DNA of 36,625 bases, taken from assembly GCA_017438865.1 (NCBI GenBank), contig JAFRUN010000015.1, positions 1 to 36,625 on the forward strand. The letters run 5' to 3'. The notes beneath the pieces were generated by a model. That model saw only the letters and a list, made by a program, of their open reading frames with translations, was not told the DNA's origin and made no database searches. Shown piece by piece: positions 1 to 36,625 of the stretch. A program made the translations under genes and the position numbers. Source of the DNA: Clostridia bacterium (GTDB taxonomy: Bacteria; Bacillota; Clostridia; Christensenellales; CAG-138). Numbering within the stretch: position 1 is the stretch's first letter; every line of letters starts with the position of its first letter.

Positions 1-1496
1 GCGTTCGCCTTGATGTAGTTGCAGAGCTCTTCCATCTTGTCGAGATCCTCGAGCGTGCCGTTGCCCGCCGTGATCTTGTCAAGCATTTCGAGAAGACGTC
101 TCGTACCGATACGGCACGGCGTGCACTTGCCGCAGCTCTCGTCGACCGTGAAGTCGAGGAAGAAGCGCGCGACGTCGACCATGCAGGTCGTTTCGTCCAT
201 GACGATCATACCGCCGGAACCCATCATCGCGCCGATCTTGGTCAGGTTGTCGTAGTCGATCGGCAGATCGAGGAACTCGGACGGGATGCAGCCGCCGGAC
301 GGACCGCCGGTCTGAACCGCCTTGAACTTCTTGCCGTTCGGGATGCCGCCGCCGATGTCGTAGATGATCTCGCGGAGCGTGGTGCCCATCGGGATCTCAA
401 CAAGGCCCGTGTTGACGATCTTGCCGCCGAGCGCGAAGACCTTGGTACCCTTGCTGCGCTCGGTGCCCATGGACGCGAACCAGTCGGCGCCCTTCAGGAT
501 GATCTGCGGGATGTTGGCGAGCGTTTCGACGTTGTTGATGATCGTCGGCTGGCCGAACAGACCCTTGTTCGCCGGGAACGGGGGCTTGTTTCTCGGCTCG
601 CCGCGGTTGCCCTCGATGGAGGTCAGAAGCGCGGTTTCTTCGCCGCAGACGAACGCGCCTGCGCCGAGACGTACTTCGATATCGAAGTCGAAGCCGGTGC
701 CGAAGATGTCCTTGCCGAGCAGGTTGTATTCACGCGCCTGGCCGATTGCGATCTCAAGACGCTTGACCGCGATCGGGTACTCCGCACGGACGTAGATGAA
801 GCCCTTGTTCGCGCCGATCGCATAGCCCGCGATCGCCATCGCTTCGAGGACTGCGTGCGGGTCGCCTTCGAGGACGGAACGGTCCATGAACGCGCCGGGG
901 TCGCCTTCGTCCGCGTTGCAGACGACGTACTTCTGCGGAACCTTGTTCCTTGCCGCGAAGTCCCACTTCATGCCGGTCGGGAAGCCCGCGCCGCCTCTGC
1001 CGCGCAGACCGGAATCCTTCATGACCTGAATGACCTCTTCCGGCGTCATTTCGGTGAGCACCTTGCCGAGCGCGGCATAGCCGTCCATCGCGATGTACTC
1101 GTCGATCTGTTCCGGGTTGATGACGCCGCAGTTGCGAAGCGCAACACGCATCTGCGTCTTGTAGAAGCCCGTTTCCTGCAGGGACGGGACCTCGACCTTT
1201 TCGTCTCCCTCGGTCTCCCGATACACGAGACGGTCGACGACACGACCTTTGAGGAAGTGCTCCGAAACGATCTCCGGAACATCCTCGAGCTTCACACGGC
1301 TGTAGAACGTGCCCTCGGGGTACACGATCATAACCGGACCGAGTGCGCAAAGGCCGAAGCAGCCCGTGCGTACGACCTTGATCTCATCTGCAAGGCCGTT
1401 CAATGCGATCTGTTCTTCCAGCGCTTCCGCGATCTTGACGCTGCCGGAAGAGGTACAACCCGTACCGCCGCAAATCAAAACATGCGTACGAATCAT
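1..1496 (-). CDS. hndC: NADH-binding subunit of bifurcating [FeFe]-hydrogenase (HydB/HndC, NuoF-like), 3' end outside window
   Basis: This is the flavin- and NAD(P)-binding subunit of a soluble, NAD(P)-linked, probably electron-bifurcating hydrogenase. The first 498 codons are visible and the reading frame runs off the left edge, so about 100 C-terminal residues, expected to hold the ferredoxin-like 2x[4Fe-4S] domain, are missing. Residues 1-105 form a thioredoxin-like [2Fe-2S] domain with cysteines near 9, 14, 46 and 50 (ICGGTGC and TGCFGLC). The NuoF core follows, with GLRGRGGAGFPTG at about residue 162 (NADH/FMN loop) and CNADEGDPGAF. A [4Fe-4S] motif ESCGKCTPCRIG lies near residue 451. 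The ATG at 1494-1496 follows a good GGAGG site. It lies 15 bp after the hndB stop in one operon. The family assignment is firm; bifurcation is inferred from the operon. Confidence 0.93.
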   Translation of the reverse strand, partial: MIRTHVLICGGTGCTSSGSVKIAEALEEQIALNGLADEIKVVRTGCFGLCALGPVMIVYPEGTFYSRVKLEDVPEIVSEHFLKGRVVDRLVYRETEGDEKVEVPSLQETGFYKTQMRVALRNCGVINPEQIDEYIAMDGYAALGKVLTEMTPEEVIQVMKDSGLRGRGGAGFPTGMKWDFAARNKVPQKYVVCNADEGDPGAFMDRSVLEGDPHAVLEAMAIAGYAIGANKGFIYVRAEYPIAVKRLEIAIGQAREYNLLGKDIFGTGFDFDIEVRLGAGAFVCGEETALLTSIEGNRGEPRNKPPFPANKGLFGQPTIINNVETLANIPQIILKGADWFASMGTERSKGTKVFALGGKIVNTGLVEIPMGTTLREIIYDIGGGIPNGKKFKAVQTGGPSGGCIPSEFLDLPIDYDNLTKIGAMMGSGGMIVMDETTCMVDVARFFLDFTVDESCGKCTPCRIGTRRLLEMLDKITAGNGTLEDLDKMEELCNYIKAN

Positions 1497-1511
1497 TCTG
1501 TCTTTCCTCCG

Positions 1512-1883
1512 TTATGCTTCCACCGCACCGATGGTGTATTTTGTGACGGGCTTGCCGCCGATCAGATGCTCTTTAATGATCTCGGGAACCATCTCGGGCT
1601 TGACCTTGACGTAGGTGACTCGTTCCTTATCGCCTTCAAACACCTCAACGATCGGCTCGAAGCGGCACATGCCGATGCAGCCGGTCTGCGTGACGGTCAC
1701 GCGGTCACCGAGGTTCTGCTCCGCAACCTGTTCCACAAAGGCGTTCAGAACGGGGCGCGCGCCTGCCGCGATACCGCAGGTCGCCATGCCGACGACAACA
1801 CGGATCTCGCCGGTGCCTTCCCGAAGAGCGACCTTGTTTTTCATTCTTTCACGAATTTGTGCAAGTTCTTCCAACGTTTTCAT
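1512..1883 (-). CDS. hndB: HndB-type [2Fe-2S] ferredoxin subunit of NAD(P)-linked hydrogenase
   Basis: A 123-residue thioredoxin-fold [2Fe-2S] protein of the HndB family, a small electron-transfer subunit of tetrameric NADP-reducing or bifurcating hydrogenases. An N-terminal helix (MKTLEELAQIRERMK) is followed by VVVGMATCGIAAGA, which holds the first cluster cysteine, and by TQTGCIGMCRFEP with the C-terminal cysteine pair. The C-terminal segment (YVKVKPEMVPEIIKEHL) matches the usual ending of such domains. The length is typical. The start at 1883 has an AAAGGAT ribosome site. It lies directly before hndC and 39 bp after the ATPase gene. In HndABCD operons hndA normally directly precedes hndB; here six genes separate them. 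Confidence 0.9.
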   Translation of the reverse strand: MKTLEELAQIRERMKNKVALREGTGEIRVVVGMATCGIAAGARPVLNAFVEQVAEQNLGDRVTVTQTGCIGMCRFEPIVEVFEGDKERVTYVKVKPEMVPEIIKEHLIGGKPVTKYTIGAVEA

Positions 1884-1922
1884 GTGATTGATCCTTTCAT
1901 TAGTAGATTTTTCAGAATATCT

Positions 1923-2477
1923 TCAAGCCTCCGAAGCGTATTGCTCCGTCAGCATATCCCGGATCCAAGCGAGGACTTCGTATTCGTCCAGCGGAACGTC
2001 GTCCCCTAAAACCTGTCGGACCTCGCGCGTGTCAAGTTCGACCGTGCGGTCCGGCATTGTGTGCCGGAAAAGAAAATCCGTTTTCGCGCTTCCGCGGATC
2101 AGCAGCGTGATCGTGGAAACCACGTCGCCGAGCGGCGTAAAATCCAGATGCGTCTTGTCGAACGTCGCGGAAATCTCCGTTCCGCAGTGTTCGGGATCGA
2201 CCGCGCGCTCCGTGGACCGGATCGAAAGCGTTCCCCCCGTCTGCTCTGCGGCGAGCTTCAGAAGCGGGATCCCCATTCCCACCTTGCGCGTGGTGCGCGT
2301 GGTGGAAAACGGATCGACCACGGTTTTCAGAAAGTCCTCGGACATTCCGTAGCCGTTGTCTTTGATCGTCAGCTTCAGCGAAGTCTCCGTCTCGTCCAGC
2401 AGGATCTCGATCAGCGTTGCTTCCGCGCGGATCGAATTCTGCGCAATATCGAGTATGTTTAAGCTGAGCTCCTTCAC
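1923..2477 (-). CDS. Histidine-kinase-type ATPase (GHKL fold) of hydrogenase operon
   Basis: A 184-residue stand-alone GHKL ATP-binding domain. The N-box region is LNILDIAQNSIRA, the G1-like box IKDNGYGM, then a lid with DPFSTTR and a G2-like VGMGIPLLK. There is no sensor, dimerisation-histidine or membrane segment, so it cannot be a complete histidine kinase. The start is a GTG at 2475-2477, chosen because GGGAGGGG lies just upstream and because it overlaps the PHP gene stop by four bases (GTGA), a sign of translational coupling. Longer upstream readings of this frame overlap the PHP gene and are not credible. Such proteins accompany clostridial [FeFe]-hydrogenase operons. Its substrate is not known; control of a partner by phosphorylation or nucleotide binding is inference. 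Confidence 0.85.
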   Translation of the reverse strand: MKELSLNILDIAQNSIRAEATLIEILLDETETSLKLTIKDNGYGMSEDFLKTVVDPFSTTRTTRKVGMGIPLLKLAAEQTGGTLSIRSTERAVDPEHCGTEISATFDKTHLDFTPLGDVVSTITLLIRGSAKTDFLFRHTMPDRTVELDTREVRQVLGDDVPLDEYEVLAWIRDMLTEQYASEA

Positions 2478-3193
2478 AGCTTCCCCTCCCTGAGCTTTTG
2501 AAACAGCGCGCGCCGCACCGCGTCCGGATCGGTCCCGTCGGTATCGAGCGTCATCGTGCCGCCCGCCCCGCCGATCTCCCAAAGGCGATGCGCGTCCGAG
2601 CAGACGACGATCGTTCTTCCTTCGGCGAGCTTGCCGTTTTCGCGATCCCGGAGCTCCGCGATCGGGAACGCCGGTTCGGGCGGAAATGCGCCGAGCACAG
2701 CCAGAAGTCCGTTTGCGTCGCGGTCGATGTGCGCCGGCCAGCATACGCCGTGAAACGATGCGACCAGATCCGCCGCGGACGAAAGATCCAGATCCGTTGC
2801 CGCCGGGAGAAAGTACGGATCCTCTCCGATCTTTTCGTCCCGCTCGTTCAGGATCGGCTGTTCGCCGAAGATCTCCACGCGGTTCTTGATCTTCATCCGG
2901 TGCTCCTTCACCGCTCCGCCGAACGCAAGCGCCTCGTCAAGCGTTTCAAAGATGCACAGCAGATGAATATCCTCCGCCGTCGTCAGCTCCATGCCCGCGA
3001 TCGGCACGATGCCGTATTCCTTGCATGCCGCGAAGAATGCCGGACAGTTGTCGACCGTGTTGTGATCGGTCAGCGCAACGATACCGAGCCCGCAGAGATG
3101 CGCCATCCCCGCGATGTTGCAGGGCGTCATATCCATGTCTCCGCAGGGAGACAGGCACGAATGCAGATGCAGATCGTACGCAAACGTCCTCAT
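2474..3193 (-). CDS. PHP-domain metal-dependent phosphoesterase
   Basis: A 239-residue PHP-domain protein. Motif I is DLHLHSCLSPCG at residues 7-18 and motif II is LTDHNT around residue 41; both supply metal ligands. A later SDAH motif near residue 198 completes the metal site. The family hydrolyses phosphoester bonds in small molecules or nucleic acids using two or three metal ions; the substrate here is unknown. Four-base overlaps link it to the DRTGG gene upstream (ATGA at 3190-3193) and the ATPase gene downstream (GTGA at 2474-2477), so the three are translationally coupled. Context suggests a role in hydrogenase-linked signalling or cofactor housekeeping, which the sequence alone does not show. 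Confidence 0.88.
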   Translation of the reverse strand: MRTFAYDLHLHSCLSPCGDMDMTPCNIAGMAHLCGLGIVALTDHNTVDNCPAFFAACKEYGIVPIAGMELTTAEDIHLLCIFETLDEALAFGGAVKEHRMKIKNRVEIFGEQPILNERDEKIGEDPYFLPAATDLDLSSAADLVASFHGVCWPAHIDRDANGLLAVLGAFPPEPAFPIAELRDRENGKLAEGRTIVVCSDAHRLWEIGGAGGTMTLDTDGTDPDAVRRALFQKLREGKL

Positions 3194-3519
3194 TTGAGCA
3201 GTGCGCCGACTTCGGTGCAGATCTCAAATGTGGACCGCTCGGAAAGCAGCAGGTTCAATCCGTGCAGCTTCGCCGCGTTGACCGCGGCTTCATCCGGGCG
3301 AACGCCCTCGGAAAATACGATGCAGGCGCAGTCCGTGAGCTGGCCGACCGCCGCCACGTTCACGTTCGACATGATCGTTACCCAACAGTCGCCGCTTTCG
3401 GCGCGTCCCATCACCCAGCTCAGAAGATCCCCCGCATAGCCGCCGGTGATCTCGCGATCGCCGTCGGACAGGAGCAGCGGTTCGTATCCGGTTTTTTCGA
3501 TCAGTTCGCTTACCGTCAT
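3190..3519 (-). CDS. DRTGG-domain protein (first copy)
   Basis: A 109-residue protein consisting of one DRTGG domain, named from a motif in phosphotransacetylase and CBS proteins and often annotated as HPr-kinase-like. The line EITGGYAGDLLSWVM followed by CWVTIMSNVNVAAVGQL is the recognisable core. The start ATG at 3517-3519 was chosen because it opens the typical MTVSELIEKTGYEPL beginning and lies 7 bp after the hydrogenase stop; an upstream in-frame ATG would overlap that gene. The stop overlaps the PHP start (ATGA). DRTGG domains are thought to bind small ligands, but the ligand is unknown. A second, divergent copy lies at 5251-5589. Confidence 0.8.
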   Translation of the reverse strand: MTVSELIEKTGYEPLLLSDGDREITGGYAGDLLSWVMGRAESGDCWVTIMSNVNVAAVGQLTDCACIVFSEGVRPDEAAVNAAKLHGLNLLLSERSTFEICTEVGALLK

Positions 3520-3526
3520 GGCTTTC

Positions 3527-4810
3527 TCACTTTCCGTCGTCGCGTTCCAGTTCGCGCAGGAGTTCACGCATACGAATGACGCAGTCGTCGAGCTTGGACT
3601 CTCCTCTCACGACGTCCTCCGCGTGCGCACGGCAGGTCGGCGCGCCGCAGGAGCCGCAGTCCATGCCGGGCAGCTGTTTATAGATGCGCTCGATCTCCGC
3701 CATCATGCGGAAGGATTGCATGCGGTCCGCGCCGAGAATCTCGGCAGAGCTGTACTCACCGGGCTCGACGGTCATCACCTCGGGCGGGATCGGATCGTTT
3801 TCGCCGAGGATCACATGGTTTTGCGCAACCGGCATATACCGCTGCAGCGAACGAATGCGAACGCGCGCGATATACGGATTCTCGACCGCCATAACGCCGC
3901 CGACGCAGCCGCCGGGACAGGCGTTCATTTCGACGAATTTCAGATCCGGGAAGTGTCCCATTTCGATATCGTCGAGCACGCGGATGATGTTCTCGATGCC
4001 GTCCGCCGCAAGATAGTGATCGTTCATCAGCGCGCTTGCTTCCCCGCCGGAGGACGACCAGCTCATGCCGATCATGCCCGATTCCGAAGTGATGTCCGGA
4101 ATCTTTGCGCGGTCCATCCTGGACAGGACGCGGAAGTAGATGTCGCTCATGGAAACGACGTAGTCCACATAGCATTCCTTGTCGGCAGGCGTATTCTTCA
4201 CCCAGCTCACCTTTGCGGGACACGGCGAGATAAACACCGTTTTGACGTCGTCGGGACCGAGCTCGGGATGATCCTTGAGCGCGCGTTCCTTTGCGAGCTT
4301 GCCTGCAAGCTCGATCGGCGGCGAGATCGGAACCATCTTGCTGCGCAGAGACGGGAACCGGAGCGAAATGAGCCGGACGACGACCGGACACGCCGTGCTG
4401 ATAAACGGCGCGTGCGACATGCCCATGCGCTGCATATAGGTGCGGGTATAGTCGGTGACTATCTCCGCCGCCTTCGCAACCTCGAACACGTCGTTGAAGC
4501 CGAGATTCTTGAGTCCCTGCAACAGGTAATCCGTATCGTCGAGATTCGCAAACTGACCGAACAGCGACGGCGCGGGAAGCGCGATCAGGTACTTCGAGTG
4601 ATCGAGCGAATCCCATTCGTCGAAGCTCGCGCGTTTCGCCTTGTACGGGCAGTGGCGGATACATTCTCCGCAGTCGATGCAGAGGTTCGGATTGATACAA
4701 GCTTTGCCGTCACGGATGCGGATCGCCTGCGTAGGGCAGCGGCGCAAGCAGGTAGTACACCCCTTGCACTTGGTCGCATCTAATGAAACGGAATGCTTGT
4801 AAACGATCAT
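3527..4810 (-). CDS. Sensory-type [FeFe]-hydrogenase homologue (HydS-like) without PAS domain
   Basis: A 427-residue H-cluster protein. Residues 15-26 (CKGCTTCLRRCP) and 44-55 (CIDCGECIRHCP) bind two [4Fe-4S] clusters. The H-cluster signatures are L1 ISTACP (Cys141), L2 ISPCPAK (Cys197) and L3 EMNACPGGC (Cys298 and Cys302). A C-terminal [4Fe-4S] motif follows with Cys385, Cys388, Cys393 and probably Cys410. Catalytic hydrogenases have TSCCPGW at L1, where the first cysteine relays protons, and MPC at L2. Here that cysteine is Ala140 and L2 begins SPC, as described for the sensory hydrogenase HydS of Thermotoga maritima. Group C sensors usually end in a PAS domain; this one ends soon after the Fe-S motif. 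The likely role is redox or H2 sensing, not bulk catalysis. The start ATG follows GAGGAGG. Confidence 0.88.
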   Translation of the reverse strand: MIVYKHSVSLDATKCKGCTTCLRRCPTQAIRIRDGKACINPNLCIDCGECIRHCPYKAKRASFDEWDSLDHSKYLIALPAPSLFGQFANLDDTDYLLQGLKNLGFNDVFEVAKAAEIVTDYTRTYMQRMGMSHAPFISTACPVVVRLISLRFPSLRSKMVPISPPIELAGKLAKERALKDHPELGPDDVKTVFISPCPAKVSWVKNTPADKECYVDYVVSMSDIYFRVLSRMDRAKIPDITSESGMIGMSWSSSGGEASALMNDHYLAADGIENIIRVLDDIEMGHFPDLKFVEMNACPGGCVGGVMAVENPYIARVRIRSLQRYMPVAQNHVILGENDPIPPEVMTVEPGEYSSAEILGADRMQSFRMMAEIERIYKQLPGMDCGSCGAPTCRAHAEDVVRGESKLDDCVIRMRELLRELERDDGK

Positions 4811-4819
4811 GTGTCCTCC

Positions 4820-5254
4820 TCAGGCCTGTCTGAATTTCATCTCGATCGTCGTGCCGACGCCGACGACGGAATCGATCTTGAGCTCATCCGAATACCGCTT
4901 CATGTTCGGCAGGCCCATGCCTGCGCCGAAGCCGAGCGAACGGATGTTGTCCGGAGCGGTGGAAAACCCTTCCTGCATCGCCTGTTCGACATCCTTGATG
5001 CCGGGACCGACGTCCTTCAGGATCACCGTGATGCAATCCGGCGTGACGTATACGTCGGCGTCTCCGCCCTTTGCATGGATGACCATGTTGATCTCGCCTT
5101 CGTACATCGCAACGGAGATCCTGCGGATCAGATCGGGATGATATCCCATCTGCCGCAGCATCCGTTTGACCTGCACGGACGCCTCGCCTGCGGAGGTGAA
5201 GTTGTTTCCGTCCACGTCGTAGTGGAAATGGAGTGCGTCATTCGGTACCGTCAT
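4820..5254 (-). CDS. RsbW/SpoIIAB-like ATP-binding protein
   Basis: A 144-residue single-domain GHKL ATPase of the anti-sigma-factor serine kinase type. The N-box is RISVAMYEGEINMVIHA, the G1 box KDVGPGI, and the G2 region GFGAGMGLPNMKR. The length matches RsbW and SpoIIAB. Relatives phosphorylate a STAS-domain antagonist and bind a sigma factor, but no STAS protein or sigma factor lies nearby, so the target is unknown. The ATG overlaps the preceding DRTGG stop (ATGA, 5251-5254), and the gene ends 9 bp before the hydrogenase homologue, whose Shine-Dalgarno site begins right at this stop codon. Coupling to the hydrogenase homologue supports a sensor-to-output idea, which is inference. Confidence 0.85.
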   Translation of the reverse strand: MTVPNDALHFHYDVDGNNFTSAGEASVQVKRMLRQMGYHPDLIRRISVAMYEGEINMVIHAKGGDADVYVTPDCITVILKDVGPGIKDVEQAMQEGFSTAPDNIRSLGFGAGMGLPNMKRYSDELKIDSVVGVGTTIEMKFRQA

Positions 5255-5589
5255 CTTCCGAGACCGCCTTCGTACAGTTTTCCGCTGGCTTCGTACATCG
5301 TCAGCTTTGTTTCCAGAAGCGCGATCCCGTTTTCGGCCGCAAGGCGCTTGATCTCCTCCGTTGCCGTCTTTCCGCGAACGATTACGATACAGCGCATATC
5401 CTGCATATGCGCGGTACGGACGATCTGCGGGTTCAGAAGGCCCGTCAGCAGAACGTCGCGGTTTTCCGCAAACGCAAGCACGTCGCTCATCATATCGCTG
5501 CCGAACGCGCCGGTCATATCCTCGTCGATCTGGTCCGGTTCGGCATATATCACGGCGTCGATTCGTTCGGCGATCTCCCGGATAGTCAT
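5251..5589 (-). CDS. DRTGG-domain protein (second copy)
   Basis: A 112-residue DRTGG-domain protein. The core is AFGSDMMSDVLAF, TGLLNPQIVRTAHMQDM, IVIVRGK and a C-terminal TKLTMYEASGKLY, a pattern I associate with DRTGG proteins in hydrogenase operons. It differs strongly from the copy at 3190-3519, so the pair is not a recent duplication. An AAAGGAAA ribosome site precedes the ATG at 5587-5589. Its stop overlaps the start of the RsbW-like gene by four bases, so the two are probably made in equal amounts. The ligand and biochemical role are unknown. Confidence 0.8.
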   Translation of the reverse strand: MTIREIAERIDAVIYAEPDQIDEDMTGAFGSDMMSDVLAFAENRDVLLTGLLNPQIVRTAHMQDMRCIVIVRGKTATEEIKRLAAENGIALLETKLTMYEASGKLYEGGLGR

Positions 5590-5605
5590 ACTCGTTTCCT
5601 TTCGA

Positions 5606-6103
5606 TTATGCGCGGTATTTGTCCAAAATGCCCTTGACGTCGGCGGGAACCAGTCTGCCGAAGACGTCGTCGTCGATCGTCATAACCGGAGCAAGACCGC
5701 AGCAGCCGAGGCAGCGCGTTGCTTCGAGCGTAAACTTGCCGTCGTTCGTGGTATGACCTGCCTTGATGCCGAGCTGACGCTCCAGTTCCGCAAGGATGTC
5801 GGCGGAACCCTTGACGTAACAGGCGGTACCGAGGCAGACGCGGATCAGATGCTCGCCCTTCGGCTCCAGCGTGAACCAGGAGTAGAACGTGGAAACGCCG
5901 TAGACCTGCTCCAGCGAAACGCCGAGGCCTTCCGCGACCATCGTCTGTACCTCGATGGGCAGATACCCGTAGATCTCCTGCGCCTTCTGCAGCACAGGCA
6001 TCATCGCGCCGCTTTCGCCTTTGTGCTGCGCAATGATCTCTTTCAGTTTGGCTTCCTGTTCGGGCGTTCCCCGGAACGGGATTTCGGTGATTTTGTTCGT
6101 CAT
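5606..6103 (-). CDS. hndA: NuoE-like [2Fe-2S] subunit of bifurcating hydrogenase (HndA/HydC)
   Basis: A 165-residue NuoE family subunit. The N-terminal helical half is followed by a thioredoxin-like [2Fe-2S] domain with VCLGTACYVKG and ATRCLGCCGLAPV, which hold the four cluster cysteines. In bifurcating hydrogenases this subunit passes electrons between the flavin subunit and the H-cluster subunit. It is the first gene of the operon. An AAGGAGGATGT site precedes the ATG at 6101-6103, and an extended -10 promoter lies about 35-50 bp upstream. The protein length is normal for the family. It should work with HndB and HndC at 1-1883, despite the six genes between. Confidence 0.93.
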   Translation of the reverse strand: MTNKITEIPFRGTPEQEAKLKEIIAQHKGESGAMMPVLQKAQEIYGYLPIEVQTMVAEGLGVSLEQVYGVSTFYSWFTLEPKGEHLIRVCLGTACYVKGSADILAELERQLGIKAGHTTNDGKFTLEATRCLGCCGLAPVMTIDDDVFGRLVPADVKGILDKYRA

Positions 6104-6141
6104 ACATCCTCCTTAAAAGATGAGATTATTGACCATCGCAT

Positions 6142-6150
6142 ATTATAGCA
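6142..6150 (-). promoter_or_regulatory. Extended -10 promoter of hydrogenase operon
   Basis: On the minus strand the sequence reads TGCTATAAT, an extended -10 element with a perfect TATAAT (6142-6147). The -35 region 17 bp upstream is poor (GGAAAT-like), as is common for extended -10 promoters. The expected transcript start is near 6135, giving a leader of about 32 nt with a strong ribosome site. I saw no clear Rex-type inverted repeat around it. Confidence 0.65.
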
Positions 6151-6348
6151 TATCCTTTCCGCAATTTCCATAGATTTTTGCAACATCTTTTTCTATATTT
6201 TCGTCTGTTTTGCCGATTGCAGAGGTTTCTTCACGAAAAATCCGCAAAAACTTTGCAAAAAATTCAGTCAGAATACTTTTCTTTTTCATTTAAATCGTGT
6301 ATGATATGGGTACACATTAGGAGTATTATATATGGAAGGGGAAAACAC

Positions 6349-7203
6349 ATGGCTAAGAAACTGAAATTCAAACCCACTCCTGCCGGTATATTGTTTTTGT
6401 CGGCGATCGGCGTTCTGTTGATCGCGATCATTATTCTGACCGTGATTGCCGTCCGCAGCTGCGGCAACAAGACGCCGGATCCCGATAAAACCGTCGTCGC
6501 AAGTCAGGAGCCCGTTGATACCCCCGAACCGGTCGAATCCGTCGAACCGAGCGAAACGCCCGCCGCGGTCGACCCCGGCACGAGCATCGCGCCCGACGAC
6601 ACGACCGAACCCGAAACCACGCCCGTTTCCGGCGAAACAAGCGGTCCCGGCTCGATCGTGATCACCACCCCCGGCTCCGGTTCCGCAAGCGCAAGCGCGT
6701 CGCCCGCAGGCACGACCAAGTATTATACCTCCCCCACCAGCACGATGAAGAAGAACGCGCAGAAGGGGTATGTCAGCGCGGACAAGGTCAATATGCGCAA
6801 GGAGCCGAATGCGAAAGCGAAGCTCGTGAAGGAAAAGATCCCGAAGAACACGTCCGTCACGCTCTATGTCGAGCAGGAGGGCTGGTGGTTCTTAAAGTGC
6901 GGCGACAAGTACGGCTACATCAGGAAGGACTTCATCACGAAGGGTTCCGCGCCGACCGCATCCACATCCAGCAGCAATGCTTCCGGCAAGGTCGTAGCGT
7001 CCAAGATCGCGCTCAGAAAGAGCGCCGACGAAACGTCCGAGTGCATCAAGGAATACGCAAACGGCGAGCAGCTTACCATCTATTGGTCCGAGAAGGGAAA
7101 GGACGGAAAGAAATGGTACTATGTCAAGACCAGCGACGGAAAGAAGGGCTATATGTTCGCCGAGTACGTCAAGGTCACCAGCGGCAAGGTCACCGCAAAA
7201 TAA
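6349..7203 (+). CDS. Membrane-anchored protein with two SH3-type domains
   Basis: A 284-residue protein. The ATG at 6349 was chosen because GGAAGGGGAA lies just upstream and the sequence then begins MAKKLKFKP; upstream in-frame codons have no ribosome site and overlap the promoter region. Residues 14-36 form one transmembrane segment with a positive N-terminus, so the rest is outside the cell. A Pro/Ser/Thr/Glu-rich linker spans about 40-125. Two bacterial SH3 (SH3_3-type) domains follow at about 140-197, with VNMRKEPN, and 213-280, with IALRKSAD and GYMFAEYVKV. Such domains bind cell-wall peptides. No catalytic domain is present. It is monocistronic, with a possible TATGAT -10 at 6300-6305 and a terminator after the stop. 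Confidence 0.85.
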   Translation: MAKKLKFKPTPAGILFLSAIGVLLIAIIILTVIAVRSCGNKTPDPDKTVVASQEPVDTPEPVESVEPSETPAAVDPGTSIAPDDTTEPETTPVSGETSGPGSIVITTPGSGSASASASPAGTTKYYTSPTSTMKKNAQKGYVSADKVNMRKEPNAKAKLVKEKIPKNTSVTLYVEQEGWWFLKCGDKYGYIRKDFITKGSAPTASTSSSNASGKVVASKIALRKSADETSECIKEYANGEQLTIYWSEKGKDGKKWYYVKTSDGKKGYMFAEYVKVTSGKVTAK

Positions 7204-7214
7204 TCTCATAACTG

Positions 7215-7247
7215 AAAAATACCCGCGATCGCTCGCGGGTATTTTTT
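7215..7247. terminator. Bidirectional intrinsic terminator
   Basis: AAAAATACCCGCGA and TCGCGGGTATTTTT form a long perfect stem around TCGC. T-runs occur on both strands, so it can end both the SH3 gene (+) and the convergent lipase operon (-), whose stop is at 7254. Confidence 0.92.
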
Positions 7248-7253
7248 ATGCAG

Positions 7254-8078
7254 TCAGAATCCCCGGTTTTTGAGATCGTGGACAAGCTCGACATAGAAGT
7301 CCGTGATGTCGCGCACGTCCTTCCCCGTCTTTTGGGAAAACGCGGAACGGCGGAAGTCGATCTCGTCCAGATGCGAAATGCCGCGGCGCGAATTGCCGCG
7401 GATCTCGATGCAGCGCTCGCCCCATCTTGCCGAATCCACGGAGACGAGTCCGTCGTTCGGTCCCTCGATGCGGTTCAGTACGAAGCACGCCGTGGAAAGG
7501 TTGATATCCGAAAACGGACGGCGCATAACGCCCGCCACGCTCTGATAAAACACGCCGGGCGCGTCCGGGTTCTCGGCATTGAACCGTTCCATATGCGAAA
7601 CGGCAAACTCCTCGCACACGCGGCGGAAATCCGGCTCGCGGTCGCCGATCAGCCGGATCCAGTTGTTGACCGCGAACGCGGCGATCGAAAAGAACACGCG
7701 CGGCGCACGGAGAAAGATGCTGAACGTCTTGGATCCGCGGTGCGGCGTGCCGATCGTGGTGATGCTCGCGATCCGGTCGGCGCAGTTCAGCGAGGACGCC
7801 GCCATGCGCGCCTCGAGACCGCCCTTTGAATGCGCGATGATGTTCACCTTTTTCGCGCCGGTCTCCTTCAGCACCGCGTCGATGCGTTCGCAGAGCGCGT
7901 GCGCGTTCGTCTCCGTGCTCGCCCAGCAGTCCTGTTCGCCGAAAAAGACCGTCGCGCCGTGCGAGCGCAGGACGTTCGGGATCCGCCCCCAGTAGACCGG
8001 CATTTTGAGATCGCGGAAGCCCGCGCCGTGCACGAGCAGGATCGGATATTCGGTTTTGCAGACGACGGATTCGATCAC
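7254..8078 (-). CDS. Alpha/beta-hydrolase, triacylglycerol-lipase type
   Basis: A 274-residue alpha/beta-hydrolase. The oxyanion motif is LLVHGAG at residues 14-20. The nucleophile elbow is AHSKGG with Ser84. Candidate acid and base residues are Asp209 in GPNDGLVS and His236 in GISHLDEID. These match bacterial lipases of the LipA/esterase type. There is no signal peptide, so it is predicted to be cytoplasmic. The start is GTG at 8076-8078, overlapping the flavodoxin stop as GTGA. It is the last gene of a four-gene operon headed by a PI-PLC-like protein, which hints at lipid or phosphoester substrates. The true substrate is unknown. Confidence 0.85.
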   Translation of the reverse strand: MIESVVCKTEYPILLVHGAGFRDLKMPVYWGRIPNVLRSHGATVFFGEQDCWASTETNAHALCERIDAVLKETGAKKVNIIAHSKGGLEARMAASSLNCADRIASITTIGTPHRGSKTFSIFLRAPRVFFSIAAFAVNNWIRLIGDREPDFRRVCEEFAVSHMERFNAENPDAPGVFYQSVAGVMRRPFSDINLSTACFVLNRIEGPNDGLVSVDSARWGERCIEIRGNSRRGISHLDEIDFRRSAFSQKTGKDVRDITDFYVELVHDLKNRGF

Positions 8079-8524
8079 AGCTGCGAAAGGATCGCGCGCG
8101 CGGCGTCGGGATTCTTTTTCGGCTCCTTCACATGCAGGATCGCCGCGTCCGGAAGGCGTTTTTTGATCTGCTCCTCCGCCTTCTTCGCCTCGCCGCTGCC
8201 GGAGTACAGCACGAACGTGACCTTCCTGCCGGTGAAATCGACGTCGCGGAGAACGGTGTTGACCGGACAGGACAGGCGCCCGTTCCAGACCGGCGAGCCG
8301 ATCACGACCTCGTCAAAGGCGGAAATGTCCGCATCGAACGGTTTCAGCGGCTCGCAATACCGGCGTCCCGCGTTGAATCCGCCCTGCAGGACCTGAAAGA
8401 AGAACGATTTCGGCGGTTTCTTCGCCGATTCGACCTTGCGGATCTTAAAGTCCCTGTCCCTGAGACAATCCGCGACAAAGTCGCCGTTGCCGGACAGCGT
8501 GTAATAGATAAACAGCTTGCTCAT
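8075..8524 (-). CDS. Flavodoxin-family protein
   Basis: A 149-residue flavodoxin-like protein. The N-terminal phosphate loop for FMN is YYTLSGNGD at residues 7-15, slightly different from the usual T-x-T/S-G-N-T. A second FMN-contact region is VIGSPVWNGRLSCPVNTVL, followed by VTFVLYSGSG. These features resemble the NAD(P)H-dependent or menaquinone-linked flavodoxin-like group more than classical electron-carrier flavodoxins. A strong AAGGAGGAAG site precedes the ATG. It overlaps the lipase gene by four bases and follows the EEP-fold gene by 10 bp. Its redox partner is not evident. Confidence 0.85.
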   Translation of the reverse strand: MSKLFIYYTLSGNGDFVADCLRDRDFKIRKVESAKKPPKSFFFQVLQGGFNAGRRYCEPLKPFDADISAFDEVVIGSPVWNGRLSCPVNTVLRDVDFTGRKVTFVLYSGSGEAKKAEEQIKKRLPDAAILHVKEPKKNPDAARAILSQL

Positions 8525-8534
8525 GGCTTCCTCC

Positions 8535-9599
8535 TTATTTCAAAACAAAATGCATTTCAACCGGATTGTGATCGGAATACGCAAACCCGGTGTCGACGAC
8601 ATTCGCATAGGTGACCTCGACGTTGTCGGTGACCAGAAAGCCGTCGATGGTCAGCGTGTACTGCCCCGCATGATACGGGCCGTCGGCGTTGCGGCAGCTC
8701 GGAACCGGCTTCGTCTCGTCGACCGGCGCGATCAGCGTGACGTTCCGTCCCTCGAACATACTGTCCGGGATCGGCTGCGCCCAGGTATACTCGACGTCGG
8801 ATTTGCCGAAGTATTTCGACGAATCGCCGAGCAGGTCCTTGTTGAAATCGCCGCCCGCGATGCAGTAATTGCCCTTTTCGTATTCGGACTGCATATCGTT
8901 CAGCAGGATCTCCAGCTGCTCATAGGCGATCGTGCCGTCGGACGTGTACGCCGAAAGGTGCATGTTGTACACGATCAGCTCCGCGCCGGACTGCAGCGGG
9001 ATCCGGTTTTTGCAGTAGCAGCGATCGAGATCGAGAAACTTGGTAAAGCCCTCCTCGATCGGCAGCTCCACGCGCTCTGCGGATGCGATCGGCACCGCGG
9101 AAAAGGTCATAAGCCCCGACCGCGCTTTGCCGAACGGCTGCGTGACCGGATAGGCAAGGAACGGCGAATCGTAGTTCTGCGCGAAGGTGTACGCCATGCC
9201 CGGAAGCGCGCCGGTCATATACGGACGCTCGTCGACATTGTAGCTTCGCGTTGAACCGATGTCGATCTCCTGGATCAGGAAGATGTCCGCATCCTGCGCC
9301 CGCATCGTCTCGCCGATCTCCTTCAGGTTCTTATCGAGGCGTTCCTTCGACCATGCCCGCGCGCGGTCGCCGCCGTCCATGAAGAAGCCGAAATCGGATT
9401 CATACGCGCCGAAACCGATGTTGTAGGAGACGATTTTGTACTCCGTTCCGGTCCCGATCGTGCCGTTTGTCGTACCCTCCGGCGCGATCGGCTGACTGCC
9501 GATGCGGTGAAAGCGAACGAAGATATAAGCGACGTAGGCGGCAAAGAGGAGTACAAGGACCAGCAGGATGATCCCGATGATCTTCAGCGCTTTTTTCAT
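8535..9599 (-). CDS. Membrane-anchored endonuclease/exonuclease/phosphatase-fold protein
   Basis: A 354-residue EEP superfamily hydrolase. Residues 5-29 are one hydrophobic segment after KK, so the catalytic domain is likely extracellular. Family motifs appear in order: VSYNIGFG, FLIQEID (metal-binding Glu), YNMHLSAY, GGDFNKD, TIDGFLVT and YSDHNPVEM (catalytic His). The fold covers DNases, sphingomyelinases and inositol phosphatases. The ATG at 9597-9599 is preferred over an ATG two codons upstream because GGAG is then 7 nt away rather than adjacent. It follows the PI-PLC-like gene by 15 bp. An external phosphodiesterase acting with the PLC is a reasonable inference. Confidence 0.85.
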   Translation of the reverse strand: MKKALKIIGIILLVLVLLFAAYVAYIFVRFHRIGSQPIAPEGTTNGTIGTGTEYKIVSYNIGFGAYESDFGFFMDGGDRARAWSKERLDKNLKEIGETMRAQDADIFLIQEIDIGSTRSYNVDERPYMTGALPGMAYTFAQNYDSPFLAYPVTQPFGKARSGLMTFSAVPIASAERVELPIEEGFTKFLDLDRCYCKNRIPLQSGAELIVYNMHLSAYTSDGTIAYEQLEILLNDMQSEYEKGNYCIAGGDFNKDLLGDSSKYFGKSDVEYTWAQPIPDSMFEGRNVTLIAPVDETKPVPSCRNADGPYHAGQYTLTIDGFLVTDNVEVTYANVVDTGFAYSDHNPVEMHFVLK

Positions 9600-9614
9600 A
9601 TGCATTCTCCTTCT

Positions 9615-10619
9615 TTATCCGGCAAAATTCGTTTGATAGATCCGCTGTGCGAGCTTTGCGGAGCCGAAGTCGACGACGATCCATCCCTTCAGCGCGTCGT
9701 TTGAACCGAGCAGCGCCGGGTTCAGCTTCTTCGCAAGACCGAACGGATGTCCGAACGCCGCCGTTCCCTTTGTGGAGAGGAAATTGATCGTCAGGAATGT
9801 CTCCCCCGTCTGTCCCGCGGCGACGCCGCTCCGGAAAGCGTTCAGCTTATCGGCGGGATCGTATTCGTAGCGGTCCTGCACGATCAGCGTGTAGCCGCCG
9901 TTTTTGTGCGTCGCGGCGTTCAGCGAGACGTCGTCGTGTCCGTTCTGCGTCTGCCAGAAGCACGGAAGCCCCACGGTCGGGACCGGCTGATTCTTATCCT
10001 CGTAGTGCCGGACGAGAACGATCTTCCCGCGCGATTCGCCGACGGTCGGGATCGAATCCGTCAGAAGCCACGCGCCGGGATCCTGCGCGATGTATGCGGA
10101 AAGCAGTGTCTCAAACTGCTCCGGCGTTTCGCCGCCGTACTCGTGCTTGACGGCAAAGACGATCGTTTCCGCCGGATGCGCCGAAAGAAATGCGTAACAA
10201 TCGGAGAGAACGTCGTCAAGGAACAGCGTCGGCGCCCACGGCCAGCCGGATTTCAGACAGGAGGTGAATCCGTGCATCAGCTTGAGCTTCTCTCCGTTCG
10301 CCGCAAGACGGATGTCCAGATAGCGGAAGCCGGCGTCGAGCTGTTCCGCGATCGTGAGCGCCTGACATCTGGTGATGAACGCAAGCTGCACGTTTTTCGT
10401 TGCGGCGTCATGCGTGCCGGACAGAATGACGTCCGAAAGCGGCATGTCGTCGGAAAGCCCCTTCATCCAGTCCGCGGAGCCCCCGACCGGCGTGCGGTCG
10501 ACGGTCTCAAGCGCCGGAACAAGATACATCAGCGTTCCGAACGTCAGAACGATCAGAAGCGGAACGATCCACAGAAGGTGCAGAAGGCGCTTTGCCCCGC
10601 CCTTTTTCTTTGTTTCCAT
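9615..10619 (-). CDS. Membrane-anchored PI-PLC X-domain protein
   Basis: A 334-residue protein with one N-terminal transmembrane segment (residues 12-35, after KKKGGAKR) and an extracellular phosphatidylinositol-phospholipase-C X domain. The two catalytic histidines are His70 in ILSGTHDAAT and His116 in LKLMHGF; DIRL lies between them. It is about the usual size of bacterial PI-PLC, but those are usually secreted, not anchored. The start at 10619 is preferred to an upstream ATG at 10652 because GGAGGT is correctly spaced and the promoter puts the transcript start near 10655. It is the first gene of the four-gene operon. The substrate, phosphatidylinositol or another phosphodiester lipid, cannot be told. 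Confidence 0.87.
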   Translation of the reverse strand: METKKKGGAKRLLHLLWIVPLLIVLTFGTLMYLVPALETVDRTPVGGSADWMKGLSDDMPLSDVILSGTHDAATKNVQLAFITRCQALTIAEQLDAGFRYLDIRLAANGEKLKLMHGFTSCLKSGWPWAPTLFLDDVLSDCYAFLSAHPAETIVFAVKHEYGGETPEQFETLLSAYIAQDPGAWLLTDSIPTVGESRGKIVLVRHYEDKNQPVPTVGLPCFWQTQNGHDDVSLNAATHKNGGYTLIVQDRYEYDPADKLNAFRSGVAAGQTGETFLTINFLSTKGTAAFGHPFGLAKKLNPALLGSNDALKGWIVVDFGSAKLAQRIYQTNFAG

Positions 10620-10661
10620 ACGGGTTACCTCCGGTCGGTATCTCTTCTTCATTAGTATATA

Positions 10662-10690
10662 ATTGTATCATAAACCGGTCGTGCCTGCAA
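10662..10690 (-). promoter_or_regulatory. Sigma-A promoter of PLC-lipase operon
   Basis: Minus strand: -35 TTGCAG (10685-10690), 17-bp spacer, -10 TACAAT (10662-10667) preceded by TGA, an extended -10. The predicted start is near 10655, 36 nt before the ATG. Confidence 0.82.
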
Positions 10691-10710
10691 CAGAAATCTT
10701 GTGTCCCGGA

Positions 10711-10723
10711 CGTTTCCGAAACG
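10711..10723. promoter_or_regulatory. Palindrome between divergent promoters (candidate operator)
   Basis: CGTTTCCGAAACG is a perfect 13-bp palindrome, and CCGG flanks it on both sides (one bulged A). It lies between the promoter of the PLC operon and that of ruvCAB. With no loop it is more like a dimer-binding site than a terminator. It does not resemble the Bacillota LexA box. Confidence 0.4.
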
Positions 10724-10756
10724 CCGGAAATGCGCGCTCTTTTTTTCGCGGATTTC

Positions 10757-10785
10757 TTGCATCGGGAAAAGTGATATGATATAAT
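10757..10785 (+). promoter_or_regulatory. Sigma-A promoter of ruvCAB
   Basis: -35 TTGCAT (10757-10762), 17-bp spacer, -10 TATAAT (10780-10785) preceded by TGA, an extended -10. The leader is about 22 nt and holds GGGGAGG at 10801-10807. Confidence 0.85.
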
Positions 10786-10814
10786 AAAATGAAATTTTAT
10801 GGGGAGGAACGGCG

Positions 10815-11312
10815 TTGCGGATTTTGGGGATCGACCCGGGCTACGCGATCATGGGCTACGGCGTCGTGGAAAAAAACGGTCAGTCGCTTGTGCCGGTCGA
10901 TTTCGGCGTGGTAGAGACGGACAAGTCGCTCCCGTTTCCGGAGCGGCTCGAAAAGCTGTATCTCGGCACACGGCAGCTTTGCGAGCTGTATCATCCCGAC
11001 ATGGCGGCGTTTGAGGAGCTGTTCTTCTACCACAACATCACCACCGCGATCTCCGTGGGATCGGGGCGCGGCGTTTCGATCCTCGGCGTGCAGCAGTGCG
11101 GCATCCCCATGTACGAATTTACGCCGATGGAGATCAAGCAGTCCGTGTGCGGCAACGGTCATGCCGACAAAAAGCAGGTCCAGCAGATGATCCGCGTGCT
11201 GCTCGGGCTCAAGACCGAACCGAAGCCGGACGACGCGGCGGACGCGCTGGCGGCGGCGCTGTGCCTGGCGTTTCACGCCGGTCCCGCGCAGGAAGAATAC
11301 CGGATCAAATAG
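10815..11312 (+). CDS. ruvC: Holliday-junction resolvase RuvC
   Basis: A 165-residue crossover-junction endonuclease that cuts four-way junctions as a dimer with RuvAB. Catalytic acidic residues are visible: Asp7 in GIDPGYA, Glu67 or Glu68 in FEELFF, and Asp140 and Asp143 in PDDAADAL. The start is a TTG at 10815, supported by GGGGAGG 7 nt upstream and by the family's usual MRILGIDPG opening. It is first in the ruvC-ruvA-ruvB operon, 9 bp before ruvA. I see no LexA box, so SOS control is not shown. Confidence 0.97.
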   Translation: MRILGIDPGYAIMGYGVVEKNGQSLVPVDFGVVETDKSLPFPERLEKLYLGTRQLCELYHPDMAAFEELFFYHNITTAISVGSGRGVSILGVQQCGIPMYEFTPMEIKQSVCGNGHADKKQVQQMIRVLLGLKTEPKPDDAADALAAALCLAFHAGPAQEEYRIK

Positions 11313-11321
11313 GAGAACACC

Positions 11322-11918
11322 ATGTACGCATATATCAAAGGAATCGTTGAGGAATCGGGCGCGGACCGCGCCGTCGTCGAAGCGGCGGGCGTGGGCTACG
11401 AACTGTTCTGCAGCACGATGACGCTGAAAACGCTGATCGTCGGCAAGCCCGCCAAGCTCTATACGCATCTGCATCTTGCGGAGGGCGTGCAGGCGCTGTA
11501 CGGATTCGCCGATACCGAGGAACGCGATATGTTCCGCCGGCTTCTGAACGTTTCGCGCGTCGGACCGAAGCTGGCGATGTCCGTGCTTTCCGTCATGACG
11601 CCGTCGGACGTGCGCGCGGCGATCGTGACCGACAACCCCGCGGCGTTCGACCGCGTGTCGGGCATGGGCAGAAAGACCGCGCAGCGCGTGATTCTCGAGC
11701 TGCAGGAAGCGATCCGGCAGGAAACGCCGGGTGCGGTTCCGGTGAAAACGGGCGACGCAAAGCCGTCGCTTCCCACTTTGCAGAGCGAAGCCGTCGCGGC
11801 GCTGACGTCGCTCGGCTACGACGGGCTGACCGCGTCGCGCGCGGTCGCGAAGATCAAGGAAGCGGACACGGTGGAAGAACTGATCACCAAAGCGCTGAAA
11901 AGCATGGCAAAGGGGTAA
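11322..11918 (+). CDS. ruvA: Holliday-junction DNA helicase subunit RuvA
   Basis: A 198-residue RuvA. The N-terminal OB-fold domain (1-62) begins MYAYIKGIVEE. Helix-hairpin-helix motifs follow around RRLLNVSRVGPKLAMSVLS and VSGMGRKTAQRVILEL, and the C-terminal domain (about 150-198) that touches RuvB contains ALTSLGYDGLTASRAV. It binds the junction as a tetramer and loads RuvB. An AGGAGA site lies before the ATG. It ends 3 bp before ruvB. Confidence 0.97.
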   Translation: MYAYIKGIVEESGADRAVVEAAGVGYELFCSTMTLKTLIVGKPAKLYTHLHLAEGVQALYGFADTEERDMFRRLLNVSRVGPKLAMSVLSVMTPSDVRAAIVTDNPAAFDRVSGMGRKTAQRVILELQEAIRQETPGAVPVKTGDAKPSLPTLQSEAVAALTSLGYDGLTASRAVAKIKEADTVEELITKALKSMAKG

Positions 11919-11921
11919 AAC

Positions 11922-12950
11922 ATGCAGGACGATCGTCTGATCTCTTCCTCGCTGCAGGAGGAGGATGCCAAAAACGAATACAGCATCCGCCCGCATTTCC
12001 TGTCCGAATACATCGGTCAGGAAAGCGTGAAGGAGCATATGCAGATCTACATCGAAGCGGCGAAGTCCCGCGGCGAATCGCTGGACCATTCGCTTCTGTA
12101 CGGACCTCCCGGTCTCGGCAAAACGACGCTCGCGGGCATCATTGCAAACGAGATGGGCGTCAGTCTGCGCGTGACGAGCGGTCCCGCCATCACGCACGCG
12201 GGCGATCTTGCGGCACTTTTAACAAACCTCAGCCCGGGCGACGTGCTGTTTATTGACGAGATCCACCGGCTGAACCCGAACGTCGAGGAGGTCCTGTACC
12301 CCGCGATGGAGGATTTCGCGCTCGATATCATCATCGGCAAAGGTCCCGGCGCGCGGAGCATCCGCCTCGATCTGCCGCGGTTCACGCTGATCGGCGCGAC
12401 CACACGGCTCGGTATGCTCTCCTCTCCGCTTCGCGACCGTTTCGGCATCAAGGAACAGCTGGAACTGTATACGCCCGAGAGCTTGAAAGAGATCGTCACG
12501 CGGAGCGCGGACATCCTGCATATCGATATCGATGAGGAAGGCGCGCTCGAGATCGCGTCCCGCTCGCGCGGAACGCCGCGCATCGCAAACCGGCTTCTTC
12601 GCCGCGTGCGCGACTATTCGCAGGTGCGCGGAAACGGCGTGATCGATCTTGAAACGGCGCAGAACGCGCTCGCCATGCTGAAGATCGACGAGCTCGGTCT
12701 GGACGCGGTCGACCGCAAGATGCTGACCGCCATGATCGAGACGTTCCGCGGCGGTCCCGTGGGACTCGACACCATCGCCGCCTACACCGGCGAAGACGCG
12801 GGAACGGTCGAGGACGTCTATGAGCCCTATCTTCTGAAGCTCGGCTTTATCGCCCGCACCACGCGCGGCAGGATCGTTTTGCCGGACGCATACCGGCATT
12901 TGGACTACCCCGTGCCCGTCACGGTACAGCAGGACCGTCTGGAGGTTTAA
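11922..12950 (+). CDS. ruvB: Holliday-junction branch-migration ATPase RuvB
   Basis: A 342-residue AAA+ motor. Walker A is GPPGLGKTT at residues 61-69, Walker [10 protein letters not shown], sensor 1 [10 protein letters not shown], and the arginine-finger region LRDRFG. The C-terminal winged helix includes [18 protein letters not shown]. It drives branch migration as hexamers flanking RuvA. The length is normal. The TAA stop is 1 bp from the start of the next, coiled-coil gene, so they are probably cotranscribed. Confidence 0.97.
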
Positions 12951-12951
12951 T

Positions 12952-13695
12952 ATGTTCGGCAAAAAGAAACGCACCATCAGGGAGCAGCAGGAACGCATCA
13001 GCGCGCTCGAACAGCAGCTGGAAACGCTGACGGCGGACAACAAGCGTATGCTCGACCGCATCATCGACGTGGAACGCCGCGAGCGCGGCATCGGACGTGC
13101 GCTGAACGAAGCGACCGCCGCCGCCGACAATATGCTCGCAAACGCGAAAAGCAAGTCGGAGGAGCTGCTCGGGCAGGCGCAGACCGAATGCGATTCGATG
13201 CGCAGGGAAGCGGAACAGACCGTGGACGACGCCTACCGCAGCGCGCGGGAGATCATCCGCGAAGCGGAGGACGAAGGCGATCAGAAGCGCGACGAGATGC
13301 AGCAGACCATCGAACACTACGCGGCGCTGCTGAACGGCTACGACGCCATGGTACAGGAACAGATCCAGCTTGCGCAGGACGGTATGAAACGTCTTGCGGA
13401 GCTCGCAACGGCGCTGCATGAGGCGGTCCCCAAGCTCCTCAACTCCGACGGTTCTCCGCTGCCCGGTCTCAAAAAGCCGGAGGAAGAAGAACAGCCCGCG
13501 GAAGAAACGCCCGCGGAGCCCGAAGCGGAAGCGCCCGATCTCGAGCCGAGCCCGCTGAATCCGGTGCAGGAGAGATCCTTCGAGGAGCAGCTGTGGACGG
13601 TCGACCGGATCGCAAAGGATGACGCCGAAAAAGCGGCGTCCGACGTCGACAAGATCATCGACGAGATCCTCGCCGCTACGGAGGACGACGCATGA
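12952..13695 (+). CDS. Coiled-coil protein of unknown function, DivIVA-like character
   Basis: A 247-residue, mostly helical protein. The N-terminus MFGKKKRTIREQQERISALEQQLETL begins a leucine-heptad coiled coil that runs with breaks to about residue 160. Its middle (NEATAAADNMLANAKSKSEE, REAEQTVDDAYRSAREII) is rich in Ala/Glu/Arg like DivIVA and cell-division coiled coils. A short acidic Pro/Glu segment (178-205) and a final acidic helix follow. No membrane segment or enzyme motif is present. It sits between ruvB and a metallo-hydrolase gene and overlaps the latter as ATGA. I do not recognise a defined family; a scaffold or polarity role is only a guess. Confidence 0.7.
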   Translation: MFGKKKRTIREQQERISALEQQLETLTADNKRMLDRIIDVERRERGIGRALNEATAAADNMLANAKSKSEELLGQAQTECDSMRREAEQTVDDAYRSAREIIREAEDEGDQKRDEMQQTIEHYAALLNGYDAMVQEQIQLAQDGMKRLAELATALHEAVPKLLNSDGSPLPGLKKPEEEEQPAEETPAEPEAEAPDLEPSPLNPVQERSFEEQLWTVDRIAKDDAEKAASDVDKIIDEILAATEDDA

Positions 13696-14387
13696 AGCTG
13701 ACGCTTTTGGGCGTTTACGGTCCGTTCCCCGCGCCGGGAAAGGGCTGTTCCTCCTATCTGGTCGAGGACGGCGATACGCGGATCCTGCTGGACTGCGGCA
13801 GCGGTTCCTTAAGCCGGCTTCGCGCTTTGATCCCGGACCGGATGCGCCTCGATGCGATCGTGCTTTCCCACCTGCACGCGGATCACTGCGGAGAGATCGA
13901 TCTCTTCCGGTATCTCATGGAGTTCGGTCTGTGCGATGCGCCGGTCACGCTGTTTTCGCCGGAGACCGAACGGTTCACCTCCCCCGTGTTCCGTCCGGTC
14001 CGCACCTCCGACGGCTTTGAGGCAAAGGTCGGAACCATGTCGCTCCGCTTTACGGAGGTCCGCCATGCGGTGAAGACCACGGGCGTGCGCATCACGGACG
14101 GAAGCGGACGCTCCCTGTTCTACACGGGCGACAGCGCGTGGTTCGACGGCTTGGCCGACGCGGCAAGGAACGCCGATCTGCTGCTTGCGGACGCGTGTCT
14201 CGTCGACGAAACGAACGAAAAGGCGCTGCAGAATCACATGACCGTCGGGCAGGTCGTGCGGTTGAAAAAAGCGGCGCGCTGCGGACGCGCCGTGCTTACC
14301 CACCGTTTCGGCGGCGAAACGCATCTTCCCGCGCTTTCGGACGACGATTGCATATACGCGGAGGAAGGCGCCGTATTTGAAATCTGA
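13692..14387 (+). CDS. Metallo-beta-lactamase-fold hydrolase (RNase Z-like branch)
   Basis: A 231-residue metallo-beta-lactamase-fold protein. The metal motif is SHLHADHCGEIDLF with His60, His62, Asp64 and His65. FYTGDSAWF supplies the bridging Asp, and a C-terminal THRFGGETHLP may carry the last ligand. The layout resembles the small RNase Z or cyclic-phosphodiesterase-like branch rather than true RNase Z, which is longer with a substrate-binding arm. Substrate unknown. The ATG overlaps the coiled-coil stop by four bases, which ties it to the ruv operon. There is no obvious terminator after it; only a palindromic AGCGATCGCT at about 14398-14407. Confidence 0.85.
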   Translation: MKLTLLGVYGPFPAPGKGCSSYLVEDGDTRILLDCGSGSLSRLRALIPDRMRLDAIVLSHLHADHCGEIDLFRYLMEFGLCDAPVTLFSPETERFTSPVFRPVRTSDGFEAKVGTMSLRFTEVRHAVKTTGVRITDGSGRSLFYTGDSAWFDGLADAARNADLLLADACLVDETNEKALQNHMTVGQVVRLKKAARCGRAVLTHRFGGETHLPALSDDDCIYAEEGAVFEI

Positions 14388-14443
14388 AATGATGCGAGCG
14401 ATCGCTTCATGATAAAGGAATTTCAGGAAAGGAATATAGAACT

Positions 14444-16381
14444 ATGGCAAAAATGACAATCGAAGACGTCAACGTAGAAGGCAAGAGAGTTCTCGTGCGC
14501 GTGGACTTCAACGTTCCGCTCGCGGAGGACGGCACCGTTTCGGACGACAAGCGCATCGTTGCCGCGCTGCCGACGATCAAGTACCTTCTGGACCACAAGG
14601 CGAAGGTGATCCTTTGCTCGCACCTCGGCAGACCGAAGGGCGAAGTCAATCCGAAGTACTCTCTGGAACCCGTCGGTCAGCGCCTTGCGGAGCTGCTGCC
14701 GGATACGCGCGTATGGTTTGCGACCGACACGATCGGCGAAAGTGCAAAGACCGCGATCGCGGACATGAAGGAAGGCGAGATCGTCCTGCTCGAGAACACG
14801 CGCTTCCATAAGGAAGAGGAAAAGAACGATCCGGAATTCGCAAAGCAGCTTGCTTCCCTCGCGGACCTGTTCGTCTCCGACGCGTTCGGCACCGTGCATC
14901 GCGCGCATGCATCCACGGCGGGCGTTGCGGACTACATCCCCGCAGTCGCCGGATATCTCATCGGCAAGGAGCTCGGCGTGATGGGCGAAGCGCTTGAAAA
15001 TCCGGTCCGTCCGTTCGTGGCGATCCTCGGCGGCGCAAAGGTCGCGGACAAGATCGGCGTCATCAAGAACCTGCTCGCAAAGTGCGACAGTCTGATCATC
15101 GGCGGCGGCATGGCGTACACGTTCTTCAAGGCAATGGGCTACGAGATCGGCACCTCGCTGCTCGACGAAAACAGCATCGACCTCGCAAAGGACCTGATGG
15201 CGGAAGCCAAAGAACGCGGCGTAAACCTGCTGCTCCCGGTCGACACCGTGGTCGCAAAGGAATATGCGGCGGACGCCGAGCACAAAACGGTTCCCGCCGA
15301 CGCGATCCCCGAGGGCTGGATGGGCCTCGACATCGGCGAAAAGAGCTGCGAACTGTTCCGCAAGACGATCCTCGAAGCGAAGACCGTCATCTGGAACGGA
15401 CCGATGGGCGTGTTTGAATTCCCTGCGTTTGCGGAGGGTACCAAGAAGGTCGCCGAAGCGTGCGCGGACTGCGAAGGCACGACGATCATCGGCGGCGGCG
15501 ATTCCGCTTCCGCGGTGAAGAAGCTCGGCTTCGCCAAGAAAATGACGCACATTTCCACCGGCGGCGGCGCGTCGCTCGAGTTCCTCGAGGGCAAGGTCCT
15601 TCCCGGCGTGGCGGTTCTGAACGACAAACCGGAAGGCAGACGTCCGATCATCGCCGGCAACTGGAAGATGAACAAAACGCCCGACGAAGCGGTCGAGCTC
15701 GTCGAAGCGCTGATCCCGCTCGTGAAGGACGCGAAGTGCGAAGTCGTCGTCTGCCCGCCGTATGTGGATCTCTGCTGCGTGGGCAGGACGATCAAGGGTA
15801 CGAACATCAAGCTCGGCGCGCAGAACATCCATTGGGCGGAAAAGGGCGCGTTCACCGGCGAGATCTCCGCGGATATGCTGAAAGCACGCGGCGTGGAATT
15901 CGCGATCGTCGGTCATTCCGAACGCCGTCAGTATTTCGGCGAAACGGACGAGACCGTGAACAAGCGCGCGCTTGCCGCTCTGAACGCGGGTATCACCCCC
16001 ATCATCTGCGTCGGCGAATCGCTGGAGCAGCGTGAAGCGGGCGTGACGGACGAACTCGTTTCCGGCCAGACCGTTGCGGCGCTGAAGGACATGACGAACG
16101 CGCAGGTCGAATCCGTCGTGATCGCATACGAGCCCATCTGGGCGATCGGCACCGGCAAGACGGCGACGAAGGAAGACGCGAACGCGACCATCGGCGTGAT
16201 CCGCAAGGCGATCGCAGGCGTGTTCGGCGATGCGACGGCGAACAAGGTCCGCATCCAGTACGGCGGAAGCATGAATCCGAAGAACGCAAGCGAGCTCATG
16301 GCGATGCCGGAGATCGACGGCGGTCTGATCGGCGGCGCGAGTCTGAAAGCCGAAGACTTCTCGAAGGTGGTTCATTTCTGA
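14444..16381 (+). CDS. pgk-tpiA: Bifunctional phosphoglycerate kinase - triosephosphate isomerase fusion
   Basis: A 645-residue fusion of two glycolytic enzymes in one uninterrupted frame. Residues 1 to about 393 are phosphoglycerate kinase: [34 protein letters not shown] and GGGDSASA are all present. A linker of a few residues (NDKPEG) leads to triosephosphate isomerase at about 399-645, with catalytic Lys408 (AGNWKMNK), His491 (GHSERR) and Glu563 ([12 protein letters not shown]), and phosphate loop YGGSM. Both active sites look intact. The fusion is known from Thermotoga maritima. SD AGGAAAGGAA lies before the ATG. The stop overlaps gpmI by one base (TGATG), so three successive glycolytic activities are coupled. 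No separate gap or eno gene is in view. Confidence 0.96.
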
Positions 16382-17922
16382 TGAAGCCGATTACCGCATT
16401 GATCATCCTCGACGGCTTCGGCTATCGGGAAGAAAAAAAGTATAACGCGATCCTCACCGACGGTGCGAAGAACTTCATGCGCCTCTGGAAGACCTATCCG
16501 CACACGCTGATCGGCGCGAGCGGCATGGACGTCGGACTTCCCGACGGACAGATGGGCAATTCCGAAGTCGGACACACGAACATCGGCGCGGGACGGATCG
16601 TCTACCAGGAGCTGACACGCATCACGAAGGCGATTCAGGACGGCGATTTCTTTGAGAATCCCGCCTTCCTCGGCGCGATCGAAAACTGCAAGGCACACGA
16701 TTCCTCGCTGCATCTCATGGGGCTCTGCTCCGACGGCGGCGTGCACAGCCACCTCGAGCATCTTTACGCGCTCGTCGAGCTTGCGAAGCGGAACGGGCTC
16801 AAAAAGGTCTACGTCCATTGCTTCATGGACGGGCGCGACGTTCCCCCGTCCTCCGGCAAGGGCTACCTTGAACAGCTCGATGCAAAGCTCAAAGAGATCG
16901 GCTGCGGAAAGATCGCGACGGTCATGGGCAGATTCTACGCAATGGACCGCGACAACCGGTTCGAGCGCGTACAGCGCGCGTATGCCGCGCTGACCTACGG
17001 CGAAGGTTTTACCGCCTCCTCCGGCCCCGAAGCGATGCAGCTGAGCTACGATCGCGGCGACACCGACGAGTTCGTGCAGCCGACGGTCGTTCTGACCGAC
17101 GGCAGGCCCACCGCAACGATCGGACGCAACGACAGCGTGATCTTCTTTAACTTCCGTCCGGACCGTGCAAGAGAGATCTCGCGCGCGTACATTTTCGAGG
17201 ACTTCGACGGCTTCGAGCGCAGAAACGGCTTCTTCCCGCTGTACTACGTTTCGATGACGCAGTACGACAAGACGTTCGAGAACAACCTGCACGTCGCGTT
17301 CAAGCCGCAGTCGCTGAACAACACGTTCGGCGCTTACGTTGCGGACAACGGTCTGACGCAGCTTCGCATTGCGGAGACCGAAAAATACGCGCACGTCACA
17401 TTCTTCTTCAACGGCGGTGTGGAAGCGCCGAACGCGAACGAGGATCGCTGCCTCATTCCCTCGCCGAAGGTCGCAACCTACGATCTGAAACCCGAGATGA
17501 GCGCGTATGAAGTCGCGGCGGAGGCGAAAGCGCGGATCGAAAGCGGCAGGTACGACGTGATGATCCTGAACTTCGCAAACCCCGACATGGTCGGACACAC
17601 CGGCGTGATGGAAGCGGCGGTAAGCGCGGTCCATGCGGTCGACGAATGTCTCCATACGGTCGTGACCGCGATCCTCAAGACCGGCGGCCGCTGCATCGTG
17701 ACCGCGGACCACGGCAACTGCGAACTGATGTGGGATGAAGCGCAGAATGCGCCGTTCACCGCGCACACGACGCTGCCCGTGCCGTGCATTCTGGTCGACG
17801 ATACGCGTAAGGACGTCACGCTCCGCAAAGGCGGACGGCTCTGCGACCTTGCGCCGACGCTGCTTACGCTCATGGGACTGCCCGTGCCGCCGGAAATGAC
17901 GGGAAAATCGCTGGTAGAATAA
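16381..17922 (+). CDS. gpmI: 2,3-bisphosphoglycerate-independent phosphoglycerate mutase
   Basis: A 513-residue GpmI that interconverts 3- and 2-phosphoglycerate with two Mn ions. ALIILDGFGY opens the phosphatase domain. Ser61 in GNSEVGHTNIGAGR is the phosphorylated nucleophile. DGRDVPP and RFYAMDRDNR bind substrate, NFANPDMVGHTG and TADHGNCE bind metal. The length is standard. The start overlaps the fusion-gene stop by one base, so it is translated by re-initiation. It completes a pgk-tpi-gpmI glycolytic operon. A perfect hairpin-forming repeat lies 31 bp after its stop. Confidence 0.97.
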   Translation: MKPITALIILDGFGYREEKKYNAILTDGAKNFMRLWKTYPHTLIGASGMDVGLPDGQMGNSEVGHTNIGAGRIVYQELTRITKAIQDGDFFENPAFLGAIENCKAHDSSLHLMGLCSDGGVHSHLEHLYALVELAKRNGLKKVYVHCFMDGRDVPPSSGKGYLEQLDAKLKEIGCGKIATVMGRFYAMDRDNRFERVQRAYAALTYGEGFTASSGPEAMQLSYDRGDTDEFVQPTVVLTDGRPTATIGRNDSVIFFNFRPDRAREISRAYIFEDFDGFERRNGFFPLYYVSMTQYDKTFENNLHVAFKPQSLNNTFGAYVADNGLTQLRIAETEKYAHVTFFFNGGVEAPNANEDRCLIPSPKVATYDLKPEMSAYEVAAEAKARIESGRYDVMILNFANPDMVGHTGVMEAAVSAVHAVDECLHTVVTAILKTGGRCIVTADHGNCELMWDEAQNAPFTAHTTLPVPCILVDDTRKDVTLRKGGRLCDLAPTLLTLMGLPVPPEMTGKSLVE

Positions 17923-17953
17923 GCGGGACAATCAACGCCCCGCAAAGCGGACG

Positions 17954-17998
17954 ATGCAGGCATAAAACGATCCAAAGTTTTTCGTTTTATGCTTGCAT
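17954..17998. repeat. 17-bp inverted repeat between gpmI and secG
   Basis: The arms at 17954-17970 (ATGCAGGCATAAAACGA) and 17982-17998 pair over all 17 positions with one G-T wobble, around an 11-nt loop. It follows gpmI and may end its transcript, but only TTTCC follows, not a real T-run. The right arm contains the secG -35 box. Confidence 0.8.
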
Positions 17999-18021
17999 TT
18001 CCGAAAGGTGCGTGTTATAAT
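17993..18021 (+). promoter_or_regulatory. Sigma-A promoter of secG
   Basis: -35 TTGCAT (17993-17998), 17-bp spacer, -10 TATAAT (18016-18021) preceded by TGT, an extended -10. The -35 lies inside the right arm of the inverted repeat. The leader is about 25 nt with GGAGG at 18041. Confidence 0.82.
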
Positions 18022-18052
18022 CATTCCCGCAGATATTTTTGGAGGAAATGAT

Positions 18053-18313
18053 ATGGATATTTTGATGTGGATTGTGACCGGTATTCTGGTGCTTTCGTCG
18101 ATTCTGATGTGCGTGGTCGTGCTGATCCAGCAGACCAAGTCTTCCGGTCTCGGCGCAGCATACGGCGGCGACACCGTTTCTTTCTCGCAGCGCGGAAAGG
18201 CCGCAAGCCGTGAAGCAAAGCTGCAGAAGATCACCGTTGTTCTCGCGATCATCATCGCGGTCATGGCGATTGCACTTCTGTTGATCGCCAGATTCGCAGG
18301 CAAATCGATCTGA
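18053..18313 (+). CDS. secG: Protein-export translocase subunit SecG
   Basis: An 86-residue SecG with two transmembrane helices: residues 3-26 (LMWIVTGILVLSSILMCVVVLIQ) and about 60-80 (ITVVLAIIIAVMAIALLLIA). The family motif QQTKSSGLGAAYGG lies in the loop between them. SecG stimulates SecYEG translocation. The ATG at 18053 follows GGAGG at 18041-18045; an upstream in-frame ATG lies before the -10 box and is not usable. It has its own promoter and is followed by smpB and ssrA, a common secG-(rnr)-smpB-ssrA order, here without rnr. Confidence 0.95.
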   Translation: MDILMWIVTGILVLSSILMCVVVLIQQTKSSGLGAAYGGDTVSFSQRGKAASREAKLQKITVVLAIIIAVMAIALLLIARFAGKSI

Positions 18314-18333
18314 TCGGAACAAAACGAGCTTGC

Positions 18334-18366
18334 AACGGTGCATCATTCGATGCACCGTTTCTATTC
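18334..18366 (+). terminator. Intrinsic terminator after secG
   Basis: AACGGTGCATC and GATGCACCGTT form an 11-bp stem around ATTC, followed by TTTCTATT. It lies 20 bp after secG and just before the smpB ribosome site, so it may only partly stop transcription. It also argues against an upstream smpB start at 18338, which would be inside the stem. Confidence 0.75.
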
Positions 18367-18385
18367 TCTGAAAGGAGGGCGTGCC

Positions 18386-18853
18386 GTGCCGGTACACAAG
18401 GGAATCAAGATCGCCGCGCAGAACCGAAAGGCGCGTCACGATTATTTTATCGAAGACACATACGAGTGCGGGATCGTGCTGCAGGGGACCGAGGTCAAGT
18501 CGATCCGCAAGGGCGCACTGAACCTCAAGGACAGCTATGCGCAGGTCAAAAACGGGGAACTCTTTCTGATCGGCATGCATGTGAGCCCCTACGAGCAGGG
18601 CAACATCTATAACCACGATCCGTTCCGCACGAGAAAGCTGCTTGCGCATGCGCGCGAGATCCGAAAGCTCCTCACCCGGTCGCAGGCGGAGGGCTACAGT
18701 CTCGTTCCTCTGTCCGTCTATTTCAAGGACGGCAAGGTCAAGGTCGAGCTGGCGGTCGCCAAGGGCAAGAAGCTCTATGACAAACGCACGAGCATCGCGG
18801 ACCGCGACGCCGACCGCGACATCGAACGGAACATCAAAAAACAGTATCGCTGA
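18386..18853 (+). CDS. smpB: SsrA-binding protein SmpB
   Basis: A 155-residue SmpB, partner of tmRNA in rescuing stalled ribosomes. [34 protein letters not shown] is the beta-barrel start, [11 protein letters not shown] and [12 protein letters not shown] follow, and the basic tail [23 protein letters not shown] fits the mRNA channel. The start is GTG at 18386, 7 nt after AAGGAGGG; this gives the normal length. The gene lies 42 bp before ssrA, its functional partner, a frequent bacterial arrangement. Confidence 0.97.
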
Positions 18854-18895
18854 CGAAAGCCGGCATACCATATAAACAACCGCTTTATCGATCCC

Positions 18896-19251
18896 GGGGG
18901 CGAAATGGTTTCGACGGGGATCGCGGAAGCGGGATCAGCGAGCCGAAGCCCCGTGCTTCGTTAAAAACGGGAACTGTCTAAAATAACTGACAACAATCAC
19001 ACTCAACTCGCAGCTGCATAAACGCAGCTACGCGTCCGCCCGAGGAAACTTACCGCTTCGGAACCGGGCGTCATCAGGGTAGGGAACGAACCTGCGTAAG
19101 CTTTGCCGCAGGCCGGACTTCATGAAGCTACCGTAACGCAGAGCCCGTCGGTGGGCGCCGCGCGAGGGGAATCCCAAAACGCCGACTGCGCTCGGAGAAG
19201 ATCCTGCCAACGGATTTTCGGACGGGAGTTCGACTCTCCCCGCATCCACCA
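18896..19251 (+). ncRNA. ssrA: Transfer-messenger RNA (tmRNA)
   Basis: A 356-nt tmRNA. The 5' end GGGGGCGAAATGGTTTCGACGGGG is the conserved tRNA-like start, and the 3' end has T-arm GGGAG-TTCGACT-CTCCC, acceptor CGCATCC and encoded ACCA. The tag frame is GAC at 18989 to TAA at 19019-19021, coding DNNHTQLAAA after the tRNA-borne alanine; AAAATAACT precedes it, as usual for the resume site. The acceptor stem has one G-A mismatch and one wobble. The distal repeat at 20254-20273 would remove the mismatch. The resume codon is inferred by pattern. A terminator follows at 19255. Confidence 0.95.
19232..19251 (+). repeat. Proximal att-like repeat: ssrA 3' end
   Basis: GACTCTCCCCGCATCCACCA, the last 20 nt of the tmRNA gene. 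The same sequence with one change (A to C at position 13) occurs at 20254-20273. Repeats of an RNA gene's 3' end at island borders are the mark of integrase-mediated insertion, and ssrA is a well-known target. Confidence 0.75.
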
Positions 19252-19254
19252 TCT

Positions 19255-19300
19255 GAGAAACCTCTTTTGTCTACCAGGACAAAAGAGGTTTCTCTTTTAT
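19255..19300 (+). terminator. Intrinsic terminator after ssrA
   Basis: A 17-bp perfect stem (19255-19271 with 19278-19294) around TACCAG, followed by TTTTAT. It follows the present ssrA 3' end, inside the proposed island. Confidence 0.92.
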
Positions 19301-19310
19301 GGTTGGAGGA

Positions 19311-19339
19311 TTGACTCCCATTTGAGTGGTTTGTATAAT
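19311..19339 (+). promoter_or_regulatory. Near-consensus promoter of island gene
   Basis: -35 TTGACT (19311-19316), 17-bp spacer, -10 TATAAT (19334-19339). No TGn extension, unlike most promoters of this window. The transcript would start near 19346. Confidence 0.85.
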
Positions 19340-19379
19340 ACTGAGTATAGAAATGAAGGACTCGGAGGATCCGCGGAGC

Positions 19380-20060
19380 ATGAAAACAATCAGTGATATT
19401 CGAGTTTATCGCAGTTGTGTTGATAACACTGACGGTAATTCTCTCCCCGAAGATTTTAATAATAGTCGACTTAATCGTGTAATTCACAGAATCGTAATGA
19501 AACTCCGGGAGAAAGCCTTTTCTTTTGGCGAGTTCGATCACTTATATATTAACCTGACAACATGTGCCGTTCAAAACGGTTTTGCTCCCGCGAAAAGAAG
19601 CGCAGACAAGTACCACCCGTGGTTTCGATACTACGACGCGGAAGTAAGTAAATCCCTTTTTGATTCACTTGAGACAGAACAAAGCATTCCGTCCATAGTT
19701 GAAATCGTTGAACAAATGCTGCTGAAGTTCTTCTCCTCGCCTCGATTTGACGCAGAAGCGATTCATGCTTGTTTCTTTGAAGCGACGTCATTAGGCGAAA
19801 AAATGCTGGTGAAATTTAAAGAGAAAAGGTCGAATGAGGTCACAGCAACTGTGTATTTACGGTACTTGGACAGCGGGCTTTATGAACCGCTTTTGATGGT
19901 TTGCGGCTCAGACGATAAACTAATATTTGAAAAACAGCTGCCAAAATCAATAGTCCTTGATGCCTTCGGAGAAATCCGCATTGCCAAGAAGAGGGTTACG
20001 ATCTTGCCTCGGCGAAACAGCTATTCCAAAGAACGAAAGCCCATGGTATTTACGATATAG
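19380..20060 (+). CDS. Hypothetical protein, sole gene of the ssrA island
   Basis: A 226-residue soluble protein I do not recognise. It has no signal peptide, membrane segment or clear enzyme motif. Notable stretches are HLYINLTTCAVQNGF, KYHPWFRYYDAEV, IVEIVEQMLLKFF, TATVYLRYLDSGLYEPLLMV and a basic tail. The ATG at 19380 was chosen because GGAGGA lies about 10 nt upstream and because the promoter puts the RNA start at about 19346; the longer frame from 19326 starts inside the promoter. The gene is clearly more AT-rich than its neighbours and uses different codons, which points to transfer. It has its own promoter and terminator. A cargo role such as defence, toxin immunity or regulation is possible, but nothing in the sequence shows it. 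Confidence 0.75.
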   Translation: MKTISDIRVYRSCVDNTDGNSLPEDFNNSRLNRVIHRIVMKLREKAFSFGEFDHLYINLTTCAVQNGFAPAKRSADKYHPWFRYYDAEVSKSLFDSLETEQSIPSIVEIVEQMLLKFFSSPRFDAEAIHACFFEATSLGEKMLVKFKEKRSNEVTATVYLRYLDSGLYEPLLMVCGSDDKLIFEKQLPKSIVLDAFGEIRIAKKRVTILPRRNSYSKERKPMVFTI

Positions 20061-20121
20061 TATCGAATGTTTTTTGCGCGTTCTTTCTATAGTTTTGTAC
20101 CTTTTACGCGGTTTTAGACAG

Positions 20122-20160
20122 AAAGAAAACAGGGCATTCCGATGCCCTGTTTTCTTTTTC
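20122..20160 (+). terminator. Intrinsic terminator of island gene
   Basis: A 16-bp stem (AAAGAAAACAGGGCAT with its complement) around TCCG, followed by more T residues, about 60 bp after the stop. Strong. Confidence 0.93.
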
Positions 20161-20170
20161 CCGATAACAA

Positions 20171-20263
20171 GGGGAGAGTCGAACCGGCGCGGGGGTGAAT
20201 GAAGCCGCAGTGCGGCTTCAGAGCCGCGCCGTGACCGAGCCGCAGCGAGAGGAGACTCTCCCC
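20171..20263. repeat. Nested inverted repeats at distal island border
   Basis: Three arms nest: GGGGAGAGTC (20171-20180) with GACTCTCCCC (20254-20263); GGCGCGG (20186-20192) with CCGCGCC (20224-20230); GAAGCCGCA (20201-20209) with TGCGGCTTC (20211-20219). The left outer arm, extended to GGGGAGAGTCGAAC, is an inverted copy of the tmRNA T-arm (14 nt). I see no coding frame here. Confidence 0.7.
20224..20242 (+). repeat. 19-nt direct repeat, copy 1
   Basis: CCGCGCCGTGACCGAGCCG, identical to 20446-20464. Copy 1 is inside the nested palindrome at the island border. Confidence 0.8.
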
Positions 20264-20273
20264 GCCTCCACCA
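20254..20273 (+). repeat. Distal att-like repeat: displaced original ssrA 3' end
   Basis: GACTCTCCCCGCCTCCACCA, matching 19 of 20 nt of the ssrA end. With this sequence the acceptor CGCCTCC pairs with the tmRNA 5' GGGGGCG at all seven positions (one G-U). A terminator follows at once. Both facts suggest this was the ssrA end before insertion. Confidence 0.75.
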
Positions 20274-20274
20274 C

Positions 20275-20313
20275 GTCGCCGCGAACGTCGCATCGCTCGC
20301 GGCGACTTTTTTT
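20275..20313 (+). terminator. Intrinsic terminator, probably the original ssrA terminator
   Basis: GTCGCCGCGA (20275-20284) and TCGCGGCGAC (20297-20306) form a 10-bp stem with a 12-nt loop, then seven T. It begins 1 nt after the distal CCA, where an ssrA terminator should be. Confidence 0.88.
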
Positions 20314-20502
20314 GCTTTGCTGAAAAGTCACCGCTTGCCCTCTCCGTTGCGGCTCCTTTCCGCAGTCGATCACGCTTGCTTCAGCTGCTCGTTTGTAAAC
20401 GCACTCACAACGCTTCCGCTGCGCTACCAATCGCCTGCGGGATTCCCGCGCCGTGACCGAGCCGTGGAAAGAGTTGCGGTGTGCCGTCGGCGCTGCAAGC
20501 GG
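20314..20502. other. Non-coding stretch without recognised gene
   Basis: Together with 20061-20313 this makes a 480-bp region with no credible gene. It holds only copy 2 of the 19-nt repeat and short GC-rich motifs. The short frames present lack ribosome sites. Confidence 0.6.
20446..20464 (+). repeat. 19-nt direct repeat, copy 2
   Basis: CCGCGCCGTGACCGAGCCG, identical to copy 1 at 20224-20242, 203 bp apart. The flanks differ. Confidence 0.8.
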
Positions 20503-20533
20503 AAAAAAGAAGAACCCCGGCGATCTGCCGGGG
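20503..20533 (-). terminator. Intrinsic terminator of CotH-family gene
   Basis: CCCCGGC and GCCGGGG (20515-20521 with 20527-20533) around GATCT. On the minus strand a T-rich tail TTCTTCTTTTTT follows, 8 bp after the stop of the CotH-family gene. Confidence 0.9.
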
Positions 20534-20540
20534 CGTTTTC

Positions 20541-23500
20541 TTACGGATTGCTGTATTTGGCGATCAGGGCGTTCATCTCGTCCTTTGAGATCTTCAGTTC
20601 CTTGCGGATCTGTTCAAGCACGACCGTCGGCCGCTTTTCGACCTTGTTGCGCAGCGTCGCGACCTCGCTTTCCCATTTCGATATGGATTTCGGATGCCCC
20701 CAGCGTTTGATGTGCCGCTCCATTTCCGGCCGGTATTCCTCGACGACCTGATCGAACAGCTCCAGCAGCTTTTCCGAAGTGAATTTCGTCATCACGACTT
20801 CCACATAGCGTTCAAAGAACCGGTGCTTCCACTCCTCGTTGGTCTTCAGCGAAACGGTGAAGTAGAACTTGGTCAGCGATCCGTGCGCCGCCGCCACGCC
20901 CTCCTTGTTAAAGTAGACGTGCATCATGTCGCGGTCGTATTTGCTCATGAAGCAGTAGTCGAGGTCGTACAGGATCGGACGCCACTTGATCTTGTAATCG
21001 ACGGTGCGCCAGTATTTCTGGTTGAACGTGTCGGTCTCGAGCATGAACGTGCGGCAGATGACGTAATCCATGAACGCGTCGGCGTCGACCTTTTCGGTAT
21101 AGCTCTGATATGCGCTGTCGCTCGACAGCGTCTGCGCCTTGAAGATCTTCTTGAATTCGGTGTTGCTGCCCTTCATCGCGATCGAACCGTTGCGCATGAT
21201 GGTGTTGACCGTGTCGGGATCCACGCCGTAATGCGTGGCAAGGTACTTGGAATTCAGCTCCTCGTTGAAATCGTACACGCCGTAATATGTGCCGTTGATA
21301 TACAGCACGCAGCAGCGCGAATTGGCGCAGTCGACGTTCAGTCCCATGCAGGCGCGGGTGACGAACGTATCGCGCATGCGCGCCATGTCGTAATCCTGTC
21401 CCGCGTTGCGCAGCGCAAACGCGCCGAACTCGGTGAACTCGTACCCCGGGAAGAACGGATAGTCGACCGTCTTCATGCCGTACTCCGCCCGGAGTCCGAA
21501 CGTCAGCGATTTCTGCGCGTACGTCAGCGTGCCGCGGCCCTTTGCCTTGACGTCGCACGGGAACGAAGTGCCGATCAGCCCGTCCGGCTCGTAGTAATTC
21601 ACATAGCCCTTCCGTTCCTTGATGTTCTTATGTTCCCTGACCTTATAGACGGTGTTGAAATCGGTCGGATCCATCGCAAGGCACACGACCGGAACGGTAT
21701 GCGGCTCTTCAAACAGATAATGGAACGTGACGATCTCGCTCGGAAGCATGCCGTCGACATACGCGATCGCGCGGATGACGGCGTTCTTGGAGATCGTGAT
21801 CGGACCGGAATAGAGCGTCGAGCTTTTGCCCGGCTCGCTGCCGTTTGTCGTGTAATAGATTTGTGCGTTCGGACTTAACGAGGTGATCGAAAGATCGAAG
21901 GACTGCGTGTGATAGAGCGCGTTCTCCGAAAAGACCGGCATGGACGCGTACCCGCGGTATGCGGAATCGCTGTTCTTTTTGCCTTTCGTCTTGGTCGTGA
22001 AGAATACGCGGCTGATCTGATTGTTGCCCTCTACCCTGCCGCTCGTGACGCCGTTTTGCTGTACGCCGGTCTCGAAGATATCGCGGATGATGCCGTTTGC
22101 ATCGGAAAGATACAGTTTTTCACCGGAAGGGCTCACGCCGAACGGCGCGTCGCTGCTCTTGCGCTCGCCGTAGGACGCGGTCGCCTCGATCACGGCGTAG
22201 CCGTTCGCTTTCAGCGACAGGGATGAAATGCGGTATTTCTGCGGTTCTTCGAGCGAATCGCTCAGATACCAGCCGTCCAGCGAGACGGTGCTCTGCGAGC
22301 CGTTATACAGCTCGATCCAATCCTTTTCGCTGCTTCCCCGATCATGAATGGCGCATACCTCGGAGATGTATACGCCGTCAGATTGAAAAAAACCGATCGT
22401 CTCCGCCGTCTTTTCGCCGTGTCCGTTCGGCGCGCCGGGCGTCGGATACCGGTAATAGACCTGCTCGTTCGCCTCGTTCAGCCCGATCGAAACGTTGTCC
22501 GGAAGCTCCGGAACCGTGATCCAGTCGAGCCGTCCGGTCTGCGCGTTGTAGAGATACAGCGTTTCGCCCGTGCCGAGCGAAAAGCTCGCGTGAAGCTCGT
22601 TTGCGATGCCCGTCTTGCCGGACAGGAAGATGACGAGATACTGTCCGCCGGAGAGCGACATGCTTTCGGGCAGCGCCCATTTTTTGAGGTTCTTCGGATT
22701 GTCCGAAAGATACCAGTCGCGCAGCGAAACCGCTTGATCGGTCGAATTATAAAGCTCCACCCAGTCGCAGCGCTCGCCCTCGCAGTCCGCAATGCTGTAG
22801 GTATTCTTCGGAAGCGCCTCGCTGATGCGCAGCGAATCGGGCCGTTTTGCGTTCAGCGTCGGATCGACGGGTTCGTCGTCCTTCGGCTCGTCCGGATCGG
22901 GCTCCGGCGTTTCCTCCGGGCGGTACGGCGCCTTGTCGGTGATCTCCGTCGTATTCGCCGCGCCGGGCGTCGGCGTTTCGCAGAAGCCGAACGTGCCGTC
23001 CGCACGGCGTGCGTAGGTCACGTCCTTATACGGTATTTCCGGCATAACGACCGTTTCGAGTTCAAAGCCGTTCGGATCGAACAGATACAGCGTTTCGCCG
23101 TACCGGCTGACGCCGAGATCGACGCATACATGCCCGTCCTTCGTCGAGCAGTTTTTATCGCAGCAGAAGACGACAAGATAGCCGTTTGCGGGCAGTACGC
23201 CGGACAGGTTCGCATCGTCATAATCGCTCGGCTCGTCGCACAGCGTGAAGCCGTCGAGCGCGATATCCGCGTTCGTGGTGTTATGCAGCTCCACCCAGTC
23301 GCATTTGAGGCACCCGCCGCACGACAAAAGCGTGTTGCGCGCGGAGATCTCGCTGATCTCGACGCCGGTCATCGGTTCGGGCGCTTCGGGTTCCTTCACC
23401 TCCGGCTGGCGGTCGGAAATCTTTGTTGTGTTTGCGCTGCCGGGCGTGGGCGATTCGCAGTAACCGTAGGTTCCGTTTTCACGGCGCGCATAGGAGATGT

Positions 23501-23966
23501 CGCGGTGCAGCTCCGGCACGGCAAGCTCGTCGATCGTCTGCATATGCGGGTTGATCAAAACGAGGTCCTCCCCCGCCGACTTCAGCGAAAAGCCGAGGCA
23601 GATGGGGCTTTCGCCGTCCCACGCAAGCGTGTCGGTCTTTTCCATCTTGGTCGCAAGCAGCAAAAGGTATCCGTCCGCCGGAAGAACGATCTCCGGCATG
23701 GTGAACGCCTTGTCGGAATTTCTGATATTGTCGGTGATGCCCCAGCCGAGCAGATTGATCGGCTGATCCGATTCGTTGTGCAGCTCGATCCAGTCCGGCG
23801 AACCGTAATAGTCGTGCTCGTAGCTCTTGCCGTTGCTGGAAACGACCTCGCTGATTACGATCCCTTTCTTTGCGCCGTCGGAGCCCGTGCCGCACGCGGC
23901 AAGGGACGCCGACGTGCCGAGCACCAGAAGCCACGCAAGGATTTTTTTGAAATGTGCAGATCGCAT
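20541..23966 (-). CDS. Large lipoprotein: four lamin-tail domains, chitobiase-like domain and CotH kinase domain
   Basis: A 1141-residue surface lipoprotein. The signal peptide ends in lipobox LAAC (Cys25). Four lamin-tail domains lie at about 35-165, 198-325, 375-500 and 529-650; each has an ISE opening, a DW(I/V)EL(H/Y)N core and, in most, PTPG(S/A)(A/P)N at the end. A chitobiase/hexosaminidase C-terminal-like domain (IYYTTNGSEP, about 680-755) follows. Residues 756-1141 are a CotH kinase domain with LRNAGQDYDMARMRD, GVYDFNEELN and WRPILYDLDYCF. CotH phosphorylates spore-coat proteins; this type is exported, so it may act on surface or wall proteins, or only bind. The ATG at 23964-23966 is preferred over one eight codons upstream because GGAGGA is correctly spaced. 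It is monocistronic. Confidence 0.9.
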   Translation of the reverse strand: MRSAHFKKILAWLLVLGTSASLAACGTGSDGAKKGIVISEVVSSNGKSYEHDYYGSPDWIELHNESDQPINLLGWGITDNIRNSDKAFTMPEIVLPADGYLLLLATKMEKTDTLAWDGESPICLGFSLKSAGEDLVLINPHMQTIDELAVPELHRDISYARRENGTYGYCESPTPGSANTTKISDRQPEVKEPEAPEPMTGVEISEISARNTLLSCGGCLKCDWVELHNTTNADIALDGFTLCDEPSDYDDANLSGVLPANGYLVVFCCDKNCSTKDGHVCVDLGVSRYGETLYLFDPNGFELETVVMPEIPYKDVTYARRADGTFGFCETPTPGAANTTEITDKAPYRPEETPEPDPDEPKDDEPVDPTLNAKRPDSLRISEALPKNTYSIADCEGERCDWVELYNSTDQAVSLRDWYLSDNPKNLKKWALPESMSLSGGQYLVIFLSGKTGIANELHASFSLGTGETLYLYNAQTGRLDWITVPELPDNVSIGLNEANEQVYYRYPTPGAPNGHGEKTAETIGFFQSDGVYISEVCAIHDRGSSEKDWIELYNGSQSTVSLDGWYLSDSLEEPQKYRISSLSLKANGYAVIEATASYGERKSSDAPFGVSPSGEKLYLSDANGIIRDIFETGVQQNGVTSGRVEGNNQISRVFFTTKTKGKKNSDSAYRGYASMPVFSENALYHTQSFDLSITSLSPNAQIYYTTNGSEPGKSSTLYSGPITISKNAVIRAIAYVDGMLPSEIVTFHYLFEEPHTVPVVCLAMDPTDFNTVYKVREHKNIKERKGYVNYYEPDGLIGTSFPCDVKAKGRGTLTYAQKSLTFGLRAEYGMKTVDYPFFPGYEFTEFGAFALRNAGQDYDMARMRDTFVTRACMGLNVDCANSRCCVLYINGTYYGVYDFNEELNSKYLATHYGVDPDTVNTIMRNGSIAMKGSNTEFKKIFKAQTLSSDSAYQSYTEKVDADAFMDYVICRTFMLETDTFNQKYWRTVDYKIKWRPILYDLDYCFMSKYDRDMMHVYFNKEGVAAAHGSLTKFYFTVSLKTNEEWKHRFFERYVEVVMTKFTSEKLLELFDQVVEEYRPEMERHIKRWGHPKSISKWESEVATLRNKVEKRPTVVLEQIRKELKISKDEMNALIAKYSNP

Positions 23967-24026
23967 ATCCGATCCTCCGTCCGATCTCAAATCATGCGGA
24001 ACCGAAATCCCCCATGATGTTTATAC

Positions 24027-24055
24027 AGTATACCACGATTTGACCGTGTTGAAAA
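24027..24055 (-). promoter_or_regulatory. Promoter of CotH-family lipoprotein gene
   Basis: Minus strand: -35 TTTTCA (24050-24055), 17-bp spacer, -10 TATACT (24027-24032) preceded by TGG, an extended -10. The leader is about 54 nt. Confidence 0.75.
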
Positions 24056-24123
24056 GCCGCGAAACGTCCGCTTTCGCAAAATAGTTGTAAGACGATTGTA
24101 AACAATTTGAAAAGCGGGCGCGA

Positions 24124-25911
24124 TTATCCGTCGGATCGTCCGTCGAGCGCGTTTTTGAGCCGGTAGAGCTTGCTCTCCTCCAGCATGGCGACGACGTGTG
24201 TGCCGTCCGCCTCGTGCGATTCCGAAAGCACCGTGCCGATCTCGTGCAGCACGCGGATCGCATCGTACCGGTCGTACGGGATCACCAGCTCCACGCGCTG
24301 CTGCGTGCGGTTCAGCTCCGTTTCGATCCGTTCGAGCAGCGCCGGGATCCCCATGCCCGTCTTTGCGCTGATCGACACGGCGTTCTCGCGCTTCGATGGG
24401 ATCGCTTCGGGCAGATCGCACTTGTTGTAGACCTCGATGCACGGCGTATTGCCCGCGCCGAGTCCCTCCAGCACCTGTTCCGTCACGCGCATCTGCACCT
24501 CATAGTACGGACAGCCCGCGTCGACGACGTGCAGGATCAGGTCGGCGTCCTTCACCTCCTCGAGCGTGGAACGGAACGCCTGCACCAGATCGTGCGGCAG
24601 CTTGTTGATGAACCCGACGGTGTCCGAGAGCAGGCACGGCGTGCCGTTCGGCAGCGTGACGCCGCGCACCACGGGATCGAGCGTTGCAAACAGCTTGTCC
24701 TCGGCGAGCACGTCGCTGTTCGACAGCACGTTCAGAAGCGTACTCTTGCCGGCGTTCGTATACCCGACCAGTGCGACGACCGGCGTTTCGCTCTTCTTGC
24801 GCACGGAGCGGCGGATGCCGCGCTGTTTTTCGACCTCTTTGAGTTCCTGTTCAAGCTCATAGATGCGCCGGTGGATGCGGCGGCGGTCGATCTCGAGCTT
24901 TTTCTCACCGGGACCGCGCATACCGACGCCGCTTGCGCCTTGACGCGACATTGCCACGCCGACGCCCAGAAGCCGCGGCAGGCGGTATTTGAGCTGACTG
25001 AGCTCCACCTGCAGTTTGCCCTCGCGCGTGGTCGCGCGCGCGGCGAAGATATCGAGGATCAGCATCGTGCGGTCGATGACCGGCGTGCCGAGGATGCTTT
25101 CGAGGTTGCGGATCTGGATCGCGGTGAGCTCGTCGTCGAAGATGAAAACATCCGCTTCCGTCGCGCTGCCGATCAGTCGGAGCTCGTCCGCCTTGCCGGA
25201 ACCGACATAGGTGCCGTTGTCGACGGGGCGCTTACGCTGGCGCTCCATGTGCACGACGTTGACGCCCGCGGTGTCCGCAAGCGCCTTCAGTTCTTCGAGC
25301 GTGTCATAGCCGTCGTCGTTGTCGATTCCGACGAGCACCGCGCGCTCCGGCTCCGCCTGTGTGACCGCATACGCCGGCGCTTTCAGCCGGTTGTCCGCTT
25401 CGATCAGCGCGGAGAGCAGCGCGTCCTGCGGAAGACGGTCCGCGCGCATCGGTCCGTAGATCAGCGGTTTGCGCTCCTCGCCCTCCATCTCGCCGACGAA
25501 CGCGACGTACACCGACGTCGGCTGTCCGTCCTTCACGCCGACCGCCGCCATCGCGTCGAGCCGCATAGAGTTCAGCGTGCCGAGATCGACGTCAGAAAGG
25601 TATCCGCTGCCGTTCGGATGCGTGTGGATGCAGCGCACGCCCGCAAGCCGGTCCGCGTTGCGCACGAGACGCATATCGGGCATGGAAACCGTTGCGGCGT
25701 CGCCGATCGAAACGTCCCGCACCGCGCCGCTGCGCGACAGATAGACCGATATTTCGCGTCCGATGCGTCCGGTGAAATCGGCGAGCTTATAGAGCAGGTC
25801 CGCAGACGCAAACACGCCGCTCGGCTGCGTTTCATCGTACAGCGAGCGCATCTCGTTCAGTATGGTATCGCGGATGCCCGCGACGTTTCCGTTGATTTTC
25901 TTTTCTTCCAT
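24124..25911 (-). CDS. hflX: GTPase HflX with N-terminal JAMM-like extension
   Basis: A 595-residue HflX, a ribosome-binding GTPase that splits stalled ribosomes. After an N-terminal extension (1 to about 190), the HflX domain has GVNVVHMERQ and VGSGKADELR, the glycine-rich linker MRGPGEKKLEIDRR, then the G domain: Walker A GYTNAGKST, G3 DTVGF, G4 NKCD, G5 ISAKTG. The extension holds HTHPN at residues 96-100, then Ser106 and Asp109, matching the JAMM/MPN metal pattern HxHPx6SxxD. The ATG at 25911 lies 5 bp after the nnrE/nnrD stop and has no clear Shine-Dalgarno, so it may rely on coupling. A longer upstream frame runs into the epimerase gene and is rejected. Long HflX is common in Clostridia. 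Confidence 0.93.
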   Translation of the reverse strand: MEEKKINGNVAGIRDTILNEMRSLYDETQPSGVFASADLLYKLADFTGRIGREISVYLSRSGAVRDVSIGDAATVSMPDMRLVRNADRLAGVRCIHTHPNGSGYLSDVDLGTLNSMRLDAMAAVGVKDGQPTSVYVAFVGEMEGEERKPLIYGPMRADRLPQDALLSALIEADNRLKAPAYAVTQAEPERAVLVGIDNDDGYDTLEELKALADTAGVNVVHMERQRKRPVDNGTYVGSGKADELRLIGSATEADVFIFDDELTAIQIRNLESILGTPVIDRTMLILDIFAARATTREGKLQVELSQLKYRLPRLLGVGVAMSRQGASGVGMRGPGEKKLEIDRRRIHRRIYELEQELKEVEKQRGIRRSVRKKSETPVVALVGYTNAGKSTLLNVLSNSDVLAEDKLFATLDPVVRGVTLPNGTPCLLSDTVGFINKLPHDLVQAFRSTLEEVKDADLILHVVDAGCPYYEVQMRVTEQVLEGLGAGNTPCIEVYNKCDLPEAIPSKRENAVSISAKTGMGIPALLERIETELNRTQQRVELVIPYDRYDAIRVLHEIGTVLSESHEADGTHVVAMLEESKLYRLKNALDGRSDG

Positions 25912-25916
25912 ATTGT

Positions 25917-27359
25917 TTATTGTACCATATCGATCACGTCGCTTGCAAGCAGCGCGCGTTCTCCGAGGAGTTTCATCGCGCGGTCCGCGCTCGTTCCCAA
26001 AAGATACGCGCCCGCCCGCGCCGCGTCGAAGGCGGAAAGTCCCTGTGCGAGCAGCGCGGTGACGAGCCCCGTCAGTACATCGCCGCTGCCGCCCTTCGCC
26101 AGGCCGGGGTTCCCGAACGTCAAAAACGCCGTGCGTCCGTTTGCGTGCACCAGCGTGGTCGCGCCCTTCAGAAGCGTTGTGCACGGAAACGCTTTGACCG
26201 CGCCGAGCGGATCGGAAAGAACGTCCGGAACGGTGCAGTCCAAAAGCCGCGCCATCTCGCCCGCGTGCGGCGTCAGAACGACGTTTTTATGCAAAAGACG
26301 CAGGAGCGATCGCTCTTTTGCCGTCTGATTCAGCGCGTCCGCGTCCAGCACGAGCTTCGTTCCCGATCTGAGCGCCGCTTCGATCACCGGAAGAAGATTT
26401 CCCTTTCCTCCGCCGCTTCCCACGGCGATCGCCTGTTTGTTCTCCATCGCCGCGATCGCTCTTCCGGCGGCGGCTTCGCACCAGTCGTCCGTGCCGGTCG
26501 GGATCGTGATCGCTTCCGGAACCGCCGCGAAAAACGGGCGCACCGGATCCGGCGTGCACACGGACACGAGTCCCGCCCCGCCGCGCAAAGCCGCGCGCGC
26601 CGAAAGCAGCGCGGCGCCCGGATAGGTCTTCGAACCCACGCACAAAAGCGCATGCCCGTTCATTCCCTTGTGTGAATCGAACGGCCGCTTCGGCAAAAGC
26701 GCTGCAATTTCGGCTTCCTCCTGATAAAAAAGCTCCGGCTCGCCTTCGTCTGCGTACAGCGGCTGTACCGTGACCGTCCCGCAAAGCGCGCGTCCCTGTC
26801 CGAGAAGCATGCCCGTCTTTTTCGCCTGCATCGTGACGGTTCGCGCCGCATGCACCGCAGCGCCCATGATTTCACCGCTGTCGGCGTGCAGTCCCGATGG
26901 GATGTCTGCGGAAACGATCGACTTGCCGCTTTCGTTCATCCGCCCAATCAGATCCCGCACCGCGCCCTCGACCGGACGGTTCAGCCCGACGCCGAACAGC
27001 GCGTCGATCAGAATTTCATGTTCCTCCGGCTGCCACTCCGCAAAGACCGGAACGCCGTCCGCCCTTGCCGCGTCGAGATAATGCGCCGCATCGGGCGTGC
27101 AGTTTTTTTCGTCGCCGGAAAGAACGATCCGCGCGTCGACGCCTTCCCGTTTGAGAAGCCATGCGGCGGCGATCCCGTCCCCGCCGTTGTTGCCGGTGCC
27201 CGAGATCGCGGTCACGGTTTCGTTGTTTTTTCGCAATGCCTTTACGGCGGAAACGATCCCCTCCGCGGCGGTATGCATCAGCGAAAGCGACGAAACGCCC
27301 GACGCGATGACCTCGCGGTCGCGTTCTTTTGCCTGCGCCGCCGTTACGATTCGCTCCAT
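25917..27359 (-). CDS. nnr: Bifunctional NAD(P)H-hydrate epimerase and ADP-dependent dehydratase
   Basis: A 480-residue fusion that repairs hydrated NADH and NADPH. The N-terminal epimerase domain (1 to about 205) has AISGTGNNGGDGIAAA and DALFGVGLNR. The C-terminal ribokinase-like dehydratase domain (about 225-480) has GSGGGKGN, LDADALN, LTPHAGEMARLL, LLKGATTLV and the catalytic GLAKGGSGDVLTG. Both halves look complete. It overlaps recX by 16 bp at its 5' end and precedes hflX by 5 bp, so the three are an operon. Confidence 0.95.
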   Translation of the reverse strand: MERIVTAAQAKERDREVIASGVSSLSLMHTAAEGIVSAVKALRKNNETVTAISGTGNNGGDGIAAAWLLKREGVDARIVLSGDEKNCTPDAAHYLDAARADGVPVFAEWQPEEHEILIDALFGVGLNRPVEGAVRDLIGRMNESGKSIVSADIPSGLHADSGEIMGAAVHAARTVTMQAKKTGMLLGQGRALCGTVTVQPLYADEGEPELFYQEEAEIAALLPKRPFDSHKGMNGHALLCVGSKTYPGAALLSARAALRGGAGLVSVCTPDPVRPFFAAVPEAITIPTGTDDWCEAAAGRAIAAMENKQAIAVGSGGGKGNLLPVIEAALRSGTKLVLDADALNQTAKERSLLRLLHKNVVLTPHAGEMARLLDCTVPDVLSDPLGAVKAFPCTTLLKGATTLVHANGRTAFLTFGNPGLAKGGSGDVLTGLVTALLAQGLSAFDAARAGAYLLGTSADRAMKLLGERALLASDVIDMVQ

Positions 27360-27838
27360 GCTTCCTCCTCCGAAAGCGCTGCCTCCAGCGCCTTTCTCGA
27401 AACCTCATAGGAAAATCCGCGCGCGATCAGCCGCGAAAGCACGCGCTCCCGGCGCTTCTCCGGTTCGAGCGAAGAAAACTGCCTTGCAAACTTTTCTGCG
27501 ATCGCTCGCGCGTTTCCGGCTTCCTCGTCCGCGCCGACCGCATCCAGCGCGGCGTTGATATACGCGTCGTCCACGCCGTGTCCCTTGAGCTGTTCCCACA
27601 GATGACGGCGGCTCACGGGCTTCGACGCAAGGCGCGTTTCCACAAACCGCCGCGCATAGCGTTCGTCGTTCAAAAGCCCGAGCTCGACGAGGCGGCCGAC
27701 CGTTGCGTCGACGTCCGCTTCGCCGAATTCCTTTCCGTCGAGATACGCCTGCATCTCCGATACCGTACGGTCGCGTGCCGTGAGATACTTCATCGCGTAT
27801 TCCATCGGCGAAAGCGATTTCTTCGGCTGCTCTTTCAT
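27344..27838 (-). CDS. recX: Regulatory protein RecX
   Basis: A 164-residue RecX, which modulates RecA filaments. Three-helix repeats are visible: AMKYLTARDRTVSEMQAYL, VGRLVELGLLNDERYARRFVETRL, and RHLWEQLKGHGVDDAYINAAL, with a last repeat KRRERVLSRLIARGFSYEVSRKAL. Length is normal. AGAGGAG precedes the ATG at 27836-27838. It is the first gene of the recX-nnr-hflX operon; recA is not in the window. Confidence 0.92.
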   Translation of the reverse strand: MKEQPKKSLSPMEYAMKYLTARDRTVSEMQAYLDGKEFGEADVDATVGRLVELGLLNDERYARRFVETRLASKPVSRRHLWEQLKGHGVDDAYINAALDAVGADEEAGNARAIAEKFARQFSSLEPEKRRERVLSRLIARGFSYEVSRKALEAALSEEEAWSES

Positions 27839-27868
27839 CGCGTGCTCCTCTTTTCATTCGTTGGAAAC

Positions 27869-27897
27869 AGTATAACACATCTGAGCCGATCTGAAAA
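27869..27897 (-). promoter_or_regulatory. Promoter of recX operon
   Basis: Minus strand: -35 TTTTCA (27892-27897), 17-bp spacer, -10 TATACT (27869-27874) preceded by TGT. The same -35 and -10 sequences as the CotH-family promoter. Leader about 24 nt. Confidence 0.75.
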
Positions 27898-28095
27898 GAA
27901 ATCCCGAAAAATCTGCAACCTTTTGTTCTTCTCCCGCGTCTTACTTTATGAGAAGCGCGCTGCGCGGCTTTTTCCCGCCGTATGTATAAAAGATGTGCCT
28001 AAAATGTAACTTATTAGTAAATGCTTTTCGAAAAGGATGGTTTTTTCGGAAAAAGTGTGTAAAATGAAAGCATCAATGAAGAAGGAAACGAATCT

Positions 28096-29829
28096 ATGAA
28101 CAAAAAACATGTATTCTGGCTGTTGCCGCTCGTTACGGCGCTCCTGATCCTCTGCCTTGCTTGCAGCGGATCCGGAACCGACGCGCAGGTGGATTACGAT
28201 CCGAGCACCGGCGAGAAGATCGTTCCGGACAATTCCACGGAAGCGGAGCAGATTTCGATCGTTACCCCCGAGCCGGATCTGCACCGTGAGGAGCTCAATG
28301 CCATTCTGAACCGCGTCACCATGCTCGAAGGCGTCCGGATCAACGGCGTGAACGTCGGCGGCATGACGAAGGAAGAAGCAAAGACCGCGGTGCTTCCGTC
28401 GATCGAAGAAAGCAAAAAGAATCTCAGCGTCAAGGTCACCCTCGGCGACGCCTCCGAAACGTTCTCCGGCGAAACGATCGCGACCGTGAACGATCTCGAC
28501 GCGCTGATCGACGAGGCGTTCAATCTCGTGCGTGAAGACAACGGCTTTGAAGCCGTTTCCGCGGAGGTCGAACGGATCAGAACCGAAGGAAAAGACTTTC
28601 CCGTTACCGTTGCGTTCGACGAGGACGCTTTGAAAACCGCTGTCAACGCGTTTGCCGACGCGCATGATACCAAACCGGTCGACGCGTCCGTCGGCTACAA
28701 TAAGAAAGACAACAAGATCGACTTTACGCCCGACGTTCCCGGTCTCGCGGTGAACCGTGAGGCGCTCGTTGCCGCGCTGCTCGCGGCGCACGGCGGCGAA
28801 ACGCTCGAAGCGCCCGCAGAAGAAACCGCCGCGGAGGTCTCCCTCGCCGATGTGCAGGCGCATTACGTTCTGCGCAAAAGCTATACGACCAATTACAGCA
28901 AGAGCAACAAAAACCGTAAGGAAAATATCCGCCACGGAACGATGGATCTGCTGACCGGCACGGTCGTCCATCCCGGCGAGGTCTTCTCGATGAACAAGTG
29001 CCTCGGCACGCGCAAGAACGACGGACACTGGAAGATCGCGACCGCGTTCCAGCAGGGCAAGCATGTCAAGGAATACGGCGGCGGCGTCTGCCAGATCTCG
29101 TCCACGCTCTACAACTGCGCGGTCATGGCGGACATGGAGATCGTCTTCCGTCAGAACCACTCGATGCCCGTCGACTATGTCGACAAGGGACGCGACGCCA
29201 CGATCAACTCGATCGGCAACATCATCGACTTCAAGTTCAAAAACTCCAGCAAGGCGGACATTCTCATCATCGCGAACGCAAACGGAAGCACCCTGACCAT
29301 CGAAATCTGGGGCATTCCGATCATCGAGGATTCCAACGGCGAATACGACGAGATCCGTATCCCGACGCCCAAGAAGACCAAGACGCTGAAGCCCGCCGGC
29401 GAGGTGCTCTATACGGTCGATCCGAGCAAACCGGTCGGATACAAGGAAAAGGTTTCCGGCAGACGCGACGGCTCCGTCTGGGAAAGCGTAAAGGAATACT
29501 ATCTGAACGGCGTTCTCGTCAAGAAGGAGAAGCTCGCGACCTCGACCTATAAAGCGTATGCCGGCGAGTATATCGTCGGTCCGGACGCAACGGAAGCGCC
29601 CGACACGCCGAAGCCCTCCGAACCGGGTTCCGATACGCCGAAACCGACCGAGCCGGGTTCCGATACGCCGAAGCCCACCGAGCCGGGCTCCGATACGCCG
29701 AAGCCCTCCGATCCCCCGACGGATCCGCCGACCAACCCGCCGACGGACCCCCCGACGCCGAAGCCCACCGATCCCCCGACGCCGAAGCCCACGGATCCCC
29801 CGTCCGGCGGCGATGAGGGCGGAGAATAA
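28096..29829 (+). CDS. VanW-family cell-wall protein with G5 domain and proline-rich tail
   Basis: A 577-residue exported protein. A hydrophobic N-terminus (8-22) ends in LCLACSGSG; Cys23 could be lipidated but the lipobox is not canonical (Cys at -3). Residues about 70-250 resemble the YoaR-type peptidoglycan-binding domain. VanW follows at about 256-395, with GEVFSMNKCLG and GGGVCQISSTLYN, and G5 at about 432-494 (VDPSKPVGYKEKV). The tail from about 500 is Pro/Lys/Thr/Asp-rich with 10-residue repeats. G5 and the peptidoglycan-binding domain indicate wall contact; the VanW reaction is unknown. The ATG follows AAGAAGGAAACG. A TAAAAT at 28057-28062 may be its -10, with a poor -35. Confidence 0.92.
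   Translation: MNKKHVFWLLPLVTALLILCLACSGSGTDAQVDYDPSTGEKIVPDNSTEAEQISIVTPEPDLHREELNAILNRVTMLEGVRINGVNVGGMTKEEAKTAVLPSIEESKKNLSVKVTLGDASETFSGETIATVNDLDALIDEAFNLVREDNGFEAVSAEVERIRTEGKDFPVTVAFDEDALKTAVNAFADAHDTKPVDASVGYNKKDNKIDFTPDVPGLAVNREALVAALLAAHGGETLEAPAEETAAEVSLADVQAHYVLRKSYTTNYSKSNKNRKENIRHGTMDLLTGTVVHPGEVFSMNKCLGTRKNDGHWKIATAFQQGKHVKEYGGGVCQISSTLYNCAVMADMEIVFRQNHSMPVDYVDKGRDATINSIGNIIDFKFKNSSKADILIIANANGSTLTIEIWGIPIIEDSNGEYDEIRIPTPKKTKTLKPAGEVLYTVDPSKPVGYKEKVSGRRDGSVWESVKEYYLNGVLVKKEKLATSTYKAYAGEYIVGPDATEAPDTPKPSEPGSDTPKPTEPGSDTPKPTEPGSDTPKPSDPPTDPPTNPPTDPPTPKPTDPPTPKPTDPPSGGDEGGE
29602..29721 (+). repeat. 30-bp tandem repeat in the VanW gene tail
   Basis: Units starting at 29602, 29632 and 29662 each encode DTPKP(S/T)EPGS; a fourth, from 29692, diverges into DTPKPSDPPT and Pro-rich DPPT sequence. 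Silent differences between units show it is an old or slowly changing array. Such arrays change copy number easily. Confidence 0.9.
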
Positions 29830-29837
29830 TACCATGA

Positions 29838-29868
29838 CGGGACTGTCTTTTCGGACAGTCCCGCTTTG
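29838..29868 (+). terminator. Terminator after VanW-family gene
   Basis: CGGGACTGTC and GACAGTCCCG (29838-29847 with 29854-29863) around TTTTCG, then CTTT. The T tail is short. Confidence 0.75.
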
Positions 29869-29894
29869 CACATTTCCGGAAAGAAGAGGCGCCT

Positions 29895-30425
29895 ATGAAC
29901 ATTCGAGTTTTAGATCCCGCATCCCGCCGCGAAACGAGCTGGAGCGGCGGAAAAACGACCGAGCTGTATCTCTTCCCCGCGGACGGATCCTATTCGGAAC
30001 GCCGGTTTACGTTTCGCATCAGTTCGGCGACTGTCGATCTGCCCGAATCGCGCTTTACGAAGCTCGACGGCGTCACGCGATACCTGACACCGCTTTCCGA
30101 CGGCTTTTATCTGAAGCGCGGCGAAAGCTGGCAGTTTCTCGCAAAGGGCAGTTTGCTTCGTTTTTCGGGCGAAGAGGATATTCTGTGCCGCGGCAGCGGA
30201 CGCGATCTCAACCTGATGCTGAAGGGCGCGCGCGGCGAAATGCGCATCCTGCCCGCCGGCGATCACGCGCTGACGCTCCACGCGTTCCTGTTTCTCTACT
30301 GCCCCGGCGAAACGAACGTATGCGGAACGGTCGTTCCGAAGGACGGATTCGCCGAGATCACCGGCGCGGGATTCTCGATCCTGCGCGTTTCCGCGCCCGT
30401 CGTGCTCTTTTCCGTCGACGTATGA
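29895..30425 (+). CDS. HutD/Ves-family protein
   Basis: A 176-residue double-cupin protein of the HutD family. The family start WSGGKTTELYLFPADG is at about residues 17-32, followed by FTFRISSATVDLPESRFTKLDGVTRYLTPL. Some relatives lie in histidine-use operons or are cold-induced (Ves); their biochemical role is poorly known. No hut genes are in this window. AGAGGCGCC precedes the ATG; no clear promoter was found. It is a single gene between two terminators. Confidence 0.85.
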   Translation: MNIRVLDPASRRETSWSGGKTTELYLFPADGSYSERRFTFRISSATVDLPESRFTKLDGVTRYLTPLSDGFYLKRGESWQFLAKGSLLRFSGEEDILCRGSGRDLNLMLKGARGEMRILPAGDHALTLHAFLFLYCPGETNVCGTVVPKDGFAEITGAGFSILRVSAPVVLFSVDV

Positions 30426-30429
30426 AAAT

Positions 30430-30449
30430 AGCCGCCCGTTCGGGCAGCT
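30430..30449. terminator. Bidirectional terminator between convergent genes
   Basis: AGC-C-GCCCG-TT-CGGGC-A-GCT with TTT on the plus side and TATTTTC on the minus side, between HutD (+) and the zinc-ribbon gene (-), 2 bp from the latter's stop. Confidence 0.75.
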
Positions 30450-30451
30450 TT

Positions 30452-30664
30452 TCAATATTCCGGATCGTCCTCGGTCCGCCCGTCTCCCTGCGCTTCTCTG
30501 AGCAGCGCGAGCATGCGCAGCGAATCGACGTCCAGCGGCTTCCCGCCCTCCGTGCTGACGCAGGCGGAACAGACAAAGAAGCATTCGGGGCAGATGCAGC
30601 GGCTCTGCACGCCCTTTTCATCCTGAACCATATACGTTCCGCAACGTTGACAACTGCAGCGCAT
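30452..30664 (-). CDS. Small cysteine-rich (zinc-ribbon) protein
   Basis: A 70-residue protein with eight cysteines in its first 35 residues (3, 5, 8, 23, 25, 28, 32, 35): MRCSCQRCGTYMV, then CICPECFFVCSAC. This looks like a zinc-ribbon or double-knuckle metal site. The rest is an acidic tail. A near-perfect Shine-Dalgarno GGAGGTGAT lies 4 nt before the ATG, and a strong promoter lies upstream, which support a real gene despite its size. I know no function for it. Confidence 0.78.
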   Translation of the reverse strand: MRCSCQRCGTYMVQDEKGVQSRCICPECFFVCSACVSTEGGKPLDVDSLRMLALLREAQGDGRTEDDPEY

Positions 30665-30682
30665 CCGATCACCTCCATGCGT

Positions 30683-30711
30683 ATTGTATCACCGAAATTC
30701 CCGCTTTTCAA
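30683..30711 (-). promoter_or_regulatory. Promoter of zinc-ribbon gene, overlapping the divergent promoter
   Basis: Minus strand: -35 TTGAAA (30706-30711), 17-bp spacer, -10 TACAAT (30683-30688) preceded by TGA. Its -35 shares five bases with the -35 of the divergent plus-strand promoter. Confidence 0.82.
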
Positions 30712-30733
30712 GCGGCGGGATCCATGTTATAAT
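30705..30733 (+). promoter_or_regulatory. Promoter of secreted peptidoglycan-binding protein gene (leaderless)
   Basis: -35 TTTTCA (30705-30710), 17-bp spacer, -10 TATAAT (30728-30733) preceded by TGT. The expected RNA start, about 30740, is 2 nt before the ATG at 30742, so there is no room for a ribosome site. Confidence 0.82.
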
Positions 30734-30741
30734 TCATGTAT

Positions 30742-31464
30742 ATGAAACGAATTCTTCCGATCCTTCTCGTTCTGCTGCTGCTCCCGGTTTTCGGGGTGCG
30801 CGCGGACGACGGGGAAAAACTCATGGTATCCGGCGATAAGGGCGAAGAGGTCGTGCGCGTGCAGGAGCGGCTCTTCGACCTGGGATACTATACCTATAAA
30901 CCGACCGGCAGCTTCCGCACGGTCACAAAGACCGCGGTGATGTCCTATCAGGCGGCGTCCGGACTGATGAGCGACGGCAGCGTCGGGAGCGAAACGCTGC
31001 GCGCGCTCTTCTCCCGCGAGGCGAAGCGCGTCGAGTTTCACGCGCAGATCCCCCTGTCCTTTACCGCGCAGGGAACGATCACGCAGAAGGGCAACGCGAT
31101 CGGCTGGAAGACCGTCCGCGGAATGCTCACGGAGAACGGCTTTTACCGCGTGCGCAACGCCGCGACCGGAGAGGACGTCGTCCTTGCCTTCGTTTCCGGC
31201 GAGAACCACGCGGAGATGAAGATCGCGTTTCAGTCGATCACGCAGCGCAACAACAACATTCGGAGCATGGAAAAATGGCTCGGCACCGACAACAGCTTCT
31301 ATAAATGCGCGGTGCTGTTCGAGCTGGACGGACAATGGATCGCCGCTTCGATGCAATGGGACGGCTCGGAGCATATCTGCATGTACTTTAAGGACAGCCG
31401 TTCAAACGTGCTCGGGTTTGCCGACGCGGAGCATGCGTCAAATATCAAAAAAGTCAGCTATTGA
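30742..31464 (+). CDS. Secreted protein with peptidoglycan-binding domain
   Basis: A 240-residue exported protein. The signal peptide KRILPILLVLLLLPVFGVRADD has a likely cleavage after VRA. A PG_binding_1-type domain lies at about 28-88 (GDKGEEVVRVQERLFDLGYY, TKTAVMSYQAASGL, GSVGSETLRALF). The rest (about 95-240) matches no family I recognise; it is mixed alpha/beta with two cysteines. Start: ATG 30742 is taken because the promoter predicts an RNA start at about 30740; an ATG at 30736 would lie upstream of the RNA start. No Shine-Dalgarno site exists for either, so initiation is probably leaderless. Confidence 0.82.
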   Translation: MKRILPILLVLLLLPVFGVRADDGEKLMVSGDKGEEVVRVQERLFDLGYYTYKPTGSFRTVTKTAVMSYQAASGLMSDGSVGSETLRALFSREAKRVEFHAQIPLSFTAQGTITQKGNAIGWKTVRGMLTENGFYRVRNAATGEDVVLAFVSGENHAEMKIAFQSITQRNNNIRSMEKWLGTDNSFYKCAVLFELDGQWIAASMQWDGSEHICMYFKDSRSNVLGFADAEHASNIKKVSY

Positions 31465-31467
31465 ACG

Positions 31468-31492
31468 GGACCGAATAACCGGTCCTTTTTTA
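31468..31492 (+). terminator. Intrinsic terminator
   Basis: GGACCG and CGGTCC around AATAAC, followed by TTTTTTA. It ends the peptidoglycan-binding gene and overlaps the stop of the convergent rlmA gene by three bases. Confidence 0.88.
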
Positions 31493-32293
31493 TTTGTGCG
31501 CGATCAGCAATTCGACGTCGATCGTGATCTCGGAAAGGGAACCGGCGTCGAGCGAATCCGGCGCGATCCCGAACGTCAGCGGCGTCATCGACAGAAAGTC
31601 CCTCGCCTGTTCTTCGGTCAGCGGAAAGGCGTTCGAGATGCGGACGCGGTCCGTAAGAGAAAACCGTTCCGAAAGGCGGGAAATAACCGCCTCGTTGGAA
31701 TAGGTTTCCCTGCGCAGACGATTGCCCAGGAGCGCGCGGATCTCGCGAAGATACGATTCGCCCGGAACGAGCTTCAAAAGCGTTCCGCCGGACTTTAATA
31801 CGCGGGCAAACTCCGCGTAATGCGCCGGAGAAAACAGATTCAGAAGCACGTCGACCGAACCGTCGCGCAGCGGGATCGCCGTAAGATCGCCGACCGCCCA
31901 CAGGACCGGACCGCCGCCGCCTGCGGCAAGCCGGATCGCGTCCTTCGAGAGATCGAGCCCGACCGTCGTTTTCCCCTGCAGCGCCTTTGTAAACGTGCCG
32001 TCGCCGCAGCCCGCGTCCAGCACGACCTCCGCATTCTTCGGCATTGCATTCCGTATCGTTTCGATCACCGTATCGTAAAACCCGGCGCGCATGATCCGCC
32101 GCCGCGCTTCGAACAGCGCCCTGTCGTACCGGGACGGCGCGGCGTTCGGCGCGAAATTTACATATCCCTTTCGGGACGGATCGAAGGTGTGTCCGTTCGG
32201 GCAGCGCAGCGACGCGCCGTACGTTGAAAACGCCGTCCCGCAGACGGGACAGCGCAAAAGATCGATGGAATTGAAAAACTTTTCGGCGCTCAC
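31490..32293 (-). CDS. rlmA: 23S rRNA guanine-N1 methyltransferase (RlmA family)
   Basis: A 267-residue RlmA-type methyltransferase that methylates a guanine in helix 35 of 23S rRNA. The N-terminal zinc site is Cys15, Cys18, Cys31 and His35 (CPVCG, CPNGH), with SRKGYVNF after it. The SAM-binding Rossmann core has VVLDAGCGDGTF (motif I) and VGLDLSKDAIRLA. Whether it targets G745 or G748 cannot be told. The start is GTG at 32291-32293, overlapping the previous stop as GTGA. It is last in the yabP-yabQ-divIC-ppx operon. Confidence 0.9.
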   Translation of the reverse strand: MSAEKFFNSIDLLRCPVCGTAFSTYGASLRCPNGHTFDPSRKGYVNFAPNAAPSRYDRALFEARRRIMRAGFYDTVIETIRNAMPKNAEVVLDAGCGDGTFTKALQGKTTVGLDLSKDAIRLAAGGGGPVLWAVGDLTAIPLRDGSVDVLLNLFSPAHYAEFARVLKSGGTLLKLVPGESYLREIRALLGNRLRRETYSNEAVISRLSERFSLTDRVRISNAFPLTEEQARDFLSMTPLTFGIAPDSLDAGSLSEITIDVELLIAHK

Positions 32294-32589
32294 TGTTTCC
32301 GTTCTTCTGTTTCTTCAAATTCAAACGCGTCCTTCGGAAGCGCAGTTTCCGCTTCCTCCGGCTGTTCCGCCTGTTTCTTCGCCGCTTCTTCCTTTTCGCG
32401 GCGGCGACGGATCGAGCGCGCAAACTCGTCGCTGATCAGAAACAGGATCACGACGACGACGATCGGATACGTCAGCGCAGTAACGTCCCTGCCCGTCAGC
32501 TTCAGCGCCAGCAGAAGAACGAGCAGCGCCGCGCCGATCGCGCCGAACACGATCTCAAGGATCTTCCAGAGTTTCTCGTTGTTTTTCAT
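32290..32589 (-). CDS. Small two-helix membrane protein
   Basis: A 99-residue protein with two transmembrane helices (about 12-30, IVFGAIGAALLVLLLAL; 36-54, LTYPIVVVVILFLISDEF) and a charged helical cytoplasmic tail (RRRREKEEAAKKQAEQ) ending in acidic residues. GGAGGAAA precedes the ATG. It is translationally coupled to rlmA by a four-base overlap and follows ppx by 19 bp. I do not recognise a family; such short proteins may serve as membrane adaptors. Confidence 0.78.
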   Translation of the reverse strand: MKNNEKLWKILEIVFGAIGAALLVLLLALKLTGRDVTALTYPIVVVVILFLISDEFARSIRRRREKEEAAKKQAEQPEEAETALPKDAFEFEETEERKQ

Positions 32590-32608
32590 TCGGTTTTCCT
32601 CCGTTGTT

Positions 32609-33481
32609 TCAAACCTTGTTGAGCGTTCCGGAAAGAATTGCCTCGGCGATCCCCTCCATGCCGTCCCGATCGGACGGAATCACGCGATCCGTATGTGTGC
32701 GCGTCATCATGTATTTCAGGATCGTCGCGCCCTGCAGGATCACGTCCCCGCGCTTCACAAGAAGCGGATGCTTCATGCGCGCGGGTTCCGGGATCGCGGC
32801 AAGCTGCCGGATCAGCCGGTCCAGCTTTGCTTGTGTGACGGGCGCAAGATGGTCCGGATCGAACCGCGTCTGCGAGGCGAGCAGCGCGCCGATCGTCGAG
32901 ATCGTACCGCCGACGCCGTAAACCGGCGCGGGAACGCGCTCCGACACGCAGGTTTTTTCATCCATCCAACAAAAGAGTTCGCGTTCGAGCGTATCCGTAT
33001 CGCCCGCATCGCAGCATTCCTTTGCACGGACACATCCGCACGGAAAGCTCTGAGCGCGTTCGCGCGTGACGATCTGAAAACTGCCGCCGCCGATATCGAA
33101 CACGGTCCCTTCCCCGCCGGTCACGGCGGAAAAGGCAAGCCGTCCCTCCTCCTCGCCGGAAAGCACGCGGACGGTCAGGCCCGTCCGTTCTTTGACGAGC
33201 GCCGTAAATTCCGCCCGGTTTTCGGCGTCGCGCACCGCGCTGGTCGCATAGGCGACGACGGGAATATCGAATTGCTTTGCGGTGTGAAAAAATGCTCCGA
33301 TCGCTTCGACCGTATCCCGCACGCGATCCGGCGCAAGACAGCGCGTCGCATCGATCCCCTTTGCAAGGCGCGTCGTGTTCAGCCGCTTTGCGATCGAACG
33401 CACGCGACCGTTCTCCGCCGCGGCAAGCATCAGCCGCACGGAGTTGCTTCCGATGTCGATCACCGCGATATCCGGTTTCAT
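32609..33481 (-). CDS. Ppx/GppA-family exopolyphosphatase or pppGpp phosphatase
   Basis: A 290-residue Ppx/GppA phosphatase of the ASKHA fold. Phosphate loop 1 is AVIDIGSNSVRL at residues 6-17 and loop 2 is FDIGGGSFQ; ATSAVRDAENR and LSGEEEGRLAF are family motifs, and GVGGTISTIGALL lies in the second half. It is the short form without the C-terminal HD domain, common in Bacillota. The substrate may be polyphosphate or pppGpp. The ATG overlaps the divIC stop by four bases; ppx beside divIC is a frequent clostridial order. Confidence 0.88.
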   Translation of the reverse strand: MKPDIAVIDIGSNSVRLMLAAAENGRVRSIAKRLNTTRLAKGIDATRCLAPDRVRDTVEAIGAFFHTAKQFDIPVVAYATSAVRDAENRAEFTALVKERTGLTVRVLSGEEEGRLAFSAVTGGEGTVFDIGGGSFQIVTRERAQSFPCGCVRAKECCDAGDTDTLERELFCWMDEKTCVSERVPAPVYGVGGTISTIGALLASQTRFDPDHLAPVTQAKLDRLIRQLAAIPEPARMKHPLLVKRGDVILQGATILKYMMTRTHTDRVIPSDRDGMEGIAEAILSGTLNKV

Positions 33482-33798
33482 TCCGTTACCGTTGCGACAC
33501 TGTCGTCCTGGATGAGCTTGTCCTCCTGGTAGTGCCAGCCGTATTTGATCATGCCCTGCTGGATCTTATAAGTATCCGTGCGCATGAACTGCAGGTTTTC
33601 CCGCTCCTGCGCATAGGTACGCTTGGTCTGGTTCAGAACGTCCACGCGCGCGTTGTATTCGTCCTGCGCGGACCGGATGCGAAGGCGCTGCGGAATCAGC
33701 ACCACAAGCAAAACGATCACACAGGCGATCAGCACGAGAATGAAGTGAACCAGCTTGAAGCGAATGGTTCTGACGATTTTTTTCGGCGATTCTTCCAT
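33478..33798 (-). CDS. divIC: Septum-formation protein DivIC/FtsB family
   Basis: A 106-residue bitopic division protein. A basic cytoplasmic N-terminus (MEESPKKIVRTIRFK) is followed by one transmembrane helix (about 17-37) and an extracytoplasmic coiled coil (RLRIRSAQDEYNARVDVLNQTKRTYAQERENL), then a short beta tail. This is the DivIC/FtsB plan. Its place just after yabP and yabQ is the same as in Bacillus subtilis, which supports DivIC. The ATG at 33796-33798 lies 7 nt after a TGCTATACT extended -10 and has no Shine-Dalgarno, so translation is probably leaderless. A longer frame reaching 33957 runs back into yabQ and is rejected. Confidence 0.87.
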   Translation of the reverse strand: MEESPKKIVRTIRFKLVHFILVLIACVIVLLVVLIPQRLRIRSAQDEYNARVDVLNQTKRTYAQERENLQFMRTDTYKIQQGMIKYGWHYQEDKLIQDDSVATVTE

Positions 33799-33805
33799 AA
33801 AATAC

Positions 33806-33814
33806 AGTATAGCA
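33806..33814 (-). promoter_or_regulatory. Extended -10 promoter of divIC (leaderless)
   Basis: Minus strand TGCTATACT (-10 at 33806-33811). No good -35. The expected RNA start is 33798-33799, at or 1 nt before the divIC ATG. It lies in the 37-bp gap after yabQ and would give divIC sporulation-independent expression. Confidence 0.6.
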
Positions 33815-33835
33815 GAATCCGATCCAAAACGGAAC

Positions 33836-34141
33836 CTATTTTTTTCGGATTTTTTGTGTGATTCTTGCAAACAGCGGCGCAAACAGCATGTAAACCGCCG
33901 CAAACCCGAGCAGGAACGACGCGGTGAGAAATCCGCGGACCGTTCCGTAATTCGCAAGGAACAGATATCCGGCGAAAATTGCCGCGCCGGACAGCACGAA
34001 CACGGCGTCGCAGAGGTGCGTGACGAGCCGCTTGTCTGCGCGGTTCCGCACGATTCTGAGAAGCAGATAGACGATCCCCGTGACCGCGCCGCCGTGCATG
34101 AGCAGCAGCGCCTCGAACGGCTGTCCGGTGACGTCCCTCAT
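33836..34141 (-). CDS. yabQ: Spore cortex biosynthesis protein YabQ family
   Basis: A 101-residue membrane protein with three or four hydrophobic helices (LLLMHGGAVTGIVYLLLRIV, LCDAVFVLSGAAIFAGYLFLA, FLTASFLLGFAAVYMLF). The motif LLMHGGAVTGIVYLLLR near the start and position after yabP identify YabQ, needed for spore cortex assembly in B. subtilis. Its ATG overlaps the yabP stop by four bases. The short length is within the family range. It marks the organism as probably spore-forming. Confidence 0.82.
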   Translation of the reverse strand: MRDVTGQPFEALLLMHGGAVTGIVYLLLRIVRNRADKRLVTHLCDAVFVLSGAAIFAGYLFLANYGTVRGFLTASFLLGFAAVYMLFAPLFARITQKIRKK

Positions 34142-34422
34142 TTTTTGCGGAAGAAGAACGACCGGCGTTCCGGTTCCGGCTGCTCGTACTCGATCGAGAC
34201 GATATTGCCCTCCAGAAGCACCTGACCGTCCTCCGGATTGAGCTTGCCGAGCTTCAGTCCTTCGCCCCAGACCGTCAGCGCGCCTGCCTGCGTGATCACC
34301 GTCATCTCATCCTCCCGAAAGCTCTCCACGTCAATGACGCCGGTGATCCGCATGCGGCGGCGTCCCTCGATCGTCACGCTGTGCGCCGACGGCTGCATCA
34401 GTTCCTTTTCCCGTTTTTCCAT
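34138..34422 (-). CDS. yabP: Sporulation protein YabP
   Basis: A 94-residue YabP/YqfC-family protein: HSVTIEGRRRMRITGVIDVESFREDEMTVITQAG, then GEGLKLGKLNPEDGQVLLEGNIVSIEYE is a beta-rich core typical of the family. It ends in a basic tail (RRSFFFRKK). GGAGGA lies 8 nt before the ATG at 34420-34422. A longer frame upstream has no ribosome site. It is known to be part of spore envelope formation under sigma-E in Bacillus. A sigma-E-like -10 is found about 30 bp upstream. Confidence 0.88.
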   Translation of the reverse strand: MEKREKELMQPSAHSVTIEGRRRMRITGVIDVESFREDEMTVITQAGALTVWGEGLKLGKLNPEDGQVLLEGNIVSIEYEQPEPERRSFFFRKK

Positions 34423-34448
34423 GAATACGTCCTCCGTGCCTTTGCTGC

Positions 34449-34456
34449 ATTGTATG
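34449..34456 (-). promoter_or_regulatory. Possible sigma-E-type -10 box of yabPQ
   Basis: Minus strand CATACAAT, a full match to the sigma-E -10 consensus known from Bacillus. The -35 region (GCGTAAG about 14 bp upstream) is only a weak match. It fits the known sigma-E dependence of yabP and yabQ. Confidence 0.5.
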
Positions 34457-34517
34457 CGTCTCCCCCCGTTCTTACGCGCCGAAAACGCGCGAAACACCGC
34501 GATTTTTGCGGAAACGC

Positions 34518-34546
34518 TTGACAAGTTTTTCGATCGCCCATAAAAT
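34518..34546 (+). promoter_or_regulatory. Sigma-A promoter of rho
   Basis: -35 TTGACA (34518-34523, consensus), 17-bp spacer, -10 TAAAAT (34541-34546), no TGn. The leader is about 62 nt and ends in GGAGG. Confidence 0.88.
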
Positions 34547-34614
34547 GGTATCAACAAATCCGTTTTCTCATATCTTTATCCGATCAGAAATCATTATCAT
34601 ACCGGAGGCCATTT

Positions 34615-36312
34615 GTGAATCAAACCGAATTGGAAGCATTGACGATCAACGAGCTGTATTCGCTTGCGAAGCAGCACGGGATCCCCTCTTTCCGCAAATA
34701 CAAAAAAGCGCAGTTAGTCGAGCTTTTGCAGGCGCCCGCGCCCGCGCCGAAAAAGCGCGGCAGACCGGCGAAGGCCGCAAAATCCGCGCCGGAGGAGCCG
34801 AAATCCGCGCCGGAGGAGCCGAAGTCCGTGCCGGAGGAGCCGAAGCCCGCGCCGGAGAAAAAACCGTCGAAAAAGCGCGGCAGACCGGCGAAGCCGGCGG
34901 AGCCCGCGCCCGTTGCGCAAACGCCCGCGCCGCAGCCCGAAGCGTCTGCGGAACAGCCCGCCGCGTCCGAAAAGCCGCAGGAGCGTCCGAACGCCGAGCC
35001 GTACCGGCGCGGAAATTTCCGTCCGCAGAACAACCGGCAGAATCAGAACCGCGCGTACCGGAACAACCGGCAGCCGTATCATGCGCCGGAAGCCGAGCAA
35101 AAGCCCGAAAAACCCGCGGAGCCCGTTTCCCTTCCCGAGACCGGCACCGCCGCGGGCGTGCTGGAGATCATGGAGGGCTACGGTTTTCTGCGCGTGCAGA
35201 ATTACGACGCCGGTCCGAACGACGTATACGTCGCAAACGCGCAGATCCGCCGCTGTAATCTGAAAAACGGCGATTTCGTGGAAGGGCGCACCCGCGCGCG
35301 CCGCGAAGGCGACAAATACGAAGCGCTTTTGTATGTGGACCGCGTGAACGGCATGGATCCGGACGAAAACGCGCAAAGCCGCGTCAACTACGAGGACCTC
35401 GTCCCCATCTTCCCGAACGAGCGGTACACGCTGGAAACGCCCGGCAGAGCGAACAATCTGTCCGTGCGGCTCATCGACCTGATCGCGCCGATCGGCAAGG
35501 GACAGCGCGCGATGATCGTATCGCAGCCGAAAGCGGGCAAAACGACTCTCTTAAAGCAGATCGCAAACGGCATCACGGAAAACTATCCCGACACGCATCT
35601 CATCGTGCTGCTCATTGACGAGCGTCCCGAAGAAGTCACCGATATGCGCCGAAGCATCAAGGGCGAGGTCGTTGCGTCCACGTTCGACGAGCTGCCCGAG
35701 CACCATACGCGCATCGCGGAAATGGTGCAGGAGCGCGCCATGCGTCTTGTGGAAAACGGCAAGGACGTCGTGATCCTTCTGGACTCGCTGACGCGTCTCA
35801 CCCGCGCATACAACCTGGTCATTCCCCCGACCGGACGCACGCTGTCCGACGGTATGGACCCGGGCGCGCTGCACAAGCCGAAGCGTTTTTTCGGCGCGGC
35901 GAGAAACATCGAAAACGGCGGGAGTTTGACCGTGATCGCAACGGCGCTCGTCGAAACCGGCAGCCGCATGGACGACATCGTCTATGAGGAATTCAAGGGC
36001 ACGGGCAACATGGAGATCCATCTGGACCGGCGCCTTTCCGAAAAGCGCATCTTCCCCGCGATCGACGTGTATAAATCGGGTACGCGGCGCGACGATCTGC
36101 TTCTCTCGCAAAAGGAGCTCGACGGCGTGCGGATGCTCAGGCGCGTACTCGCAAACGGCGCGACCGGCGACGTGACCGAAAATCTTGTCAGCATGATGGA
36201 TAAGACCTCGAACAACGAAGAGTTTCTCATTCGTCTGCGCGAATGGATCCGTATTTTCGAGAAAGAGGGCTACACTTCCTCGCACGGACAGCAGAACCGT
36301 TACGGCCAGTAA
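34615..36312 (+). CDS. rho: Transcription termination factor Rho with low-complexity insertion
   Basis: A 565-residue Rho. Residues 1-40 are the N-terminal helical domain (LEALTINELYSLAKQHGI, FRKYKKAQLVELL). Residues 41 to about 172 are an insertion: two KKRGRPAK blocks (46-53, 86-93), SAPEEPK-type repeats between them, and an Asn/Gln/Arg-rich stretch (131-155). The RNA-binding cold-shock-like domain begins at about 178 (GVLEIMEGYGFLR). The motor has Walker A QPKAGKTTLL, LLIDERPEEV (Walker B and catalytic Glu), and DSLTRLTRAYN. A GTG start at 34615 follows GGAGG at 34604-34608. Catalytic parts are intact, so it should be an active helicase; the insertion is the unusual part. Confidence 0.95.
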   Translation: MNQTELEALTINELYSLAKQHGIPSFRKYKKAQLVELLQAPAPAPKKRGRPAKAAKSAPEEPKSAPEEPKSVPEEPKPAPEKKPSKKRGRPAKPAEPAPVAQTPAPQPEASAEQPAASEKPQERPNAEPYRRGNFRPQNNRQNQNRAYRNNRQPYHAPEAEQKPEKPAEPVSLPETGTAAGVLEIMEGYGFLRVQNYDAGPNDVYVANAQIRRCNLKNGDFVEGRTRARREGDKYEALLYVDRVNGMDPDENAQSRVNYEDLVPIFPNERYTLETPGRANNLSVRLIDLIAPIGKGQRAMIVSQPKAGKTTLLKQIANGITENYPDTHLIVLLIDERPEEVTDMRRSIKGEVVASTFDELPEHHTRIAEMVQERAMRLVENGKDVVILLDSLTRLTRAYNLVIPPTGRTLSDGMDPGALHKPKRFFGAARNIENGGSLTVIATALVETGSRMDDIVYEEFKGTGNMEIHLDRRLSEKRIFPAIDVYKSGTRRDDLLLSQKELDGVRMLRRVLANGATGDVTENLVSMMDKTSNNEEFLIRLREWIRIFEKEGYTSSHGQQNRYGQ

Positions 36313-36341
36313 AAAAAGTTGCAAAAAACAAAAAATTTTTC

Positions 36342-36369
36342 TTGCTTTTTTGCGGCGGCATGGTATAAT
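36342..36369 (+). promoter_or_regulatory. Promoter of rpmE
   Basis: -35 TTGCTT (36342-36347), 16-bp spacer, -10 TATAAT (36364-36369) preceded by TGG, an extended -10. It lies in the AT-rich gap after rho; I see no strong terminator for rho there, only short A and T runs. Confidence 0.8.
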
Positions 36370-36410
36370 AGCCGATGGTAATGCATTACACGACGAAGGA
36401 GTGATAATAC

Positions 36411-36608
36411 ATGAAGAAAAATATTCATCCGTCTTACGGCGAAGCGGTCGTGCGCTGTGCCTGCGGCGAGACCTTCCTTACCGGCTCCACCAAGGGCGAG
36501 CTGAAGGTCGAAATCTGCAGCAAGTGCCACCCGTTCTTCACGGGCCGTCAGAAGCTGGTCGACAGCGGCGGACGAGTAGATCGCTTCAAGAAGCGCTACG
36601 GTCTGTAA
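36411..36608 (+). CDS. rpmE: Ribosomal protein bL31
   Basis: A 65-residue bL31 of the zinc-binding (C+) type: cysteines in VRCACGETF and [10 protein letters not shown]. The family motifs [41 protein letters not shown] are all present. AAGGAG precedes the ATG by 8 nt. It follows rho, as in many Bacillota. The last 17 bp of the window after it hold nothing recognisable. Confidence 0.97.
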
Positions 36609-36625
36609 GAACAACTTTGAACTCC

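Follow-up and report, generated by a model that had tools for sequence, protein, structure and literature searches.

The textbook route to single-gene capture is the integron, which depends on a platform. Among transposons, Tn7-like elements carry repeated sites at one end and IS200/IS605-like elements have a hairpin near the border and no target duplication, and behind tyrV/tyrT of Escherichia coli the RtT RNA (RF00391) forms 178-bp tandem repeats. Integrative islands at tRNA and tmRNA genes are represented by those at ssrA of Dehalococcoides (PMC3146451), with site-specific insertion at the 3' end, tandem accretion and displaced 3' fragments nearby, features that recur in the cassettes described here. 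The DNA analysed, a stretch of 36,625 bp referred to as the window, contains behind its ssrA gene what is probably one mobile gene cassette (19252-20120, forward strand) whose family has its insertion site precisely 3' of the CCA of tRNA and tmRNA genes, depends on a recombinase acting in trans and stacks in tandem. We would go further only tentatively: it is possible, if short of probable, that these are an undescribed class of cassette for which the universal CCA of tRNA and tmRNA genes would provide genome-wide landing places, with every tRNA gene a possible platform, a cassette terminator that restores termination, and a recombinase or transposase of new specificity working in trans. No description of such cassettes was found among the matches listed in the open-access literature.

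The anchor of the array is the tmRNA gene itself, ssrA, at 18896-19251 on the forward strand (ARAGORN; Rfam RF00023 at 164.6 bits; tag DNNHTQLAAA). A repeat search places two tmRNA 3' ends on this strand, the present one with CGCATCC at 19232-19251 and a displaced one with CGCCTCC at 20254-20273. They form a direct repeat of 20 nt with one mismatch at a spacing of 1022, which confirms the repeat enclosing about 1 kb behind ssrA that a sequence-only reading had picked out. That reading was also right about the acceptor stem and the terminator: the tmRNA 5' end GGGGGCG pairs with the displaced CGCCTCC, including the G3.U70 wobble that is usual for a tmRNA acceptor; the present CGCATCC leaves a G-A mismatch (G4-A69); and a single base separates the displaced copy from a forward-strand terminator at 20275-20313, a hairpin with 13-nt arms that are 92% complementary, followed by a T run.

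From these features the same reading had drawn a single mini-island spanning 19252-20273, with the 20-nt repeat as its attachment site and CGCATCC brought into the tmRNA. The better pairing of the displaced copy with the tmRNA 5' end speaks for it, as does the joint that it predicted for an empty site, which exists in the relative G009. Comparison with G004, a genome of the same genus, divides the interval in two. Here window positions 13590-19251 align at 94.1% and 20119-28414 at 92.9%, about 14 kb in all; the alignment borders lie at 19251 and 20119, so that only the gene cassette is missing, to within 2 bases, and a unit of about 150 bp that ends in the displaced tmRNA end is kept. Because G004 is without the first part alone, the interval is a true insertion or deletion and not a chance repeat, and because G004 has the unit without the 869-bp part, 19252-20273 comprises two stacked elements, an 869-bp cassette 5' of a 153-bp RtT-like unit. 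In the window, the unit is probably older than the cassette and had displaced the original tmRNA end beforehand. In G104, G076, G111 and G011, moreover, the cassette sits behind the unit with the displaced copy, not in front of it, and a single mini-island is accordingly a highly improbable account of the locus. The AT-richness ascribed to the whole interval belongs to 19252-20120 (GC 0.418, against 0.589 for the window) and does not extend to 20121-20273 (GC 0.614); nor is the AT-rich segment common to all relatives, G004 having no counterpart of 19252-20120.

Both relatives bear out the reading of the distal copy as a tmRNA end that has been displaced. The tmRNA of G009, a genome without the unit, ends in CGCCTCCACCA followed by a terminator beginning cgtcgccgc..., precisely the joint predicted for the empty site, and the displaced copy in G004, GACTCCCCCCGCCTCCACCA, is identical in every letter to the end of the tmRNA in G009 and in several other relatives; G004's own tmRNA ends in GACTCTCCCC... 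The joint nevertheless falls short of proving an orthologous empty site, because the terminator is a module and the window's next gene was not found in G009 within 16.6 kb downstream. In the window's own version, the terminator at 20275-20313 also stands 3' of tRNA-Pro and tRNA-Leu in the same genome. The next gene (20541-23990, reverse strand), which we take to be CotH-like, has a homologue that borders the variable interval in 6 of the 15 relatives examined.

The A of CGCATCC is, on the tmRNA ends compared, private to the window's genome: CGCCTCC is the sequence in all 17 relatives from the genus whose tmRNA is complete, and none has CGCATCC (22 relatives were compared, the other 5 had no complete tmRNA, and the ends were read from printout). 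It may have been brought by an element, or may be a private point mutation or an assembly error.

The cassette has its own recognizable ends. On the forward strand it opens with a terminator hairpin (19255-19294) whose 17-bp stem is perfect, followed by a putative promoter, TTGACT and TATAAT 17 nt apart (19311-19339, by eye), and by a cargo ORF of 226 aa from the ATG at 19380 (19380-20060; 244 aa from the GTG at 19326). It closes with a right end (20063-20120) in which two degenerate direct repeats stand some 30 bp apart and whose last letters are ACA (20118-20120). The left end is 97% identical over 38 nt to that of locus L189, and the right end is 87.5% identical over 56 nt to a copy at L192, behind tRNA-Ala in G011; neither match belongs to the sequences from which the family profile described below was made. 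The cargo itself is obscure, with no Pfam or PADLOC family, a best NCBIfam match at E 0.18, far below the cut-off, no homologue in 60 relatives, and a single-sequence structure prediction whose mean pLDDT of 42.6 is too low for it to be usable. The window cassette encodes no integrase and, as had been noted from the sequence, there is none in the interval as a whole. At its far end it carries only ACA and no displaced RNA-gene fragment, the 20-nt copy being part of the unit. The suggestion that the element was a decayed remnant does not hold for the gene part, which carries both ends of a widespread cassette family. One right end only was found in the window's genome, which is about 80% complete.

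Members of this family share a layout in which a terminator lies directly past the CCA, followed by a gene and by a right end of about 57 bp, which has two direct repeats (period near 31 bp) and closes with ACA or CCA. The right-end double motif is present in exact form in just 1 of the 23 genomes of the genus (G011), and one motif half with up to 3 mismatches in 5 of 23. Given this scarcity, a sequence profile, R1, was built from 17 right ends, the window's included. At E<=1e-4 it matches in 31 of 103 genomes of the bacterial family, distributed over 4 genera (g1, g9, g13 and g48). A further 9 genomes, left out of the count, have matches solely between 1e-4 and 0.01, of which many are partial. 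Across an evenly sampled set of 396 genomes of the order, R1 at E<=1e-4 picks out 13, and 3 of these belong to other families. All genomes are drafts, partly incomplete, most or all of them from metagenomes. Two pattern matches in viral contigs were read as lying within phage coding DNA and set aside as irrelevant. Right ends recur between and behind genes in other tmRNA arrays, and closed cassettes measure 0.4-2.9 kb and are often in tandem. By a lenient count that takes the last [AC]CA within a 20-nt window, 38 of 40 right ends close in ACA (33) or CCA (5), and 2 have no [AC]CA. The conserved ends of these cassettes would also permit exchange by homologous recombination.

The anchors are diverse. 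Thirteen of the 20 loci fetched, which were picked among the better or tandem matches, have an upstream tRNA on the same strand; of the other seven, L152, L189 and L200 lie on contigs that end less than 1 kb upstream, and L186, L194, L197 and L203 have no complete tRNA despite more than 1 kb of upstream sequence. A further 13 loci, 2 of which repeat earlier ones, add a same-strand tRNA within 1.5 kb upstream at 6 of the remaining 11. Counted by anticodon, the anchors amount to ten tRNA species (Ser gga, Ser cga, Leu taa, Leu cag, Tyr, Gln, Val cac, Ala, Trp and Asn) as well as tmRNA. In two other bacterial families (L204, at tRNA-Ser, and L205, at tRNA-Leu) the cassette likewise opens at the CCA with a hairpin to follow. 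The printed junctions have a hairpin directly past the CCA of the RNA gene, often beginning TCAAAGAAACCTCTTTTGTCT... Over 55 nt, 30 of the 37 junctions that lie behind right ends reach a folding energy of -18 kcal/mol or better, as against 110 of 1000 random places, and the remaining 7 are without a strong hairpin. With tRNA junctions added the figure becomes 43 of 50, although the 13 hairpins directly past tRNA genes are uninformative since a tRNA has a terminator anyway. The order of elements also varies: G104, G076 and G111 have the unit ahead of the cassette, which is joined to the CCA of the unit's displaced 3' copy, the cassette of G011 likewise lies past a unit, and in the window the cassette stands in front. 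A cassette can therefore follow a genuine or a displaced CCA.

Near-identical cassettes at different RNA genes and in different genera bear most directly on mobility. A cassette with a DUF402 gene is found at the tmRNA of G011 and at tRNA-Ser of G078, a genome of another genus, with 98.6% identity over 700 bp that breaks off at the left-hand CCA and the right-hand ACA; the tmRNA of G030, from the genus of G078, is 73% identical to that of G011. No other finding speaks as strongly as this pair for a mobile unit whose borders are exact. Similarly, a lipoprotein-like gene at tRNA-Gln of G007 and at tRNA-Leu of G011 shares 97.2% over 1194 bp, with an exact right border and a left border that in both genomes runs into the preceding right end. 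An Rce1-like gene at the G006 tmRNA and at tRNA-Ala of G011 shares 88.8% over 858 bp, the right end in G006 being incomplete. Most other cassette pairs compared have gene bodies in common and not ends.

Conserved ends of this kind raise the question of whether cassettes are simply swapped by homologous recombination between them, with no dedicated recombinase at work today. The identity of the window's ends to their best matches, up to 97% on the left and 87.5% on the right, would suit such swapping, and tandem arrays add further homology. Swapping nevertheless leaves unexplained how a cassette first enters at a cassette-free RNA gene, why the border is exactly at the CCA, and why cassettes stack, and as the whole explanation it is quite improbable. 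Alternatively, the cassettes might be non-autonomous transposons whose right ends are transposase binding sites, placed beside tRNA genes by a Tn7-like or by a single-strand, IS200/IS605-like transposase. The paired direct repeats, whose period is near 31 bp, are indeed reminiscent of the repeated sites at one end of Tn7-like elements, and the left-end hairpin a few bases from the border, together with the lack of target duplication, of IS200/IS605-like ones. No matching second end was seen in the cassettes, however, the right-end repeats not having been observed on the left, and no transposase is encoded among the cassette ORFs scanned. Any target duplication is confined to 3 bp, which also speaks against a transposon origin, and we regard such an origin as distinctly unlikely.

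The remaining alternative is that these are tRNA/tmRNA integrative islands without an integrase, whether decayed or satellite, moved by an integrase, tyrosine or serine, that a full-length island supplies. The Dehalococcoides precedent is relevant in that its tandem ssrA islands are bounded by a 20-bp ssrA repeat (PMC3146451), and a tyrosine recombinase fragment does lie near a tRNA-Cys array in G001. Such islands, however, duplicate a long part of the RNA gene, whereas the cassettes repeat 3 bp only, CCA or ACA, with no long displaced fragment; one right end serves ten tRNA species with differing 3' sequences; the cassettes are 0.4-2.9 kb long with no integrase found inside; and no full-length version occurs among the loci examined. 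This origin appears unlikely. It overlaps in part with the trans-acting recombinase that we favour, in that both need an enzyme in trans.

The likeness to integron cassettes, including those of arrays without a neighbouring integrase (CALINs), is extensive. In both systems the units are small, mostly carry a single gene, lie in tandem and in the same orientation, and have a conserved site at each 3' end, attC in integrons. Of 33 closed cassettes with an ORF of at least 80 aa, 30 have their longest one on the cassette strand; a 34th cassette has no such ORF. A Pfam scan of 48 of 53 cassette ORFs (5 short or antisense ones were left out) identified 14 GNAT acetyltransferases, NUDIX, an APH-family kinase, a match to AadA_C and a Cass2 (integron-associated) domain, in addition to methyltransferases, isochorismatase, beta-lactamase-fold hydrolases and others, with 12 ORFs in no family; the GNAT, APH, AadA_C and Cass2 cargo is shared with integrons. 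Where the two part company is in the recombination sites and the surroundings. The right end is without an attC-like fold, a consensus fold of 17 right ends giving 0 pairs, and the landing place is not attI but the CCA of diverse tRNA and tmRNA genes. Unlike integron cassettes, the CCA cassettes, as read by eye in the window and in others, open with a terminator and a promoter-like stretch. Nor was intI found beside the array in a PF00589 search of 30 of 31 positive genomes, themselves incomplete, which gave no match less than 5 kb from a right end and in which one protein was subtyped.

None of the 48 cassette ORFs scanned encodes a recombinase or transposase. Searches for PF00589 (tyrosine recombinase) in 30 of the 31 positive genomes (all except G073) and for PF00239 in the genus produced no match less than 5 kb away from a right end. 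The nearest recombinase match to a right end is 7.0 kb away, in G113:C7 (coordinates compared by eye). The window's genome has a sole PF00589 match, an Xer-like protein that resembles XerS below the cut-off and is presumably encoded between the RNase H and LexA genes.

A recombinase encoded elsewhere would be expected to bind the right end and link the ACA/CCA at its border with the CCA that ends an RNA gene, the cassette probably being circular at that stage; the process would resemble integron capture but use neither attC nor attI. Since the terminator of the cassette comes first, the RNA gene would still end properly, the incoming terminator taking the place of the displaced one; next would usually come one gene, in the window cassette with its own promoter-like stretch; and the ACA/CCA of the right end would recreate the landing place, allowing cassettes to stack in tandem. 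Single-gene cassettes with integron-like cargo appear to move between genera of gut Clostridia through the 3' ends of tRNA and tmRNA genes, and APH-, AadA_C- and acetyltransferase-like genes could travel with them among gut bacteria. The signature of CCA, terminator, gene and right end provides a handle for finding the enzyme.

The second element of the interval is of a different nature. The unit at 20121-20273, delimited by the comparison with G004 and by its architecture, consists on the forward strand of a terminator hairpin (20122-20157, from a repeat and hairpin search), an inverted copy of the tmRNA T-arm, GGGGAGAGTCGAAC (20171-20184, an inverted repeat), a core hairpin with the conserved motifs GGTGAATGA, TCAGAGCC and GTGACCGAG (20185-20253), and the displaced tmRNA 3' end. 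E. coli tyrV has the same order of spacer, inverted T-arm copy, structured core and copy of the tRNA 3' end, and tandem copies occur in both, the unit being single in the window and single or tandem behind the tmRNA elsewhere in the genus (2 copies in G003 and 2 in G006). In contrast to RtT, the units lie in Clostridia at tmRNA, tRNA-Ser and tRNA-Val, with a related core also behind tRNA-Cys, and the window's unit scores 20.6 bits against RF00391, failing the Rfam cut-off of 45 that the E. coli tyrV copies far exceed at 132.9-137.5 bits; no known RNA family scores above the Rfam cut-off in the unit. On sequence and layout, then, the unit is RtT-like by architecture and not a member of RtT, and the E. 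coli repeats may be part of a wider class of units that carry copies of tRNA 3' ends.

Of the 96 RNA genes in the loci retrieved, 10 (8 tmRNA, 1 tRNA-Ser and 1 tRNA-Val) are followed within 170 nt by an inverted copy of their own T-arm (13 nt, at most 2 mismatches), as against 10 of 1405 control pairings with the T-arm of another gene. In G003 and G004 the inverted arm of the unit, as read by eye, is a closer match to the 3' end upstream of it than to the one downstream, as expected if every unit brings its own tmRNA end. No viral contig contains the core pattern, which occurs in 17 of the 103 genomes of the bacterial family and in none with the reversed control. Almost all of the named records that contain it come from uncultured Clostridia or Bacillota, and many of their titles mention the ruminant gut; it is for these titles that the label gut Clostridia is used here.

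Beyond the window's genome, the core hairpin (GGTGAATGA...TCAGAGCC...GTGACCGAG), which forms the inner hairpin of the RtT-like unit at window 20185-20253, is present in further Clostridia (loci L107, L110, L112, L116, L118, L123, L131, and L132). At these loci tRNA was not found, the outer arms around the hairpin differ, and, as judged by eye, the stem letters covary from one locus to another. The core hairpin makes up a dispersed hairpin family. A variant unit lies 3' of the tmRNA in genome G018 (L034); its outer architecture, an inverted T-arm and a T-arm copy that both match the G018 tmRNA, is that of other units, and its inner hairpin is different.

Within the window's genome, tRNA-Pro and tRNA-Leu have behind them the same terminator module (CGTCGCCGCGAA...; window 20274-20313, L004, and L006) as the displaced tmRNA end, and consequently the tRNA terminators themselves look interchangeable.

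Arrays of related units occur 3' of tRNA-Cys or of a displaced tRNA-Cys 3' end (L039 1-2180, L076 1-1500, and L081 4690-5130). These arrays are accompanied by GTGGACACAAAGTGGACAC-like repeats, which may be integrase arm sites of a different element, and L039 and L076 also contain repeat fragments that we take to be RHS-type. Close to a tRNA-Cys unit in G001 is a tyrosine recombinase fragment (L090 3968-4561). The right-end-bearing genomes G105 (C8:36788-38802), G110 (C50:24300-26305), and G076 (C19:233028-235029) also contain tyrosine recombinase genes that neighbor each other and do not adjoin the cassette right ends; these genes are possible trans-acting candidates.

Gut-1 RNA (RF01706) lies close to two of the arrays (L102 3063-3135 and L194 48-120). 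At L194 (approximately 3030-3063), within an array, a sequence resembling a displaced tRNA 3' end and terminating in GCCA stands immediately 5' of a cassette left end.
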